Positions 1 through 64,000 of a DNA stretch of 64,000 bases are shown here, in pieces. Below the pieces are notes generated by a model that was given only the letters and a program-made list of their open reading frames with translations, did no database searches and was not told where the DNA came from. The DNA lies in contig NZ_JANZKW010000001.1 of the NCBI RefSeq assembly GCF_027257935.1, positions 248,001 through 312,000 of the forward strand, written 5' to 3'. A program made the position numbers and the translations under genes. This stretch comes from Chitinimonas sp. BJYL2. GTDB lineage: Bacteria; Pseudomonadota; Gammaproteobacteria; Burkholderiales; Chitinimonadaceae. Position 1 is the first letter of the stretch, and every line of letters starts with the position of its first letter.

Positions 1-188
1 ACCGTGGGGAAGGATTCGGTGAAGCGCTGGAAGTACGGGATGACCGTGGCCACCTGCGTCTGCTGCAGCATGATTTCCGACAGCCACACCTGGTAAGGAT
101 CGCGCACCTGCCAGGGTAGATCGTGGCGGCCATGGGCGCGCTGCCAGCGCACCAGTCGTGTGGCAAAGTCGGTCGGCATATGAGTCAT
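1..188 (-). CDS. mutY: Adenine DNA glycosylase MutY, N-terminal part (cut by window edge)
   Basis: Only the first 62 codons lie in the window; the rest runs off the left edge. MutY removes adenine mispaired with 8-oxoguanine in base excision repair. The visible part has the family's N-terminal hallmarks: a LPWQ segment after [17 protein letters not shown] (minor-groove reading and helix-hairpin region) and VIPYFQRF. The start is taken at 188 (MTHMPTDF); a second ATG at 179 would shorten it by three residues. The gene lies 28 bp downstream of the nhaR-like gene on the same strand, so co-transcription is possible. The [4Fe-4S] cluster and catalytic Asp are outside the window. Confidence 0.9.
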
Positions 189-216
189 GATCGGCATACT
201 GGCATGGCGGGGCACA

Positions 217-1140
217 TTAGCCCCGCTCGGTGTGGGCGGCTTGGCCGAACAGGGTGTTGCGTGCCTGATTCGTGACGGCCAGCACCGCAGGATGCCGTAA
301 CTGCCGCTCGACGGAAATGGCGTAGAACTGTTCAGTCAGCTCATCAATCCGGCCCAGTTCCTGCAACTGGTACTCCTCGCAGATGGTGGCGGCCAGCACG
401 GACGGTGCCGCAAAGCAGCCCATGCCTGCCTTACCAAAGGCCTTGAGCAAGGCGCCGTCATCAAATTCTGCCACCACCCTGACACGCAAGCGGCGCCGCT
501 CCAGCCAAGCCAGCAAGCGTGGACGAATCGCGGCATCCTGACCGGGTAGCAGCCACGGCGCATCCTGCAGGCAATCGGGGAAACTGCCCGTCAGGCTGCG
601 GCATAAATCCGCCGTCGCCAGAATGCTGATCGCACTCTCACCCAGAAGGTGATTGAACGCACGCACATTCGCCTCGGGTGGCAAGGGGCGATCCGCAATC
701 ACCAGATCCAGCTGGTGGATGGCCAGATCGGCCAGTAGCGCCATCAAGCCCCCCTCCCGACAAATCAGCCGCACGGGCAGATCGGCAGACATGGCCGGTT
801 GCAGAAGGTGGAAGGCAATGGTCTTGGGCACCATGTCACCTACCCCCACCCGGAACTGTTGCGGCAGCCCCCCGGGATAGTTGCGCAGCACATCCTGCAA
901 CTCCCGCCCCAGATGGAAAATCTCGTCGGCGTAGCTCAGCACCAGCCTGCCGGCGTCCGTCAGCTCCAATCCGCGCCCGCGCTTGCGCAGCAACGGTGTG
1001 CCCATGGCCTCATCCAGCAGGCGTAACTGGCCGCTGATGGCTTGCGGCGTCAGGTGCAGCTGCTCGCTGGCGCGCAGCACGCCACCGTGTTTGACCACCA
1101 TCCAGAAGTAGTGCAAGTGCTTGTAGTTCAAGTGATTCAT
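217..1140 (-). CDS. nhaR: LysR-family regulator, NhaR type
   Basis: 307 aa. In enterobacteria NhaR is a LysR-family activator of the Na+/H+ antiporter gene nhaA. The N-terminus reads [16 protein letters not shown] and [15 protein letters not shown], followed by [20 protein letters not shown], the pattern by which NhaR proteins differ from other LysR regulators (winged HTH, about residues 5-65). The rest is a periplasmic-binding-like effector domain. The gene is divergent from the HPF-like gene across an AT-rich 112-bp gap that should hold both promoters. No nhaA is visible, so the target may differ; the NhaR subfamily is fairly clear, its regulon is not. Confidence 0.8.
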
Positions 1141-1252
1141 TGCATGAATACTTCCAGAAAACTGATCAATTAAGAAATTTTATTCGATTTTTATCCATAT
1201 TGCCGACTCGCTAGACTGGCCTTGCTGATGGACCACAACCAAGGTGCAGACC

Positions 1253-1660
1253 ATGAAGATCGAGATCAAGGCCCACAACTTCACCGTAAGCGACGGACTC
1301 CGGGCATTCGTCAATCACCGGCTCGCGCTGGGCCTGCGCCGGCACCGTGAACGCATCCGCCAGGTGACTGTGCGGCTGGCCGACATCAACGGGCCTCGCG
1401 GTGGTATCGACAAACATTGCACCGTGCAGATAGCGCTTTACCACCTTCCTGATGTGCTGATCGAAGATGTCGAGGCAGATCTGCACCAGGCCATCTCTCG
1501 GGCTGCGGACCGGGCGAGCCGCACCGTAACGCGCCGGCTGGCCCGCCAGCAAGACCGCGATAGCCGTGCAGCAGAGCTGGCCGATAGCGATGTACTGGAT
1601 ATCGAACCTAGTCGGTGGATACCGCCGAACCCTGCGACATCCCGCTCAGCCATGTATTGA
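1253..1660 (+). CDS. Short HPF/RaiA-family ribosome-associated protein
   Basis: 135 aa from ATG 1253, which has AAGG eight bases upstream; a GTG at 1244 is in frame but less likely. The fold is that of hibernation promoting factor/YfiA, which binds the 30S decoding centre in stationary phase. Visible hallmarks are an N-terminal MKIEIKAHNF strand, VTVRLADINGPRGG, and DVLIEDVEADLHQAISRAADRASRTVTRRL, the amphipathic helix with basic residues. It lacks the C-terminal dimerisation domain of long HPF and has a variable tail. It is the first gene of a run with a TerB-like gene (10-bp gap) and terC, unlike the usual rpoN-linked hpf, so it may act under a specific stress. Confidence 0.78.
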   Translation: MKIEIKAHNFTVSDGLRAFVNHRLALGLRRHRERIRQVTVRLADINGPRGGIDKHCTVQIALYHLPDVLIEDVEADLHQAISRAADRASRTVTRRLARQQDRDSRAAELADSDVLDIEPSRWIPPNPATSRSAMY

Positions 1661-1670
1661 GGAGACCCTA

Positions 1671-2093
1671 ATGCGCCATTACCCGGATAACAGCCCGGCC
1701 GCCGCGGCCCGCCTGATCGCCCTGACCCTGCTGGCTGATGGCGGGATGGACCCGTCCGAGCTGGCTGCGCTGGAGCGCAGCCAGGTACTCGCCCAGCTAG
1801 GCATCAGCTACCCACAGTTCCAGCAGGTCTTGCTGGAACTATGTGCCGACGCCCTGCAATACAGCGATTGGCCGGGCATGCAGCAACTGGCTGGCGACCC
1901 CGCCGTGCTCGATCGCCTGCTGGGCGAGATCAGCGATCCCGGCAAGCAAGTCACTGTCTTGCGCGCCATGCTCGATGTAGCCGATGCCGACCAGCAGCTG
2001 ACTGACAGCGAACGCACTGTGCTCGGTCGCGCCATGCAGTGCTGGCACCCTGCGCTGCAAAGGAGTGGTACCCGATTAGCGCAGGCCGCCTGA
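1671..2093 (+). CDS. TerB-like protein (tellurite resistance TerB domain)
   Basis: 140 aa from ATG 1671, with GGAG at 1661-1664. An upstream in-frame start at 1566 overlaps the previous gene and is unlikely. The protein is all-helical with TerB-like features: ALTLLADGGMDPSELAALE near the start (a helix-turn with acidic positions) and a second similar segment, MLDVADADQQLTDSERTVL, near residue 110. TerB domains bind metal and associate with TerC at the inner face of the membrane; this protein precedes a terC gene by 27 bp, in keeping with that partnership. Its exact role is unknown. The stop codon lies in the loop of a 10-bp hairpin. Confidence 0.65.
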   Translation: MRHYPDNSPAAAARLIALTLLADGGMDPSELAALERSQVLAQLGISYPQFQQVLLELCADALQYSDWPGMQQLAGDPAVLDRLLGEISDPGKQVTVLRAMLDVADADQQLTDSERTVLGRAMQCWHPALQRSGTRLAQAA

Positions 2094-2107
2094 TTCCGGC
2101 GGCCTGC
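2081..2107 (+). other. Intercistronic hairpin spanning the terB-like stop codon
   Basis: GCAGGCCGCC (2081-2090) pairs perfectly with GGCGGCCTGC (2098-2107) around a 7-base loop that holds the TGA stop. No T-tract follows, so it is not a standard terminator. The terC ribosome-binding site AAGGAG begins four bases after the stem, so the hairpin could affect mRNA stability or terC translation. Confidence 0.5.
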
Positions 2108-2120
2108 CACAAGGAGAAGC

Positions 2121-3116
2121 ATGATGGAAATCTGGATGGCCCTCTGGCTGGGTAAGCCTATATGGATGTGGGTCGCATTTCTGGCCGTGGTCCTCGCACT
2201 GCTGGTCTTCGACCTTGGCGTACTGAACCGCAAGGATGAGGAAATCGGCGCCGTCAAAAGCCTCAAGCTGTCTGCGTTCTACATTGCTGCAGGTTTGGCT
2301 TTTGGCGCCTGGGTCTGGCTAACGCTGGGTGCCGATGCGGGCATGCAGTACTACACCGGTTTCCTGATCGAGAAGAGCCTGTCGCTCGACAATGTGTTCG
2401 TCATCTCGCTGATATTCACTTACTTTGCGGTACCACGCCGTTACCAGCACCGCGTGCTCTTCTGGGGCATTCTCGGGGTCATCGTGTTGCGCGCCATCAT
2501 GATTGCCTTGGGCGCCACGCTCGTTGCCCAGTATTACTGGACGCTCTACCTGTTCGGCGGATTCCTGATCCTCACAGGCCTGAAGATGCTCTTCGTATCT
2601 GACAGCGAACCCGATTTGTCGCGCAACCCCATACTGCGCCTGTTGCACAACCGCCTGCGTGTGACCGATCAGCTGCATGAGCAGCGCTTCTTCGTGCGAC
2701 AACCAGCCGCCGATGGCAGCGGGCCGATGGTCTGGTGGGCAACGCCCCTGTTTCTGGCGCTGTGTATGGTTGAACTCGTCGATCTGGTGTTTGCGGTCGA
2801 TAGTGTGCCCGCCATCTTCGCCATTACCACCGATCCGTTCCTGGTCTACACGTCTAACATCTTTGCGATCCTGGGTCTGCGCGCGCTCTACTTTGCCTTG
2901 GCCGCCATCATCCACCGCTTCCATTACCTCAAGTACGCCTTGGCGCTAGTGCTGGTGTTTATCGGCTCGAAGATCTTTCTGGGCGACTTCGTGTTCGATG
3001 GCAAGGTCCCCGCTACCTTATCGCTGGCCATCACCTTCGGCCTGCTGGCCGCAGGCGTACTCTACTCGCTGTGGAAAACACGCGATGGCGGGGTCGTTGC
3101 GGCGGCATCGAAATAG
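2121..3116 (+). CDS. TerC/Alx-family integral membrane protein
   Basis: 331 aa with AAGGAG just upstream; a second ATG at 2124 is equally possible. TerC/Alx proteins are multi-span inner-membrane proteins linked to tellurite resistance and, for Alx/MeeF/YkoY types, Mn2+ export. The family motifs are present: FDLGVLNRKD at the end of the first helix, EKSLSLDNVFVISLIF (conserved acidic residues within the membrane), and ELVDLVFAVDSVPAIFAIT with ILGLRALYF in the second half. About eight to nine hydrophobic helices can be read. No yybP-ykoY-type leader is evident before the operon. Its 3' end overlaps the convergent VOC gene by 55 bp. Confidence 0.88.
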   Translation: MMEIWMALWLGKPIWMWVAFLAVVLALLVFDLGVLNRKDEEIGAVKSLKLSAFYIAAGLAFGAWVWLTLGADAGMQYYTGFLIEKSLSLDNVFVISLIFTYFAVPRRYQHRVLFWGILGVIVLRAIMIALGATLVAQYYWTLYLFGGFLILTGLKMLFVSDSEPDLSRNPILRLLHNRLRVTDQLHEQRFFVRQPAADGSGPMVWWATPLFLALCMVELVDLVFAVDSVPAIFAITTDPFLVYTSNIFAILGLRALYFALAAIIHRFHYLKYALALVLVFIGSKIFLGDFVFDGKVPATLSLAITFGLLAAGVLYSLWKTRDGGVVAAASK

Positions 3117-3529
3117 AAATTCCCGGCGGCATCCAGATAGCCGCCGGGGTTCCAGGCCACTTCCCACACATAGCCATCGGGGTCGGCAAAGTAACCGTTA
3201 CGGCCACCCCAGAAAGCATCCTCCGCCGGGCGCGTAATCGTCGCGCCCTTGGCGGAGAGTTCTGCCAGCAGCGCATCCACCTGATCACGTTCAGCCACGT
3301 TGTAGGCCAGCGCAATGCGCGAGTGGCCGGTCGTGGTGGCATCCAGCCCTGCATCCTTGGCCAGTTCAGCCGCAGGGAACAGGGCCAGCACAAAGCCATT
3401 AAGCTGGTAAAACGCCACTCCGGGCTGGCTTTTGGGCGATAACGGCCAGCCGAGTGTCTGGCTGTAGAAAGTCTGGGCGCGGGCCAGATCGGCGACACCG
3501 AGGGTCAGGAAGCTCAGGCGTGCTTGCAT
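3062..3529 (-). CDS. VOC-superfamily (glyoxalase/bleomycin-resistance fold) protein
   Basis: 155 aa from ATG 3529 (MQARLSFLTLGV); a longer reading to 3589 adds 20 residues that do not look conserved. Visible family features are FYSQTLGWPL, FVLALFPAAELAKDAG, a central ALAYNVAERDQVDALLAEL and the C-terminal YFADPDGYVWEVAWNPGG. This resembles the common small glyoxalase-like proteins of unknown substrate. The last dozen codons run past the usual end of the domain into the 3' end of terC on the other strand. Metal ligands cannot be assigned with confidence, so no reaction is claimed. Confidence 0.8.
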   Translation of the reverse strand: MQARLSFLTLGVADLARAQTFYSQTLGWPLSPKSQPGVAFYQLNGFVLALFPAAELAKDAGLDATTTGHSRIALAYNVAERDQVDALLAELSAKGATITRPAEDAFWGGRNGYFADPDGYVWEVAWNPGGYLDAAGNFYFDAAATTPPSRVFHSE

Positions 3530-3666
3530 CGCAATATCATCCCTGGATTGGAGCACGGAGTTTACGGCCACGCCGCCCACTGCGGGCAATCCGTCGGTAT
3601 GGGGTTCATGCTGGCCCGAGCCGGGTGTAATCTTGCGCCGACGACTTTTATATATTGATTCTCGCC

Positions 3667-5067
3667 ATGTCCACGGCCGCCAGGGAAACCTATCTGCAGC
3701 GCATTATCGACACCCAGTCTGCGATTGTTCAGGCAACGCTGGACCTCGATGCCTTCATGCAGCTGATCGTGGATACCTTGCAGGACCTGACCGAGGCGGT
3801 GGGTGCTGTCATTGAACTGGTAGACGGTGAACACATGCTCTACCGCGCGGCCAGCGGTGCCGTCGCCCCTCACGTGGGCTTGCGCTTGCGTCGCGATGGC
3901 AGCCTGTCCGGCCTCTGTGTGGCGCGGGCCGAGGTACTGCTGTGCGAGGACTCGGAAACCGACCCACGTGTAGACCGGGAGGCCTGCCGCCGCGTTGGCG
4001 TCCGTTCCATGATCTGTGCGCCGCTGTTTCGTGCCGGCGAAGCCGTTGGCGTACTCAAGGTCATGTCCCGCGAGACACACGGCTTTGACGCCGAGGATGT
4101 ACAGACGCTCAACCTACTCAGCGGTCTACTCGCTGCCGCTCTTGGCAAGCAATTGGCCTTCGATGCGCTTCACCAGGCCGAAGCGCGGCTCAGGGTTTTG
4201 CTGGACAATGCCCAGGATGCTGTCATTTCTGTCGACGAGGCGGGCAGGATCTTGCGCTGGAACCGCGCCGCAGAGCGCCTGTTCGGCTGGCCCGCCAATC
4301 AGGTGATAGGACAACCCATTCACACGATTGCGCAGCAAGGCGACGGCTCGCTCGCGGAAATTTTCGATGACTTCCGCAGTAATCCGGCCTTGTTTCAGCT
4401 AGACCTGAGACCGGAGATGCAACTGACCCTGCAGGATGGTCGCTGCATCACGGTGGAATACAGCGTAGGCATCAACGAGTTCGAGCAGGGCAAGGAGCTC
4501 AATGCCTTTCTGCACGATGTAACGGTCCGTAAATCACTGGAGCTGGCCATGCGGGACATGGCACTCACCGACGGACTGACCGGGCTGCCCAATCGCCGGA
4601 AAATCGTCGATGCCCTGCACACCGCCATCCTCCGGTATCGCCGTCATCCGACCGGGATGGTGTTGATGTTTCTGGATATGAATGGCTTCAAGCTGATCAA
4701 CGACACCTACGGCCATGATCTCGGTGACCGGGCCCTGCAGGAGTTTGCACATCGTTTGCGCGCCACCGTCCGGGAAACCGACGTAGTCGGGCGACTGGGC
4801 GGAGACGAGTTCGTGGTGCTAGCCGAGGATGTAGGCAGCAGCGCGAATGCTTTGCAGATCGCTGAAAAAATCATCGCTGCCATGATCAACCCGCTAGGCG
4901 CGACCGATATCCGCCTCGCCACCAGTATCGGTATTTGCCATTACGAGGCGCCCTGGGGGCAGGACGAATGGCTCAAGCGGGCAGATGCCGCGATGTATGC
5001 CGCCAAGCAGCAGCGAACCAAGCTGAACCGCATCGCCGTTTTCGACGACACGATGCTGCGACCCTAG
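3667..5067 (+). CDS. GAF-PAS-GGDEF diguanylate cyclase
   Basis: 466 aa from ATG 3667; an in-frame TTG at 3655 is less likely. Domain order is an N-terminal GAF domain (about 15-165), a PAS domain (about 175-290, with DAVISVDEAGRILRWNRAAERLFG), and a GGDEF domain (about 300-460). The catalytic GGDEF motif is intact near residue 378, and an RETD sequence five residues before it matches the RxxD inhibitory I-site, so it should make cyclic di-GMP with product feedback. There are no membrane segments, so sensing is cytoplasmic. It stands alone, ending at a strong terminator shared with the convergent binding-protein gene. Confidence 0.92.
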   Translation: MSTAARETYLQRIIDTQSAIVQATLDLDAFMQLIVDTLQDLTEAVGAVIELVDGEHMLYRAASGAVAPHVGLRLRRDGSLSGLCVARAEVLLCEDSETDPRVDREACRRVGVRSMICAPLFRAGEAVGVLKVMSRETHGFDAEDVQTLNLLSGLLAAALGKQLAFDALHQAEARLRVLLDNAQDAVISVDEAGRILRWNRAAERLFGWPANQVIGQPIHTIAQQGDGSLAEIFDDFRSNPALFQLDLRPEMQLTLQDGRCITVEYSVGINEFEQGKELNAFLHDVTVRKSLELAMRDMALTDGLTGLPNRRKIVDALHTAILRYRRHPTGMVLMFLDMNGFKLINDTYGHDLGDRALQEFAHRLRATVRETDVVGRLGGDEFVVLAEDVGSSANALQIAEKIIAAMINPLGATDIRLATSIGICHYEAPWGQDEWLKRADAAMYAAKQQRTKLNRIAVFDDTMLRP

Positions 5068-5126
5068 CCGTGGGCTGCGGGCCCCGATGCACGGCTCGAC
5101 CAAGGTAGCCAGCCTGGGTAACCGGT

Positions 5127-5165
5127 AAAAAAAGAAACACCAGCCCGCAGGCTGGTGTTTCTTTT
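5127..5165. terminator. Bidirectional rho-independent terminator
   Basis: A 15-bp perfect stem, AAAGAAACACCAGCC (5131-5145) with GGCTGGTGTTTCTTT (5150-5164), closes a 4-base loop. It has A-rich and T-rich flanks on both sides and lies between the convergent GGDEF gene and the first peptide-binding-protein gene. Confidence 0.9.
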
Positions 5166-5188
5166 GGGGGGGACTGCAGCCAACGTGG

Positions 5189-6769
5189 CTACTTGGGCAC
5201 CACGCCTTCAAAGTTGTTATTGGTGAACGGATTCGGTTTGAACCCGGTCACCCCCTTGAGGAAAGCCACGCTGTTGAGCGGCTCCACCAGGGTTGCCCAC
5301 GGCGATTCGTCAATGAAGATCTGCTGGGCCTGTTCGTACAGCTTGGTGCGCTCCTTGATATCGGTTACGCGCTTGGCCTTGTCGATCAGGCTATCGAACT
5401 GCTTGTTGCACCAGCGCGAGCGGTTCTCACCCGACTCAGCGGCGGCGCAGCTGAGGTTAGGGGTGAGGAAGTTGTCGGGGTCGCCGTTGTCGCCGGCCCA
5501 ACCGTACAGCGTCACATCATGTTCGCCGGCCTTGGTACGCTTTTGCAGTTCCACCCACTCGAACAGCACGATCTTGGCGTCCACGCCGATCTTCTTCCAG
5601 TCGGCCTGCATCATCTCGGCAGTCAGCTTGGGATTCGGGTTCGAGCCCATGGCCGAATTGCGCACGAAGATGTTCAGCGTCAGGCCCTTCTCGTAACCCG
5701 CTTCCTTCATCAGCTTGCGGGCCTTGTCGAGATCGCGCTTGGGCGCCGGAATGCTGCGGTTGTAGCCCCACATCTTGGCCGGCAGCGGCAGGTGCGCCGT
5801 GGCGGCATTGCCCTCGTACACCACCTTGGAGATGGCGTCCTTGTCGAGCGCCAATGCCAGCGCCTGACGCACGCGCTTGTCCTTGAGGTGCGGCTTCTGG
5901 GCATTGAAGGCCACATAGGCCAGCAGCAGCGCCGGGTGCTGTACGACCGTGATCTTGGGGTCCTGCTTGAGCGAAGCAATATCGGCGGGCTTGAGGTCTT
6001 CCATGAAGTGGCACTCGCCGCGCTTGAGCTTTTGCGCGCGTACCGAGGCATCTTCGGTAATCGCGAAGATCAGCCGGCTGGCGGGCTGCTTGCCACGCCA
6101 GTAGTTGGGGTGCGCCTCGTAGCGTACCTGCGCGCCCTTGTCGTAACGCTTGAACACGAAGGGGCCGGTGCCCACGGGCTTGAGGTTGATGTCGCCGGGA
6201 CGGCCGGCCTTTTCCAGCTGCTGTGCGTACTCGGCCGACACCACATCGGCAAAGCCCATGGCCAGGTTGGCCAGGAACGGGGCTTCGGGCTTGGTGAGGA
6301 TGAACTTCACCGTATACGGATCGACCTTGTCGATACGCTTGATCAGCTCGGGGAAGCCCATGTCCACCGCGTAGGGCCAGCCTTGCGGACTGGCTTTGTG
6401 GCCGGGATGCTTGGTGTCGATCATGCGCAGGAAGGTCCAGAGCACATCGTCGGCATTGAAGTCACGCGTGGGCTTGAACCATTCGGTGGTGTGGAACTTC
6501 ACGCCTTTACGCAGATAAAAGGTGTACTCCAGGCCATCCTTGCTGACATCCCAGCGCTCGGCGAGGCCGGGGATGACCTTGGTGCTGCCTTTGTCGAACT
6601 CGGTCAGGCGATTGTAGATGGCCTCGGTGGACGCATCGTGGGTGGCGGCAGCCGTGAACATGCCGCCGTCGAAGCCTTCGGGCGCGGCAGACGAGCAGAA
6701 CACCAGCGGCTTGGCGTGCAGGGTGGCGCTCAGGGCCAGGGAAGCCAGCGCAATATGGGTCAGTTTCAT
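5189..6769 (-). CDS. Periplasmic peptide-binding protein, family 5, divergent DppA paralogue
   Basis: 526 aa from ATG 6769 (MKLTHIALASLALSA, signal peptide ending near AKP). It is a family-5 extracellular binding protein of an ABC transporter: PGLAERWDVSKDGLEYTF, KPTRDFNADDVLWTF, GTGPFVFKRYDKGAQVRY and GWAGDNGDPDNFL are shared with DppA. In DppA and in the two paralogues upstream the specificity region reads WAMPVQRPYNPNA; here it is FVRNSAMGSNPNP, so its ligand probably differs. It has no lipobox and is therefore soluble in the periplasm. It follows the second paralogue by 59 bp that contain a hairpin. No permease or ATPase genes are in the window. Confidence 0.88.
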   Translation of the reverse strand: MKLTHIALASLALSATLHAKPLVFCSSAAPEGFDGGMFTAAATHDASTEAIYNRLTEFDKGSTKVIPGLAERWDVSKDGLEYTFYLRKGVKFHTTEWFKPTRDFNADDVLWTFLRMIDTKHPGHKASPQGWPYAVDMGFPELIKRIDKVDPYTVKFILTKPEAPFLANLAMGFADVVSAEYAQQLEKAGRPGDINLKPVGTGPFVFKRYDKGAQVRYEAHPNYWRGKQPASRLIFAITEDASVRAQKLKRGECHFMEDLKPADIASLKQDPKITVVQHPALLLAYVAFNAQKPHLKDKRVRQALALALDKDAISKVVYEGNAATAHLPLPAKMWGYNRSIPAPKRDLDKARKLMKEAGYEKGLTLNIFVRNSAMGSNPNPKLTAEMMQADWKKIGVDAKIVLFEWVELQKRTKAGEHDVTLYGWAGDNGDPDNFLTPNLSCAAAESGENRSRWCNKQFDSLIDKAKRVTDIKERTKLYEQAQQIFIDESPWATLVEPLNSVAFLKGVTGFKPNPFTNNNFEGVVPK

Positions 6770-6786
6770 GGAAATTCCTCGTAACA

Positions 6787-6810
6787 ATGGCCCGCAACGG
6801 GGCGGGCCAT
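6787..6810 (-). other. Intercistronic hairpin between two binding-protein genes
   Basis: ATGGCCCGC (6787-6795) pairs with GCGGGCCAT (6802-6810) around a 6-base loop, directly upstream of the ribosome-binding region of the downstream gene. There is no T-tract. Such hairpins often protect the upstream message and make the two proteins differ in amount. Confidence 0.5.
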
Positions 6811-6828
6811 CATGGGGCTGCGGGCGGC

Positions 6829-8421
6829 TTACTTTACCGAGACGCCGGTGAACTGCATGGTGCCGAAGGGGCTGATCTTGAAGCCCTGCACCTTCTTGCT
6901 CATCGGCACGTTGACCACCGAATGGGCCACCGTGGTCCACGGAAGTTCCTGCTTGAAGATTTCCTGGGCCTTTTCATACAGGGCGGTGCGCTGCTTCACA
7001 TCGGCCGTCTGCTTGCCCTTCATGACTAGATCGTCAAACGGCTTGTGGCACCACTGCGAGTAGTTGTTGCCACCCACGGCATCGCAGCTCAGGTTCACGC
7101 CCAGCCAGTTGTCGGGGTCGCCATTGTCGCCGGTCCAGCCGACCAGGATCGCATCGTGCTCGCCGTTCTTGGCGCGCTTGAGGTACTCGCCCCATTCAAA
7201 AGTGGTGATCTTGGCCTTGACGCCGATCTTGGCCCAGTCGGCCTGGATCATTTCAGCCATCAGCTTGGCATTGGGGTTGTAGGGGCGCTGTACCGGCATG
7301 GCCCACAGGGCCAGCTCGAAGCCATTGGGGAAGCCGGCCTTGGCCAGCGCAGCCTTGGCGGCATCGACGCTGTAGGCTTGATCCTTGAGCTTCTTGTTGT
7401 ACGACCACTGCGTCGGCGGCATCGGGTTGGTGGCCGGCTGGCCGGAGCCGGCGTACACGGCCTCGATGATGGCCTTCTTGTTGATGGCCATGTCGAGCGC
7501 GCGGCGCACGGCCACGTTATCGAGCGGCTTGTGCTTGACGTTGTAGCCCAGGTAACCGAGGTTGAAGCCGGCCTGCGACATCACATTGATCTTGGGGTCC
7601 TTCTTCAGCACTTCGATGTCGGAGGGCTTGGTCTGGAAGGCGATATCGCACTCGCCGGCCTTGAGCTTTTGCGCACGCACGGCCGAATCGGTGGTGATGG
7701 CGAAGATCAGGTTATCGACCTTGATATCGACCTTGTTCCAGTACGCCTTGTTGGCGGTGAAGCGGATCAGCGCGTCCTTCTGGTAGCTCTTGAACGCGAA
7801 CGGGCCGGTACCGATGGGCTGGGTGTTGAGTTGCGAGGCCTTGCCCGCCTTGAGCAGGGTGTCGGCATACTCAGCCGAGTGGATCGAGGCAAACGACATG
7901 GCCAGATTGGCGATAAAGGCGGCATCCACCTTTTTGAGCACGAACTTGACCGTGTGAGGGTCGAGCTTCTCGATCTTGGCGATATTGGCATCCATGCCCA
8001 TATCGGTGAAATACGGGAACTCGCTCGGGTAGGCCTTGCGGAACGGGTGATCCTTGCTGAGCATGCGCTCGAAGGTAAAGACCACATCGTCGGCATTGAA
8101 ATCGCGCGTGGGCTTGAAGCTGTCGTTGCTGTGGAACTTCACGCCCTTGCGCAGCTTGAAGGTGTATTCCAGACCATCCTTGCTGATGTCCCACTTCTCG
8201 GCCAGACCGGGGGTCACGTTGGTCGCACCGCGCTCGAACTCGACCAGACGGTTGAACACCGGCACGGCCGAGGCATCGAAATCTGTCCCTGCCGTGTACT
8301 GACCGGGGTCGAAACCGGCCGGACTACCTTCGGAACAGTATTTCAGGGTACCGGCTGCGTGGGTGTACCCGGCTGCGAGCGCAGCAGTCAGGGCGAGCGA
8401 CAAGGTGGTCAGACGCTTCAT
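6829..8421 (-). CDS. dppA: Dipeptide-binding protein DppA-like, paralogue 2
   Basis: 530 aa from ATG 8421, where a typical signal peptide begins (MKRLTTLSLALTAALAAG, cut near THA-A). The mature start TLKYCSEGSPAGFDPGQYT, the ALWAMPVQRPYNPNAKLMAE segment and GWTGDNGDPDNWL follow E. coli DppA closely, so binding of dipeptides, or haem as some DppA proteins do, is plausible. The same-strand SDR gene upstream ends with its own terminator, so a promoter should lie in the 241 bp between them. It is the first of a two-gene unit with the divergent paralogue downstream. No transporter partners are nearby. Confidence 0.92.
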   Translation of the reverse strand: MKRLTTLSLALTAALAAGYTHAAGTLKYCSEGSPAGFDPGQYTAGTDFDASAVPVFNRLVEFERGATNVTPGLAEKWDISKDGLEYTFKLRKGVKFHSNDSFKPTRDFNADDVVFTFERMLSKDHPFRKAYPSEFPYFTDMGMDANIAKIEKLDPHTVKFVLKKVDAAFIANLAMSFASIHSAEYADTLLKAGKASQLNTQPIGTGPFAFKSYQKDALIRFTANKAYWNKVDIKVDNLIFAITTDSAVRAQKLKAGECDIAFQTKPSDIEVLKKDPKINVMSQAGFNLGYLGYNVKHKPLDNVAVRRALDMAINKKAIIEAVYAGSGQPATNPMPPTQWSYNKKLKDQAYSVDAAKAALAKAGFPNGFELALWAMPVQRPYNPNAKLMAEMIQADWAKIGVKAKITTFEWGEYLKRAKNGEHDAILVGWTGDNGDPDNWLGVNLSCDAVGGNNYSQWCHKPFDDLVMKGKQTADVKQRTALYEKAQEIFKQELPWTTVAHSVVNVPMSKKVQGFKISPFGTMQFTGVSVK

Positions 8422-8612
8422 GGATTCGGTCCTCGGAGGATGGTGGGAACGTAGCGACGTTATAGCCGCGGATGGCGGCTCGCGCATGCGCGGAGGACGG
8501 TATCACAGGCTGCGTGGCGCCCGTCATGTCGCAGCGAATCACTGTTGCGGGAGGCCGACAGAGCGGCGGGCCACCACTTCAACACCGCGCAACGGACTTG
8601 ACGTGAACCATG

Positions 8613-8635
8613 AAAAACGGGCCTCGCGGCCCGTT
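8613..8635 (-). terminator. Rho-independent terminator after the SDR gene
   Basis: AACGGGCC (8616-8623), loop TCGC, GGCCCGTT (8628-8635). Read on the minus strand the stem is followed by five Ts. It sits 28 bp past the SDR stop and separates that gene from the dppA-like gene. Confidence 0.8.
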
Positions 8636-8662
8636 CTATCTGGATGACGCCCAAGGTCTGAC

Positions 8663-9430
8663 TCAGGCAGACAAGCCGCCGTCCACCACCAGACAATGCC
8701 CCACCACATACGATGACACGGGCGACGACAGCCAGAGGATGGCCTGAGCGATCTCGTCGGCGGTCGCGAGGCGCCCCAAGGGAATGGCTTGCGCGGTATG
8801 GGCCTGGATCTCCTGCCGCATGGCTTCCGGGACAGCCGCCATGCGCTGCTGCCGCCTCGGCGTATCCGTGGCGCCGGGGCATACGGCATTGATCCGGATG
8901 TGCTGGCCTATGTACTCACGCGCAACAGAGCGTGTCAGCCCCAGTACCGCATGACGCCCGGCACTGTACATGGCCGCGCCCGCCACGCCCGACAAACCGT
9001 TGACCGAGGAGACATTCACGATCGTGCCGCCCCCCTGCGCTTGCATCATCGCAATTTCGCGCTTCAGGCACAGAAACTGGCCATGGACATCCGTATTCAG
9101 CAGCGCGGCGGCTTGCTCATCGGACATCTCATGAAGCATGGCCGGGCTTTGTGCCACGGCAGCGGTATTGACCGCGCAGTCCAGCCGGCCAAACCGATCG
9201 GTCACAGCCTGGAACAGCGCCGTTACGCTGACGACATCCGAAATATCGCAGGGCACGAACAGGGCTGCCTCACCAAGCGAGGTCTGCGCGGCCTCGCCTT
9301 TTTTTGTATCCCGTCCGGCTATCACCACGCGCGCGCCGGCCGCAACAAACAGCGCCGCAGCCGCCAGACCAATACCTGACGTACCGCCCACAATCAGCGC
9401 GACCTTGTTTTCCAGACCCGGATAAATCAC
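8663..9430 (-). CDS. SDR-family protein with altered active site (Tyr-xxx-Arg)
   Basis: 255 aa, a classical-length short-chain dehydrogenase. The nucleotide-binding loop GGTSGIG is intact (about residues 15-21), and Asn112, Ser141/142 and Tyr155 stand where the catalytic residues belong. The catalytic Lys is missing: the motif reads YSAGR, with Arg159 encoded by CGT at 8956-8954. The NNAG motif is also changed to NTAA (88-91). The C-terminal YVVGHCLVVDGGLS is normal. It may be inactive, have shifted chemistry, or work with Arg in place of Lys. It lies between two peptide-binding-protein genes on the same strand; the connection is unknown. Confidence 0.85.
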   Translation of the reverse strand: MIYPGLENKVALIVGGTSGIGLAAAALFVAAGARVVIAGRDTKKGEAAQTSLGEAALFVPCDISDVVSVTALFQAVTDRFGRLDCAVNTAAVAQSPAMLHEMSDEQAAALLNTDVHGQFLCLKREIAMMQAQGGGTIVNVSSVNGLSGVAGAAMYSAGRHAVLGLTRSVAREYIGQHIRINAVCPGATDTPRRQQRMAAVPEAMRQEIQAHTAQAIPLGRLATADEIAQAILWLSSPVSSYVVGHCLVVDGGLSA

Positions 9431-9496
9431 GGCACCGCCTGCTTGTCAGGAATGATGAAGACTGGCCGGCCAGGGTGTCCTTGCCGACCAGCCAGA

Positions 9497-11086
9497 TTAC
9501 TGGAGCGATACCCCGGAAAAACTCATGCGGCCAAACGGGCTGATCTTGAAGTCCACCACCTTGCGGTTCATGGGCACGCTGACCACCGAATGGGCAATCG
9601 TCGACCAAGGCATGGCCTGTTTGAAGCGTTCCTGCGCCTTCATGTAGATGGCGGTGCGCTTCTTCACATCGGCCGTCTGCTTGCCATCCAGCACCAGTTT
9701 GTCGAACTCCTTGTCGCACCATTGCGAGTAGTTACCGGCGCCCACGGCGTCGCAACTGAGGATGTTGAGCCAGTTGTCGGGATCGCCGTTATCGCCGGTC
9801 CAGCCGAACATGCCGGTATCGGCCTCGCCCTTCTTGCCACGCTTGAGGTATTCGGCCCACTCATAGGTGGTGATCTTGGCGGTGACGCCGACCTTGGCCC
9901 AATCGGCCTGGATCATCTCGGCCATCAGCTTGGCATTGGGGTTGTAGGGGCGCTGCACCGGCATGGCCCAGAGGCCGATTTCCAGTTGCTTCACGCCCGC
10001 CTTGGCGAGCAGCGCCTTGGCTTTCTCGGGGTTGTAGGGTGCGTCCTTGAGGTTCTTGTTATACGACCACTGCGTCGGCGGCATGGGGTTGGATGCTGCA
10101 ATGCCGGTACCTTGGTACACGGCCTCCAGAATCGCCTTCTTGTTGATCGCCATATCGAGCGCCTGGCGCACCTCCAGCTTGTCCAGCGGCTTCTTGGTCA
10201 CGTTGTAGGACAGATAGCCCACATTGAAGCCGGGCTGCGACGCAATCACGATCTTGGGATGGCCCTTGGCAGCCGCCAGATCAGCGGGCTTGGGCATGAA
10301 GGCAATATCGCATTCGCCGGCCTTGAGCTTTTGCACCCGCACGGCGCTATCCGGCGTGATCACGAAGATCAGCTTGTCGAGCTTGGTCTCAGCCTTATTC
10401 CAGTAGGCCTTGTTGGCGCTATAGCGGATGACCGAATCCTTGTCATAGCGCGTGAACACGAAGGGGCCAGTACCGATGGGCGCGCTGGCAATCTGTGCCG
10501 GTTTGCCGGCCTTGAGCAAGGCATCGGCATATTCAGCCGAGTGGATGGACGCAAAACCCATGGCCAGATTGGCGATGAACGCGGCGTCGATCTTCTTGAG
10601 CGTGAAACGGACGGTATAGGGGTCCACTGCTTCCACATTGGCGATGTTCTGATCCATCCCCATACTGGTGTAGTAGTGGAACTCGGCCGGGTAAGCCTTG
10701 TTATAAGGATGCTCGCGCTTGCCCATGCGCTCGAAAGTGAACACCACGTCCTGCGCATTGAAATCGCGTGTGGGTTTGAAGGCCTCGTTACTGTGGAACT
10801 TCACCCCGCGGCGCAGATGGAAGGTGTACTGCAAGCCATCCGGGCTCAGCGTCCATTTCTCGGCCAGACCCGGCACCACGGCCGTGCCACCACGCTGGAA
10901 CTCCACCAGGCGGTTGAACACCGGCTGCGACGAGGCATCGAAATCCGTGCCCGCCGTAAGCTGACCGGGGTCGAAACCTGCGGGACTGCCTTCGGAGCAA
11001 TACTTGAGCGTGCCGGCGGCATGGGTAGTGGCGCTGGCGGCAATCAGGGTAGCCAAGATCAGGCTGGGGCGGACATAACGGTGCAT
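9497..11086 (-). CDS. dppA: Dipeptide-binding protein DppA-like, paralogue 3
   Basis: 529 aa starting MHRYVRPSLILATLIAASA, a signal peptide ending near HAA-G. It is close to paralogue 2 throughout: the same GTLKYCSEGSPAGFDPGQ start, PPTQWSYNKNLKD, AMPVQRPYNPNAKLMAEMIQ and GWTGDNGDPDNWL. It lacks a lipobox. The SDR gene follows 66 bp downstream on the same strand and may be co-transcribed. The near-identical blocks in paralogues 2 and 3 suggest a tandem duplication into which the SDR gene was later placed, or which formed around it. Transporter partners are absent, so it may share a permease encoded elsewhere. Confidence 0.92.
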   Translation of the reverse strand: MHRYVRPSLILATLIAASATTHAAGTLKYCSEGSPAGFDPGQLTAGTDFDASSQPVFNRLVEFQRGGTAVVPGLAEKWTLSPDGLQYTFHLRRGVKFHSNEAFKPTRDFNAQDVVFTFERMGKREHPYNKAYPAEFHYYTSMGMDQNIANVEAVDPYTVRFTLKKIDAAFIANLAMGFASIHSAEYADALLKAGKPAQIASAPIGTGPFVFTRYDKDSVIRYSANKAYWNKAETKLDKLIFVITPDSAVRVQKLKAGECDIAFMPKPADLAAAKGHPKIVIASQPGFNVGYLSYNVTKKPLDKLEVRQALDMAINKKAILEAVYQGTGIAASNPMPPTQWSYNKNLKDAPYNPEKAKALLAKAGVKQLEIGLWAMPVQRPYNPNAKLMAEMIQADWAKVGVTAKITTYEWAEYLKRGKKGEADTGMFGWTGDNGDPDNWLNILSCDAVGAGNYSQWCDKEFDKLVLDGKQTADVKKRTAIYMKAQERFKQAMPWSTIAHSVVSVPMNRKVVDFKISPFGRMSFSGVSLQ

Positions 11087-11116
11087 CGGGGGTTCTCCTC
11101 GGAGTACACGGGGCCG

Positions 11117-11148
11117 AAAAACAGACAGCCCGCATTGTGGCGGGCTGT
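11117..11148 (-). terminator. Rho-independent terminator after the ketoacyl synthase gene
   Basis: ACAGCCCGC (11125-11133), 6-base loop, GCGGGCTGT (11140-11148); on the minus strand a CTGTTTTT tract follows. It separates the FabH-like gene from the third dppA-like gene. Confidence 0.82.
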
Positions 11149-11202
11149 GCTGGATTATGAAAGCAAGTGGCGCGACGACCGCTTGTGCTGAGGCGACAGG
11201 CC

Positions 11203-12318
11203 TCAGCGCTTGCGCAGCACTACGCTGCCGACCGAGTAACCCGCGCCAAAGCTCGAAATCACGCCCACCTCGCCCGCTGCCATCTCTCCGTGCAGATGAA
11301 ACGCGATGATGGAGCCCGCGCTCGATGTGTTGGCGTACCGATCCAGAATCACCGGTGCCTCATCGGCCATGGCATCACGATCGAGCAATTTGCGCGCGAT
11401 CAGCAGGTTCATGTTCAGGTTGGCCTGATGCAGCCAGTAGCGACGCACGCCGGTAGGTACCAGATTGAGGCTGCCCAGATGGGTGGCAATATGCTCGGCC
11501 ACCATGGGGCAGACTTCCTTGAACACCTTGCGGCCTTCCTGCACGAACAGCTTGTCGCGCAGATCGCCCCATTTATCCTCGGCACGGTTCAGGAAACCCG
11601 CGTTATTGCGGATATTGTTCGAGAACAGCGTGGCAAGCTTGGTGCCCAGAATCTCGTAACCGGCCGTCTTGGCCAGATCAGCACGCTCCACCACCACCGC
11701 TGTCGCCACATCGCCGAAGATGAAGTGACAATCGCGATCGCGCCATTCCAGATGCGCCGAGCAGATTTCCGGGTTCACCATCAGCACCGCGCGCGCCGTG
11801 CCGGTCTTGATCGCATTGGCAGCCTGCTCGATGCCGAAGGTCGCGCTCGAACACGCCACGTTCATGTCGAACGCCCAGCCGTTGATACCCAGAGCCTGCT
11901 GGATTTCCACCGCCATGGCCGGATAGGCGCGCTGCATATTGCTGGCCGCGCAGATCACGCCGTCGATTTCATCCACGCTCCGGCCAGACCGCTCCAGCGC
12001 CTGCTTGGCCGCCGCCACGGCCATCTCGGCCATGATCGACAATTCCTCATTGGCGCGTGGGGCAATGCTCGGGCACATGCGCGCGGGGTCGAGCACACCG
12101 GCTTTATCCACTACAAAACGCTGCTTGATGCCCGATGCTTTTTCGATGAACTCCACCGAACTCTCGGCCAGCGCCTCCCGCTCGCCCGCAGCAATTGCAG
12201 CCGCGTGTTCAGCGTTGTGGCGACGCACGTATTCATTAAAGCTGGCGACCAGTTCCTCGTTGCTGATGGCATGAGGCGGCGTGTAGAGGCCGGTGCCGGT
12301 GATGACGGCAGTGTGCAT
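11203..12318 (-). CDS. Beta-ketoacyl-ACP synthase III-like enzyme (FabH paralogue, long type)
   Basis: 371 aa, longer than the roughly 317-residue housekeeping FabH. The thiolase-fold catalytic triad is complete: Cys156 in [10 protein letters not shown], His297 in WLHQANLNM and Asn330 in YANTSSAGS. The start [20 protein letters not shown] and the [17 protein letters not shown] end match the long FabH-like proteins of pseudomonads and relatives, some of which condense medium-chain acyl-CoA with malonyl-ACP and so link beta-oxidation to fatty acid synthesis. It is monocistronic, ending in a terminator, with a CAAGCGCTTG palindrome 21-30 bp upstream of its start codon. The precise acyl substrate cannot be told from sequence. 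Confidence 0.88.
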
Positions 12319-12338
12319 GGGCGGTATCCGTGATTAAG

Positions 12339-12348
12339 CAAGCGCTTG
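12339..12348. promoter_or_regulatory. Palindrome CAAGCGCTTG upstream of the ketoacyl synthase gene
   Basis: A perfect 10-bp palindrome starts 21 bp before the start codon, a position suited to a repressor. TetR-type fatty-acid regulators bind short palindromes of this general kind, but I cannot assign one. Confidence 0.3.
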
Positions 12349-12559
12349 AATCGGCTAATGATAGCAGATGGGTCCTGTGCTCCTGATCAGGGCGATTGGC
12401 GGCTGCGAGTCATGAGGCAAGCCACCAAGCCCGCTCAAGCAAGCTACTGGCGATCCCGCCGAGGGACCAAACGTCCCGGCAAGTGCTGCCACATTCACGC
12501 TCATGTACTAGGCTGACTGATCAATACATGCTGCTGAAACATCCCGATAAGGAATTGCC

Positions 12560-13357
12560 ATGCGCTTGCTGCCCTTGCTGGCCTGTCTGCTGAGCACCAG
12601 CGCCATTGCCTACGCCCAATCACTCTGCCTCGATCGTCCCATCCACTTTGCCCACTACGAGTTCGGCCTGATCTACGCCGAGGGTAAAGGCGGTATTGAT
12701 GACGATGTGCAGAAGGAACTGGCCAGACGCAGCGGCTGCGCATTCAAGACCACCCTGCAGCCGCGCGCGCGAACCTGGTTTGAACTGGAAAGTGGCTCGG
12801 TGGACATGGCGGGATCCGGTGTGCAGACGCCAGCGCGTGATGCCTTTGCCTGGTTTGAGCACTACGTGATCGAGGTCAATCAGGTCGTCATCGGCCCCAA
12901 GGTACCCGCCCAGGTGCGCAATATGGATCAGTTCATTGCGACCCCGGCGCTTACCATTGGCGGCGTTCGCTCCTTCAGCTACGGGTCTTACTATGACCGC
13001 TACGTGAAGTTGCTGGATGCGCAAAACCGCTTCTACAACGCAGCCGATTCGCGCATGGTCTACCAGATGTTTGACCGCGGACGTTTCGACATCTTCATCA
13101 CATCGCAGTTCTTGTCGCAGTTCTACTTCCGCGAACTCAAGATCCCTATTGCAAAGCGGATCGAGAACTGGGATCCCGGCAGCGGCACACCTAGCGGGCT
13201 GGTGTTATCGAAGAAATCGTTCACGCCCGAACAGGCGCGCGGCTGGCAGGAGATGATCCGCAAGATGCGCGAGGACGGCACGCTGCGGGCGATTCTGGCA
13301 AAGCATCTGGGCAAGGAGCTGGGTGCGCAGTCGATATATGTACCGCCCGCCAAGTAA
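12560..13357 (+). CDS. Family-3 periplasmic solute-binding protein (orphan)
   Basis: 265 aa with a signal peptide (MRLLPLLACLLSTSAIAYA-QS). The body resembles amino-acid-type binding proteins: an early YEFGLIYAEGKGGIDDDVQKELARRSG segment, LQPRARTWFELESGSVDMAGSG typical of the ligand-proximal loop, and a C-terminal MIRKMREDGTLRAILAKHLG helix. Its ligand is unknown. No permease is adjacent; it faces ybaK across 12 bp. It lies 0.6 kb from a cluster of three similar proteins around a chemoreceptor, so a sensing role is possible as an alternative to transport. Confidence 0.8.
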   Translation: MRLLPLLACLLSTSAIAYAQSLCLDRPIHFAHYEFGLIYAEGKGGIDDDVQKELARRSGCAFKTTLQPRARTWFELESGSVDMAGSGVQTPARDAFAWFEHYVIEVNQVVIGPKVPAQVRNMDQFIATPALTIGGVRSFSYGSYYDRYVKLLDAQNRFYNAADSRMVYQMFDRGRFDIFITSQFLSQFYFRELKIPIAKRIENWDPGSGTPSGLVLSKKSFTPEQARGWQEMIRKMREDGTLRAILAKHLGKELGAQSIYVPPAK

Positions 13358-13369
13358 ACGAACTGACAT

Positions 13370-13867
13370 TCACTCCGTACCGTGCGGATTGGCGACATCA
13401 ACGGCTTCGGGCTTGAGGACCGGCAGCAAATCCTGCGGATTGAGCCCCACCAGAAAACCGCGCTTGCCGCCGTTCAGATAAATGCGCGGCAAGTTGAGAA
13501 TGCTGCGTTCGATGTACACGGGCATCGGCTTCTTGGTGCCTAGCGGCGAGGTGCCGCCCACCAGATAGCCTGTGTGTTTATTGGCGACTTCGGGCGTGCA
13601 TGGTTCCACATGCTTGCGGCCGGTCTGGCGTGCCAGATTGCGCGTGGAGGTTTCGCAATCACCGTGCATCAGCACAATCAGCGGTTTCTTGTGCTCGTCT
13701 TCCATGACCAAGGTCTTGATCACCGCGTGTTCGGGTACACCAAGCTGGCGGCTGGATTCGGCTGTGCCGCCCTTCTCCACGTAGTCGTAAAGGTGTTCGG
13801 TAAACGCGACCTTGTGCTGGCGCAGGGCGCGCACGGCCTGGGTAACGGGGGCTTTTTCCTGTGACAT
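13370..13867 (-). CDS. ybaK: Cys-tRNA(Pro)/Cys-tRNA(Cys) deacylase YbaK
   Basis: 165 aa, the normal length for YbaK/EbsC. The family removes cysteine mischarged on tRNA(Pro) by prolyl-tRNA synthetase. Visible hallmarks are VTQAVRALRQHKVAF at the start, an HLYDYVEKGGTAESSRQLG segment, KTLVMEDEHKKPLIVLMHGD, the lysine-bearing ARQTGRKHVEPCTPEVA and the loop YLVGGTSPLGTKK. It acts in the cytoplasm in trans. It is convergent with the binding-protein gene and sits downstream of, but separated by a hairpin from, the next gene on its strand. Confidence 0.92.
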   Translation of the reverse strand: MSQEKAPVTQAVRALRQHKVAFTEHLYDYVEKGGTAESSRQLGVPEHAVIKTLVMEDEHKKPLIVLMHGDCETSTRNLARQTGRKHVEPCTPEVANKHTGYLVGGTSPLGTKKPMPVYIERSILNLPRIYLNGGKRGFLVGLNPQDLLPVLKPEAVDVANPHGTE

Positions 13868-13883
13868 GCGGCAATCTTAACAA

Positions 13884-13916
13884 GGCGGCCACCCACTGCC
13901 CAAGCGGGTGGCCGCA
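13884..13916 (-). terminator. Probable terminator of the binding-protein/chemoreceptor cluster
   Basis: GCGGCCACCC (13886-13895) and GGGTGGCCGC (13907-13916) form a 10-bp stem with an 11-base loop; on the minus strand CTTGTTAA follows, a weak T-tract. It is 20 bp past the stop of the last gene of the cluster. Confidence 0.6.
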
Positions 13917-13936
13917 CTGGTTTCCAGCAGGCCGGA

Positions 13937-14701
13937 CTATTTGAAACTGGCCACGGCCTTCTTGTACTCCGGAGACTCCCGCACGGTGGCGACGGTCTGC
14001 CAGACCTCTTTGGCAAATGCGCCGTTCTGTGCAACCAGTTGTTTGGACAGCATCAGGTAGTAGGGCTTTTCAACCAAGGGAGGTGAGACCTTTTCCACCT
14101 TGCCTGCAAACTCCGGCAGACGGATCGAGTTCTCGCCTTCCAGTGTCTGCAAGGCTGCCGCACCCAAACGACCTGCCGCCAGCTTGCGCAGCGTGTCGTC
14201 GGCGCTGCGCGTGCCATCATCCACCCGCACGCCCATCCCCTTGAGTTGATCCACCACCGAGTAACCCTGTTGGGCACCCACCGCACCATTGAGGTTGCTG
14301 ATGGTTTTGCCATCAAAGCTCACCGTACTGCCTTTGGCGCGGAACAAGGTGTAGCCATCCATCATCATATGCTTGCTCTCATCGGGCTTGTCGCCGCCGC
14401 CAGGGTAAACCCCAAGCGCCAGGCGATCCGGCTTGAAGCTGGCAGCGAAGGCACCATCCATATTGCCTTGGCGCATCTCATCGAGGCAGCGTGCCCAGGG
14501 GATGCGGTGGAACTCGAACTTGGTGCCCAGCTTCTGCGACACCATCTTCAGCTGGACGATGTTCAGTCCGTCGCGCCCATCCACCACCCATGGGTAGACC
14601 TCGGTACTGTCTACACACAGTTTCAGCATTGCTGGCTTGTCAGCTGCAGAGACGCCGACACCCAGCATGGCGGCTAGCAGAAATAGCATTCGCATCTTCA
14701 T
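13937..14701 (-). CDS. Family-3 periplasmic solute-binding protein (cluster member 1)
   Basis: 254 aa with a signal peptide (MKMRMLFLLAAMLGVGVSAA). The domain begins LKLCVDSTEVYPWVVDGRDG and has EFHRIPWARCLDEMRQGNMDGAFAAS, the recognisable ligand-loop region of family-3 binding proteins, then a late GYSVVDQLKGMGVRVDDG. It is the last gene of the run binding protein - chemoreceptor - binding protein - binding protein, with 33 bp to the previous one, and no permease or ATPase. It could deliver a ligand to the chemoreceptor encoded two genes upstream, or to a distant permease. The ligand is unknown. Confidence 0.8.
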   Translation of the reverse strand: MKMRMLFLLAAMLGVGVSAADKPAMLKLCVDSTEVYPWVVDGRDGLNIVQLKMVSQKLGTKFEFHRIPWARCLDEMRQGNMDGAFAASFKPDRLALGVYPGGGDKPDESKHMMMDGYTLFRAKGSTVSFDGKTISNLNGAVGAQQGYSVVDQLKGMGVRVDDGTRSADDTLRKLAAGRLGAAALQTLEGENSIRLPEFAGKVEKVSPPLVEKPYYLMLSKQLVAQNGAFAKEVWQTVATVRESPEYKKAVASFK

Positions 14702-14734
14702 GTTCCTTGTCGGTAGGGGACGATGCCGCCAGGA

Positions 14735-15490
14735 CTAGCCACCCAAACGCTTGTCCATGATGGCCTTCACGTCGATCTTCTTGAGACCTTCGTTGAATAT
14801 CTTGGCTATGCGCTGGCCCTCGGCATCCTTCTTGAAGCAGACGAACAGCTTCTTGTCCTCCAGCAGCTTGGCGTTCATGGCCAGCTTGCCTGCAAAGGGC
14901 TTGAGATCGGGCTGGGTTTGCAGCAGGTAGCGGAACACATTGGCATCCACCACCGCAAGGTCGATACGGCCATTGCCCAGTTTTTGCAGGTTCTTGCCAT
15001 CGTCCATGGCCACATCCACCCGCTGCTGCTTGGCCGCGACGCGCGCATCGAATTCGGTGGTGTTCACATAGTCCTGCACCACGCCGACCTTCTTGCTGGC
15101 CAGATCGGCAATGCTGCTCCAGGTGTAGGGCGCATCCACCCGCTGGGCCAGACCCAATGGGCCCGAGCCCATGGGGTCGGACAAGTGGAAGTCCTTGCGG
15201 ACTTCGGGTGAGTCGTATTCCGGGAAGTAGCCTGCGTAGCCGGGGTCACTCTTGGCAAGCTGCACAGCCCGGCTCCAGGGATAAAACTCCACCTTCAGCT
15301 CGTAGCCCATGGCTTTGAAGGCGGCTTTGGCGACCGCCACGCTGGCCCCCTGCTCTGTCAGCTTGGCACCGGTGTAGGGCGGCCAATCCAGCGAGGTCAG
15401 CTTGACGACCTTGGTCTCAGCCAGCACCGGGGCGGCGATCAACAACGAAGCCAGCAGCGGCCCACACGACTTGCGCAACAATTCCAACAT
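14735..15490 (-). CDS. Family-3 periplasmic solute-binding protein (cluster member 2)
   Basis: 251 aa from ATG 15490, which has AAAGGAG five bases upstream; in-frame codons up to 15505 overlap the chemoreceptor stop. A signal peptide ends near LAE-TK. The body has LTSLDWPPYTGAKL, VEFYPWSRAVQLAKSDPGYAGYF (ligand loop) and a C-terminal RIAKIFNEGLKKIDVKAIMDK. The start codon is 12 bp downstream of the chemoreceptor stop, so the two are almost certainly co-transcribed. This is the strongest positional case for a binding protein that works with a chemoreceptor. The ligand cannot be read from the sequence. Confidence 0.82.
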   Translation of the reverse strand: MLELLRKSCGPLLASLLIAAPVLAETKVVKLTSLDWPPYTGAKLTEQGASVAVAKAAFKAMGYELKVEFYPWSRAVQLAKSDPGYAGYFPEYDSPEVRKDFHLSDPMGSGPLGLAQRVDAPYTWSSIADLASKKVGVVQDYVNTTEFDARVAAKQQRVDVAMDDGKNLQKLGNGRIDLAVVDANVFRYLLQTQPDLKPFAGKLAMNAKLLEDKKLFVCFKKDAEGQRIAKIFNEGLKKIDVKAIMDKRLGG

Positions 15491-15501
15491 GGCGACTCCT
15501 T

Positions 15502-17031
15502 TCAAACCTTGAATTGCTCGACGGCGTTCTGCAACTGCACCGCCAAACGGGCCACCTCCTCGGCGGAAATGGAAGTCTGGCGAGCGCCATTGGCGGCTTC
15601 GCTGACCACTTTCTGGATATTGCGGATGCTGTCTGTTACGCCATCAACCGATTGATCCTGCTGGGCCGAAGCGGCAGCAATCTCCTCATTGATGGCGGCA
15701 ATGCGCCGGGCCGATTCAGCCAGATGTTCAATGGTGCTGCCGGCATCCCGGGCGCGATTGAGGCCTTCCTCGGCGCGATCACGGCTGCTGTCCATGGCCA
15801 TGACAGCGCGAGTGGTACCCTGCTGCAGCTCGGTGATGACCTGCTTGATCTCGGTGGTGGAGTCATGGGTGCGGTTGGCCAGCACCCGCACCTCATCCGC
15901 CACGACCGCAAAACCGCGCCCTGCCTCGCCGGCTCGCGCAGCCTCAATCGCGGCGTTGAGCGCCAGCAGATTGGTCTGCTTGGCAATTTCGTTGATGACT
16001 TCCAGCACGGTGCCGATCTTGGCGCTATTGGCTTCCAGCTGGGCAATCACCTCGGCAGCAGCCTCCACTTCGCGCGCGGCGTTGCCGATGGTCGAGATGG
16101 CGTTGTTGACGACCGCCTGGCCTTTATCGGCCTCGACATTGGCAAAGTTGGCGGCATCCGCCGCTTGATTGGTATTCACGGAAATCTCGTGGACCTGGCG
16201 GCTCAATTCTGCCGCCGCCACCACTACGGCTTCGCTCTCCTGCTGCTGAAGCTGGATACCGGCACTGCTGGCCTCCATGATGCGGCTGGTCTGTTCGGCC
16301 GCGGCAGCCAGCTGTGGCGCAATCTCGGCCACCTGACGCATCACACCCTGAAGGCGCTCCACAAAGAGATTGAACGAGCGCGATACCGCCGTGAACTCGT
16401 CATCTCCGCGCAAGGTAAGGCGACGGGTCAGATCGGCATCGCCGGAGGCAATTTCGCGTAGCGCCTTGCTCAGCTGGTTGAGTGGCCGGAGCACCACGGC
16501 ACTGAGGCTGAACGACAATGCCACCAGCAAGATGATGTCGACCACCAGAATCTGGATCACCAGCACCGTGAGGTTCTCGCGCAGCGCGTCCTCCACGCCT
16601 TGCTGCGAGACAAAGATTTCGGCAACCCCCACGCTCTTCTTGGTGCCTTCATCATTGAATTCGAGGGGCACTTCCTGCTTGCTGCCGGGAATCACGGCCG
16701 CCAGTTCGGCCTTGGTGGTCTTGCCATCCTCCCCTCGCATCAGGCCGGCAATGGAGTCCTTGCCATTGCGCAAACGGATCCCGTTGAAGGTCCGGGACAC
16801 CATTTCGGCCTCCAGCACCTGGCCAATCTGGTTCTTGTCGAAGTTCCAGATCGCGGCTGGCAAGCTGAGCTGCAGCCGCACGGCCAAGGCATCGGCCTGT
16901 TCCTTGAGGCCCTGTTCCAGACGCTGCTTGGTGGACAGGTAGTTGTAAGCACCCAGCGCCAGCAGCACGAGGCTGATCACCAGCACAAAGATGAGGTTAA
17001 GCCGCCAGCTGATGCTCTTGTTGAATTTCAT
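15502..17031 (-). CDS. Methyl-accepting chemotaxis protein flanked by binding-protein genes
   Basis: 509 aa from ATG 17031 (a GTG at 17040 is in frame). TM1 is near residues 12-30 ([20 protein letters not shown]), the periplasmic sensor is about 125 residues with [20 protein letters not shown], and TM2 is near 155-180. A HAMP domain and the signalling domain follow, with the conserved tip [20 protein letters not shown] and [15 protein letters not shown]. There is no C-terminal CheR-tethering pentapeptide. The periplasmic domain is short and may be served by the binding proteins encoded on either side. It is 92 bp downstream of the previous binding-protein gene. Confidence 0.93.
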
Positions 17032-17093
17032 GATGCCCACCCATTGAAGGCTTGCCGACGTGGTGACAGGTTCGTTGTTATCCGGTCCTCATC

Positions 17094-17111
17094 AGGGGGC
17101 ATATGCCCCCT
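17094..17111. other. Perfect 18-bp palindrome between binding-protein and chemoreceptor genes
   Basis: AGGGGGCATATGCCCCCT is a perfect inverted repeat 13 bp past the binding-protein stop and 63 bp before the chemoreceptor start. There is no T-tract. It could be a weak terminator or mRNA-stabilising hairpin, or an operator. Confidence 0.45.
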
Positions 17112-17123
17112 GTGGGCGCCGTT

Positions 17124-17852
17124 TTATTGGTATTTCTTGCCGATCCGGTCAGCCGTGCCATCCTGTTTGACGGCTTTGACGGCATCGTTGAGTTTGCGGA
17201 TGACGTCATCCGCCACACCGGGATTGCAGGCCAGATACATATGCGCATCCTTGGGGTCGCCTACGGTGATCACGGGCTTGATCTTCAGGCCGCTGCCCTC
17301 GCGGGAAACCTTGTAGGGGCCGCTCTTGGCCCCTGCCACCCAAAGATCGATACGGCCCGCCGCCAGCTTGGGCAGATTGAGCGAATCACTGGGCACGCGG
17401 TCCAGCTTGATACCCTGCTTCTCCACGAAGTCCCCATAGGCATCGCCGTTGTAAGCGCCCACCTTGTAGCGCTTGGCATCGGCGGGTGAACCCAGGGCGA
17501 TGTTGCTGTCGGCACGCGCAAACAGGGTGATGTCGTCACCGACCAGCGGGCCGATCCACTTGAACTGTTTTTCGCGTTCGGCGTTACGCACGGCGGAGTA
17601 GACGCAGACATCGGCCTGCTTCTTGGCCATATCGAGGGCGCGCTCCCAAGGCAGCAGCTCAATGTTGGCCGAGAGACCTGCGCGCTTGAGTGCATCCTGA
17701 AGGATCTCGGTCGAGATGCCACTGACCTTGCCATCGCTACCCTTGAGGTTGAAGGGCGCATAGTCCTCGGTCACGAACTTGAGCGCAGAAGCCTGAACCG
17801 CCACCAGGCCCAGCAAGGCCACCTGACAGCAACGGGTCGTCACTGAACGCAT
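17124..17852 (-). CDS. Family-3 periplasmic solute-binding protein (cluster member 3)
   Basis: 242 aa from ATG 17852, preceded by GAAGGAG; the longer reading to 18008 adds 52 residues with no signal sequence and is rejected. The signal peptide ends near ASA. The body shows VTEDYAPFNLKGSDGKVSG, ELLPWERALDMAKKQADVCV and EKQFKWIGPLVGDDITLF, typical of the polar amino-acid/polyamine type of binding protein. It is the first gene of the chemoreceptor cluster and is divergent from selO across 135 bp. Its ligand is unknown and its permease is absent. Confidence 0.85.
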   Translation of the reverse strand: MRSVTTRCCQVALLGLVAVQASALKFVTEDYAPFNLKGSDGKVSGISTEILQDALKRAGLSANIELLPWERALDMAKKQADVCVYSAVRNAEREKQFKWIGPLVGDDITLFARADSNIALGSPADAKRYKVGAYNGDAYGDFVEKQGIKLDRVPSDSLNLPKLAAGRIDLWVAGAKSGPYKVSREGSGLKIKPVITVGDPKDAHMYLACNPGVADDVIRKLNDAVKAVKQDGTADRIGKKYQ

Positions 17853-17987
17853 GAATGTCTCCTTCAGAATATCTATGTATCGGGTAACCACGGCGAGGGA
17901 CCATACCGGTATCTCCACGCTAGTTGAGCAATCACTCAGGTTCAAGTTGAGGTACTTGACCAGGCATGGCTCCGATAAGATGCGGAC

Positions 17988-19424
17988 ATGAACACCCCCT
18001 TCCTGCATCCACCCGGCTGGGCCGCCTTGGGCGAAGCCTTTTCACAAGCAGTCGTGCCCACACCCTTGCGCGAGCCGGTGATGGCGGTCTGGAACCGCGC
18101 GCTGGCCGACGAGCTGGCGCTGCCAGGCACCGGCGAGGATTGGCTGGCCCGTCTGTCGGGAACCCCGATGCCGTCAGCCAGCCCCGCACTGGCAACGGTG
18201 TATTCAGGTCACCAGTTCGGCATCTGGGCTGGGCAACTTGGGGATGGGCGTGCCCTGCTGCTGGGCGAGGTGGCAGGACAAGAGATCCAGCTCAAAGGTG
18301 CCGGGCTGACGCCCTACTCGCGTATGGGCGACGGGCGGGCAGTACTGCGATCCAGCATCCGCGAATACCTGTGCTCCGAAGCCATGCAGGGCCTCGGCAT
18401 CCCCACGACCCGCGCATTGGCACTGGTGGCCAGCCCGGAAACTGTCTGGCGCGAAACGCCCGAAACCGCCGCTGTCGTGACACGCGTGGCGCCCAGTTTT
18501 CTGCGCTTTGGGCACTTTGAACACTTTTTCCACCGCGGCGAACACGCGCAGCTGCGGCAGCTGGCCGACTACGCCATCACGCGCTACTTTCCCCACTGCC
18601 GGGAAAGCACCAATCCCTATCAGGCCTTGCTCGACGAGGTTATCGAGCGCACGGCCGACCTGATCGCCGACTGGCAAGCCGTGGGCTTCTGCCATGGGGT
18701 GATGAACTCGGACAATATGTCGCTGCTGGGTCTGACGCTCGATTACGGCCCGTTCGGCTTTCTGGATGGTTTTGATGCAGGCCACATCTGCAACCACTCG
18801 GACCATCAGGGCCGCTACAGCTATGCGAACCAGCCCGAGATCGGCTTGTGGAACCTACACTGCCTGGCGCAGGCGCTGTTGCCACTGCTGGACCGGGATG
18901 CTGCTGTCGCGGCCCTGCGTCGCTATCAGCCCCAATTCGAGGCGGCACTGGGTGAGCGCTTCCGCGCCAAACTGGGCCTGCTGACCGAACGTGAAGACGA
19001 CTGGGCCTTGCTGACCACGCTATTCGATTTGATGCAGGCCGGTCGCACCGACTGGACGATTTTCTGGCGCCAGCTCGGCGGATTTTGCAGTCAGCCCGGC
19101 GCAGCCAATACCGCCCTGCGGGACCTGTTCGTCGACCGCGACGGCTTTGATGCCTGGGCTCTCCGCTATGGCGAACGCCTGCGCACCGAGAACCGCACCG
19201 ATGCCGAACGCGCACAGGCCATGAATCGGTCCAATCCCAAGTTCGTATTGCGTAACCATCTGGCCGAGCAGGCCATTCGCCTTGCCAAGGAAGGTGATTA
19301 CAGCGAGATCGCTCGCTTGCAACATGTGCTGGCCGCACCGTTTGATGAACACCCGGACCACGCGGCACTTGCTGCCCTGCCGCCCGACTGGGCACAGACA
19401 CTATCGGTGAGCTGCTCATCCTGA
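17988..19424 (+). CDS. selO: Protein adenylyltransferase SelO (YdiU)
   Basis: 478 aa, full length for bacterial SelO, a pseudokinase-fold enzyme that transfers AMP to Ser/Thr/Tyr of target proteins and is linked to redox stress. Visible motifs are [39 protein letters not shown] (nucleotide binding), [36 protein letters not shown] with the active-site Asn, and [13 protein letters not shown] with the metal-binding Asp. The end SVSCSS keeps Cys (codon TGC) where eukaryotic SelO has selenocysteine. It is monocistronic and ends at a terminator. Confidence 0.96.
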
Positions 19425-19520
19425 TCCGGCGCGTCGCCCGCGGGATGCGATAAGGCCGCGTGATACGGCACCAACTACGTGGACGCTCATCCGCATGTCA
19501 GGCGCGGACTCGGTTCCAAA

Positions 19521-19554
19521 AGCAAAAAGGCGCGAGAGATCGCGCCTTTTTGCT
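19521..19554. terminator. Bidirectional terminator between selO and the S41 protease gene
   Basis: AGCAAAAAGGCGCGA (19521-19535) and TCGCGCCTTTTTGCT (19540-19554) form a 15-bp perfect stem with a 4-base loop. It has A/T tracts within the stem on both strands and lies between convergent genes. Confidence 0.88.
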
Positions 19555-19569
19555 TTGCTTGCCCCAACT

Positions 19570-21114
19570 TTACTGACGTTTGGGCAAGGTGAACGCATTC
19601 TCACGCAAGGGGCCACGCAGCATCAGGCCATCGATCGGCTCACCGCCGACCATCCGGGCGGCCGCAGCCGGCTTGCAGCTGCCATTGGCGCGCTTGTACA
19701 GGGCGGCAGACAGCATGCCCTCGTTGCTGTCGCCCAGCTGGCTGGAGAAATCATCGCTGGCACGGCAGGTTGCGGCAAAGCCATCGGCATAGTCACCAAA
19801 GCCCTTGGCATTGGTGCCCGAGAACTCGATCGGGAAGTAGGAAATCCCGCAGTTATCCTTGGCCGTAAAGCCATAAGGCTTGCCACAGGTAGTGCCACCA
19901 ATCAGCTGTACGTCCACATCCACGCCGCGCAGCCCATTGATGATGGACTCGCTCGCCGAACAGGTGGCGTTACTGGCGATGATGTACACACGAGCCAGAC
20001 CCAGCGTGGGCAGCGCATCGCCCGAGGTGCAATAAAACTGGCTGTTGAGCTTGCAGGCCGTGGTGCGGAACAGGTCACGTGAGGCGGCAGTATCGGCTGC
20101 TCGCTTGTCGTTGTATTGCAGCTGGGTAAAGACCTTGCCCTGCGCACGGGCCGGGCCGGCAATCATGTAAGCCAGCTGGTTGGCCAGATACAGATAGCCA
20201 CCGCCGTTGTAGCGCAGGTCCAGCACCAGATCGGTGACGCCGGCCGTCTTGAACTGGTTCACGGCATCAATCAATGGCTGTTCGGCCGTGGCGATATGGT
20301 CGTTGAAGACCATGTAACCGACTTTGGCACCGCCGGCATCCAGCGTTTTGGCCACCAGCACCGGTTGCTTGGCCACAGTGGCGGCTTGCAAGGTCACCGT
20401 GAATTGCGTGGCGCCCGTGCGGTTGAAGACGAAATTGTGGCTGCCCTGGGCAGCGGGATAGAGCGCGGCATTCAACGTGTCTACCTCAAGGCTGGTAGTG
20501 CCATCCGCACTCACGCCGTCCACCGTGACCAGCAGATCACCACGACGCACACCGGCCTGGGCGGCGGCTGAACCCGGCTCGACATACGCGACCTTGATCC
20601 CGCGGGGCGCACGCGCGGAATCAAGGTGCCATTCAATGCCATAGCCCAGCGAGGTACCGCTATTGGCCATGTCATCCCATGCCTTGGTCGGATAGGTAAA
20701 GCTGAACTCGTCCTTGCGCTTGCCCGAGGCGGTGAACAAGGGGGACTTGAGCGCATTGAAGTAGTTATCGAGCGACTCGTAGTACTTGCTCTCATTGCTG
20801 TAGGCAAGATCATTGGCATCCACGACAGGCACATCGCGGTACCAGAGATAGTTGCGGTCGATGTAATCACGCACCCAGCGCTTTTCATCACTGAGGGTGC
20901 CGATCGTGGTCGTCCCTTCGGCATCGCCGCGATAAGGGTTATTGGGCGAACAAGCCTGCGCCTTGACGGTGGACGTCGGCGGCGTGGTCACCGGCGGGCT
21001 GACAACTACATTGCTGCCACCCCCACCTCCGCCACCACAGCCCGCAAGGCCAAGCGCCAACACAAGCGCGCAGCTTGCGGCGCGCGGGGAAAAGAGGGGC
21101 AATGCTGAATACAT
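19570..21114 (-). CDS. S41-family (tail-specific type) protease lipoprotein with PDZ domain
   Basis: 514 aa. The lipobox LAGC (Cys26) is followed by a glycine run and a Pro/Thr-rich linker, so it should be membrane-anchored. A PDZ domain spans about 155-245 (SLGYGIEWHLD ... VEPGSAAAQAGVRRGDLLVTVDG). The peptidase domain has DLVLDLRYNGGGYLYLANQL; by alignment the nucleophile is Ser386 in TCSASES and the general base Lys412 in GGTTCGKPYGF. Several Cys pairs suggest disulphides. S41 proteases degrade or process envelope proteins; the substrate here is unknown. It is a single gene upstream of a terminator. Confidence 0.9.
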   Translation of the reverse strand: MYSALPLFSPRAASCALVLALGLAGCGGGGGGGSNVVVSPPVTTPPTSTVKAQACSPNNPYRGDAEGTTTIGTLSDEKRWVRDYIDRNYLWYRDVPVVDANDLAYSNESKYYESLDNYFNALKSPLFTASGKRKDEFSFTYPTKAWDDMANSGTSLGYGIEWHLDSARAPRGIKVAYVEPGSAAAQAGVRRGDLLVTVDGVSADGTTSLEVDTLNAALYPAAQGSHNFVFNRTGATQFTVTLQAATVAKQPVLVAKTLDAGGAKVGYMVFNDHIATAEQPLIDAVNQFKTAGVTDLVLDLRYNGGGYLYLANQLAYMIAGPARAQGKVFTQLQYNDKRAADTAASRDLFRTTACKLNSQFYCTSGDALPTLGLARVYIIASNATCSASESIINGLRGVDVDVQLIGGTTCGKPYGFTAKDNCGISYFPIEFSGTNAKGFGDYADGFAATCRASDDFSSQLGDSNEGMLSAALYKRANGSCKPAAAARMVGGEPIDGLMLRGPLRENAFTLPKRQ

Positions 21115-21204
21115 GGCAAACCTGCAAACAAAGGGATCAGCCCGCCATGGTGCAATCAGCAGGCCGCCACTGCAAGCGGTGCAAAGGCTGAACAGACCTT
21201 GGCC

Positions 21205-23040
21205 TTAACTGTGCGCGGGCTCCAGCGCAAAGAAGCGGACCAGCTGGTGCAAGGATTCAGCCTGTACCCGCAGGTCTGCTGCAATATGCGCCAACTCCTC
21301 GGCCGTACCTGCATTCTCCTGAACAGACTGGGATATCTGCCCCAAGGCGATATTGATTTGCTGGGTGCCGCCCGACTGCTCGGCACACGCCGCACTGATG
21401 GCGGAAACGAGTTCCGAGGTGCGTTTCACTGCGGGTTCGATCGCCGCCAGCATGGCTTGCGCCTGTTGCGTGGTTTGCACACCTGTGCGTGCCACCTCGG
21501 CCACCTCCCGCGCGGCGGCCGCTGCATGTTCGGCCAAGCGGCGCACCTCGCCGGCAACCACGGCAAACCCTTTGCCATGCGGCCCGGCACGGGCAGCCTC
21601 AATGGTGGCGTTGAGCGCCAGCATATTGGTCTGGTAAGCGATTTCGTCCACCGCCGCAATCTGCGCTGCCACCGCATGCATCACCGCTACCGCCTCGGTC
21701 ACGACCGTGCCGCCCTCATGAGCCTTGAGGCTGGACTCCCCGGCCAGCACTGCCGTCTGGCGGGCATGGTCGCTATTGGCGCCGATGGCCGAGGCAATCT
21801 GCTGGACGCTTGCCGCAGTTTCCTCGATACCAGCCGCCTGCTGGCCACTGGCAGTCGCCATGGCAAAGGAAGCGCGCTCAAGCTGAAGCGCCGCCTCTAC
21901 CAACTGGTCCGCCCCTTGGTGCAAGGCGGCCGCCGTGCCGCCCAGGCCATGGAGCATGCTCTGCATGGCCGCGAGTACGCTATGTTGATCGCCTTTGCGC
22001 AGGACGATGGTCTGCGCCAGTTGCCCGTGCGCCACGGCATGGGCGATGCGGGCAACCTGTTCAGGTTCGCCACCCAAGGTGCGGCGCAGGCTGGCGGTGA
22101 TGCTCCAGAGCAGCAGTGCCAGCATAAGGGCAAGCAAGCTGGCCGCCAGGACGCTGAGATGAAACCAGTTGCGCAGGTCAGCCTGCGCACGCAGGGCGTC
22201 GTTGCGTATGGTATCGAGCAGGGCCTCGCCCAGCACCTGCAGGCTGCCCAGACGTTCAGATGCAAGTGAGAACCAGCTGGGTGCTGTCACCGGAAAACCG
22301 GCGGGTTCGGCCAGCATGCCGCTGCGCAGCTGCATCAAGCGGGTCAACAACGGCGAGTGGCGATGCTGGTTGTAGGCGGCCAGCAAGGGGGGATCGGCAA
22401 AGTCGGTGAAGTCCGCCTCACAACGTTGCTGACGGGCTAACAGGCCGATCAGTTTGTCACGTTCCCCGCTGGCAAACCGGCCGGCACTGATCACACCATT
22501 GAGCAGCCCACGCTCCTGCGCCGCCGCTTCCTTGAGGCAAAGCAGCCCGAGCAGGGCAAATTGCTGGCGCAGGGTTTCGGCGCGCTGGGTCTTACGGACC
22601 GCGGCCGTGGTGTAGTGCAATTGCGAGGCAATGACTTTGCTGTAGTCGGCAAACAGCGTCGCCGGTGTCGCATTGCGCGCATCCACCTGCTGTCTGAGCG
22701 TCTGGATTGTCTGCGCCATCGGATGTGCCGCTGCCTGCCAGCCCAGTTTCACCAGTGCCGCATCACTGGCCCCGCGTGCCTCTGCGACCGCGCCATCACC
22801 CAGGCGCCCTGCCGCCAGCATGCCGTAGCTCAAGCCGCGCTCGGCCTGCAGCGTATGGGCAAGGCGGCTGGCATCGGTCATCAGATGCGTCTGTCTTACC
22901 GTTGCATCGAGCAAAGCCAGCTGGCGGTCGAGCGTCTGCAGCCAGGGTACAAGCACGCCCAGCAACACCAGCAGGGGCAAGCAGGCCAAGCAACGCAGGC
23001 GGTTGCGAAAACTGAGCACGCGCATGGGGCGCTCGCTCAC
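21205..23040 (-). CDS. Methyl-accepting chemotaxis protein with NIT sensor domain (second of pair)
   Basis: 611 aa with a GTG start at 23040 that overlaps the upstream gene's TGA as GTGA; an ATG at 23025 is possible. TM1 is near residues 15-35. The periplasmic region has the NIT (nitrate/nitrite sensing) signature [19 protein letters not shown], and a later [18 protein letters not shown]2 is near 298-320, with a HAMP-like segment after it. The signalling tip reads [19 protein letters not shown], slightly off the usual [15 protein letters not shown]. Overlap with the upstream NIT chemoreceptor implies coupled translation and possibly paired receptors. Confidence 0.92.
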
Positions 23041-25016
23041 GCGAGGTGGAATCGGCCAACAATGCCAGCCAACTGACCAGACAAGCGATTGAGGTCCTTG
23101 GCCAGCTCTGCCGTCTGGAAGACGGCGCGGCTGTTTTCCTCCGTCATCTGGGCAATCTGCTCGATCTGCTGGGCAACCATCTCGCTGGCATTCTTTTGCT
23201 CGCTCATCGCCAGCGCAATCTCGCGGGCAGCACCCACGGCGCCGGTGGTATCGGTGTCGATCTCACCGAGCGCGGCCGATACTTCACGCACGCCCTCCAC
23301 CCCTTGCTGCATGCGCTCACTGGACGCACGCATGGCCGCACTGGCGGCCTGGGTATCGGCGCGAATGGCGGCAACCAGCTGGCTGATGTCGCGGGTGGCA
23401 CTGCCAGCTCGCTCGGCAAGCTTGCGGACCTCATCGGCGACAACCGCAAAGCCGCGACCGGTTTCACCCGCCCGGGCTGCCTCGATGGCAGCATTGAGGG
23501 CAAGCAGATTGGTCTGGTCGGCAATCTCGCGGATCGTCGCAACAATGCCGTCAATCGCCGCAGAGCGCTGCGCCAACTGTGCGATGGTTTCCGCCGCCTG
23601 CGTCACCGCGGCGTCCACATGCTGCATCTGCGTCGTTGCCGACTCGGTAATGGCCCGACCACGCACGGCACTCTGCTGGGCGTCCGTGGCTTTGCGTTCG
23701 CTATCGCTGGTGGCGGCGGCCATGGTGGCGATGCTCACTGTCACCTGCTCCACCGAAGCCGCGATGCCATTAACCGAATCGGACTGATTCTGCGTAGCGG
23801 CCGAGACCTGCCCTGCGGTATCTGCCAGCGCATCCGAAGCGCCAGCGACATCACCCGCGCACCGCTCCACTTCAAGGATGGAGGCATTGAACGCAGCCAG
23901 CAGGGCATTGAAGGCATGGCCGATGCGGGCGATCTCGTCCGAACCGGTAACCGTTGCCCGCAGCGAGAGATCCATGGAGTCGCGCAGCTGGCTCATCAGC
24001 TGCTCGATGCCCTTGACCGGATCAGCCACCGCATGGCTGATCTGCCAGGCCAGCACGGCGGTCAGCACCAGAATCACAAGGGTAATGCCGATCTGCCACC
24101 ACAAGGCGGCCTCGGCCGATTGCTGGCTGGCGGCGGCCGTACCGCGTATGCGCTCAAGCTGGACATCGCGCACCTCGCGCAGGGCGTCGAGCCGCAGGGT
24201 GGCCGTGGCAAACCACTGCTTGGCATCGACCCCGAAATTTCCCTCGGCCGCTTTGCCGACAGCCAGCTCACGCAGGCGTGCCGTCTCGGCGAACACCGGC
24301 AAGGTCGTGCGTGCGCGGTAGGCCTCCAGCGTGGCGGCATCGGCAAGGGCCACAAACTGGGCCTCGCAGCTTTGCTGTACACCGGCTGCAGCCTGGACCT
24401 TGGCCAGGCTGGCCGGGGCGAACTGGCCCGAGGTGAACACGCTGTTGAGCAGACCTCGCTCGCGCGCCGACTGCTCCATCACGCACAGGAGCGATACCAG
24501 TGACTGCTCATTGCGCATGACTTCGGCATGCTCGGTATCACCCGCAATGCCTTGCGCGAGCTGCACGGTGCCCGTCACCCAGGCGGTGTAGCGATAAAAA
24601 CTCGTCAACGGCGGTACGGCCTTGCTGCTGATCTGGGTACGCAAGCCCGGCAGATCATCCAGGGCGGCTTCCACCGCCGCGAGATTCTTGCTCACGCTGT
24701 CGGGCAGGGTGGTGGTGGCGACATAATCCGCGAGCCGCTTGCGCGCCTGGTCGGTTTTCTGGCGTGCGCCCTGCATGGGGGCACTGTCGCCACCCGACAG
24801 ATAGCCTGCGCTGGTACCGCGTTCTGCCTGCAACGCCAATGCCAGATCGCTGGTGTGGCCCAGCAACTGGGTCAGCGATACGGTGGCCCGCATGGCGCGA
24901 GCCGTGTGCAGGCTGTCAAGCATGACCACGCCCACCGCCAGCAGCAAGGCGATGACCGGCACACTGACCAGCAAGACCAGCTTGCTGCGCACACTGATGG
25001 ATGAAAGGTGCAACAT
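23037..25016 (-). CDS. Methyl-accepting chemotaxis protein with NIT sensor domain (first of pair)
   Basis: 659 aa from ATG 25016 with GAGGAG eight bases upstream. TM1 is near residues 12-32. The periplasmic NIT domain is marked by [20 protein letters not shown] and [20 protein letters not shown]2 is near 315-335 ([18 protein letters not shown]), followed by HAMP and a full signalling domain with [20 protein letters not shown] and [18 protein letters not shown] domains are linked to nitrate/nitrite sensing, but the ligand is not proven here. It is the first gene of a two-receptor operon and divergent from paiB. Confidence 0.93.
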
Positions 25017-25085
25017 GGCGACACTCCTCTCCGGAATCAGATTTCCCGACCACCCAGGGCCTCAGGCCGCATCATTGCCAATACT

Positions 25086-25133
25086 GATGGCGCGCAAACG
25101 TCAGGTCTTGCGCGCCATCGGCTGGATTTTTTT
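25086..25133 (+). terminator. Stem-loop with T-tract in the paiB leader region
   Basis: GATGGCGCGCAA (25086-25097) pairs perfectly with TTGCGCGCCATC (25108-25119) around a 10-base loop; seven Ts follow at 25127-25133 after a 7-base gap. No gene on the plus strand lies upstream, so it would end a leader or small RNA rather than an mRNA. It may be an attenuator for paiB. Confidence 0.4.
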
Positions 25134-25165
25134 CCTTGGTGTTCATTAGCCGTTGTAGCCCCAAT

Positions 25166-25198
25166 CAGCGCGAAGTCCAAGGGCGCTTTTTTGCGCTG
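25166..25198 (+). other. Second stem-loop with alternative pairing in the paiB leader region
   Basis: AGCGC (25167-25171) can pair with GCGCT (25183-25187), followed by a T-run (25187-25192), or CAGCGC (25166-25171) can pair with GCGCTG (25193-25198). The two foldings exclude each other. This is suggestive of an attenuator but short, and unproven. Confidence 0.3.
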
Positions 25199-25275
25199 CA
25201 ACACCGCGCGGAGCGCGCATTTCAACCATGGGCAAATTGGGGTAGTGTGCAAGGCCCGATCTCGGTCACTACGCC

Positions 25276-25938
25276 ATGTATACACCAGGCCATTTCAGCG
25301 AAACCCACCCGGCCCTGCTCGCCAGACTGATCGCCGATCACCCCTTGGCAACTGTGGTCTGCGCAGGCGTGAACGGGCCCGAAGTGAATGTATTGCCGCT
25401 CTTGCTGAGTGGGGATGCAGTGGCAGAGGGCTGCCTGATCGGTCATGTGGCGGCTGCCAATCCGCTGGCACTGGCCGATGGCCGGGAGGTCACCGTGGTA
25501 TTCCATGGCCCGGATGCCTATGTGTCGCCGAACTGGTATCCCACCAAGGCGCTCCACCACAAGGCCGTGCCGACCTGGAACTATGCGCTCGTTGAAGTAC
25601 GTGGCCGGTTGCAGGTGTTTGCCGAGCCAACGCGGCTGGACACGGTGTTGAGGACCCTGACCGAGCGTTTCGAGGCCACACAGCCGCAACCCTGGTCGCT
25701 CGACGATGCACCCGCCGATTTCCGTGCGGCCATGTACAAGGCCATTGTCGGGATTGAAATCCGCATCGGGTCCATTGCCGGCAAGTTCAAGCTCAGCCAG
25801 AACCGCAGCACGGCAGATATCGAGGGCGTGATGCAAGGCCTGCGCCGAGGTGGCAGCGAATCGCAGCAAGCAACCGCCGACTGGATGCAGGCGCTGGGCG
25901 CCCTGTCCAGCAAGTCAGATGGCGGAGCATCTCGCTAG
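25276..25938 (+). CDS. paiB: PaiB-family FMN-binding regulator/flavoprotein
   Basis: 220 aa. The PaiB family (flavin-reductase-like split barrel) was named for a Bacillus repressor of sporulation and protease genes. Visible hallmarks are the MYTPGHFSETHPALL start, LIGHVAAANPLA, VTVVFHGPDAYVSPNWY, HHKAVPTWNYALVEVRG, and GIEIRIGSIAGKFKLSQNRS near the end. The GKFKLSQN segment and VPTWNY are diagnostic. Members may act through FMN; the regulatory role in Gram-negative bacteria is unproven. It is read away from the NIT chemoreceptors and is convergent with the FAD protein gene. Confidence 0.88.
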   Translation: MYTPGHFSETHPALLARLIADHPLATVVCAGVNGPEVNVLPLLLSGDAVAEGCLIGHVAAANPLALADGREVTVVFHGPDAYVSPNWYPTKALHHKAVPTWNYALVEVRGRLQVFAEPTRLDTVLRTLTERFEATQPQPWSLDDAPADFRAAMYKAIVGIEIRIGSIAGKFKLSQNRSTADIEGVMQGLRRGGSESQQATADWMQALGALSSKSDGGASR

Positions 25939-25949
25939 GCGCCCGCCCG

Positions 25950-26936
25950 TCAGCTTGCTGCCAGTATGCGCGCCGCCAGCGCGGCACCAGAGCACCAAGC
26001 CCCTTCCACACGGCCGCCGTTGAGCCAGTCCCCCGCCAGACCGATACCCAGCGCCTCATCGTGCACGCAGCCTAGCGACAGGGGTTGGGCGACTTGTGCA
26101 TAGCGCCAGCGGTGCGCACGCGCCTCGATGGGGAGTACCGGCGTGGCAATCCCTTGGGCAAACGCCGCCGTCAGGGTATCGATCACCCATTGCTCGGCGG
26201 CCTCGACATGTTCTGTAGACCAATCCGCATGGCCATGCAGCACCCAGGCTTCGGCCGGAGGGCGGCCGGGCTTGCTGGTGTTGCGGGCAACCCAGGATAA
26301 AGGGCCGGTATTCACGAAGGCCGCATCAAATGCGACCGGTAATGCCTGGTCAAAGCGCAGCATCACAGCCCAGCAGGGCTGCATGGCGACACCCGCCGCC
26401 AGCGTTGCCAGGGTCGGGGTGTCCTGGAGCAAAGCGGCCGCCTGAGGCGCCGGCACGGCCAGCACCAGTTGTCGGCAGGCAGCGGTATCTCCGTTATCGA
26501 AATCCAGATGCCAGCCATCACCATCGCGTGCCATGGCGGTCAGGCGGTGTTCTGCAAAGAAAGGGATGTCACCGAGCATGCGCCGGCACAGGCCACTCAT
26601 GCCCGGCACACCGACAAACCGGGTCTCGGCGGCCGTATCGTGGCAACCATCCGCATCCAGTGCCGCGACGCGCACATCCCAGGTCGCCACGGCACCCGCA
26701 GCCTGCTGCTCACCGACCCAGGCGCAAAAACCCGGATCGCGTGCGGTGAAATACTGCGCACCGTGGTCGAAGCTGGCCCACTCCCCGCGCCGGGTTGCCA
26801 GCCGGCCGCCTGCACCGCGGGCCTTGTCGAAGACGGCAATCCGCTTGCCTGCAGCGGCCAGCAAACGGGCGCAGTTCACACCCGCCACGCCTGCGCCAAC
26901 CACGGCCACATCCAGCACATGCATGGGCGTTGTCAT
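25950..26936 (-). CDS. Renalase-like NAD(P)/FAD-dependent oxidoreductase
   Basis: 328 aa. The N-terminal dinucleotide fold reads VAVVGAGVAGVNCARLLAAAG (GxGxxG) with FDKARGAGGRLATRR, then ASFDHGAQYFTARDPGF, the signature of the renalase-like/COG3380 flavoproteins. The C-terminal GIGLAGDWLNGGRVEGAWCSG contacts FAD. Bacterial renalases oxidise the off-pathway isomers alpha-, 2- and 6-dihydro-NAD(P); that reaction is plausible here but not shown. It ends 11 bp from paiB (convergent) and starts 7 bp after the glutathione peroxidase gene stop on the same strand, so the two are likely co-transcribed. Confidence 0.88.
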   Translation of the reverse strand: MTTPMHVLDVAVVGAGVAGVNCARLLAAAGKRIAVFDKARGAGGRLATRRGEWASFDHGAQYFTARDPGFCAWVGEQQAAGAVATWDVRVAALDADGCHDTAAETRFVGVPGMSGLCRRMLGDIPFFAEHRLTAMARDGDGWHLDFDNGDTAACRQLVLAVPAPQAAALLQDTPTLATLAAGVAMQPCWAVMLRFDQALPVAFDAAFVNTGPLSWVARNTSKPGRPPAEAWVLHGHADWSTEHVEAAEQWVIDTLTAAFAQGIATPVLPIEARAHRWRYAQVAQPLSLGCVHDEALGIGLAGDWLNGGRVEGAWCSGAALAARILAAS

Positions 26937-26943
26937 GGCGGAC

Positions 26944-27483
26944 TCAGCGTGCGCCAGTGGCGAGCATGGGCCGGAGTTTGGCCATCAGCTCCGGGGCATC
27001 CGGTTCGGTGGGTGTGCTGTAGGCGTAGACGGTCTGGCCATCGGGCGCGATGAGGTATTTCTGGAAATTCCACTTGGGCGCCTGTCCCGTGGCTTTGGCC
27101 AGTGCCTTGAAGAATGGATTGGCCGTGTCGCCCCGTACGCTCGATGCCTCGACCATGGGGAATTCCACAAAATAGGTCAGCTTGCAGAACTCGGCGATCT
27201 CCGCGTTGGAGGCAAGCTCCTGCTTGAAGTCATTGGACGGAAAGCCCACTACCGTGAGCCCCTGCGCCTTGTACTGCTTGTACATGGCTTCGAGCTTTTC
27301 AAACTGGCGCGTGTAGCCGCACTTGCTGGCCGTGTTCACAACGATGATGGGCTTGCCGGCCAGGCTGCATAAATCCAGCGGTTTGCCCTGCAGGGTTTTG
27401 AAACTGTGTTGCAACAAGGGTGGGCAGGCTGCCAGCGCACCCAGCGGTGACAACAACAGGAACAAGGCGGCGAGACGGGACAT
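26944..27483 (-). CDS. Glutathione peroxidase-family protein, exported
   Basis: 179 aa from ATG 27483 with GGAG upstream; the reading to 27492 uses a GTG. A signal peptide precedes the domain (LAALFLLLSPLGALAA, with Cys20 next), so it is periplasmic or, less likely, a lipoprotein. The peroxidatic Cys55 is in NTASKCGYTRQF, and the Trp/Asn pair is in KWNFQKYLI. The position that is Gln in animal enzymes (NQF) is Asp85 here (FPSNDF), as in many bacterial members, so thioredoxin may be the real reductant. It would detoxify peroxides at the envelope and is probably in one operon with the renalase-like gene. Confidence 0.88.
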   Translation of the reverse strand: MSRLAALFLLLSPLGALAACPPLLQHSFKTLQGKPLDLCSLAGKPIIVVNTASKCGYTRQFEKLEAMYKQYKAQGLTVVGFPSNDFKQELASNAEIAEFCKLTYFVEFPMVEASSVRGDTANPFFKALAKATGQAPKWNFQKYLIAPDGQTVYAYSTPTEPDAPELMAKLRPMLATGAR

Positions 27484-27559
27484 GGCAGGCACTCCGGCAG
27501 AATACGGGCCATGCTAGCCCTCGCCCCGAGCAGCGTCAAAATTCCGGGCTTCGTTCAGC

Positions 27560-28315
27560 CTAGGCGCTCAGTTCACGCGCCAGCTGCATCAGGCGAGGCG
27601 CAATGTCGGCACGCCAGCTGGCTTCATCCAGCCGGTAAGCCGGGCCGCTGCAATTGATGGCCATCGCTGGGCTGCTGCCGGGGATCGGCACGGCCACCGC
27701 ATAGATATCGGGCTCGAACTCGCCAAACGACGCGCAGAAGCCGTCATGTCGGTAGGCCGCCAAGGCTTGCTGCAAGCGCGCTTGCAATGCCGGCCAGGCA
27801 GTCGCGTTCTGTGCAGCCAGCGCCGCATCCAGTTCGGCACGGTCAGTGGCTGCCATGTTGGCGTAAAGTGCCCGACCGATGGCGGTGCTGGCCAGCGGTA
27901 CCGTCGAGCCCACCTCCAGGCGTATGCCCACGCGGGCTGGGGAGCGGCAGGTCTCCACATAGACCACGCGCAGATCCTGGCGCACGCCCAGCGTCACCGA
28001 CAAACCGGTTTCTTCCGACAAACGCCGCATCGGTTCACGCGCACGCTCCCGCAAGTCCAGTCCGCTCAGCGCGGCAAAACCCAGCGTGAGCACCGCGGGT
28101 GCAGGCCGGTACTTGCCCGATTCGTCCTGGCTCAGGTAGCCCAGCTGACAAAGCGTGTAGGTGAGCCGCGATACCGTGGACTTGGGCAGCTGGCAGCGCT
28201 GCGCCAGTTCGGTATTGCCCAAGGCCCTATCCCCGGCCTGAAAGGCGGCCAGGACATCCAGCCCACGTGCCAGCGCGGTGACGAACAAACGGTCATCCTG
28301 ATGTGCATCGCTCAT
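27560..28315 (-). CDS. IclR-family transcriptional regulator
   Basis: 251 aa from ATG 28315, whose ATG overlaps the eamA stop as ATGA. The N-terminal winged HTH (about 8-70) reads ALGNTELAQRCQLPKSTVSRLTYTL, and the effector domain has VYVETCRSPARVGIRLEVGS and PLASTAIGRALYA, typical of IclR. Translation is coupled to the EamA transporter upstream. The divergent promoter region holds two IclR-type palindromes, so it probably regulates both its own operon and gcdH. The effector is unknown; glutarate or a related acid would fit the neighbourhood. Confidence 0.92.
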   Translation of the reverse strand: MSDAHQDDRLFVTALARGLDVLAAFQAGDRALGNTELAQRCQLPKSTVSRLTYTLCQLGYLSQDESGKYRPAPAVLTLGFAALSGLDLRERAREPMRRLSEETGLSVTLGVRQDLRVVYVETCRSPARVGIRLEVGSTVPLASTAIGRALYANMAATDRAELDAALAAQNATAWPALQARLQQALAAYRHDGFCASFGEFEPDIYAVAVPIPGSSPAMAINCSGPAYRLDEASWRADIAPRLMQLARELSA

Positions 28316-29202
28316 GCTGCCCGCCCCTTGGGTTCGATGATCACGATCGCGATACCCACCACCAGCAGGCCCGCCCCGGCCCAGAAGGCTTGCGTTGGCA
28401 ACTCGGCAAACCAGAGCCAACCGACCAGCGGACTGAACAGCAGCAAGGAGAAGCTGCCTGCCTCCACCGCCGAGGCATCCCCCACCTTGTAAGCCTGGAT
28501 GTAGGCGAAATACACCCCCATGGTCGACAAGCCCAACAAGGGCAGCAAGTACCAGGACTCGGGCGGCGGCATGGGCAGGTAAAAGCCGCACAGCAGGCCA
28601 AACACGACCCAGTTGGTCACATAACTCCACCAGACGATGGTGGCTGATGGCTCAGTCGTGCCCATTTTCTTGAGCACTACCCCCAGCAGGGCTTCGGAAA
28701 GCGCGCACAGCAAGGCCACCAGCGACGCGAACTGGAAGGTATCTGCACCGGGCCGGAGGATGGCCAGCACGCCGCCAAAGCCAATACCCACACCCAGCCA
28801 ACGCGACCAGTGGGCACGTTCACCCAGCAGCCATACGCCCAGCGGCAACATGAACAGCGCGGCTGTCATCAGCAGCGCATTGGTCTCGGCCAGCGGCAGG
28901 CGGGTAACGGCATAGGCTGCGGTGTAGGAGGAGGTGGCGATAAAGACACCGCGCACCAGATGCAGCTTGGGTTGGCGTGTCATCACCAGCCGCCCGCGCG
29001 TGAGCAGCACAAAGGGCAAGAGCATCAGCAGCACGATATTGGCGCGCAGGAATACCAACGCCTCGGCATCGTAGCCATAAGCACCCATCGCCTTGGTAGC
29101 GGCGTTCATGGTGGCCCAGCTGGCCATGGCCAGAATGACGAAAGCCACGCCGCGGGTATTGCCGGCCAGGCCCTCCCACCCGGATATCAATCGTTTCAAC
29201 AC
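28312..29202 (-). CDS. EamA-family (DMT) transporter
   Basis: 296 aa with a GTG start at 29202 preceded by AAGGA. It has ten hydrophobic segments in two EamA repeats, the first starting [20 protein letters not shown] and the second [20 protein letters not shown]. Conserved features include [20 protein letters not shown] and [19 protein letters not shown] proteins export or import small metabolites across the inner membrane; the substrate is unknown but may belong to the amine/dicarboxylate pathway across the divergent promoter. It is coupled to the IclR gene by a 4-bp overlap. Confidence 0.88.
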
Positions 29203-29265
29203 ATCATCCTTTGGATACCAGCCGATGGTCTGCCTTTACAAGCAGTCCCGCTCGCCGGTAAGCTG

Positions 29266-29302
29266 TTTCGCATTGCAGAATTATGTTCCGCATTGCGGAA
29301 CA
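29266..29302. promoter_or_regulatory. Pair of IclR-type operator palindromes
   Basis: TGTTCCGCATTGCGGAACA (29284-29302) is a perfect 19-bp palindrome around a central T. TTTCGCATTGCAGAA (29266-29280) is an imperfect second copy with its centre 20 bp away, two helical turns. Such TTCCGCAnTGCGGAA sites are typical of IclR regulators. The pair lies between eamA-iclR and gcdH, ending 54 bp before the gcdH start. Confidence 0.75.
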
Positions 29303-29355
29303 AGACAAGCCAGACCGCCGCCGCAGATCGCGGCCCAACCGACCGGAGAAACTTC

Positions 29356-30534
29356 ATGGCCAAGCCGCACTTCCAATGGGATGACGCTCTGCTGCTCGAC
29401 GAACAGCTGTCCGACGAAGAACGCATGATTCGCGACGCCGCGCGCGACTACTGCCAGGGCAAACTGCTGCCTCGCGTGCTCGAGGCCAACCGCCACGAGC
29501 ATTTCGACCGCGAGATCATGAGCGAGCTCGGTGAGCTGGGCCTGCTGGGTTCCACCATCCACGGCTATGGTTGCGCCGGTGCAGGCTACGTTTCCTACGG
29601 TCTGGTTGCGCGTGAAGTCGAGCGTGTGGATAGCGGTTACCGCTCGGCCATGAGCGTGCAATCGAGCCTGGTCATGTACCCGATCTACGCTTACGGCTCC
29701 GAAGCACAGAAACAAAAATACCTGCCCAAGCTGGCCACCGGCGAATGGGTGGGTTGCTTTGGCCTGACCGAGCCGAACCACGGCTCCGACCCCGGCAGCA
29801 TGATCACCCGTGCCCGCAAGGTGGATGGCGGCTACAGCCTCAGCGGTGCCAAGATGTGGATCACCAATTCGCCCATCGCCGATGTGTTCGTGGTGTGGGC
29901 CAAGGACGACGCCGGCGATATCCGCGGCTTCGTGCTCGAAAAAGGCATGAAGGGTCTGAGCGCCCCCAAGATCGAAGGCAAGTTCAGCCTGCGCGCCAGC
30001 ATTACCGGCGAGATCGTCATGGACGAAGTGTTCGTGCCCGAAGAGAACATGTTCCCGGAAGTGAAGGGCCTCAAAGGCCCGTTCGGCTGTCTTAACAAAG
30101 CACGCTATGGCATTGCCTGGGGTGCGATGGGCGCCGCCGAGTTCTGCTGGCACAGCGCCCGCCAGTACACGCTCGATCGCCACCAGTTCGGCCGCCCGCT
30201 GGCCGCCAACCAGATCATCCAGCTCAAACTTGCGAACATGCAGACCGAAATCTCCCTGGGTCTGCAAGCCGCTTTGCGCGTTGGCCGCCTGATGGACGAA
30301 GACCGCGCCGCGCCCGAGATGATCAGCCTGATCAAGCGCAACAACTGCGGCAAGGCACTCGACATTGCCCGCGTCAGCCGCGACATGCACGGCGGCAACG
30401 GCATCAGCGACGAATACGGCGTGATCCGCCACGTAATGAACCTGGAAGCCGTAAACACCTACGAAGGCACGCACGACGTGCACGCGCTGATCCTGGGCCG
30501 CGCACAGACGGGCATTGCCGCATTTGGTGCGTGA
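29356..30534 (+). CDS. gcdH: Glutaryl-CoA dehydrogenase
   Basis: 392 aa from ATG 29356 with GGAG upstream; long upstream in-frame codons are rejected. It oxidises and decarboxylates glutaryl-CoA to crotonyl-CoA, the last specific step of lysine/glutarate catabolism. It is an acyl-CoA dehydrogenase with [54 protein letters not shown] and the catalytic Glu370 in [20 protein letters not shown], which is specific to GcdH. The next gene, a CoA-transferase, is 193 bp downstream. It is likely controlled by the IclR protein through the two palindromes upstream. Confidence 0.96.
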
Positions 30535-30727
30535 TTCCAATCAAGGCATGAAATTCAAACCTTGAAACACCGCGGGCACTGAGCACACAGCGGGCAACAG
30601 GGAACCCAAGCCTGAACCAGACCAAGATACAAACGGTTCATGCTGCTCACCCTGTGCCTGCTCCGTGCGCACTGTGCCCTTCGTGTTTCGGGGCTGGGGT
30701 TTTACGCCGCAATCCAGGCGACTCTCG

Positions 30728-31882
30728 ATGTCTGCACTTTCCCACCTCCGCGTCCTCGACCTCTCCCGCGTGCTGGCCGGCCCCTGGGCCACCCAGCAAC
30801 TGGCCGATATGGGCGCCACCGTCATCAAGATCGAAAAGCCCGATGGCGGCGACGACACCCGCGGTTGGGGTCCACCGTTCCTCAAGGATCGTGACGGCCA
30901 GCCCACGCGCGAATCCGCTTACTACCTGTGCGCCAATCGCGGCAAACAATCGGTCGCCATCGACATGGCCAGCCCCGAGGGCCAAGCGCAGCTGCATGAG
31001 CTGGTCAAAAGCTGCGATGTGGTGGTCGAGAACTTCAAGGTGGGCGGTCTCAAGAAATACGGGCTCGATTACGCCACGCTGAGCGCCATCAAACCTGATC
31101 TCGTCTATTGCTCGATTACCGGCTTTGGCCAGCAAGGCCCGCGCGCGGATCAAGCGGGTTACGACTTCATGATCCAGGGTCTGGGCGGGCTGATGAGCAT
31201 TACGGGTGAACAACACGGCGAACCGCAAAAGGTCGGCGTGGCCGTCACCGATCTGTTCACCGGCATGTATGCCACCGTCGCCATCCTTGCCGCACTGGCG
31301 CATCGTGATCGCACAGGTATCGGCCAGCATATCGATCTGGCGCTGTTTGATTGCCAACTGGCCATGCTGGCCAATGTGGCGTCCAACTATCTGGTCGGCG
31401 GTGTCAATCCGCCACGCTACGGCAATGCCCACGCCAATATCGTGCCTTACCAGGCTTTTCCCGCCAGCGATGGGCATGTGATCGTGGCCGTGGGCAACGA
31501 CGGCCAGTTCGCCCGCTTTGCCGAGCTGTGCGGCCATGCCGAATGGGCGTCCGACGCACGCTTCGCCACCAACAAAGCCCGCGTGGAAAACCGCACTGCG
31601 CTGGTGCCGCTGATTGAAGCCGCCTTGATCCAGCAGCCACGCGCACACTGGATTGCCGGCATGGAAAGCGCCGGCATTCCCGGCGGGCCGATCAATACGA
31701 TTCCCGAAGCGCTGGCCGAGCCACAAGCCGTGGCGCGCGGCAGCGTCGTGGATATTCCCCACCCGCTCGGCAGCGTGCGCATGGTCGCCAACCCGATCAA
31801 GTTCTCCAGAACGCCGATCCGCTACGACGCCCCGCCCCCGATGCTGGGCGAACACACGCAGCACATACTGGCCCGTGACTAA
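30728..31882 (+). CDS. gcdG: Family III CoA-transferase (CaiB/BaiF), probably glutarate CoA-transferase
   Basis: 384 aa from ATG 30728; the longer reading from 30665 is not conserved. Family III features include LRVLDLSRVLAGPWATQQLADMG at the start, CANRGKQSVAIDM, and RADQAGYDFMIQGLGGLM, whose Asp is the CoA-thioester nucleophile. Next to gcdH such enzymes (GcdG, human SUGCT) move CoA from succinyl-CoA to glutarate, so this assignment rests on context as well as family. The start of the next gene is 3 bp after its stop, placing it at the head of a tight operon. Confidence 0.85.
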   Translation: MSALSHLRVLDLSRVLAGPWATQQLADMGATVIKIEKPDGGDDTRGWGPPFLKDRDGQPTRESAYYLCANRGKQSVAIDMASPEGQAQLHELVKSCDVVVENFKVGGLKKYGLDYATLSAIKPDLVYCSITGFGQQGPRADQAGYDFMIQGLGGLMSITGEQHGEPQKVGVAVTDLFTGMYATVAILAALAHRDRTGIGQHIDLALFDCQLAMLANVASNYLVGGVNPPRYGNAHANIVPYQAFPASDGHVIVAVGNDGQFARFAELCGHAEWASDARFATNKARVENRTALVPLIEAALIQQPRAHWIAGMESAGIPGGPINTIPEALAEPQAVARGSVVDIPHPLGSVRMVANPIKFSRTPIRYDAPPPMLGEHTQHILARD

Positions 31883-31885
31883 ACC

Positions 31886-33175
31886 ATGTCGCTGAACGCC
31901 CGCCTGCAGCCGTATCCCGCCAGCTACTACGCCGCCAGCGTGGCCGACGCGCCTTTGCGCCCGGCCTTGCACGGCGAGGTGCAGGCCGACGTGTGTGTTG
32001 TCGGTGCGGGCTATACCGGCCTGTACACCGCGCTGCGGCTAGCCGAGGCCGGCAAGCGGGTGGTCATGCTCGACGCCAGCCGCGTGGGCTGGGGTGCATC
32101 GGGCCGTAATGGCGGGCAAGCGATACTCGGTTTTTCATGCGACATGCCGCCCATCGAGGCGCAGCTGGGCCGCGATGAGGCGATGCAGATCTGGCAGCTG
32201 GTGCGCGACGCCGCCGGCGAAATCCGCCAGCGCATCGCCCGCCATCAGATCGATTGCGACTGGCAGGACGGCCATCTGTGGACCGCGGTGTTGCCGCGCC
32301 GCGTCAAGCTACTGACCGACTGGCAGCAGGAGGCCAGCGAACACTGGGGCTACACCGGCCTGCAGTTCATCCCCAAGCACGACCTTGGTAACTGGGTCGA
32401 TAGCCCGCGCTACCAAGCCGCGCTGTACGACCCCGAAGCCGGTCACCTGCATCCGCTCAAGTACGCGCTGGGTCTGGCCGCGGCGGCCGAGGCGATGGGC
32501 GTGGTCATCCATGAGCACAGCCCGGCCATCCGCCACACGCAGCAGGGTAATCAGGTCATCATCGACACCGAAAACGGCCGCGTGCGCGCCGATGCGCTGG
32601 TGCTCGCCGCCAATGTGTACCTAGGCGATCTGGACCGCGAACGCTCGCGCCGGATTTTGCCGGTAGGCACCTTCATGGTCGCCACCGAGCCGCTGGGTGA
32701 GCGCGGCGCCAAGCTCGTACCCAGCCGCGCCTGCGTGACCGACAACCAGTTCGTGCTCGATTATTTCCGCCTGAGCAGCGATGGCCGTCTGCTGTTCGGC
32801 GGTGGCTGCACCTACCTGGGCGGCATGCCGCGCGATATCAAGGCAGCCATGCGCCCCTCGCTGGATCGCGTGTTCCCGCAGCTCAAGGACGTAAAGCTCG
32901 ACTACGGCTGGGGCGGACTCATCGACTGCACGATGCGCCGTACGCCCGACTTCGGCCAGCGCGGCAATGTGTGTTGGGCTCAAGGTTTCTCGGGCCACGG
33001 CGTGATCCCCACCTGCGTGGCCGGCCGCGTGCTCGCCAGCGCGATACTGGGCGATGACAGCCATCTGCGCCGCTTCATGAAGCTCAGCAACCCGCCGCTG
33101 CCAGGCGGCCGTTGGTTGGCCGGGCCAATGGAAGCTGCGGGCAAAACGTGGTATCGCTTGCGAGACTTGTTCTGA
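31886..33175 (+). CDS. puuB: Gamma-glutamylputrescine oxidase-like FAD oxidoreductase (PuuB type)
   Basis: 429 aa, the size of PuuB. The start YPASYYAASVAD and VCVVGAGYTGLYTALRLAEAG (FAD-binding GxGxxG), VGWGASGRNGGQAILGFS, and the C-terminal WAQGFSGHGVIPTCVAGRVL are PuuB/DAO-family hallmarks. PuuB oxidises gamma-glutamylputrescine to the aldehyde in the Puu pathway. The glutamate-polyamine ligase gene (puuA-like) four genes on supports that role; another glutamylated amine is possible. The last base of its TGA stop is the first of the next gene's ATG. Confidence 0.85.
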   Translation: MSLNARLQPYPASYYAASVADAPLRPALHGEVQADVCVVGAGYTGLYTALRLAEAGKRVVMLDASRVGWGASGRNGGQAILGFSCDMPPIEAQLGRDEAMQIWQLVRDAAGEIRQRIARHQIDCDWQDGHLWTAVLPRRVKLLTDWQQEASEHWGYTGLQFIPKHDLGNWVDSPRYQAALYDPEAGHLHPLKYALGLAAAAEAMGVVIHEHSPAIRHTQQGNQVIIDTENGRVRADALVLAANVYLGDLDRERSRRILPVGTFMVATEPLGERGAKLVPSRACVTDNQFVLDYFRLSSDGRLLFGGGCTYLGGMPRDIKAAMRPSLDRVFPQLKDVKLDYGWGGLIDCTMRRTPDFGQRGNVCWAQGFSGHGVIPTCVAGRVLASAILGDDSHLRRFMKLSNPPLPGGRWLAGPMEAAGKTWYRLRDLF

Positions 33176-34083
33176 TGAGCCTCGCCATGCGCCAATCCCT
33201 GCTGCTACTCCTCGCCTTGCTGACGCTGCCCGTCTGGGCCGGCAAACAGATCGCCCTGACCTTTGACGACGGCTTCGACCCGCGCAAACAGCCGCAGGCC
33301 GCCGAGTGGAACGCGCAGATACTCGCCACGCTCGACAAGGCCGGCATCAAAAGCCTGCTGCTGCCTAGCGGCAAGAACGTGGACAGCCCGGCGGGTCTGA
33401 CGCTGGTGCGTGCCTGGGGCGAGGCCGGCCATCAGATCGGCAATCACACCTATACGCATCGCGACTATTCCGGGCTCAAGTACAGCCTTGCTGACTTTGA
33501 TGAGGACATGACACGCAACGCCGCGCTGTTCAAGGACATGCCAGGCTGGACGCAGCGCTTCCGTTTTCCGTATTTGAAAGAAGGCGCAACCTCGGGTCGC
33601 CGCGATGGACTGCGTCTCTGGCTGCGCGAGCACGGCTATAAAACGGCCCCGGTAAGCGTGGACGCCAGCGACTGGTACTACGATGAGCGCTTCCTTGCCT
33701 GGCAGGCGCGCCATCCCGACGCCGACCCTGCGCCATTCCGGCAAGCCTATCTCGACCATATCCGTAACCGCGCCGACTACTACCACCAGCTCGGCCAGAA
33801 GGTGGTGGGCCGCGAATTCCCGCATGTTCTGCTGCTGCACACCAATGCCATCAACGCCGCGTTTTTGGGCGACCTGATCGCCATGCTGCGCAAGGAAGGC
33901 TGGTCGTTTGTCTCGGCCGAAACCGCATTCGCCGATCCGCTCTACATGATCGAACCCGATTTCGTCCCCGCCGGGGAAAGTCTGCTGTGGATGCTGGGCA
34001 AGGTACGCCGCCTGCCCGATATGCGCTACCCGGCCGAAGACAGCCGCTACGAAGCGCGTCTGCTCGATGCCGCGGGTCTGTAA
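33175..34083 (+). CDS. Exported polysaccharide deacetylase-family (NodB) protein
   Basis: 302 aa from ATG 33175, with a signal peptide (QSLLLLLALLTLPVWA-GK). The NodB domain shows LTFDDGFDP (Asp31/32), GNHTYTHRDYSG with the two metal-binding His residues, RFRFPYLKEGATSGRR, and a late FPHVLLLHTNAINAAFL. This suggests a metal-dependent N-deacetylase in the periplasm. Its presence in an amine-catabolism operon, coupled at TGATG to the PuuB-like gene, is unusual. It might deacetylate an N-acetylated amine or sugar to feed the pathway; that is inference only. Confidence 0.85.
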   Translation: MSLAMRQSLLLLLALLTLPVWAGKQIALTFDDGFDPRKQPQAAEWNAQILATLDKAGIKSLLLPSGKNVDSPAGLTLVRAWGEAGHQIGNHTYTHRDYSGLKYSLADFDEDMTRNAALFKDMPGWTQRFRFPYLKEGATSGRRDGLRLWLREHGYKTAPVSVDASDWYYDERFLAWQARHPDADPAPFRQAYLDHIRNRADYYHQLGQKVVGREFPHVLLLHTNAINAAFLGDLIAMLRKEGWSFVSAETAFADPLYMIEPDFVPAGESLLWMLGKVRRLPDMRYPAEDSRYEARLLDAAGL

Positions 34084-34093
34084 GTAGATAGCC

Positions 34094-34624
34094 ATGCACG
34101 AAACCATTCTGCACCGCGCCACCTTCAATACCTTGGTTCGCCCCTATCTGGTGCTCTATGTGGCGTTCTTTCTGGTGCTCACCATCGTCGGCATTCCACT
34201 CGCCGTGATCTGGGTATGCGGTGTCGGCCAATGGTGGGCGCGCCACTATTACGACAAGCTCGAATGCGAACTCAGCACGCGCACGCTGCGCTTTCGCAAG
34301 GGCATCCTGTTCCAGGTGGAAAAAACCATCCCGCTGGAAAACATTCAGGATGTGACCTTTATCGAAGGCCCGATCCTGCGTTACTTCCACCTGAGCATGC
34401 TCAAGTTCGAAACCGCCGGGCAGAACGCGCAAATGGCCAGCCAGATGCAGCTGGTCGGCATCATCGATGCCCACGCCTTCCGCCAGCAGATCCTCGCCGC
34501 GCGCGATCAGCTGCGCCACCCTACCCTTGCCGCCCCAAGCGGTGACGATGCACAACTTGTCGCACTCAAACACATTGCCAGCCGTCTCGACGAGATAGCC
34601 CAACTGCTGCGCGAGCGGCACTGA
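34094..34624 (+). CDS. Membrane protein with bacterial PH (bPH2/YdbS-type) domain
   Basis: 176 aa. Two closely spaced hydrophobic segments lie near residues 18-48 (LVLYVAFFLVLTIVGIPLAV and IWVCGVGQW). A PH-like domain follows (about 55-145) with LECELSTRTLRFRKGILFQV and EKTIPLENIQDVTFIEG, as in DUF304/YdbS proteins, and the end is a helical tail. The role is unknown; related domains occur in envelope and stress proteins. It lies 10 bp after the deacetylase gene and 16 bp before the ligase gene, so it is inside the amine operon. Confidence 0.8.
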   Translation: MHETILHRATFNTLVRPYLVLYVAFFLVLTIVGIPLAVIWVCGVGQWWARHYYDKLECELSTRTLRFRKGILFQVEKTIPLENIQDVTFIEGPILRYFHLSMLKFETAGQNAQMASQMQLVGIIDAHAFRQQILAARDQLRHPTLAAPSGDDAQLVALKHIASRLDEIAQLLRERH

Positions 34625-34640
34625 ACCAGCGGAAATCATC

Positions 34641-35987
34641 ATGAAACAGCCAGCCCAAACCACCGATCTGTTCCAGCCCGATACCGTGCGCGAAGTTGAA
34701 TGCCTGGTACCGGATATCAATGGCTATCCACGCGGCAAGGCGCTGCCGGGCAGTGCGTTTGCCAAGGGGCAGGAGCTGCGCCTGTGCCGGGCTGTCGCCA
34801 TCCACACCGCCACGGGCGACTGGGCCGATTACGAGTTCTCGGGGGAGGGTGATCCGGACATGAAGCTGATTCCGGTCATGTCCACACTCAAACCTGTGCC
34901 CTGGGCCAGCCGCCCGCGCGCGCTCTGCATCCACGATTGCATCGACCTCGACGGCCAGCCCACGCCAATTGCGCCGCGCAATGTGCTCAAGAACGTGTTG
35001 TCGGGCTACGCCGTACATGGATGGTCGCCCGTGGTGGCGCCAGAGCTTGAGTTCTATTTGCTCGCCCCGCATACCGACCCTCATCAACCTCTGCAGCCTC
35101 CGACCAACGCTCGCGGGCGTAGCGAAAACGGCCAGCAAGGCTTCGGTTTCATCGGTCTGAACGACCATGCAGCTTTCTGGGATCAGCTCTATGCCGCGCT
35201 CGACGTACTGGGCATCCGCTACGACACCTTCGTGCATGAACTAGGACCGGGCCAGTTCGAAATCAACCTGTGGCACGGCGATGCGGTGGAAGTGGCCGAC
35301 CAGACCTTCCTGTTCAAGTACGCACTCAAGGAAATTGCAGCCCAGCATGGCATGCAGGCCATCTTCATGGCCAAACCCATGGCCGGCCAGCCCGGCAGCG
35401 CCATGCATATCCACCAGAGCGTGGTCGATGCACGCGGCCAGAACATTTTCAGCGGCGCCAATGGTGAATCCACGGCCTTGTTCGAGCACTTCATCGCCGG
35501 CCAACAGCAGGCGATTGCCGAGCTGATGCCGGTGTTCTGCCCCTTTGTGAACAGCTACCGCCGCTTTGCCAAGCACATGGCCGCACCGGTAAACCTGAGC
35601 TGGGGTTACGACAACCGCTCGGTCGGCATCCGCGTCCCGCACGCCGGCCCGGCCGCGCGCCGCGTGGAAAACCGGATTCCCGGCGTGGATGCCAACCCCT
35701 ATCTGGTACTGGCTGCCAGCCTTGCCGCAGGCCTATGGGGCATGCAGCAGCAACTGCGGCCCACTGCGGCCGCCGAAGGCACCGTATTCAACCAGATCAG
35801 CGACGCCCCCACCCTGCCGGGTACGCTGGATGAAGCCCTGGCCCGCATGCGCGCCAGCGCATTGCCCGGGCAGCTGCTGGGTGACACCTTTACCGCATCG
35901 TTCATTGCCGTCAAACAAGTCGAACTCGACAGCTTCTGGGCCGAGATCACGCCGTGGGAGCGGCAGTACCTGACGGCGTTGGCCTAA
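34641..35987 (+). CDS. puuA: Glutamine synthetase-like gamma-glutamyl-polyamine ligase (PuuA type)
   Basis: 448 aa, shorter than housekeeping GlnA. The start is EVECLVPDINGYPRGKALPG. The catalytic domain has VVAPELEFYLL, HELGPGQFEINLWHGDAVE, AIFMAKPMAGQPGSAMHIHQ, YDNRSVGIRVPH and RRVENRIPGVDANPYLVLAA. There is no adenylylation Tyr loop of GlnA type, as is usual for PuuA/GlnT proteins. PuuA joins glutamate to putrescine with ATP, the step before PuuB. With the PuuB-like gene in the same operon the pathway is coherent; whether the amine is putrescine or another amine such as cadaverine is open. Confidence 0.87.
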   Translation: MKQPAQTTDLFQPDTVREVECLVPDINGYPRGKALPGSAFAKGQELRLCRAVAIHTATGDWADYEFSGEGDPDMKLIPVMSTLKPVPWASRPRALCIHDCIDLDGQPTPIAPRNVLKNVLSGYAVHGWSPVVAPELEFYLLAPHTDPHQPLQPPTNARGRSENGQQGFGFIGLNDHAAFWDQLYAALDVLGIRYDTFVHELGPGQFEINLWHGDAVEVADQTFLFKYALKEIAAQHGMQAIFMAKPMAGQPGSAMHIHQSVVDARGQNIFSGANGESTALFEHFIAGQQQAIAELMPVFCPFVNSYRRFAKHMAAPVNLSWGYDNRSVGIRVPHAGPAARRVENRIPGVDANPYLVLAASLAAGLWGMQQQLRPTAAAEGTVFNQISDAPTLPGTLDEALARMRASALPGQLLGDTFTASFIAVKQVELDSFWAEITPWERQYLTALA

Positions 35988-36004
35988 TCAAGAGACGGTA
36001 CGCC

Positions 36005-36096
36005 GTAGGGTGCAATCAGCCCAGCGCATTGCACCTACACCGCTCACACGGCACAACCATTCGGTGCAATGCGGCTTTGCCTTACTGGACCCTCCG
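36005..36096. repeat. Pair of inverted intergenic repeats (GGTGCAAT elements)
   Basis: GTAGGGTGCAAT (36005-36016) and ATTGCACCTAC (36028-36038) form an inverted repeat around an AGCCCAGCG core. A second, degenerate copy in the opposite sense follows (36061-36096) with GGTGCAATGCGGCTTTGCC. It resembles the REP-like GTAGGGTGCAAT elements common between genes in many proteobacteria. It lies between the convergent puuA-like and response-regulator genes and may also end transcription. Confidence 0.5.
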
Positions 36097-36097
36097 G

Positions 36098-36706
36098 TTA
36101 CAGCCAGCCCTTGTCCCGCGCCAAACGCGCCGCTTCGATACGGTTGGCCGCCCCGAGCTTGCCGATGGCTTCGGAAAGATAATTGCGTACCGTGCCTTCT
36201 GACAGGTGAATCAGGCTGGCGATCTCACCCGAGGTTTTGCCCTCGCCTGCCAGGCGCAGCACCTGCCGCTCACGGTCGGTCAGTGGGTCGTCGCCATCCC
36301 AGCCGGCGAGTGCCAGCTCGGGGTCGATGGCGCGGCCGCCGCTGGCGACGCGGCGGATGGCAGCGGCCAGTTGTTCGCTCGGGGCATCCTTGAGCAGATA
36401 GCCGCCCACGCCGGCCGACATGGCCCGATGCAGGTAGCCGGCTCGGCCAAAGGTAGTGACGATGACCACGCGGGTAGGCAGACCGCGCGTGCGCACTGCC
36501 TGCGCCAACTCCAAGCCGGTCATCAATGGCATTTCGATATCGGTCAGCAGGATGTCGGGCCGTAGCGCGGTCACGGCCTCAAGCCCGGCGCGACCATCGC
36601 CGACTTCGGCCACCACGTCAAAATCGGCTTCGAGCCGCAGCAGCGCCGCCAGTGCGCCGCGCACCAGCGCTTGATCTTCGGCAAGGACGATACGGAGACT
36701 GGGCAT
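36098..36706 (-). CDS. NarL/DesR-type response regulator
   Basis: 202 aa. The receiver domain (1-120) has RIVLAEDQALVRGALAALL, the phospho-acceptor Asp in DILLTDIEMPLMTG, and the Lys in GGYLLKDAPSEQLA. A LuxR-type HTH (about 138-200) reads DPLTDRERQVLRLAGEGKTS and HLSEGTVRNYLSEAIGKLG. The EIMP/AEDQ pattern places it with DesR-like regulators paired with DesK-type kinases. It lies 24 bp after the kinase gene, certainly its partner. Probable targets are the two copies of TGACAG(C/A)TGTCA upstream of the kinase and the amidohydrolase genes. Confidence 0.93.
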   Translation of the reverse strand: MPSLRIVLAEDQALVRGALAALLRLEADFDVVAEVGDGRAGLEAVTALRPDILLTDIEMPLMTGLELAQAVRTRGLPTRVVIVTTFGRAGYLHRAMSAGVGGYLLKDAPSEQLAAAIRRVASGGRAIDPELALAGWDGDDPLTDRERQVLRLAGEGKTSGEIASLIHLSEGTVRNYLSEAIGKLGAANRIEAARLARDKGWL

Positions 36707-36730
36707 GGCGTGCAGCGTCGTGAGGGTTGA

Positions 36731-37831
36731 TCAGGCGGCCGCGAGTGGCACGCTGGCCGTCAGCAACAAGCCATCCTGACGGTCGAACGTGAGTGTACCG
36801 CCAACGGCATCGAGCCGTTCGCGCATGCCGGTCAGGCCGTGGCCGGGCACAAGCTGGGTATCGGTCGGGCCATTGTCGTGCACGGTCAGCAGCACCGCAC
36901 CGCCGTCCGGCCGCAGCCGCAGACCAAGGCGGGCCTCGCTGGCCTTGGCATGGCGGACGATATTGGTGCTGGCCTCGACTACCGCCTGCGCCAGGGCATG
37001 CTCGGCTGCGGCATCCAGCTTGGGTTGCGCGTCGATCTGCAATTCGACCGCAATGCCGGCGGCCACCAGCGTGGACTCGGCGCGGCGGATGGCCTCGATC
37101 AAATCCACCGAGCGCAGGCCGACAATCGCCTGCCGCACTTCCGCCAGCGCCGAGCGGGCCACTTGGGCGACTTCCTGCATTTCGCCACTGGCCCGGACGG
37201 GTTCCCGTTCGGCCAGCTTGTGGGCGAGCTCAGCCTTGATGGCGATCAGGCTCAGCGTATGGCCCAGCAAGTCATGCAGATCCCGCGCAATGCGTTCGCG
37301 CTCGGCCACCTTGGCGATGCGTTCGATTTCCACGTCCTTGAGCGCGATCACGGCCTTGGCGCGTCGGCTCGTCTTTTCACCGAGCATGGCACCACCGACA
37401 CCGAACAGGATACCGGCGAGGATGCCGTAATAGCCGCCGCCCAGGCTGTAGTACTGGAACACCGCAAATGCACCGGCCATCACGGCCAGCATGCCGATGA
37501 CGGATTCCTTGATGGTGGCGCGTTCACCGGGGAAGCCGGCATACAGAAACAGCGTGTGAGCGGCGGGGTTGTAGGGCACCAGCCATGTGGCAATCAAGAA
37601 AGTCAGCGCCTGGCCGATCCACAACTTGGGACCACTGGCGTAATAGGTGACAAAGTGGATGGGCACATACAACGCAATGGCCAGCAGGGTTTCCTGCAGA
37701 TGGAAATTGCGGTAGCCAGCGCCACCCCCCCAATCAAGCATGGGTGTGAACAGAAAGCCCAGCCAGATCAGGTGAAACATCGGCTCCCAGCCAATGGGTG
37801 TACGGACAGTCAATTCTTTGCAGCTCGTCAT
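36731..37831 (-). CDS. DesK-type sensor histidine kinase
   Basis: 366 aa from ATG 37831 with GAGGAAA upstream. About five hydrophobic helices lie between residues 15 and 155. The HisKA_3 box is ERIARDLHDLLGHTLSLIAI with the phospho-accepting His, and the HATPase region has EASTNIVRHAKA and VHDNGPTD with PGHGLTGMRERLDAVGG. DesK itself senses membrane fluidity through its membrane segments; the stimulus here is unknown. It forms a two-gene unit with the response regulator and has the palindrome GGGTGACAGCTGTCACCC about 130 bp upstream. Confidence 0.92.
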   Translation of the reverse strand: MTSCKELTVRTPIGWEPMFHLIWLGFLFTPMLDWGGGAGYRNFHLQETLLAIALYVPIHFVTYYASGPKLWIGQALTFLIATWLVPYNPAAHTLFLYAGFPGERATIKESVIGMLAVMAGAFAVFQYYSLGGGYYGILAGILFGVGGAMLGEKTSRRAKAVIALKDVEIERIAKVAERERIARDLHDLLGHTLSLIAIKAELAHKLAEREPVRASGEMQEVAQVARSALAEVRQAIVGLRSVDLIEAIRRAESTLVAAGIAVELQIDAQPKLDAAAEHALAQAVVEASTNIVRHAKASEARLGLRLRPDGGAVLLTVHDNGPTDTQLVPGHGLTGMRERLDAVGGTLTFDRQDGLLLTASVPLAAA

Positions 37832-37959
37832 GATGTTTCCTCGTATCCGGGTGCAGCATAGCGGGATGATGGGTATTCGTCGCCAGCGCGGTGTCCAGCC
37901 AACGCCCCGATTCTTGACCGCTGCGCCAACAGCCGGCAGTGCAAGACATCAGTACTTGC

Positions 37960-37977
37960 GGGTGACAGCTGTCACCC
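37960..37977. promoter_or_regulatory. Operator-like palindrome upstream of the kinase gene
   Basis: GGGTGACAGCTGTCACCC is a perfect 18-bp palindrome about 130-146 bp before the kinase start codon. Its core TGACAGCTGTCA matches the site upstream of the amidohydrolase gene in all but one base. It is probably the response-regulator binding site. Confidence 0.6.
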
Positions 37978-37999
37978 TTGTTTCAGGCGTCGCGGCGGC

Positions 38000-38033
38000 A
38001 AAAAAACGCCGCACCCGTGAGGCGTGCGGCGTT
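38000..38033 (-). terminator. Rho-independent terminator of the amidohydrolase gene
   Basis: AACGCCGCAC (38005-38014) and GTGCGGCGTT (38024-38033) form a stem with a 9-base loop; on the minus strand a run of seven Ts follows (38000-38006). It separates the amidohydrolase transcript from the kinase-regulator unit. Confidence 0.88.
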
Positions 38034-38056
38034 CTTCAGCCTTGGCAGCAAGCGAG

Positions 38057-39874
38057 TTACAGCATCAGCTCCACATCGGCGATTTCGAACTGGAACGCCC
38101 CCTTGCGCATGGCCGCCACCAGACCCAGCATGGTGGTGGTTTTGGGGTCAAAACCGTTCAGGCGCGCCCAGGGCAGCTCAACAGTCTTCCAGTCGGCCTC
38201 GGCTTTGAAGGAGACCACTGCCGGCTGGTAACTGCCGGCCTGCCAGAAGCCTTGAACAGCGTAGGTGCCACCGTCGCCGCGGGTCTTGAAGCGCAAACCC
38301 TTGGCGGCCGAGAGATCAGTTGGCGCAAAACCGTGTGCGCCGGGATTGAAGGCAATGCCCGCCCAGGGAAAGGCAAAGGCCGGGTCCAGTGCCCCAGCCA
38401 GCCTGATGCTGGTATTGCCCTCGGTCGTCTTGCCGGGACTGAGCGTCACGGTGGACTTGCCATTCATGACCGTGTCCAGACTTGGCATCCAGACACCGAA
38501 CGGGGCGGCCATCTTGACCTCCTGTCCCTGTGCCTCAAACAGACCGATGCGTCCATCTGCCGGCAGCGCTTGCGGGCGGGCGCTGGCCTTGGCCTCGCGC
38601 TCGGCCCGCACCGCCTTGATCCGTGCCTCGCGCAGTGGCTGTATGGAAACACCGTTCTTCCACACTTCCACAATGGCCGTCGAGTCGCTGATCTGCTGTG
38701 CCGGATTGCCCTTGACCAGCAGCAGGTCGGCTCGCAGCCCCTTGGCGATGCGGCCGCGGTCTTTGAGGCCGAAAGCCTGGGCTGGCAGGCTGGTGGCAGC
38801 ACGTAGCGCCTCCAGCGGCGTCATGCCGGCTCCCGCCAACAGCACCAGCTCACGATGCATGCTGGCGCCATGCAAAGTACCGGGGTTACCGGAATCAGTA
38901 CCTGCCAACACCGGCACGCCTGCCGCACGCAACTTGGTGATGCTGGCCTTCATCAACATGTCGAGACGGGCACTCAAATCCATGGGGCGCATGGTGACGC
39001 CGAGACTGCCGCGCTGCCCATCGTCGAGCACATCGACAATCGCCGGCTTGTCCAGCAAGGTCTGGCCACCCTTGCGACCGAACACGCTTTCGTAAACGGA
39101 GTAAGTCGGGATCACAAATGCGCCCTTGGCTTTGGCCAGCGCCACGAATTCGTCGTCAGCCTCACGGTCGCTGAACAGATGCACCAGGCCATGCGCACCG
39201 GCATTGAGCGCATCCTTGGCCGATTGCAGGTTAGATACATGCACGACCGCGAGTTTGCCCTGGGCACGCGCTGCGGCTATGGCCGCCGTCAGCGTCGGCA
39301 GATCCAGCGTAGGCATTTTCATGCCGAAGCTTTTACCGTCGTCGTAAACCAGTTTGATGAAGTCCGAGCCCTCGGCAATGCGCTCGGCCACGAAGGCAGC
39401 AGCATCATCAGGGCTTGTCAGCGTAGGGATGGGGAAGCCGTACTGGGTACCGTGTCCACGCGGGACTGTCACCATGGTGCCCGCGCTGAAGAGATCGGCC
39501 TCGTCCAGCAGCCTGCCTTCCCGCATGAGTCGTTTAGTCTCCTGCATCATCGGCACGGCCATGAACATGTCGATCTGGGTGGTCACCCCCACCAGCAGCG
39601 GAATCTTGGCGTTCTGGTAGGCGTGGATATGGCTGTCGATCAGACCGGGCAGCAGGGTGCAATCGTCGCAATGCACTTCGCGGCTGCCGGCCGGCTGCTT
39701 GCCGCGAAAATCGGCATCGACAATCTTGCCGTCACGCACCAGCACGCTGCGTTTGGCATGCAGGGATTCGCCATCAAACACACGCACATCGCGAATCAGT
39801 GTGGTGTCGGCCAGCGTGATGCCGCTGAGGCACAGGGTCAGCAGCGCGGGCAAGATACGGGGGGTGAACAGCAT
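38057..39874 (-). CDS. Exported amidohydrolase fused to a CIA30-like domain
   Basis: 605 aa from ATG 39874 with AGGAG upstream. A signal peptide (ILPALLTLCLSGITLA) precedes an amidohydrolase/imidazolonepropionase-like domain (about 20-430): LLPGLIDSHIHAYQNAK with the metal-binding HxH, AVVHVSNLQSAKDAL, and LAGTDSGNPGTLHG with the late Asp. The last 150 residues form a CIA30-like (jelly-roll) domain with GLRFKTRGDGGTYAVQGFW. The reaction is unknown; related exported enzymes cleave dipeptides or lactones. It has its own terminator and an operator-like palindrome upstream, shared with the DesKR-like genes. Confidence 0.85.
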   Translation of the reverse strand: MLFTPRILPALLTLCLSGITLADTTLIRDVRVFDGESLHAKRSVLVRDGKIVDADFRGKQPAGSREVHCDDCTLLPGLIDSHIHAYQNAKIPLLVGVTTQIDMFMAVPMMQETKRLMREGRLLDEADLFSAGTMVTVPRGHGTQYGFPIPTLTSPDDAAAFVAERIAEGSDFIKLVYDDGKSFGMKMPTLDLPTLTAAIAAARAQGKLAVVHVSNLQSAKDALNAGAHGLVHLFSDREADDEFVALAKAKGAFVIPTYSVYESVFGRKGGQTLLDKPAIVDVLDDGQRGSLGVTMRPMDLSARLDMLMKASITKLRAAGVPVLAGTDSGNPGTLHGASMHRELVLLAGAGMTPLEALRAATSLPAQAFGLKDRGRIAKGLRADLLLVKGNPAQQISDSTAIVEVWKNGVSIQPLREARIKAVRAEREAKASARPQALPADGRIGLFEAQGQEVKMAAPFGVWMPSLDTVMNGKSTVTLSPGKTTEGNTSIRLAGALDPAFAFPWAGIAFNPGAHGFAPTDLSAAKGLRFKTRGDGGTYAVQGFWQAGSYQPAVVSFKAEADWKTVELPWARLNGFDPKTTTMLGLVAAMRKGAFQFEIADVELML

Positions 39875-39954
39875 AGGAAGGTCTCCTTGTGGGTGTGACC
39901 TTACTGTGGGCCCTGCCCTGCGCTGCACACAGTCGCAGGCGTCATCATTTGTGG

Positions 39955-39968
39955 ATGACAGATGTCAT
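39955..39968. promoter_or_regulatory. Operator-like palindrome upstream of the amidohydrolase gene
   Basis: ATGACAGATGTCAT, with core TGACAGATGTCA, lies 81-94 bp before the amidohydrolase start. It differs from the core of the site upstream of the kinase gene (TGACAGCTGTCA) at one central base. It is the likely second target of the response regulator. Confidence 0.6.
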
Positions 39969-39991
39969 GGACAGGCCGGGATCGGGAATGC

Positions 39992-40018
39992 AAACGCCGC
40001 CCAGTCGGGCGGCGTTTT
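39992..40018 (-). terminator. Terminator after the DUF4870 gene
   Basis: AAACGCCGCCC (39992-40002), loop AGTC, GGGCGGCGTTT (40007-40017). It lies 37 bp past the DUF4870 stop on the minus strand; the T-tract on that strand is short. Confidence 0.7.
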
Positions 40019-40054
40019 ACCGCTGCAGCCAGCAGCGCAAACCGGTAATGGCGT

Positions 40055-40408
40055 TTACTTGATCAGACGCAGATTGAAGGGCAGCTTGTAGGCAATGCCC
40101 TTGCTGGCATTGATCGCGCCCAGAATGCAGAACACCAGATGCACGATGCCCAGCACCGGCATCATCAGCAAACCGATGACCACAAAGGACAGTACGGCGC
40201 AGATCACGTAACCGATGATGGCGGTGATCGACCAGTTGAGTGCTTCCTTCGCGGTTTCCAGCACCAGTTCGTCATCTTTCTTGATCAGAAAGACAATCAG
40301 TGGGGGAATGAAACCGAAGATCAGCGTGCCGATCCAGGTCAGGATGGCAAAGGTGTTGCTGTCGCTCGACGCGGTGGCCGGTGTCTGGCTAGGTTCTTGG
40401 TCTGACAT
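40055..40408 (-). CDS. DUF4870-family small membrane protein
   Basis: 117 aa from ATG 40408 with GGAG upstream. A polar Ser/Thr/Pro-rich N-terminus (MSDQEPSQTPATASSDSN) is followed by FAILTWIGTLIFGFIPPLIV, then LVLETAKEALNWSITAIIGY and a last pair of hydrophobic segments ending GIVHLVFCILGAINASKG. This is the DUF4870 (Tic20-like) pattern of three to four membrane spans. Its function is unknown. It is a single gene, ending at a terminator and separated by 174 bp from the small lipoprotein gene. Confidence 0.85.
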   Translation of the reverse strand: MSDQEPSQTPATASSDSNTFAILTWIGTLIFGFIPPLIVFLIKKDDELVLETAKEALNWSITAIIGYVICAVLSFVVIGLLMMPVLGIVHLVFCILGAINASKGIAYKLPFNLRLIK

Positions 40409-40582
40409 GCTTGGGGTCTCCCTGTACAAGGCGGTGTTGGCCGCGGGTGGGTGCGCGACGACGGCGCTTCGCTCAGGGTAGACCAATGTCATGCAATTGC
40501 CAGCCCGACACACGGTGATATTGCCAAACACGCCGCCAATTCGGCGCACGGTGTCGTCTTCACCGCCAGACCGGCCTGCCGC

Positions 40583-40894
40583 TTATCGGCAGCGATACAC
40601 CTTGAAGTCACGCTCGCCGTTCTCGATCGGGCCGGCAGGCACGACGGTGTCGCCTTGCAGATCCAGCGCAGAGTTGCGCGCCAGGGTATTGAGTTCAATG
40701 ATCTGCTTGCCTTCGTCGCGGCTTAGCGGGCCCAGCTTCGCCAGCACCTTCACGCGGGTGGAGCCCTTGAGCGTGCAGCCGCCAACCAGTTCCGGTTTAC
40801 TGACCTGGATACGTTCGGCTTCGGGCTTGAGAGGGACAAAATCGGCACAGGCCGTCAGGCCAGTTGCCAGCAGGCAGAGGGTAAGGATTCTCAT
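40583..40894 (-). CDS. Small lipoprotein, DUF4156-like
   Basis: 103 aa from ATG 40894. The lipobox LTAC follows MRILTLCLLATG, so it is predicted to be a lipoprotein. The body, FVPLKPEAERIQVSKPELVG then a single Cys, and RNSALDLQGDTVV near the end, matches the DUF4156/RcsF-like fold of outer-membrane lipoproteins in outline. The function is unknown. It follows the ankyrin-like gene by 62 bp on the same strand and may be in the chemoreceptor transcript. Confidence 0.65.
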   Translation of the reverse strand: MRILTLCLLATGLTACADFVPLKPEAERIQVSKPELVGGCTLKGSTRVKVLAKLGPLSRDEGKQIIELNTLARNSALDLQGDTVVPAGPIENGERDFKVYRCR

Positions 40895-40956
40895 GCAAGA
40901 TGCTCCGGCATTCGGGGGGCTCACAGTGTGCCGCAAGCCCGCCCCATCAGCCAGCC

Positions 40957-41346
40957 TCAGGACTTGGACTGGATCAGATCCAGCACGGCCTTGACCTTGG
41001 GCTTGCTGGCCGCATCCGCCGAATCATGGTGCTTCTTGGCATAGTCGAGTGCGGCCAGGCCATCCGCGTCTTTTTCCGACAGGATCTTCTTGCCACCCTT
41101 GCTGATGATCAGGGAGGCGGCCTCCAAGGCACCGCTCACCACGGCATAGCGCAAGAGGGGGTATTTGCCGCATTTGATATCGGAATACTCCCTGCGCAGG
41201 TCAACATCATTCTCATCCAGTGCATTGCGCAGGCTGGTGCGGTCGTCGGCCTTGATGTAGTCGCAAATCTTCTGCATGTCAGATGCCTGTACGGCAACCT
41301 GCAACATGGCAACCATCGCGATCATCGGCAAGGTGCGGGGGTTCAT
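40957..41346 (-). CDS. Small exported protein with ankyrin-like repeats
   Basis: 129 aa from ATG 41346, which has AAGGAG seven bases before it; a longer reading from 41403 overlaps the chemoreceptor stop as ATGA but has a poor site. A signal peptide ends near VQA-SD. The body has one to two degenerate ankyrin repeats: KYPLLRYAVVSGALEAASLI and SEKDADGLAALDYAKKH. It should be a periplasmic adaptor with an unknown partner. Lying directly after a chemoreceptor gene, it might bind that receptor's periplasmic domain. Confidence 0.65.
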   Translation of the reverse strand: MNPRTLPMIAMVAMLQVAVQASDMQKICDYIKADDRTSLRNALDENDVDLRREYSDIKCGKYPLLRYAVVSGALEAASLIISKGGKKILSEKDADGLAALDYAKKHHDSADAASKPKVKAVLDLIQSKS

Positions 41347-41399
41347 GATGGATAGCTCCTTCTGTTTCTGGATCGTTATCGGCGCCGGAGGGGCTTCAC

Positions 41400-43385
41400 T
41401 CATCGGCTGACCTGGAATTGGGAGACCTGCCGCTGCAGGCGTTCGGCAAGCTTGGCGAGTTCACGGCTGGACTCCGCCGTCTGTGTCGCACCCCGTGCGG
41501 TCTGTTCAGCAATCGTGCTGACATCCAGCACGCCTTGATGCAGCTGGCGGGTGGTCAGATTCTGGGTTTCGGCGGCCTTGGCGATTTCGCCGCTCATCGT
41601 GTCCACCTGCCGCATGCTGGACAGAATGGCCTCCAGCGCACGGCCAGCCTCATGGGCCTGGCTGACGCTGGACTTGGTGCCTTCACGGCTGGCGCGCATG
41701 GCTTTGACCACATCACCCACGCCTTCCTGCAGGCGATTGATCACGGAATGGATTTCCCCCGTGGATTGCCGTGTGCGGCTGGCCAGAGTGCGAACCTCAT
41801 CCGCCACCACGGCAAAGCCGCGGCCCTGTTCGCCGGCACGGGCAGCTTCAATGGCGGCGTTGAGTGCCAGCAGATTGGTCTGATCGGCAATCTCGCTGAT
41901 GACGGTGAGGATGCGGCCGATATCGTTGCTGTATTCATCGAGCTTGCTCACCACATCAGCGGTGGAGGCGATGTTGCTGGCCAAGCCTTCAATGATGTGC
42001 AGGTTGGACTCCACCACGGTCTGGCCCCGTTCGGCCATATCGCGGGCGCTGCGCACTTCTGACAGCGTGCGCTCGGCACCTTCGGCCACGGCACGCACAC
42101 TTTCCGACATGGCCGACATTTCCTGCGCCATCGTGTCGGTCTGGTGGCGCTGGTGCTCGATGCTGGCACTGGTCTGTACCGCGATGCTGGTGCTCTGCTC
42201 GCTGGCACGGGCCAGGGTCACGGCATCATTGGCAATGTCCACCAGCATGCTGCGTAGCCGTTCGGTGAGTTCATTGGTAGAGCGTCCGAGCTCGCCGAAC
42301 TCGTCGCGGCTATCCACCATGACCAGCTGGGTCATGTCGCCCTGAGCCAGGCGGCGCAGCTGCGCCATGACACGCGACAGAGGTTGACGGATGCTGTTGG
42401 TGACCCACACTGCGACCAGCCCGGCCACAACCAGGGCAGCAAGGCCCATGATCACGATGGCGGCAATGCCGAAGGTACTGGCACGATCTGCCGCTTTGCG
42501 GGCCGCGGCGACGCGCTCGCCGGCCAGCGCAACCACCGCATCCAGTTGCTTGCGGGTGGCTTCGATGCGCTGGTCAAGCTGAGTCAGTGCCTGTACCGAT
42601 TGCGCATCCTGTTCCAGTGCTTTGATATGCAATGCCAGCAAGGCTTTGTCGCCCTTGAGCAGGGAAACGTAATCACCGAGCAGTTCAGCGACATCGGCAA
42701 CTGCCTTGCCATCACCCAGCTGATCAAGGCTGTTGCTGAGGGATTCGGCAATCGGCTGCATATCCTTGGCGGCAATACGGGCGGATTCCAGCTTCTTCTG
42801 ATCCAGCACCTTGGTCGCCGTGTTGATGGAGAGCTTGATCTGTTTGCGCAAGGCATTGAGCAAGGCCGGGTTGCCGCCTGCATCCAGTGCATCGGCAATG
42901 GCACCATCCATCTCGTCTGCCGTGTCTTCAAGTTGCCCGCGCCCACGCTTGAGCGCCGGGAAAAGTGCCGCGTACTGCTTGTGGGAATTGAACAGTGCAT
43001 CGGCAGCGCCCTGCACTGCGGCAATCTCCTTGCCGAAAGCCTGCGAGGCAGACTTGATCTCCGGATCGTCGTCGCCGAGACCCGTCAGTTCCTTGCGCAG
43101 CTGGGTAATGCGCTTGCCTGAGGCCGCATAACGCGCCTCCAGGTCCGCGAGTTCGGCAGTCTCGGTGGTGGCATGGTAACTATCCGCGCTGCGGCCGATC
43201 TCCAGCAGCGACACCAATACCGCCTGGCTCTGATTACTGAGCTGCGTGGCATCCGACACATTGACCATGCTGCTTTTCATACTGGCCTGACCCACCAGAC
43301 CCGTCAGCCCCACCGCCAGCAACAACACGGTAACGACCCCAAAACCCGCACCAATCCGTTGTACTACCGTCAGTCGTCCCAACAT
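41400..43385 (-). CDS. Methyl-accepting chemotaxis protein with long helical sensor domain
   Basis: 661 aa from ATG 43385 with GGGGAG upstream. TM1 is near 10-30. The periplasmic region of about 260 residues is entirely helical, as in helical-bimodular (HBM) sensors, and has no NIT signature. TM2 is near 305-330 ([20 protein letters not shown]), followed by HAMP ([20 protein letters not shown]) and the signalling domain with [20 protein letters not shown]. The HBM class includes receptors for TCA-cycle acids, but the ligand here is unknown. It is the first gene of a run with the ankyrin-like and lipoprotein genes. Confidence 0.92.
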
Positions 43386-43540
43386 CGCTATCTCCCCGAT
43401 ATGCGCCACCAGAGCCGGTGCGGTCTATGCCGTCAGTCGGTCTGTTCCACCAGCTTAGTCATACTTTACGGATTCTACCCGGACTGAATGTTACCCAATT
43501 AGCACTTTCTAACTTAGCGCCCCACTCCACTGCCCAGAAA

Positions 43541-43572
43541 CGCACAACGCCGGCATGAGCCGGCGTTGTGCG
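43541..43572 (-). terminator. Terminator of the dnaJ gene
   Basis: CGCACAACGCCGGC (43541-43554) and GCCGGCGTTGTGCG (43559-43572) form a 14-bp perfect stem with a 4-base loop, 34 bp past the dnaJ stop on the minus strand. The T-tract is short. Confidence 0.82.
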
Positions 43573-43605
43573 TAGAGGCAGACCTCCCTGTCTTGCAGGG
43601 CGAGA

Positions 43606-44736
43606 TCAATTGGAGAAGAAGTCCTTCACCTTGTCCATCCACGAGTTGGCACGCGGATTGTGCTTGGCGTCGTCTTCGAGGCTGATGTTCTCGAACTCGC
43701 GCAGCAGCTCTTTCTGCCGATCCGTGAGCTTGACCGGCGTCTCTACGACCACATGGCACATCAAATCGCCCGTGATCGCGGAGCGCACACCCTTGATGCC
43801 CTTGCCACGCAGGCGGAACACGGCACCCGTTTGCGTTTCGGCCGGGATCTTGAGCTTGACCGCGCCATCGAGCGTGGGGATCTCGATCTCGCCGCCCAGT
43901 GCAGCAATCGCAAAGCTGATCGGCATTTCGCAATGCAAATCATTGCCTTCGCGCTCGAACACGCTGTGCTGGCGGATATGGATGACCACGTACAGATCGC
44001 CGGGTGGCCCGCCGTTGACACCGGGCTCGCCCTCGCCACTGAGGCGGATGCGATCGCCCTCGTCCACGCCGGCCGGAATCTTCACGCTCAACGTCTTCTG
44101 CGTCTTGATGCGCCCCTGGCCATGACAGCTACGGCAGGGGTCGGGAATCACCTTGCCGGTCCCGTGGCAGGTCGGGCAGGTCTGTTGCAACGAGAAGAAG
44201 CCTTGCTGGATACGCACCTGACCCTGACCGTGGCAAGTGCCGCAGGTCTTGGGTTCGGTGCCTGGCTTGGCGCCGCTGCCGTGGCAGGTATCGCACTCTT
44301 CGTGCGTAGGAATCTTGATCTTGGTTTCGGTGCCACGCGCAGCCTCTTCGAGCGAGACCTCCAGGTTGTAACGCAGGTCGGAACCGCGATACACATTGGA
44401 GCGCCCACCGCCATTGCGGCCGCCACCGAAGATATCGCCAAAGATATCGCCAAAAGCATCGGCAAAGCCGCCACCCCCGGCGCCAAAACCACCGCCCATG
44501 CCGGCTTGCGGGTCAACCCCGGCGTGGCCGTACTGGTCATATGCCGCACGCTTCTGGCCATCGGAGAGGATCTCGTAAGCCTCTTTGGCCTCCTTGAACT
44601 TTTCCTCAGCGTCCTTGCTATCCGGATTGCGGTCCGGGTGGTACTTCATCGCCAGTTTGCGATAAGACTTTTTGATCTCTTCATCGCTGGCATCACGATT
44701 GACACCCAGAACCTGATAGAAGTCTTTTTTTGCCAT
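43606..44736 (-). CDS. dnaJ: Chaperone protein DnaJ
   Basis: 376 aa, full-length type I DnaJ. The J domain (1-70) has the essential HPD in [19 protein letters not shown] Gly/Phe region follows, with [11 protein letters not shown]. The four zinc-finger motifs are [24 protein letters not shown] and CRSCHGQG. The C-terminal substrate-binding domains include [19 protein letters not shown]. It stimulates DnaK ATPase. It is 86 bp after dnaK, with AAGGAAA before its start and a hairpin in the gap. It is the last gene of the grpE-dnaK-dnaJ cluster. Confidence 0.98.
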
Positions 44737-44753
44737 GCTGTTTCCTTACGGCA

Positions 44754-44796
44754 AAGGCGCAGAGCCGGCTGGATCAACCAGCCCGCGCTGCGCCTT
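44754..44796 (-). other. Hairpin between dnaK and dnaJ
   Basis: AAGGCGCAG (44754-44762) pairs with CTGCGCCTT (44788-44796), with an inner GGCTGG/CCAGCC stem, 27 bp after the dnaK stop. On the minus strand only three Ts follow. It may lower dnaJ expression relative to dnaK by partial termination or RNA processing. Confidence 0.5.
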
Positions 44797-44822
44797 GCGG
44801 TCAAACGGACAGGTTGATCGCC

Positions 44823-46742
44823 TTATTGCTTGTCGTCTTTGACTTCGGTGAACTCGGCATCGACCACGTTCGCGTCTTCCGCCTTGGCGCCAGCGGGCGC
44901 ACCCTCGGCACCGGCAGCACCTTGCTGGGCCGCATACATCTTCTCGGCCAGCGAGTGCGATGCCTTCATCAGGGCTTCGGACTTGGCATCGATCACGGCC
45001 TTGTCATCCGACTTCACGACCTCTTCGGCTTCTTTCAGCGCCGTCTCGATGCCGGTCTTTTCCTCGGCACTGATCTTGTCGCCAAACTCGCCCAGCGACT
45101 TCTTCACCGAGTGGATCAGGCCTTCGAGCTGGTTACGGGCACCGACCAGTTCGGTCAGCTTCTTGTCTTCTTCGGCATTGGCTTCGGCGTCCTTCACCAT
45201 GCGCTGAATCTCTTCTTCGCTCAGGCCCGAGTTGGCCTTGATGGTGATGTTGTTGGCCTTGCCGGTCGCCTTGTCCTTGGCCGATACGTGCAGGATGCCG
45301 TTGGCGTCGATGTTGAATTCGACCTCGATCTGCGGCGTGCCGCGGGCAGCCGTGGGGATGCCTTCGAGGTTGAACTGACCCAGCGACTTGTTAGCCGAGG
45401 CGCGCTCACGCTCGCCTTGCAGCACGTGAATGGTCACGGCGCTCTGGTTGTCTTCGGCGGTCGAGAACACTTGCGATGCCTTGGTCGGGATCGTGGTGTT
45501 CTTCTGGATCAGCTTGGTCATCACGCCGCCCAGGGTTTCGATACCCAGGCTCAGCGGGGTCACGTCCAGCAGCAGCACGTCCTTGCGGTCGCCCGACAGC
45601 ACCGAACCTTGAATCGCAGCACCAACGGCCACGGCTTCGTCAGGGTTTACGTCACGGCGTGCTTCCTTGCCGAACAGTTCCTTCACCTTTTCCATGACCT
45701 TGGGCATACGGGTCTGGCCGCCGACCAGGATCACGTCCTGGATGTCGGAAATCTTCAGACCGGCATCCTTGATCGCCAGCTGGCAAGGTGCAACCGTACG
45801 CTCGATCAGGTCTTCGACCAGGCTTTCGAACTTGGCACGGGTGATCTTCATGGCCAAGTGCTTGGGACCGGTAGCATCCATCGTCACGTAAGGCAGGTTG
45901 ATATCGGTCTGCTCACTGCTCGACAGTTCGATCTTGGCCTTTTCAGCGGCTTCCTTGAGACGCTGCAGGGCCATCACGTCGTTCTTCAGATCGATACCTT
46001 GTTCCTTCTTGAACTCGGTGACGATGTAATCGATCAGGCGCTGATCGAAGTCTTCACCGCCCAGGAAGGTATCGCCGTTGGTCGACAGCACTTCGAACTG
46101 GTGTTCGCCATCCACATCGGCGATTTCGATGATGGAGATATCGAACGTACCGCCGCCCAAGTCGAACACGGCAATCTTGCGATCGCCTTCCTGCTTGTCG
46201 AGGCCAAAGGCCAGCGCAGCGGCGGTCGGTTCGTTGATGATGCGCTTCACTTCCAGACCGGCGATACGGCCGGCATCCTTGGTGGCCTGGCGCTGGCTGT
46301 CGTTGAAGTAGGCCGGCACCGTGATCACGGCTTCGGTCACTTCTTCGCCCAGATAGTCCTCGGCGGTCTTCTTCATCTTGCGCAGCACTTCCGCCGAGAT
46401 TTGCGGCGGGGCCATCTTCTTGCCCTTTACTTCCACCCAGGCGTCGCCGTTATCGGCCTTGCTGATGGTGTAGGGCATCAGGTCGATGTCCTTCTGCACT
46501 TCCTTCTCGTCGAACTTGCGGCCGATCAGGCGCTTCACGGCATACAGCGTGTTCTTGGGGTTGGTCACGGCCTGGCGCTTGGCCGGCGCGCCGACGAGGA
46601 TTTCGTCGTCGTTGGTGTAACCGATGATGGACGGCGTGGTGCGTGCGCCTTCCGCGTTTTCGATGACCTTGACGTTGCCGCCTTCAAGCACGGCCACGCA
46701 GCTATTGGTGGTGCCGAGGTCGATACCGATGATCTTGCCCAT
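44823..46742 (-). CDS. dnaK: Chaperone protein DnaK (Hsp70)
   Basis: 639 aa. The nucleotide-binding domain begins [20 protein letters not shown] and has [20 protein letters not shown] and [18 protein letters not shown]. The substrate-binding domain follows the linker [19 protein letters not shown]. The C-terminal lid ends with [14 protein letters not shown], the conserved tail that helps bind substrates. It has GAGAGGA before its start. It lies between grpE (113 bp away) and dnaJ, and has its own sigma-32-type promoter in the gap, so it can be expressed both with and without grpE. Confidence 0.99.
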
Positions 46743-46811
46743 GTTCTAGTCCTCTCAATATTTGATCTGCTTGCCGGCCGTGCCGGCGAAATCCGAATAA
46801 CCTTGCTAGCT

Positions 46812-46839
46812 AAGTGGGGATGCTTGAATGGCTTTCAAG
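46812..46839 (-). promoter_or_regulatory. Sigma-32-type heat-shock promoter of dnaK
   Basis: On the minus strand CTTGAA (46839-46834), a 14-bp spacer, then CCCCACTT (46819-46812) match the sigma-32 consensus CTTGAA-N(11-16)-CCCCATnT with one mismatch. It lies about 70 bp upstream of the dnaK start, between grpE and dnaK. Confidence 0.78.
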
Positions 46840-46855
46840 CCCCGGTTTGCATGCT

Positions 46856-47404
46856 TTATTCCTTGGCCTTGGCCACGATCACCATGGCCGGGCGCAGCAC
46901 GCGATCTGCCAGGGTGTATCCCTTCTGCATCACGCTGACCACGGTGTTGGCTTCCTGCTCGGATTCGACCGTGCTCATGGCCTGGTGCTTGTGCGGATCC
47001 AGCTTCTCACCGGCCTGCGGTTCGATGTCCTTGATCTGGAACTTCTCGAAGGCGGTGACCAGATTGCGCAGGGTCATGTCCACGCCCATCTTGATGTTCT
47101 CGATGGACGAGTTGTCCTTGAGCGCCATCTCCAGGCAGTCCTTCACGATCAGCAGCTCGCCAGCGAACTTGCCCACGGCGTACTTGTGCGCTGCGGCAAC
47201 ATCATCCTGCGCACGGCGGCGGATATTCTCGGCCTCGGCCTTGCCGTAGAGCAGTGCGCTTTGCAGCTCTGCGACCTTGGCTTCCAAGGCAGCTACCTGA
47301 GCCTCCAGACTCTCGGCAGCGACAGCCTCCTCGTGCTCGAACGGCGCAGAATCTGCGTCAAGCTGTTGATCTTGTTGGTTTTCTTGGGGGTTCTCGGCTT
47401 GCAT
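46856..47404 (-). CDS. grpE: Nucleotide exchange factor GrpE
   Basis: 182 aa from ATG 47404 with AGGAG upstream; codons up to 47425 are not conserved. It releases ADP from DnaK. The acidic, Gln-rich N-terminus (about 1-40) leads to the long coiled coil [20 protein letters not shown] and [20 protein letters not shown]. The C-terminal beta domain has [20 protein letters not shown], the DnaK-contacting wing. It is the first gene of the heat-shock cluster, with a sigma-32-type promoter about 30-60 bp upstream, and is divergent from aceA. Confidence 0.97.
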
Positions 47405-47434
47405 GTAACGGGTCTCCTGAAGCAATAGACCCCA

Positions 47435-47462
47435 AGATGAGGATGGTTATCGGCTTTTCAAG
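47435..47462 (-). promoter_or_regulatory. Sigma-32-type heat-shock promoter of grpE
   Basis: On the minus strand CTTGAA (47462-47457), a 14-bp spacer, then CCTCATCT (47442-47435) match the consensus CTTGAA-N(11-16)-CCCCATnT at all but one position. The spacer is the same length as in the dnaK promoter. It lies 31 bp before the grpE start. Confidence 0.8.
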
Positions 47463-47750
47463 CCCTGTGCCTTTTTCTCACACTGACGGTGACCAGCCAC
47501 AGATTTGTGGCATGTGGGCCGCCGCTCGGAAGTTCTTGCTGCACTGCACATGAAACTCCCCAATAATCGACTACACAAAGCAAGGAATACCCAGACCGGC
47601 CCACCAGCCTGATCCGGGTCCATATCGCCCCAAGCCGATACCGCCTGGGTGCATGCGGGTACCAACTGTGCCGGCAACCCAAGCTCTCTCCCTTATGAAT
47701 CCGCCTGCTCTGGCTAAGCCGGGCAAGCTGCAACAAACGAGGTACTAGAT
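47463..47750. other. Divergent grpE-aceA intergenic region, no gene seen
   Basis: With the sigma-32 promoter, the region between grpE and aceA is 346 bp. The aceA side must hold its promoter; an AATAAT at about 47559 could be a -10 box but I cannot find a well-spaced -35. GAGG before the aceA start is its ribosome-binding site. Short open frames on the minus strand here have no signal or family features. Confidence 0.5.
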
Positions 47751-49049
47751 ATGTCGACCCGCGAACAACGCATTGCCGCCATTCAACACGACTGGGATAC
47801 CAACCCGCGCTGGAAGGGCATCAAGCGCGGCTATACCGCTGCTGACGTCGAGCGCCTGCGCGGCTCCGTCCAGAATGAGTACAGCCTGGCCCGCCGCGGT
47901 GCCGAAAAGCTGTGGAATCTCGTCAACAACGAGCCTTACATCAACTGTCTGGGCGCCCTGACTGGCGGCCAAGCCATGCAACAGGTCAAGGCTGGCGTAA
48001 AGGCCATCTACCTGAGCGGCTGGCAAGTCGCTGCCGACAACAACGAATACTCGGCCATGTACCCGGACCAATCGCTGTATCCGGTGGACTCTGTGCCCAA
48101 GGTGGTGGAACGCATCAACAACGCCTTCACCCGCGCCGATGAAATCCAGCACAGCAAGGGTATCGAGCGCGGCGACAAGGACTTCATCGACTACTTCGCC
48201 CCTATCGTGGCCGATGCCGAAGCCGGTTTCGGCGGCGTGCTGAACGCTTACGAACTGATGAAGGCCATGATCCGTGCCGGCGCCGGTGGCGTGCACTTTG
48301 AAGACCAGTTGGCCAGCGTGAAGAAGTGCGGCCACATGGGCGGCAAGGTGCTGGTCCCCACGCAGGAAGCCGTGCAGAAGCTGATCGCCGCCCGTATGGC
48401 TGCCGACGTGTACGGCGTGCCCACCCTGGTGATTGCCCGTACCGATGCCGAAGCTGCTGATCTGCTGACCAGCGACTACGACGAGAACGACAAGCCCTTC
48501 CTGACCGGTGAGCGCACCGCCGAAGGTTTCTACAAGACCAAGAAGGGTATCGAGCAAGCCATCAGCCGCGCTGTGGCCTATGCCGAATACGCCGATCTGG
48601 TCTGGTGCGAAACCGGCACGCCGGATCTGGAGTTCGCCCGCAAGTTCGCCGAAGCCGTGCATGCCAAGCATCCGGGCAAGCTGCTGGCCTACAACTGCTC
48701 GCCGTCGTTCAACTGGAAGAAGAACCTCGACGACGCCACCATCGCCAAGTTCCAGCGCGAACTGGGCGCCATGGGCTACAAGTACCAGTTCATCACCTTG
48801 GCTGGCATCCACAGCATGTGGTTCAACATGTTCGACCTGGCCCAGGACTACGTGGCCCGCGGCATGTCGGCCTATGTCGAGAAGGTGCAAGAGCCGGAAT
48901 TCGCCGCCCGCGACCGTGGCTACAGCTTCGTCAGCCACCAGCAGGAAGTCGGCACCGGTTACTTTGACGATGTGACCACCGTGATCCAGGGTGGCAAGTC
49001 GTCGGTGACCGCGCTGACCGGTTCGACCGAGGAAGAGCAGTTCCACTGA
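47751..49049 (+). CDS. aceA: Isocitrate lyase
   Basis: 432 aa, normal for the bacterial short form. It splits isocitrate into glyoxylate and succinate in the glyoxylate shunt. The catalytic Cys193 is in [17 protein letters not shown]. Metal and substrate residues are in [18 protein letters not shown], and the late [18 protein letters not shown] carries the Asn/Ser substrate contacts. It starts with [20 protein letters not shown]. It is followed by malate synthase G after 220 bp with an inverted repeat and a terminator, so the two shunt enzymes are neighbours but probably separate transcripts. Confidence 0.98.
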
Positions 49050-49079
49050 CCAGTGCAGCGACGGGGACAGTGTAGAGCC

Positions 49080-49098
49080 AGGCCGGCAAAGCCGGCCT
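49080..49098 (+). other. Inverted repeat after aceA
   Basis: AGGCCGGC, loop AAA, GCCGGCCT: a perfect 8-bp hairpin 30 bp after the aceA stop with no T-tract. It may be a weak transcription end or stabilise the aceA mRNA. Confidence 0.5.
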
Positions 49099-49207
49099 TG
49101 GTCGGGATGACTGGTTTTCCGGTCAATCCCTGATCAACTCCACACCCCCCGCCCTCGCCGCCGCGAGGGAGCCTCGCTGACGCTCGTTAGTGGAAGACTC
49201 GACAAGG

Positions 49208-49247
49208 ACGCCGCCCAGCTCGCAAGAGTGCGGGCGGCGTTTTGTTT
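49208..49247 (+). terminator. Rho-independent terminator in the malate synthase leader
   Basis: ACGCCGCCC (49208-49216) and GGGCGGCGT (49232-49240) are followed by TTTTGTTT. It ends only 22 bp before the glcB start codon, so it either ends aceA readthrough, with the glcB promoter squeezed beside it, or is an attenuator in the glcB leader. Confidence 0.8.
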
Positions 49248-49269
49248 CCTGCCAGCCAAGGATTTGCCC

Positions 49270-51432
49270 ATGAGCAACCGCATCCATCACGGCAGCCTCG
49301 CCATCGCCCGCGAGCTGTACGACTTCGTGAATAACGAAGCCATTCCCGGCAGCGGCATCAGTGCCGACGCCTTCTGGTCCGGCTTTGAGGCCATCATTGC
49401 CGATCTGCAACCGCAGAACACCGCGCTGCTCGCCCATCGCGACGCGCTGCAAGCCAAGATCGACGCTTGGCACCAAGCCAACCCGGTGTTCAATCTGGCC
49501 GCCTACAAAACCTTCCTGGCAGAGATCGGCTACTTGCAGGCAGAAGGTGACGACTTTGCGGTGACCACGACCAATGTGGACGACGAAATCGCCCGCATGG
49601 CCGGCCCGCAGCTGGTGGTACCCGTCAAGAACGCGCGCTATGCACTCAACGCCGCCAACGCGCGCTGGGGTTCGCTGTACGACGCGCTCTACGGCACCGA
49701 TGTGATCGCGGAGACCGGCGGTGCCGACAAGGGCAAGGGTTACAACCCGGTGCGCGGGGCCAAGGTCGTTGAATTCGGTCGTCAGTTCCTAGACCAGACC
49801 TTTGCGCTGCAAGCCGGTTCGCACAACGATGTCACCCTCTACAGCGTGGCCAATGGCCGCCTGCTGGTGGCCCTGAAGGGTGGCGAAACCACTGGCCTGC
49901 AAGACCCGGGTGCGTTCGTGGGCTACACCGGCTCGGCCGCAACGCCAGACAGCATCTTGCTCAAGCACAACGGCCTGCATGTCGAAATCCAGATCGACGC
50001 CAAGCACCCGATCGGCGCAACCGACCCCGCACGCGTCAAGGACATCGTCCTCGAAGCCGCCATCACCACGATTCAGGATTGCGAAGACTCAGTCGCCGCC
50101 GTCGACGCCGAAGACAAGGTGGAGGTGTATCGCAACTGGCTGGGCCTGATGCTGGGCACGCTCGAAGACACGTTCGAGAAGGGTGGCAAGCCAGTCACCC
50201 GCCGCATGAACGCCGACCGCGTCTACAAATCGGCCCAGGGCGGCGAGCTGAGCCTGCATGGCCGCTCTCTGATGCTGCTGCGCAATGTGGGCCACCTGAT
50301 GCGCAACCCGGCCATTAGCTGGCAGGGCGAAGAAGTGTACGAGGGCATCATGGATGCCGCCGTTACCGCACTGATCGCCAAGGTCGATATCGACCGCCGT
50401 GGCGCGCTGCGCAATAGCCGCACCGGTTCGTTCTATATCGTGAAGCCGAAGATGCACGGCCCCGATGAAGTTGCCTTCGCGGTCGAGCTGTTCGCCCGCG
50501 TCGAGACCCTGCTGGGCCTGCCCGTCAATACGCTGAAGATCGGCGTGATGGACGAGGAGCGCCGCACCAGCGTGAACCTCAAGGCATGCATCCGCGCAGC
50601 GCGTGAACGCATCATTTTCATCAACACCGGCTTCATGGACCGCACCGGCGACGAGATTCATACGTCCATGGAAGCCGGCGTGATGGTGCGCAAGGAAGCG
50701 ATCAAGTCCACCGCCTGGATCAAGGCTTACGAAGACGCCAATGTCGATGTAGGCCTGCTGTGCGGCTTGCAAGGCAAGGCGCAGATCGGCAAGGGCATGT
50801 GGCCCAAGCCTGATCTGATGGCGGAGATGATGAAGGCCAAGCTTGGCCACCCGCAGGCCGGCGCCAACTGCGCCTGGGTGCCCTCGCCCACCGGCGCCGT
50901 GCTGCACGCGCTGCATTACCACCAGGTCGATGTGTTCGCGCGCCAAAACGAACTCAAGCTGCGCACCCGCGCCAGCCTGGACGATCTGCTCACGCCGCCG
51001 CTGGCGCCGAGCACGGATTGGTCGGCCGCCGATATCCAGTCCGAACTCGACAACAACTGCCAGGGCATTCTTGGCTATGTGGTGCGCTGGGTAGACCAGG
51101 GCGTGGGCTGTTCCAAAGTGCCCGATATCCACAATGTGGGCCTGATGGAAGATCGTGCCACGCTGCGTATCAGCAGCCAGCACGTCGCCAACTGGCTGCG
51201 CCATGGCGTGGTCACCCGCGAGCAGGTGCAGGCCGCGCTGGAACGCATGGCCGCAGTGGTCGATGCGCAGAATGCGGGGGATGCGGCTTACCAAGCCATG
51301 GCGGGTAATTTCGCCACCAGCATCGCCTTCCAGGCCGCCAGTGACTTGATTTTCGAAGGCACGAAGCAGCCCAATGGCTACACCGAGCCTTTGCTGCATC
51401 AGGCACGGCTGGCCGTGAAAGCAGGCGGGTAA
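49270..51432 (+). CDS. glcB: Malate synthase G
   Basis: 720 aa, the long monomeric malate synthase (isoform G). It joins glyoxylate and acetyl-CoA to malate. Start ATG 49270 has AAGGA upstream; the reading from 49228 runs into the terminator. Hallmarks are [37 protein letters not shown] with the active-site acids, [52 protein letters not shown] with the catalytic Asp/Glu region, and PNVG-like [20 protein letters not shown]. It completes the shunt started by aceA next door. Confidence 0.98.
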
Positions 51433-51455
51433 GCTGAACCTGCTACAGGCCGGAT

Positions 51456-51489
51456 TTGCGCCGGGTCTGCTGAGACAGATCCGGCGCAA
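51456..51489 (+). other. Hairpin after malate synthase G
   Basis: TTGCGCCGGGTCTG (51456-51469) pairs with CAGATCCGGCGCAA (51476-51489) with one G-U pair, 24 bp past the stop. There is no T-tract. It is the probable 3' end of glcB mRNA or an intrinsic terminator of weak type. Confidence 0.5.
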
Positions 51490-51519
51490 CCGTGAAATGA
51501 CGACTCATGGCCTAGAATC

Positions 51520-52947
51520 ATGAGTATGTACGGCCCATACACCCAGCCCGCCCCTCTATCCGCCACCCAATCCAACTGGCACTGGTTGCTGCTAGCCGCT
51601 TTGGCTTACTACCTGAGCGCCCGGCTTGGCATGACCATATTCTCGCTCCAGCCGGCCAACATCACACTGCTTTGGCTACCTGCCGGCATCGGCTTGGCCA
51701 TGTGTGTGGTGGGCGGACCTGTTGCGCTGGCAATGATATTCATGGCCAGTTTCAGCGCCAACCTACCGGGCATGGCGCATGCCTCAAGCCTGATGCAGGT
51801 GCTGCATACCTCAGTCGCAGCGGGTGCCGACACACTCGCTCCCTGGCTGGCAGCCCGGATGCTGAAGTTCCATCTCCCCTATGGATTAACGTATCTGGGG
51901 GACCTCTTTCCGTTCATCCTGCGCGTCTGCGCCCTGCCCACACTGGTGTCTGCATTGATTCTGGCCACCAATCTGGTTATCGGCCGCTACATCGACATCG
52001 AAGCCGGCCCCGCTTTTGTGGCCATGCTGTTGTTTGCCGACAGCTTGGGCATCCTCATCAGCTATCCGCTGATCCACGCTTGGCAAAGGCGCACGCCGAT
52101 GGCGTTCCGCGACTGGCGTGCCTGGGCCTGCGTCACGGGGCTGGCGGTGTTGCTGGCCTGGCTGGCCTTTGAACACGTTGCCGGGCTGATTTTTCTGGTG
52201 ATGCCGGTGATGCTCTACCTGGTTTTCCGCGTCCCCGACCATGCGACGCTGCTGGCCTTGGCCGTGACGCTATGCCTGATCGTGGCACTGGCCGGGCACA
52301 ATCTCGGCCCTTTCAATGTGGGTAACGTGGCGCACTCTCGATTCATGCTGCAGGCCTTCCTGCTGTCGACCGCGCTGATCACTCTGGGCCTGATGCTGCA
52401 GCACGATGACCTCATGCGCACCTTGCTGGCCAAGCAGGACTGGCAATACCGCGCCAATCATGACGCGCTGACCGGATTACCGAATCGGCGGACCCTGATA
52501 CCGGAGGTCGAGCATGAAATCGAACGCGCCCACCGTAGCGGTCGCGGCTTTGCACTTGCCTTGATCGATATCGATCACTTCAAGCAGATCAATGACAAGC
52601 ACGGCCACCCACGCGGTGACGCCGTGCTGGTGGCACTCGCCCGCCACCTGCAAGCCAGTCTGCGCAATATCGATATTGCCGCTCGCATCGGTGGCGAGGA
52701 ATTTGCGATCCTCTTTCCGGAAACAGCTCGGGACGATGCCTTGCGTGCGCTCGAACGTATCCGTGAAGCATTGGCAGCGCAGGATATCGAGGCCGGCGGT
52801 CAGATCTTGCGCATCACCATCAGCGCAGGCCTGGCACACTGGGACGAGCAAACGGCCGGCGGCAACGCTGAAACACTGCTCGAACAGGCCGACCAGCGTC
52901 TGTATGCCGCCAAACGCGCGGGCCGCAACTGCGTGGTGGCGGCTTAG
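51520..52947 (+). CDS. MASE1-GGDEF membrane diguanylate cyclase
   Basis: 475 aa. An N-terminal MASE1-type region (about 18-300) has eight or so membrane helices, beginning LLLAALAYYLSARLGMTIF with LLWLPAGIGLAMCVVGG, a hallmark of MASE1. The GGDEF domain (about 315-470) carries an active GGEEF motif near residue 390 and, five residues before it, RNID, which fits the RxxD I-site. It would make cyclic di-GMP in response to a membrane-detected signal. It is monocistronic after malate synthase and convergent with the DUF808 gene. Confidence 0.93.
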   Translation: MSMYGPYTQPAPLSATQSNWHWLLLAALAYYLSARLGMTIFSLQPANITLLWLPAGIGLAMCVVGGPVALAMIFMASFSANLPGMAHASSLMQVLHTSVAAGADTLAPWLAARMLKFHLPYGLTYLGDLFPFILRVCALPTLVSALILATNLVIGRYIDIEAGPAFVAMLLFADSLGILISYPLIHAWQRRTPMAFRDWRAWACVTGLAVLLAWLAFEHVAGLIFLVMPVMLYLVFRVPDHATLLALAVTLCLIVALAGHNLGPFNVGNVAHSRFMLQAFLLSTALITLGLMLQHDDLMRTLLAKQDWQYRANHDALTGLPNRRTLIPEVEHEIERAHRSGRGFALALIDIDHFKQINDKHGHPRGDAVLVALARHLQASLRNIDIAARIGGEEFAILFPETARDDALRALERIREALAAQDIEAGGQILRITISAGLAHWDEQTAGGNAETLLEQADQRLYAAKRAGRNCVVAA

Positions 52948-53081
52948 CCATCACCGCACCCGGAGGCGACAGCATGGATCGCCACGGCAAGCCGCGAACG
53001 CTTGGCCTGCGCACTCTCTGCCCGCTCGTCTCCACTTTCAGCGGGACGCCTAGCCCCGCCAAGCATCACCGCCGTCTTCAG

Positions 53082-54002
53082 TCAGGCTGGTTTTCGCAGG
53101 CTGGTCCACACCTTCTCGCCAGCCTTCACCATCAGTAGTACCACCGCGCCGGCGATCACACCAATTACGCCCTCGCTGAGCGTGGTGACCAGCCACCCCA
53201 TGCCGCCCGCACCGCTGGCCCAGTCTTCGATCAGGTGATGAGCCGCCGGCACCCCGTGGATCAGGATGCTGCCGCCCACAAGGAACATGGCCGCAGTGCC
53301 CAGCACGGAGAGCGACTTCATCAACCAAGGCGCCAGCCATAGCAAGGCGCGGCCGACTTGTTGTGCCGCTGCTTGACGCATCTTGCTCAGATGAAGCCCG
53401 GCGTCGTCGAGTTTGACAATGCCGGCTACCAGGCCATACACGCCTACCGTCATGATGGCGGCAATCCCCACCAGCACCGCGACACGCTGGCCGAATGGCG
53501 CGTTGGCCACCGTACCCAGTGCAATCACGATGATTTCGGCCGAGAGGATGAAATCGGTACGGACAGCACCGCGAATCTTTTCGCGCTCCATTTCCACCAT
53601 ATCCACAGCAGGATCCGCCAGTGCACGCAGGTGCTCGGCATGGTGGGCTTCGTCCTCTTCCGGCTTGTGCAGGAACTTGTGCGCCAGCTTTTCCACACCT
53701 TCAAAACACAGGAAGGCCCCGCCCAGCATCAGCAGCGGCAACACCGCCCAAGGCGCAATGGCGCTGATCAACAGTGCCGCCGGCACCAGAATCACCTTGT
53801 TGCGCACCGAGCCCTTGGCCACGGCCCAGACCACCGGTAATTCGCGGTCGGCATTCACGCCGGAAACCTGCTGGGCATTGAGCGCCAGATCATCACCGAG
53901 TACACCGGCGGTCTTCTTGGCAGCCACTTTGGTCATCACCGCCACATCGTCAAGAATGGTGGCAATGTCGTCGATCAGGGCAAACAGGCTGGATGCGGCC
54001 AT
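53082..54002 (-). CDS. DUF808-family (YedI) inner-membrane protein
   Basis: 306 aa with AAGGA before the start. The N-terminus SLFALIDDIATILDDVAVMT and KVAAKKTAGVLGDDLALNAQ are the DUF808 signature, followed by RELPVVWAVAKGSVRNKVIL. Four to six membrane segments are visible, plus a His/Glu-rich loop (HKPEEDEAHHAEHLRALAD). Function is unknown. It is divergent from the ABC exporter operon and convergent with the MASE1 gene. Confidence 0.9.
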   Translation of the reverse strand: MAASSLFALIDDIATILDDVAVMTKVAAKKTAGVLGDDLALNAQQVSGVNADRELPVVWAVAKGSVRNKVILVPAALLISAIAPWAVLPLLMLGGAFLCFEGVEKLAHKFLHKPEEDEAHHAEHLRALADPAVDMVEMEREKIRGAVRTDFILSAEIIVIALGTVANAPFGQRVAVLVGIAAIMTVGVYGLVAGIVKLDDAGLHLSKMRQAAAQQVGRALLWLAPWLMKSLSVLGTAAMFLVGGSILIHGVPAAHHLIEDWASGAGGMGWLVTTLSEGVIGVIAGAVVLLMVKAGEKVWTSLRKPA

Positions 54003-54180
54003 CGGGTGTCCTTGCAGGTTAAGCGCACAGTGCAGGCGCAGGCGGGTAGGCCCGATTGTAGCCCGATGTCAGCAGACGTGAATGCCCTTACCCGGTGCGG
54101 GCACTCCAGCTTGCTTGGCGCGGCAAGCCCGCTTGCCCGTAGAATCATGGGCCCTCCTCGCCACAAGCGTAGGCCTGCGC

Positions 54181-55923
54181 ATGTCCCTCTCCCGGCTCAT
54201 CGGTCGTTTCATTCGCCAGCACTGGCGTCCCTATCTGCTCTCGGCCCTGATGCTGGCCGGGGTTGCCCTGCTGACCGTGTGGATTCCGCGTCAGGTCGGC
54301 GCGATTGTCGATGGCCTCGTCGCAGGCACGCTCACTGCGCAGGATCTGTGGCTGCCGCTGGGCAAACTGGTGCTCGCCGGTATCGGTATCTACTTCCTGC
54401 GCGTGGGTTGGCGTTTGCAGCTTTTTGTGGCCAGCTACCGGCTCGGCGTGGAGCTGCGGCGACGTTTGTACCAGCGCATGAGCCTGCAAGGGCCGGCCTT
54501 CTTCCAGCAGCAGCGCACTGGCGATCTGATGGCGCTGGCCACCAATGATGTCGATGCCGTCGAAATGGCGTCGGGCGAGGCCATGCTGGCTGGCTTTGAC
54601 GGCACGCTGACGCTGGTGATGGTGGTGGCAACAATGACGCTGGCGATCAACTGGCAGCTCGCCGCCATCGCCCTGCTGCCGTTTCCCTTGATGGCGCTGG
54701 CGTTCTGGGCGATTTCCAATCGCATCCACCATGCCAGCAAGGACGCGCTCGAACGCTTCAGCGCGCTCAACGACCATGTGCAGGAAACGCTGTCGGGCGT
54801 GCGCACCGTGCGTGCGCTGGGCCTCGAACACCGCGCTGCTGCCGATTTCAGCCAGCTGGCCGGCCGTGCAGCGCGCGCCAGTCTGCGTGCGCAGCGCTGG
54901 GAAGCGGCGTACGAACCCGCCGTGGGGCTGACGCTGGTTGCCGCCACCGTGCTGGCACTGGGCTATGGCGGTCAGCTGGTCTGGCAACAGGCACTGTCGG
55001 TTGGCCAGCTCACGGCGTTCACCATGTATCTGGGCCAGCTGATCTGGCCGATGTTTGCAGCGGGCTGGGTGCTGTCGCTGATCGAACGCGGCCGCGCGGC
55101 CTGGGGGCGCTTGCAACCAGTGCTCGATGCACCGCTGGCCATGGCCGACGAAGGCAAGATCACCACGCTGAAGCCGGGGCACTTGGTGTTTGACCAGGTC
55201 GCACTGCGCTATCCGGGCCAACAGACCGATGCCTTGCAGGATGTGTCGTTCACACTCGCGCCGGGGCAGACGCTGGGCCTGGTCGGCCCGACCGGCTCAG
55301 GTAAATCCAGCCTGCTGCGTGTGCTACTGCGCCAGTACGCTAGCTGTGCCGGCACACAACGCTGGAACGGTGTCGAGCTGCACGATTACACGCTGACCAC
55401 ACTCAGCAATGCGATTGCCTGGGTGCCGCAAGAGCCCTTCCTGTTTTCGGCCAGCATTGCCGAGAACATCGCACTATCTCGCCCTGATGCAAGCCGTGAG
55501 CAGATCGAACAGGCGGCGCGGCTAGCGGCCGTGCACGACGATATCGCCCGTCTGCCGCAAGGCTACGACACACCGGTTGGCGAACGCGGCGTCACGCTGT
55601 CGGGTGGGCAGCGCCAGCGCGTGGCAATTGCCCGCGCGCTGCTGGCCGACGCACCTTTGCTGCTGCTCGACGACGCGCTGTCGGCTGTCGATACCCAAAC
55701 CGAAACCGATATCCTCGGCCATCTGCGCAGTGCGCGGCAGGGCCGCACGGTCATCATCGCCAGTCATCGCTTGTCAGCCGTGATGGATGCCGACCAGATC
55801 CTCGTCCTGCGTCACGGCCATATCAGCGAAACCGGCACCCACGCCGAACTGCTCGTGCGCGATGGCTGGTACGCCGCGCAGTGGCGCTATCAGCAACTGG
55901 AGGCCAGCCTCGATGCGGATTGA
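54181..55923 (+). CDS. mdlA: ABC exporter half-transporter, MdlA type (degenerate ATP site)
   Basis: 580 aa from ATG 54181. A six-helix exporter domain (about 1-320) is followed by an ATPase domain. Walker A is GPTGSGKSS, the signature is LSGGQRQRVAIARALL, and Walker B LLLLDDALSAVD has Asp instead of the catalytic Glu. That substitution is normal for MdlA and other heterodimeric exporters, where this half has the inactive site. The partner is encoded directly downstream with an 11-bp overlap. The E. coli MdlAB proteins are putative multidrug or lipid exporters; the substrate here is unknown. Confidence 0.9.
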   Translation: MSLSRLIGRFIRQHWRPYLLSALMLAGVALLTVWIPRQVGAIVDGLVAGTLTAQDLWLPLGKLVLAGIGIYFLRVGWRLQLFVASYRLGVELRRRLYQRMSLQGPAFFQQQRTGDLMALATNDVDAVEMASGEAMLAGFDGTLTLVMVVATMTLAINWQLAAIALLPFPLMALAFWAISNRIHHASKDALERFSALNDHVQETLSGVRTVRALGLEHRAAADFSQLAGRAARASLRAQRWEAAYEPAVGLTLVAATVLALGYGGQLVWQQALSVGQLTAFTMYLGQLIWPMFAAGWVLSLIERGRAAWGRLQPVLDAPLAMADEGKITTLKPGHLVFDQVALRYPGQQTDALQDVSFTLAPGQTLGLVGPTGSGKSSLLRVLLRQYASCAGTQRWNGVELHDYTLTTLSNAIAWVPQEPFLFSASIAENIALSRPDASREQIEQAARLAAVHDDIARLPQGYDTPVGERGVTLSGGQRQRVAIARALLADAPLLLLDDALSAVDTQTETDILGHLRSARQGRTVIIASHRLSAVMDADQILVLRHGHISETGTHAELLVRDGWYAAQWRYQQLEASLDAD

Positions 55924-57679
55924 TACCAACACGCGCCGCGCAGTCGCGCTGATGCAGCACGCCGCCGCGCCCGAAAAATCGCACCTCTGGCACGGCCTCG
56001 CCTGGCTGATTGTCGCCGCGGCGCTGGAGGCCATCGGCCCGCTGCTAGGCCGTCACTTCATCGACGATTACCTGCTGCCGCGTCAGCTCGACTGGCCCGG
56101 CATTGTCATGTTGCTCGGCGGCCTGCTGCTCAGCGGCTGGATCGCCAGCCTGCTGCGCTATGTGCAGCTGGTACGGCTGGCCGGCGTGGCCATGCGATCA
56201 GTGCAGCGGCTGCGGGAACAGGTTTATGGCCATGTGCTGCGCCTGCCCATGGCGTTTTTCGACCGTGCGATTACCGGCCAGCTGGTCAGCCGCGTCACCA
56301 ACGATACCGAGCAGGTCAAAAGCCTCTATGTGCAAGTGCTGTTCGTGATGCTCGACAGCAGCATCGTCGTGCTCGGCGCACTCGCCGCCATGGCCTGGCT
56401 CGATTGGCGACTGATGTTGATCGTGCTGCTGCTGGTGCCGGCCGTGGTGGTGATCGTCTGGTTCTACCAGCGCTTCTCGGCACCGGCAGTTGCGCGTGCA
56501 CGCGAGCTGCGCTCGGAAATCAACGCGCAGATCGCCGAGAGCATCGCCGGTATGGCCGTCTTGCAGGCAGCCGGCGCGGTGGGCCGCTTCAATCAGCGCT
56601 TTGGCCGCGCGACCGAAGGCTATTTCGACGCCCGTTGCAGCGAACTGCGCGCCAATGCCTGGCTGTTGCGCCCCATGCTCGACCTGCTGAATGTGCTGCT
56701 CTTGGTCACGGTGATCTACGGCTTTGGCAGCCGCACGATCAGCGGCATGGAAGTGGGCATCCTCTATGCCTTCGTGAGCCTGCTGGGCCGCGTGGTGGAC
56801 CCGCTGATCCAGATCACCCTGCAGTTCAGCCAGCTGCAGCAAGCCGTGGTGGCTGCATCGCGCGTTGATACGCTGCTGCAGGAACCCACCGACTCGGCGC
56901 GAGTAGAACAAGCCACCCCGCTGCGCATAGCCCACGGCTGCATCGAACTCGATGCACTGCGCTTTGGCTACACGCCTGAACACCCTGTGCTGCATGACTT
57001 GAGTCTGGCTATCCCGGCCGGTGCCTTTGTCGGGATCGTCGGCCACACGGGTAGCGGCAAGTCCACACTGCTGTCCTTGCTCTTGCGCTTCTATCAGCCG
57101 CAAAGCGGAAAGATCCTGATCGACGGCACGCCACTGGCGCAGTTTGATGACGCCGGTTTCCGCGCTCAGGTCGGGTTGATCCCGCAGGAGCCGTTCCTGC
57201 TGGCCGCGAGTGCGCGCGAGAATATCGACATGGGTCGCGGTCTGGATGATGCCACGATAGAAACCGCTGCCCGCGCAGCACACTGCCACGACTTCATCAC
57301 GCGTCTGCAAAACGGCTACGCCACGCAGCTGGGTGAAGGCGGCGCGCTGTTATCGAGCGGCCAGAAGCAGTTGATCGCGATTGCCCGCGCGCTGGCCGGC
57401 CAGCCGCGCATCCTGTTTCTGGATGAGGCGACGGCGCATATCGATTCGGAAACCGAGCAGATCGTGCAGCAGGCGCTCAGCGCGCTGCACGGCAAGGTGA
57501 CAATGGTGTCGATTGCCCACCGGCTATCGACGATTCGCGATGCGGATCAGATCGTGGTGCTCAATCATGGCCGGATTGCCGAGCAGGGCAATCATGAAGC
57601 GCTGATGGCGATTCCACAGGGCATCTATCAGCGCCTTTATCTGCTGCAGCAGATCGGTGATACGCCGGATCAAGACTGA
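55913..57679 (+). CDS. mdlB: ABC exporter half-transporter, MdlB type (active ATP site)
   Basis: 588 aa from ATG 55913, overlapping the mdlA-like gene by 11 bp. Six membrane helices (first LAWLIVAAALEAIGPLLGR), then an ATPase domain with Walker A GHTGSGKST, a slightly altered signature LSSGQKQLIAIARALAG and the full Walker B LFLDEATAHID with catalytic Glu. The heterodimer has one consensus and one degenerate ATP site, as in MdlAB and LmrCD. The overlap shows translational coupling and equal production of the halves. Confidence 0.9.
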   Translation: MRIDTNTRRAVALMQHAAAPEKSHLWHGLAWLIVAAALEAIGPLLGRHFIDDYLLPRQLDWPGIVMLLGGLLLSGWIASLLRYVQLVRLAGVAMRSVQRLREQVYGHVLRLPMAFFDRAITGQLVSRVTNDTEQVKSLYVQVLFVMLDSSIVVLGALAAMAWLDWRLMLIVLLLVPAVVVIVWFYQRFSAPAVARARELRSEINAQIAESIAGMAVLQAAGAVGRFNQRFGRATEGYFDARCSELRANAWLLRPMLDLLNVLLLVTVIYGFGSRTISGMEVGILYAFVSLLGRVVDPLIQITLQFSQLQQAVVAASRVDTLLQEPTDSARVEQATPLRIAHGCIELDALRFGYTPEHPVLHDLSLAIPAGAFVGIVGHTGSGKSTLLSLLLRFYQPQSGKILIDGTPLAQFDDAGFRAQVGLIPQEPFLLAASARENIDMGRGLDDATIETAARAAHCHDFITRLQNGYATQLGEGGALLSSGQKQLIAIARALAGQPRILFLDEATAHIDSETEQIVQQALSALHGKVTMVSIAHRLSTIRDADQIVVLNHGRIAEQGNHEALMAIPQGIYQRLYLLQQIGDTPDQD

Positions 57680-57685
57680 GCGGCC

Positions 57686-58063
57686 TCAGTAGCCGACCTG
57701 TCGGCCCTCGATCACCGGCAGGATATCGGTGGAGATCAGCGACCAGATCACCCGGACCACGGATTCGGAAGCAATGGTAGTGTGACGGTTGCCGCTGATG
57801 GCCAGCTTTTCGCGTAGCTCACGGCGGATATCGGGCAGGCCGGTGAGGTCGAAGATCACATCCACGCCTTGCCCCAGATGCACCACATCATCCAGGGTGC
57901 GTACACCGATACCAGCCTTGATGGCCTGCTGACGGCCGGGGGTGTCGTGGACTTCGGCCACACACACAAGCTCGATACCCTGACCATGTCGCGGCAACAT
58001 CTTGTCCAGAAAGGCCGAACCGATACGCCCCAGGCCAATGATCGCGATACGCTGGTTGTTCAT
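57686..58063 (-). CDS. Small stand-alone Rossmann-fold NAD(P)-binding protein
   Basis: 125 aa with AAGGAG well placed before the start. It has a full dinucleotide-binding fold, QRIAIIGLGRIGSAFLDKM (GxGxxG), then VDVIFDLTGLPDIRRELREK, but stops at about the end of the first domain of Gfo/Idh or homoserine-dehydrogenase-like enzymes, with no catalytic domain. The DNA after the stop shows no continuation because it ends 7 bp from the mdlB-like gene. It may be a sensor of NAD(H), or a truncated gene. It follows the 52-aa membrane peptide gene by 60 bp on the same strand. Confidence 0.7.
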   Translation of the reverse strand: MNNQRIAIIGLGRIGSAFLDKMLPRHGQGIELVCVAEVHDTPGRQQAIKAGIGVRTLDDVVHLGQGVDVIFDLTGLPDIRRELREKLAISGNRHTTIASESVVRVIWSLISTDILPVIEGRQVGY

Positions 58064-58123
58064 GCCTGCTCCTTATCCTTGGGCGCACATCGCGCCTGCA
58101 GATAGGTATAGAACCTCAGCGGC

Positions 58124-58282
58124 TCAGGCGCGAACGACTTGTTCCGTGCTGGCTACCTGGGCGGCCGGTTCGGCCTGATCCACCGTTGCCGTGAATTCGC
58201 TGATCAGTGCCACGGCAAACAGCGCAGCGACGCTGACGACGAGAGTGGACTGGAACAGATCGTTGATGAAGGTGCGTTGCAT
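58124..58282 (-). CDS. 52-residue single-span membrane peptide
   Basis: From ATG 58282 with AGGAG six bases before it. The longer frame to 58468 has no start site of that quality. The protein is MQRTFINDLFQ, a hydrophobic helix STLVVSVAALFAVALISEF (about residues 13-31), then a polar Ala/Glu/Val-rich tail. It has an N-in topology by the positive residues. I do not recognise a family. It precedes the Rossmann-fold gene, and the two may form one unit. Confidence 0.55.
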   Translation of the reverse strand: MQRTFINDLFQSTLVVSVAALFAVALISEFTATVDQAEPAAQVASTEQVVRA

Positions 58283-58542
58283 GATTTTCTCCTGGTACTG
58301 ATTTTGTTTAGGGAGAAGCGTTGTGCTCCTCTGATGGCTTGCATCATGCGTGGTCGCAGGTCCAGCTTCGAGGCACTTGCGACCAGTTGCTGTCCAACAC
58401 GGACAAAATGCGCCAAGCACGGATAAACGACGCCAGATCATCAGCAAGCGCCATGGCGGCAGCATCACCGCGCGCGGCCTTCATAAGACGATAACAATAT
58501 GCGCGCATGCTGCAGGGCAACCTGAAACCGAGTCCGCCTGCC

Positions 58543-59640
58543 ATGCCCCGCTACTTACGCCATTTGTTCCTGCTTGCCGCCCTGCTACCCGCCGCGTTTG
58601 CCGGGCCTGCCATCGATGTGGTTCAGGTCGCCGACCTCAGCGGCCCCAACAGCAACACTGCGCGCGATTTCGTTACCGGCGCCCGCACCTATTTCGACCA
58701 GATCAACGCGGCAGGCGGCGTGAACGGCCGACCGATCAATCTGGTGGTTGCCGATGACGGTGGCGACCCCGCAAGCACGGTGGTGCTGAGCCGTAAACTG
58801 GTGAGCCAGTACCGTCCTGTTGCCCTGTTCGGCCTGTTTGGTGACGACAATGTGCTGAAAGTGCTGGCGGACAAGCAGCTGGCCGGCGTGCCGCTGGTGG
58901 CACCCTATATCGGGTCCGAACAGACGCTGGGGCCCGCCGTGTACAGCCTGCGCGCCAGTTCTGTGGACGAGATCGCCAAGATCAGCCGCATCGCCGCGCA
59001 AAGCGGTATCCGCCAGATGGGCGTGGTCGTAGGCGACGACGCACTGAGCCGCAGCATTGCCGGCCAGATCGGCAAGCTGCTCAAGGACAACCATGTCGCC
59101 CTCACGGGCTTTGTGCGCCTGCCGGCCCAAGGCGGCGATATCGACGCCGCCGCCGCCCAGCTGGCCGGCAAGGCACCGCAAGCCGTAATTCTCGCCTCGC
59201 CGACCATCAATGCAGCCGCGTTTGTGCAGGCCTATCAGCGCTTGCGGGGCAGCACGCCGTTCTATGCGCTGTCTTGGGTCAATCCGCAAACCATGCAGGA
59301 GTTCCTGGGCAATGAGGCGATCCGCTGGGTGGCCGTCAGCGCGCTGGTACCCTCTCCCTACAATCCCACGCTGCCGATTGCGCGCGAGTTCGTCAGCGCC
59401 TTGAAGAAGTACCGCGATGAACCGCCCAGCTATGCCTCGATGGAGGGCTATCTGGCCGCGCGCATGCTCGTCGATGCGCTGCGTGGCGGCGATGCCAGCA
59501 GCGTCGCGCTACGCCGCAATCTGGATAGCTATCGGCGCAATCTGGGTGGCTTTGCGCTGAAAATGGACGGCACCAATAGCCGGGCGTCGCGTTTTGTGGA
59601 TCTGGCGGTGTTCTCGGGCTCGGGGCGATTGGTCAACTAA
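58543..59640 (+). CDS. Leu/Ile/Val-type (family 1) periplasmic binding protein, orphan
   Basis: 365 aa from ATG 58543; a start at 58507 is possible but gives a worse signal peptide. The signal peptide (HLFLLAALLPAAFA) precedes a Peripla_BP_6 domain: QVADLSGPNSNTARDFVTGA, YFDQINAAGGVNGRPINLVV and DDGGDPASTVVLSRKLV. The late segment SYASMEGYLAARMLVDALRG is typical of LivJ-like proteins. No livHMGF genes are near, so it may serve a distant permease or a sensor. It ends at a terminator shared with the TonB-receptor gene. Confidence 0.87.
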   Translation: MPRYLRHLFLLAALLPAAFAGPAIDVVQVADLSGPNSNTARDFVTGARTYFDQINAAGGVNGRPINLVVADDGGDPASTVVLSRKLVSQYRPVALFGLFGDDNVLKVLADKQLAGVPLVAPYIGSEQTLGPAVYSLRASSVDEIAKISRIAAQSGIRQMGVVVGDDALSRSIAGQIGKLLKDNHVALTGFVRLPAQGGDIDAAAAQLAGKAPQAVILASPTINAAAFVQAYQRLRGSTPFYALSWVNPQTMQEFLGNEAIRWVAVSALVPSPYNPTLPIAREFVSALKKYRDEPPSYASMEGYLAARMLVDALRGGDASSVALRRNLDSYRRNLGGFALKMDGTNSRASRFVDLAVFSGSGRLVN

Positions 59641-59664
59641 GTAGCGGTACCCGGCCAAAAGAAA

Positions 59665-59690
59665 GGCGCTCATTGCTGAGCGCCCTTCTT
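59665..59690. terminator. Bidirectional terminator
   Basis: GGCGCTCA (59665-59672), loop TTGC, TGAGCGCC (59677-59684), with CTTCTT after it on plus and TTTCTTTT on minus. It lies between the convergent binding-protein and TonB-receptor genes. Confidence 0.85.
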
Positions 59691-59706
59691 ACTTGCCACT
59701 GCCAGC

Positions 59707-61923
59707 TCAGAACTTGAGTTCGAGCGTCGCGTTCCAGTTGACGAAGGTCTTGTTGCGATTGCTGCTCACTCGGTAGACCCCACCTTGCTGAAGGGTACTA
59801 CCGCTGGTTGAATCGGCATGGCTGAGATTGGATCCCGACACGCGCAGCTGCGCAGCCGGGCCAAAACGCCACAGGGCGTAGGCATCCAGCACGCGGCGCG
59901 GGCCGGTATCGCTGGTTTCACTGCTGCTCGTCTGCACCGTGTAACCCGGCACCCAGTTGTAGTTAGCCCCAATCGTCAGCGGCACGCTGCGAAAGCGGTA
60001 ATCCACGCCCAGATTGGCCGTTTGCTTGGCCTGCCGATCAAGCCGGTTGTTGGGGCCGGGAATGCCATCCACGCTGGACCAGTACTGGCTGAGATTGGCA
60101 CGTACATCCAGTTGCAGATCGGACTCGATCAGCTCGCCTATGCGGAACTTGGCTTCCAGCTCCACGCCCCGCGTACTGGCACCGGCCAGATTCACTGGCT
60201 GATTGAGCCAGCGGCCATCGGCTTGCTGGCTGGTCTGGCGGCGAATCAACTGATCGATACGCCGCGTAAACAGATTGGCGCTCACCAGGCCGTTCTGGCT
60301 CAGGTAATGCTCGTACGCCACTTCCAGGCCCCAAGCGAGTTCAGGCTGCAGATTGGGATTGCCGCTGCGATCCGGATTGGTGGGGCTGTTGTCTGTGGAG
60401 ACATAGGGCCGACCAGCCAGATCCCAGGTATTCGGTGCGCGATAGCTGCGCGTGAGATTGGCGCGGATCTGGTCATTCTTCTTGCCCGGAATCCGCCATA
60501 CCGTATGGAAGGTCGGGCTGACCACACTGCTGGTACGCTCGATCTGGGTCAGCTTGTCGCGGCTTTCCACCGTGATGCTTTCCCATCGCACACCGCCATA
60601 TGCCGACCACTGCGGGTTGATATCCCACTCGTCCTGCACAAAGGCGGCGAGTTTACGGGTGCTGGCGTTGATCACATCACCAAACTCGGTGATCTGCGGC
60701 ACGCCGTTCTCGATCACCTTGCGATCCTGGGTGCGCTTGCTCAGATCAGCATCCCAGCCCAGTGCCAGTGCGTGTGTCTCACCGATCGGCGTAGACCATT
60801 TGCCACCCGTCGTGAAGCCGTTGTCCTCGGTGCGCGAGTCGTCGTGACGACGCAGGCGCAGGGTGCCATCGGCCAGATACTCGCGGCGCTCGGACGTGTT
60901 GTCGTTACGGTTGGCATTGAAGCCGAAGCGGACATTGAGTTTACGTCCCTCATCCAGCTTGCGTTGCCAGTTGCCGGAGCCACGCAGCATGTCGAAGCTG
61001 CCATCGCCATCGCCAGCGCTGCTCGTATAGGGGGCAGGCTCGCCCAACGGACGTTCGAGCTGGCCGGTGTAGGTGTAACGATTGTCGGAGTGGAAAATGA
61101 AGGTCTGTGCCGTGAGGCTATCGTCCTCACTGATCTTCCAGTTAAGCCGCGGGCTGGCCATCAGGCGACGGGACTGAAACTGCGACCGGTTGCTGCTGTC
61201 TTCGCGGAAATTGAGGCGGCCATCGGCGGCGTAACCTAGCGTGCCACTGCTGGATTCATCTTTGCCGCGGCTCTGGTCAAAGTTGGCCGATAGCGTGTAA
61301 CCCAGGCTGCCCACCTTGTCGTTGTGCTGCAAGGCAATGCCGGGCTGAAGGCCTCGGCCGTTGTCGTTGAGCGTGAACTTGGCTTCGCTGAGGCGTTTGC
61401 GGGCATCTTCACGCAAAACGATATTGATGGTGCCAGCAATGGCCTGGGCACTATGTTCGGCCGTGGGCGCGCGCATCACTTCGATCCGTTCGATCTGATC
61501 GGGCGACATAGAATCGAGCGAGAAGCCGCGCGGTGCGGGTTCGCCATTGAGCAGGATCTGCGTGTAGCCGCTGCCGAGTCCACGCATGCGGATCTCGCCC
61601 CCGCGGCGACCCGGTGTGCCGCCAAGGGTTACACCAGGCAGACGCTTGAGCACATCTCCCAGGTTCGTATCCCCATACTGGGCGATCTCTTCCCGGCCCA
61701 CCACGATCTTGGCGGCGGAGCTGGCACGACGGCGATCGGTGTCGGTGATCTGGCGTCCGGTTACATTGATTTTCTCATCCGCCTTGGTCGCTGACTCTGT
61801 CTTGGGGGGCGGGGTGGTGTCTTTGGCGGAAGCATCGGGGTCCGCCGCCTGCGCCGTCACGACGCACATCGCGCTCAGCAGCAGGTACAGGGGAGCGCGT
61901 GGACACGGGGGATACAGGGGCAC
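59707..61923 (-). CDS. TonB-dependent outer-membrane receptor
   Basis: 738 aa with a GTG start at 61923 and AGGAGG before it. A signal peptide ends near VTAQA. A possible TonB box (EKINVTGR) precedes the plug domain (about 65-180) with LGDVLKRLPGVTLGGTPGRR, GEIRMRGLGSGYTQILLNGE and QIERIEVMRAPTAEHSAQAI. A 22-strand barrel follows, ending in the C-terminal aromatic LELKF. The class could import iron chelates or other large ligands; no siderophore or haem genes are close and no Fur box is evident. It is a single gene. Confidence 0.93.
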   Translation of the reverse strand: MPLYPPCPRAPLYLLLSAMCVVTAQAADPDASAKDTTPPPKTESATKADEKINVTGRQITDTDRRRASSAAKIVVGREEIAQYGDTNLGDVLKRLPGVTLGGTPGRRGGEIRMRGLGSGYTQILLNGEPAPRGFSLDSMSPDQIERIEVMRAPTAEHSAQAIAGTINIVLREDARKRLSEAKFTLNDNGRGLQPGIALQHNDKVGSLGYTLSANFDQSRGKDESSSGTLGYAADGRLNFREDSSNRSQFQSRRLMASPRLNWKISEDDSLTAQTFIFHSDNRYTYTGQLERPLGEPAPYTSSAGDGDGSFDMLRGSGNWQRKLDEGRKLNVRFGFNANRNDNTSERREYLADGTLRLRRHDDSRTEDNGFTTGGKWSTPIGETHALALGWDADLSKRTQDRKVIENGVPQITEFGDVINASTRKLAAFVQDEWDINPQWSAYGGVRWESITVESRDKLTQIERTSSVVSPTFHTVWRIPGKKNDQIRANLTRSYRAPNTWDLAGRPYVSTDNSPTNPDRSGNPNLQPELAWGLEVAYEHYLSQNGLVSANLFTRRIDQLIRRQTSQQADGRWLNQPVNLAGASTRGVELEAKFRIGELIESDLQLDVRANLSQYWSSVDGIPGPNNRLDRQAKQTANLGVDYRFRSVPLTIGANYNWVPGYTVQTSSSETSDTGPRRVLDAYALWRFGPAAQLRVSGSNLSHADSTSGSTLQQGGVYRVSSNRNKTFVNWNATLELKF

Positions 61924-62211
61924 GAATTCCTCCTCAATCTGTTTTATTGGCCATGTTGGTCAGGGGGAATCCGTATTGGTTCACCATGATGAGCCAGCCT
62001 GCAGGCTGATCTCCGGCGCGCATGGTAGCAGCACACTTGTTGCATTCCTCATTCCAGCCCGGAAAGTTCCCCACACCCAACGGCATGCCACCCAGGCTGG
62101 CGCCGATGAGGCGAGGCTGATCGCTTACAATACAGGTTGCGGCGGCAGGTCATGCCGACCGCACAGGCTTGCCCGGCAGACCGGGCCACCCCGATACAGA
62201 CTGGATTGCCC

Positions 62212-63819
62212 ATGCTTCGCCTCAACGAACTCCGCCTTGAACTCGATCACACCCCGGAACAACTGGATACCGCGCTGCGCGAGCGCCTGCGCATCAAGCC
62301 CGCCGACCTGATCGGTTTTACAGTCTTCCGGCGCGGTTATGACGCGCGACGTGGCCAGATCACCCTGGTCTATACGCTGGATGTCGAGGTACGCAATGAG
62401 GAGACGGTATTACGCCGGCTCGCGGGTGACAACAAGATCGGCCCGGCGCCCGATATGACGTATCGCCCTGTCGGCCATGCACCGGCCGGATTGCCGCATC
62501 GGCCCGTGGTGGTGGGTTTCGGTCCCTGCGGCATCTTCGCGGCACTGATCCTCGCGGAAATGGGCTTCAACCCCATCGTGCTTGAACGCGGCAAGGAAGT
62601 CCGCCAGCGCACCCAGGATACCTGGGGCCTGTGGCGCAAGAACACACTGAACCCGGAGTCCAACGTTCAGTACGGTGAGGGTGGCGCGGGCACGTTCTCG
62701 GATGGCAAGCTCTACAGCCAGATCAGCGATCCGCGCTTTCTGGGCCGCAAGGTGCTCAAGGAGTTTGTGGCGGCAGGTGCACCGGAAGAAATCCTCTATG
62801 TGAGCAAGCCCCATATCGGCACCTTCAAGCTCGTCAGCATGGTCGAGATCATGCGACAGAAGATCATCGATCTGGGCGGTGAAATCCGCTTTGAACAGAA
62901 GGTGACCGACCTGCTGATCGAGGGTGCAGAGGGTAGCCGCCAGGTGCGCGGGCTACGCCTCGCCAGCGGCGAAGAAATCCGTACCGATCACGTGGTGATG
63001 GCACTGGGTCACAGCGCACGCGATACCTTCACCATGCTGCACGAGCGCGGTGTGTTCATGGAGGCCAAGCCATTCTCGGTGGGTTTCCGGATTGAACACC
63101 CGCAATCACTGATCGACCGCGCCCGTTTTGGCAAGCATGCCGGCAACCCGGTACTTGGCGCCGCGGATTACAAGCTGGTCCATCACGCCAGCAATGGTCG
63201 CTCCGTGTATAGCTTCTGCATGTGCCCCGGTGGCACCGTAGTCGCCGCCACCTCCGAACCCAATCGTGTGGTCACCAACGGGATGAGCCAGTACTCACGC
63301 AACGAGCGCAATGCCAATGCGGGCATCGTCGTGGGTATCGGGCCAGCCGACTATCCCGGTGATGTGCTGGCCGGCATGGCCTTCCAGCGCGAACTGGAAT
63401 CGCACGCCTTCGTGCTCGGCGGTGGCGATTACAGCGCGCCAGGGCAACTGGTGGGTGACTTTCTGGCGGGTCGCTCGTCCACCCAGCTGGGTGCCGTGCA
63501 ACCCTCTTACAAACCTGGCGTCAAGCTTGGCGATCTCGCCACGGCACTACCGGACTACGCGATCCAGGCCATGCGTGAAGCGATTCCCGCATTTGCACGC
63601 CAAATACGTGGCTTTGACATGCCCGATGCCGTGCTGACTGGCGTGGAAACCCGCACCTCCTCACCTGTGCGGCTCACTCGCGGGGAAGACTGCCAAAGCC
63701 TCAATGTGCGAGGCCTGTTCCCGGCTGGCGAAGGTGCCGGCTATGCGGGCGGGATTCTCTCGGCAGGGGTGGACGGCATCCGCGTTGCGGAAGCTGTTGC
63801 GCAAGCCATTCTGGGCTAA
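62212..63819 (+). CDS. COG2509-type FAD-dependent oxidoreductase
   Basis: 535 aa from ATG 62212. A short N-terminal region (LRLNELRLELDHTPEQL, about 1-85) precedes an FAD-binding domain with RPVVVGFGPCGIFAALILAE (GxGxxG), NVQYGEGGAGTFSDGKLYS, and a C-terminal GLFPAGEGAGYAGGILSAGV. This is the widespread uncharacterised NAD/FAD-utilising flavoprotein group COG2509, which has no assigned reaction. It is divergent from the TonB receptor across 288 bp; TACAAT near 62124 is a possible -10 box. Nothing else follows it in the window. Confidence 0.9.
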   Translation: MLRLNELRLELDHTPEQLDTALRERLRIKPADLIGFTVFRRGYDARRGQITLVYTLDVEVRNEETVLRRLAGDNKIGPAPDMTYRPVGHAPAGLPHRPVVVGFGPCGIFAALILAEMGFNPIVLERGKEVRQRTQDTWGLWRKNTLNPESNVQYGEGGAGTFSDGKLYSQISDPRFLGRKVLKEFVAAGAPEEILYVSKPHIGTFKLVSMVEIMRQKIIDLGGEIRFEQKVTDLLIEGAEGSRQVRGLRLASGEEIRTDHVVMALGHSARDTFTMLHERGVFMEAKPFSVGFRIEHPQSLIDRARFGKHAGNPVLGAADYKLVHHASNGRSVYSFCMCPGGTVVAATSEPNRVVTNGMSQYSRNERNANAGIVVGIGPADYPGDVLAGMAFQRELESHAFVLGGGDYSAPGQLVGDFLAGRSSTQLGAVQPSYKPGVKLGDLATALPDYAIQAMREAIPAFARQIRGFDMPDAVLTGVETRTSSPVRLTRGEDCQSLNVRGLFPAGEGAGYAGGILSAGVDGIRVAEAVAQAILG

Positions 63820-64000
63820 GCAAGCCGGACTGAAGGCGTAAGGTGGCGGGCAATATGCCGCGCATGGCCGGTGTTCGCCAAAGAGCCCACCGAGCCCAAG
63901 CGGCCGCAGCCGTGCATGGGGCCGCAGGGCGGCAGTAACAGGGACAGCGGCACACACCAACAAGCACGGCACGACGCACAAAGAAAAAGGCCTGCAGACA
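63820..64000. other. Window end, no gene identified
   Basis: The last 181 bp hold no convincing coding sequence. Two short minus-strand frames here (to 63979 and 63981) overlap the flavoprotein and show no family features. An A-rich tract near 63981-63989 may be part of a terminator that continues beyond the window. Confidence 0.4.

Follow-up and report, generated by a model that had tools for sequence, protein, structure and literature searches.

A chemoreceptor gene (MCP) and two periplasmic binding-protein genes (SBP_B and SBP_C) form a conserved cassette in Chitinimonas which, judging from sequence and predicted structure, we propose encodes a binding-protein-dependent chemoreceptor, with a probability of about 0.68. 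Behind this reading stand the gene content and linkage of the cassette, its changing flanks, the recurrent pairing of the receptor's sensor domain with binding proteins across families and output types, and the fold of SBP_B. In the mechanism we envisage, SBP_B, and probably SBP_C too, would be exported to the periplasm and bind a small nutrient or signal molecule, which for SBP_B may be an amino acid or an amine. Once loaded and closed, the binding protein would attach to the MCP dimer at its small PAS-like sensor domain; CheA/CheW activity would change as a result, and swimming would be steered. A dedicated ABC permease would play no part, and several binding proteins per receptor would broaden the ligand range. 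The window, that is, the whole stretch of 64,000 nucleotides analyzed, contains the following features:

17124 to 17852, minus strand: SBP_A, family-3 periplasmic binding protein of 242 aa (PF00497, 61.0 bits), with a Sec signal peptide (MRSVTTRCCQVALLGLVAVQASA)
17093 to 17112, minus strand: 20-bp perfect palindrome or hairpin, CAGGGGGCATATGCCCCCTG, directly 3' of the SBP_A stop, with no T-run after it
15502 to 17031, minus strand: MCP, chemoreceptor of 509 aa, TM-sensor-TM-HAMP-MCPsignal (PF00672, 48.6 bits; PF00015, 156.3 bits)
16537 to 16944, minus strand: periplasmic sensor domain of the MCP (residues 30-165, with the first part of TM2), PAS-like, with an RL...P..WNFD motif
14735 to 15490, minus strand: SBP_B, family-3-like binding protein of 251 aa, with a Sec signal peptide; start ATG at 15490; beside the MCP in 7/7 genomes
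13937 to 14701, minus strand: SBP_C, divergent family-3-like binding protein of 254 aa, with a Sec signal peptide; beside the MCP in 6/7 genomes
13885 to 13915, minus strand: terminator-like hairpin at the end of the MCP-SBP_B-SBP_C unit, from hairpin analysis
12560 to 13357, plus strand: SBP_D, family-3 binding protein between YbaK and KASIII (PF00497, 33.1 bits)

The sequence and open reading frames of the window place SBP_A, MCP, SBP_B and SBP_C in this 5' to 3' order on the minus strand, as the initial annotation had described. The gaps measure 92 bp between SBP_A and the MCP, 11 bp between the MCP stop and the SBP_B start (holding AAGGAGTCGCC), in agreement with the start 12 bp after the stop given earlier, and 33 bp between SBP_B and SBP_C. 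The fourth binding protein mentioned there, SBP_D, is likewise present, on the plus strand. The cluster is flanked by YbaK, KASIII, three SBP_bac_5 proteins, SelO, an S41 peptidase and NIT-type MCPs; among the annotated window genes of this neighborhood, no ABC permease or ATPase was found, bearing out the claimed absence of both. SBP_A, SBP_B and SBP_C carry Sec signal peptides without a lipobox. The MCP itself has the architecture expected of an SBP-dependent chemoreceptor (transmembrane, with a periplasmic sensor domain, a HAMP domain and a signaling domain), and its periplasmic part does comprise the estimated ~125 residues, between hydrophobic segments at residues ~5-34 and ~149-185. This small size is not unusual in itself; it is the identity of the domain that is informative.

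Against the PF00497 (SBP_bac_3) gathering cut-off of 26.4 bits, SBP_A and SBP_D score above the threshold and SBP_C (23.2 bits) and SBP_B (21.0 bits) just under it. The model of SBP_B reached a pLDDT of 90.5 and adopts the two-lobed type II SBP fold. Its comparison with the PDB returned 1380 matches at E<=0.001 (best 2.3e-14), solved family-3 SBPs among them, and revealed a close resemblance to the VFT2 domain of BvgS (3mpl) and to the SBP domain of a kinase sensor (3h7m). A PDB sequence search with SBP_C gave no match. Tandem duplication was rejected as the origin of the cluster: the four binding proteins are only 20-28% identical to one another, compared with ~60-79% for orthologues between species, and so did not arise by fresh duplication.

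The linkage between receptor and soluble binding proteins is retained across species. Ten genomes of the same family were compared; in all seven that hold an MCP orthologue, it is linked to an orthologue of SBP_B (identity 67-79%, or self), and the three without the MCP (G001, G008, G009) lack an SBP_B orthologue as well (best match 42%). SBP_C adjoins in six of the seven. The MCP orthologues of Chitinimonas and Parachitinimonas are 59-73% identical, and the flanks of the cassette vary between species. SBP_A, on the other hand, is linked to the cassette only here and in G004, where the order is swapped and SBP_A lies beside SBP_B; in four congeners (G001, G003, G005, G006), SelO and YbaK enclose its orthologue, with no MCP alongside. 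SBP_A belongs to an old SelO-SBP_A-YbaK locus where the cassette landed in this genome, and may have been taken on as an additional adaptor once the cassette lay next to it. For SBP_D, the best homologue in the genomes searched is just 37% identical, and no counterpart was found between YbaK and KASIII in relatives. With no conserved linkage to the cluster, it was rejected as a member of the module and is, to judge from its context, an unrelated local arrival. The conserved unit as read from these comparisons is therefore MCP-SBP_B-SBP_C, smaller than first proposed: the suggested gene order holds for these three genes but not for SBP_A or SBP_D.

The suggestion that soluble binding proteins present ligands to one receptor fares accordingly. 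Gene context argues well for SBP_B, a likely partner of the MCP given its 7/7 linkage and its recurrence in unrelated genera, and fairly for SBP_C, whose partnership is somewhat favored by its 6/7 linkage. SBP_A, by contrast, is a doubtful partner, and SBP_D a very unlikely one. Furthermore, the permease and ATPase that accompany the binding protein of an ABC importer were found neither near the genes of the cluster, nor near their orthologues and paralogues, nor at those SBP_B-like loci within the class for which annotation was possible. The pairing with ABC permeases in relatives that the initial annotation had named as evidence to the contrary was not encountered for SBP_B-like genes in any relative examined.

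The SBP_A-MCP gap has a fold energy of -36 kcal/mol, and the palindrome within it probably marks the 3' end of the SBP_A transcript or acts as its attenuator. Strong hairpins also occur 3' of SBP_A in G003, G005 and G006, and in G003 there is a hairpin with a T-tail after SBP_C. A promoter scan of the region found no sigma-70-like site, and its terminator-like matches did not exceed chance level. We rejected a single SBP_A-MCP-SBP_B-SBP_C operon as the conserved unit: most relatives keep SBP_A apart, in several species it has strong hairpins after it, and a terminator-like hairpin closes the cassette.

The sensor domain has no Pfam match above cut-off. It scored 13.2 bits against LapD_MoxY_N (PF16448; E 0.084, cut-off 25 bits) and 12.9 bits against CHASE5 (PF17149; cut-off 27 bits), and two homologues, the L358 MCP (21.2 bits) and the L326 kinase (19.7 bits), also remained under the CHASE5 threshold. 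A PDB sequence search with the domain profile gave no match. The AlphaFold model of the domain (pLDDT 78) found as top PDB match the LapD-type structure 4u64, with an E-value of 1.8e-3, a probability of 1.00, TM scores of 0.59/0.61 and an rmsd of 6.8, which is modest support. We describe the domain as unnamed in Pfam, PAS-like and, weakly, LapD/CHASE5-like. A G3P-binding sCache domain was considered since the cassette of C. prasina lies near genes resembling glpK/glpD by their first residues; that family is sCache_2-based, and the candidate was dropped.

We then turned to the distribution of the domain in other bacteria. A search with a profile of nine close rows reached only 8 genomes, and the profile was therefore enriched; among the enriching rows, L284 alone was picked because an SBP adjoined it. 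In a phylum-wide search with the domain only, SBP genes were present in the same gene string at 13 of the 16 loci outside our own. As a control, the 30 best MCP loci of four genomes had SBP neighbors at 2/2 loci with the sensor domain and at 0/28 others. SBP_B-like genes were enriched where the domain is present, both by genome (9/14 vs 20/355, p=5e-8) and by genus (5/9 vs 17/263, p=2e-4). The pairing takes several forms: an SBP followed by an MCP with the domain (G116, 24 bp apart; G659, whose SBP is 51% identical to SBP_B), the same pair in reverse (G549, 20 bp apart), an SBP before (G363) or after (G253) a sensor-HAMP protein, and two SBPs followed by a hybrid kinase with the domain (G347). 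Overall, the domain is carried by MCPs, histidine kinases, SiaA-like phosphatases and one GGDEF-EAL protein, and no permeases were noticed at the SBP/sensor-domain loci. Its occurrence beside permease-less SBPs in many proteobacteria suggests that it is probably a docking domain. More tentatively, and at somewhat less than even odds, this 'WNFD' PAS-like domain might be a docking domain of general use, dedicated to family-3 SBPs without a permease. It would connect exchangeable sets of one to three such proteins to signaling by chemotaxis, two-component, Sia-type phosphatase and output-less HAMP systems, and mobile cassettes would move the receptor-SBP pair between loci.

Being PAS-like, the domain could itself bind a small molecule, which counts against docking. 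PAS/Cache-like domains often bind ligands directly. Such binding has been described for sCache examples (PMC12395807). With direct sensing by the domain here, the SBPs would do no more than gather or buffer the molecule it binds, or supply some unlinked importer in trans. The few amino-acid ABC systems with permeases elsewhere in the genome (L059, L061) could use such extra SBPs, and the domain occurs in several families without SBP neighbors (f153, f165, f188, f86, the own-genome paralogue C2:371271, G364 and G459), as do the 41% receptor homologues of G040 and G084. However, a shared transport role would lead us to expect permeases at some of the loci where SBPs recur beside the domain on MCPs, kinases and SiaA-like phosphatases, and none were noticed there, and in the same genomes SBPs do not adjoin other MCPs; we consider direct sensing unlikely. 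That the same docking step leads to a non-flagellar output (e.g. c-di-GMP or type IV pili) is quite improbable: the varied output proteins carrying the domain, kinases, SiaA-like phosphatases and the GGDEF-EAL protein among them, and the 29 MCPs of the genome make more than one pathway possible, but the MCP signaling domain is ordinary (156 bits, with a tip 89-93% identical among relatives). Least probable is that family-3 SBPs are simply so abundant (at least 33 PF00497 matches, nearly all orphan singletons without a permease) that the cluster is a coincidence or an insertion hotspot: SBP_A and SBP_D are indeed placed here for historical reasons, the YbaK-KASIII gap having taken in SBP_D, but random placement of 29 MCPs and 38 family-3 SBPs gave P = 0.0018 for at least three SBPs within 2.5 kb of one MCP and reached the observed four in 0/5000 trials, MCP-SBP_B-SBP_C is kept across species despite changed flanks, and the pairing is found again in distant families. 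For SBP_B and SBP_C, conserved linkage already goes most of the way to refuting coincidence, which keeps some plausibility for SBP_D and possibly SBP_A only.

Most chemoreceptors, like most orphan SBPs, lack a known ligand or partner. Were the sequence of a sensor-domain family to reveal that an SBP is its partner, receptor-SBP pairs could be listed for experimental testing in many Pseudomonadota, and part of the many orphan SBPs, over 30 in the present genome, would be accounted for. The multi-SBP arrangement would also make a test case for the ability of a single small sensor domain to respond to several distinct SBPs.

The mechanism is of a known kind, SBP-activated chemoreceptors being established (PMC9602780), and the present receptor-SBP pairing looks undescribed. 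Published results on kinases count against our reading: AgtS did not interact with its two neighboring SBPs by calorimetry, and the authors caution that an sbp gene next to a kinase gene need not share a function with it (PMC11113362). In the same study, Pseudomonas aeruginosa AruS (CHASE5) and the neighboring SBP PA4985 likewise did not interact in a two-hybrid assay (PMC11113362). That pair resembles ours in that the gene of an orphan SBP lies near one encoding a small periplasmic domain of CHASE5 type, but its SBP belongs to SBP_bac_8 instead of SBP_bac_3 and AruS is a histidine kinase. In Halobacterium salinarum, the genes of BasB-BasT and of CosB-CosT are adjacent, both binding proteins are anchored in the membrane, and CosB is not known to have a transporter. 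These SBP-like proteins co-purify with their dedicated Htr transducers (PMC3579733). They differ from the present system in being archaeal and membrane-anchored, compared with Sec signal peptides and no lipobox in SBP_A to SBP_C, and in serving one per transducer instead of two or three. The SBPs read by E. coli receptors belong to importers encoded elsewhere, and the ligand-binding domain is a four-helix bundle. All four E. coli receptors with a periplasmic ligand-binding domain, Tar, Trg, Tap and Tsr, can be activated by SBPs (PMC9602780), whereas here the SBPs are permease-less and co-encoded and the sensor domain is PAS-like. LapD, which recruits the periplasmic protease LapG (PMC4359373), provides through its periplasmic domain (CdgS9, PDB 4u64) the best structural match to our sensor-domain model, at just ~18% identity and with PF16448 below cut-off; LapD, however, is a c-di-GMP receptor that signals outward. 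Finally, in BvgS and similar kinases the SBP (VFT) fold is fused into the receptor, whereas SBP_B is a separate soluble protein.

The cluster is centered on a chemoreceptor (MCP) gene, which is surrounded by genes for family-3 periplasmic binding proteins (SBP_A to SBP_D):

17124-17852, minus strand: SBP_A, 242 aa, first in transcription order
15502-17031, minus strand: MCP, 509 aa, second, with HAMP and MCPsignal domains
14735-15490, minus strand: SBP_B, 251 aa, third
13937-14701, minus strand: SBP_C, 254 aa, fourth
12560-13357, plus strand: SBP_D, beyond YbaK

The initial annotation had placed an SBP, the MCP and two further SBPs in this order on one strand, and we recovered the arrangement at 17852-13937 (minus strand), together with the proposed fourth SBP gene nearby. 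Gaps of 92, 11 and 33 bp separate SBP_A/MCP, MCP/SBP_B and SBP_B/SBP_C, respectively; the 11 bp from the MCP stop to the SBP_B start, in keeping with the earlier remark that the second SBP closely follows the receptor, contain a ribosome site. Bounded by its two membrane segments, the periplasmic stretch of the MCP has the ~125 residues previously described. All four SBPs would be exported, judging from N-terminal Sec-type signal peptides without a lipobox read from their sequences. The flanking genes in the window encode YbaK, KASIII, three SBP_bac_5 proteins, a short-chain dehydrogenase, SelO, an S41 peptidase and two NIT-type MCPs, and, as already reported, include neither a permease nor an ATPase.

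A perfect 20-bp palindrome without a T-run, CAGGGGGCATATGCCCCCTG, lies between SBP_A and MCP (17093-17112) and could be an operator or attenuating hairpin. The three SBP_bac_5 (OppA-like) genes are clustered at 5189-11086 on the minus strand (5189-6769, 6829-8421 and 9497-11086) without an adjoining permease or ATPase. Close to the cluster, the two MCP genes with NIT (nitrate/nitrite sensing) domains overlap by a few bases (21205-24992, minus strand).

The host genome (3.45 Mb) encodes 29 MCPs and at least 33 family-3 SBPs; nearly all of the latter are singletons without a permease, so that a single SBP near an MCP carries little meaning. With 38 SBPs placed at random, 0.18% of trials put at least three within 2.5 kb of a single MCP, and the observed four were reached in 0 of 5000. 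Recent duplication is ruled out as the origin of the cluster, since its SBPs are mutually only 20-28% identical.

Five of six congeners and Parachitinimonas have an MCP orthologue. SBP_B directly follows it in all seven genomes, the window genome included, and six also have SBP_C in the cluster, the Parachitinimonas contig stopping just past SBP_B. G001, G008 and G009, the three family members that lack the MCP, have no SBP_B orthologue either, the best identity being 42%. The genes flanking MCP-SBP_B-SBP_C are unlike among C. prasina/viridis, BJB300, G003, G004, Parachitinimonas and the window, with the cassette itself intact; therefore, either the cassette moved or its surroundings were shuffled. 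Strong hairpins lie 3' of SBP_A in the window, G003, C. prasina and C. viridis, and a terminator-like hairpin lies 3' of SBP_C in the window and G003, which makes MCP-SBP_B-SBP_C the likely transcription unit.

The proposed conservation of gene order thus holds for SBP_B and SBP_C and fails for SBP_A and SBP_D. Most species have the cluster without SBP_A. In G001, G003, C. prasina and C. viridis, SelO and YbaK flank SBP_A, with KASIII next and no MCP; the three-gene block of the window occupies precisely the interval from SBP_A to YbaK. G004 carries an SBP_C-MCP-SBP_B-SBP_A cluster at an unrelated site, and its SelO-YbaK site keeps an SBP_A paralogue (54%). SBP_A has thus joined the cassette in two different layouts, a hint of a functional gain. 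For SBP_D, no genome searched contains a close relative, the best identity being 37%.

In the class (369 genomes), a search with only the PAS-like sensor domain of the MCP found it in 14 genomes of nine genera. Family-3 SBP genes directly adjoin it in five genera, namely that of the window and the following:

G116 (L284): SBP_B-like gene, 24 bp, then MCP
G253 (L287): sensor-HAMP protein, 49 bp, then SBP
G363 (L245): SBP, 32 bp, then sensor-HAMP protein
G347 (L325): two tandem SBPs, then hybrid histidine kinase

An enriched profile, one row of which (L284) had been picked because of its SBP, yielded 16 loci outside the own genome among 398 genomes of the phylum. SBP genes occur in the same gene string at 13 of them, a count from uneven family sampling that f246 dominates:

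Family f246: eight loci with a kinase, seven with two tandem SBPs
G549: MCP, 20 bp, then SBP
G659: SBP_B-like gene (51% identical to SBP_B), then MCP
G610, G640: SiaA-like phosphatases with SBP genes
G615: kinase with SBP genes

The remaining three loci are two kinases from a single genus (G445, G810) and a contig end (G711). Across both searches, at least one member of 9 of 13 taxonomic families has the pairing, which was not seen in f153, f165, f188, f86 or two of three f204 members. Several families, and the own genome at C2:371271, also have the domain with no SBP neighbour.

Further arrangements were observed at these loci. In L349-L356 (f246), one or two family-3 SBPs overlap or abut a histidine kinase carrying the same sensor domain, and an NMT1-like SBP follows as well in L349. 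In L360 (841-7158, minus strand) and L361 (3028-8531, plus strand), genes for a SiaA-like phosphatase (sensor-HAMP-SpoIIE), DUF6272 (SiaB-like) and SiaC share a gene string with a single family-3 SBP or two of them, and in L360 also with a hybrid kinase; these may be an SBP-linked Sia switch. Four output-less sensor-HAMP membrane proteins each adjoin a protein of 175-196 aa:

L245: 6055-6783, plus strand; neighbour 6830-7396
L287: 4243-5016, plus strand; neighbour 3647-4174
L323: 1720-2460, minus strand; neighbour 2673-3263
L324: 5251-5994, plus strand; neighbour 4625-5152

Only L245 and L287 have an adjoining SBP, and the two neighbours searched against Pfam gave no match; each pair may be a signalling system whose cytoplasmic partner is a protein of its own. 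In the own genome, a histidine kinase weakly matching the sensor domain (L329:4229-8328) is one gene away from an orphan SBP of the opposite strand, and family-3 SBP genes directly upstream of GGDEF-like-motif proteins (L065:2960-6773 and L073:474-3084, both minus strand) are another possible SBP-receptor pairing.

Of the 30 best MCP loci in G549, G659, G116 and G003, two carry the sensor domain, and SBP neighbours were found only at these; the 28 without it have none (Fisher p 0.002; 3e-5 once the two additional MCPs in G549 and G659 are included). SBP_B-like genes are enriched in domain-holding genomes (9/14 versus 20/355 without the domain; by genus, 5/9 versus 17/263, p 2e-4).

Genes, conserved linkage, recurrence and SBP fold are observed for a probable SBP-dependent MCP. 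We infer that SBP_B, and probably also SBP_C, would capture a solute; the loaded SBP would dock on the sensor domain, and the MCP would then signal via HAMP to CheA, directing taxis. In the main rival reading, the ligand is bound by the PAS-like domain itself and the SBPs are scavengers. This predicts permeases somewhere, yet none lies beside the SBP in the annotatable ones of 20 other SBP_B-like regions of the class (four gave no call), against the outcome named earlier as refuting, in which relatives place these SBPs with permeases; the recurrent pairing is also less well explained by direct binding.

The sensor domain matches no Pfam family at cut-off (weak matches, LapD_MoxY_N and CHASE5). 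Its AlphaFold model (pLDDT 78) comprises a long helix, a short helix and a sheet, and the solved structure that it matches best is a LapD orthologue's periplasmic domain (4u64, E 1.8e-3). As LapD recruits the periplasmic protease LapG (PMC4359373), the nearest fold is one serving protein docking, which is suggestive only. SBP_B is modelled confidently as a type II SBP (pLDDT 90.5), matching family-3 amino-acid SBPs and SBP domains within BvgS and another kinase. In many amino-acid SBPs, the final Asp of the GR-D-----D pattern contacts the ligand alpha-amino group; SBP_B retains this pattern in an alignment with cyclohexadienyl dehydratase, a weak hint that its ligand may be an amino acid or amine.

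In Halobacterium, SBP and transducer genes are adjacent. The SBP-dependent mechanism is already known in kind, since chemoreceptor activation by SBPs is well established (PMC9602780) and SBP-transducer pairs are known in Halobacterium (PMC3579733). The literature searched, with subscription journals thinly covered, was not found to describe a place-changing MCP-SBP-SBP cassette or to treat this sensor-domain family as marking family-3 SBPs that have no permease, and the novelty of both is therefore provisional. Adjacency of SBP and receptor genes does not equal interaction. The closest published test to the MCP-SBP pairing, PA4985 against the AruS CHASE5 domain, was negative by two-hybrid, with other tests precluded by insolubility of the domain, and calorimetry was likewise negative for AgtS and two SBPs; the authors concluded that sbp and kinase genes are not in every case linked when they are neighbours (PMC11113362). 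Side-by-side encoding is found for 10 of 11 characterised SBP-kinase pairs and for only 3 of 11 chemoreceptor-SBP pairs (PMC11113362).
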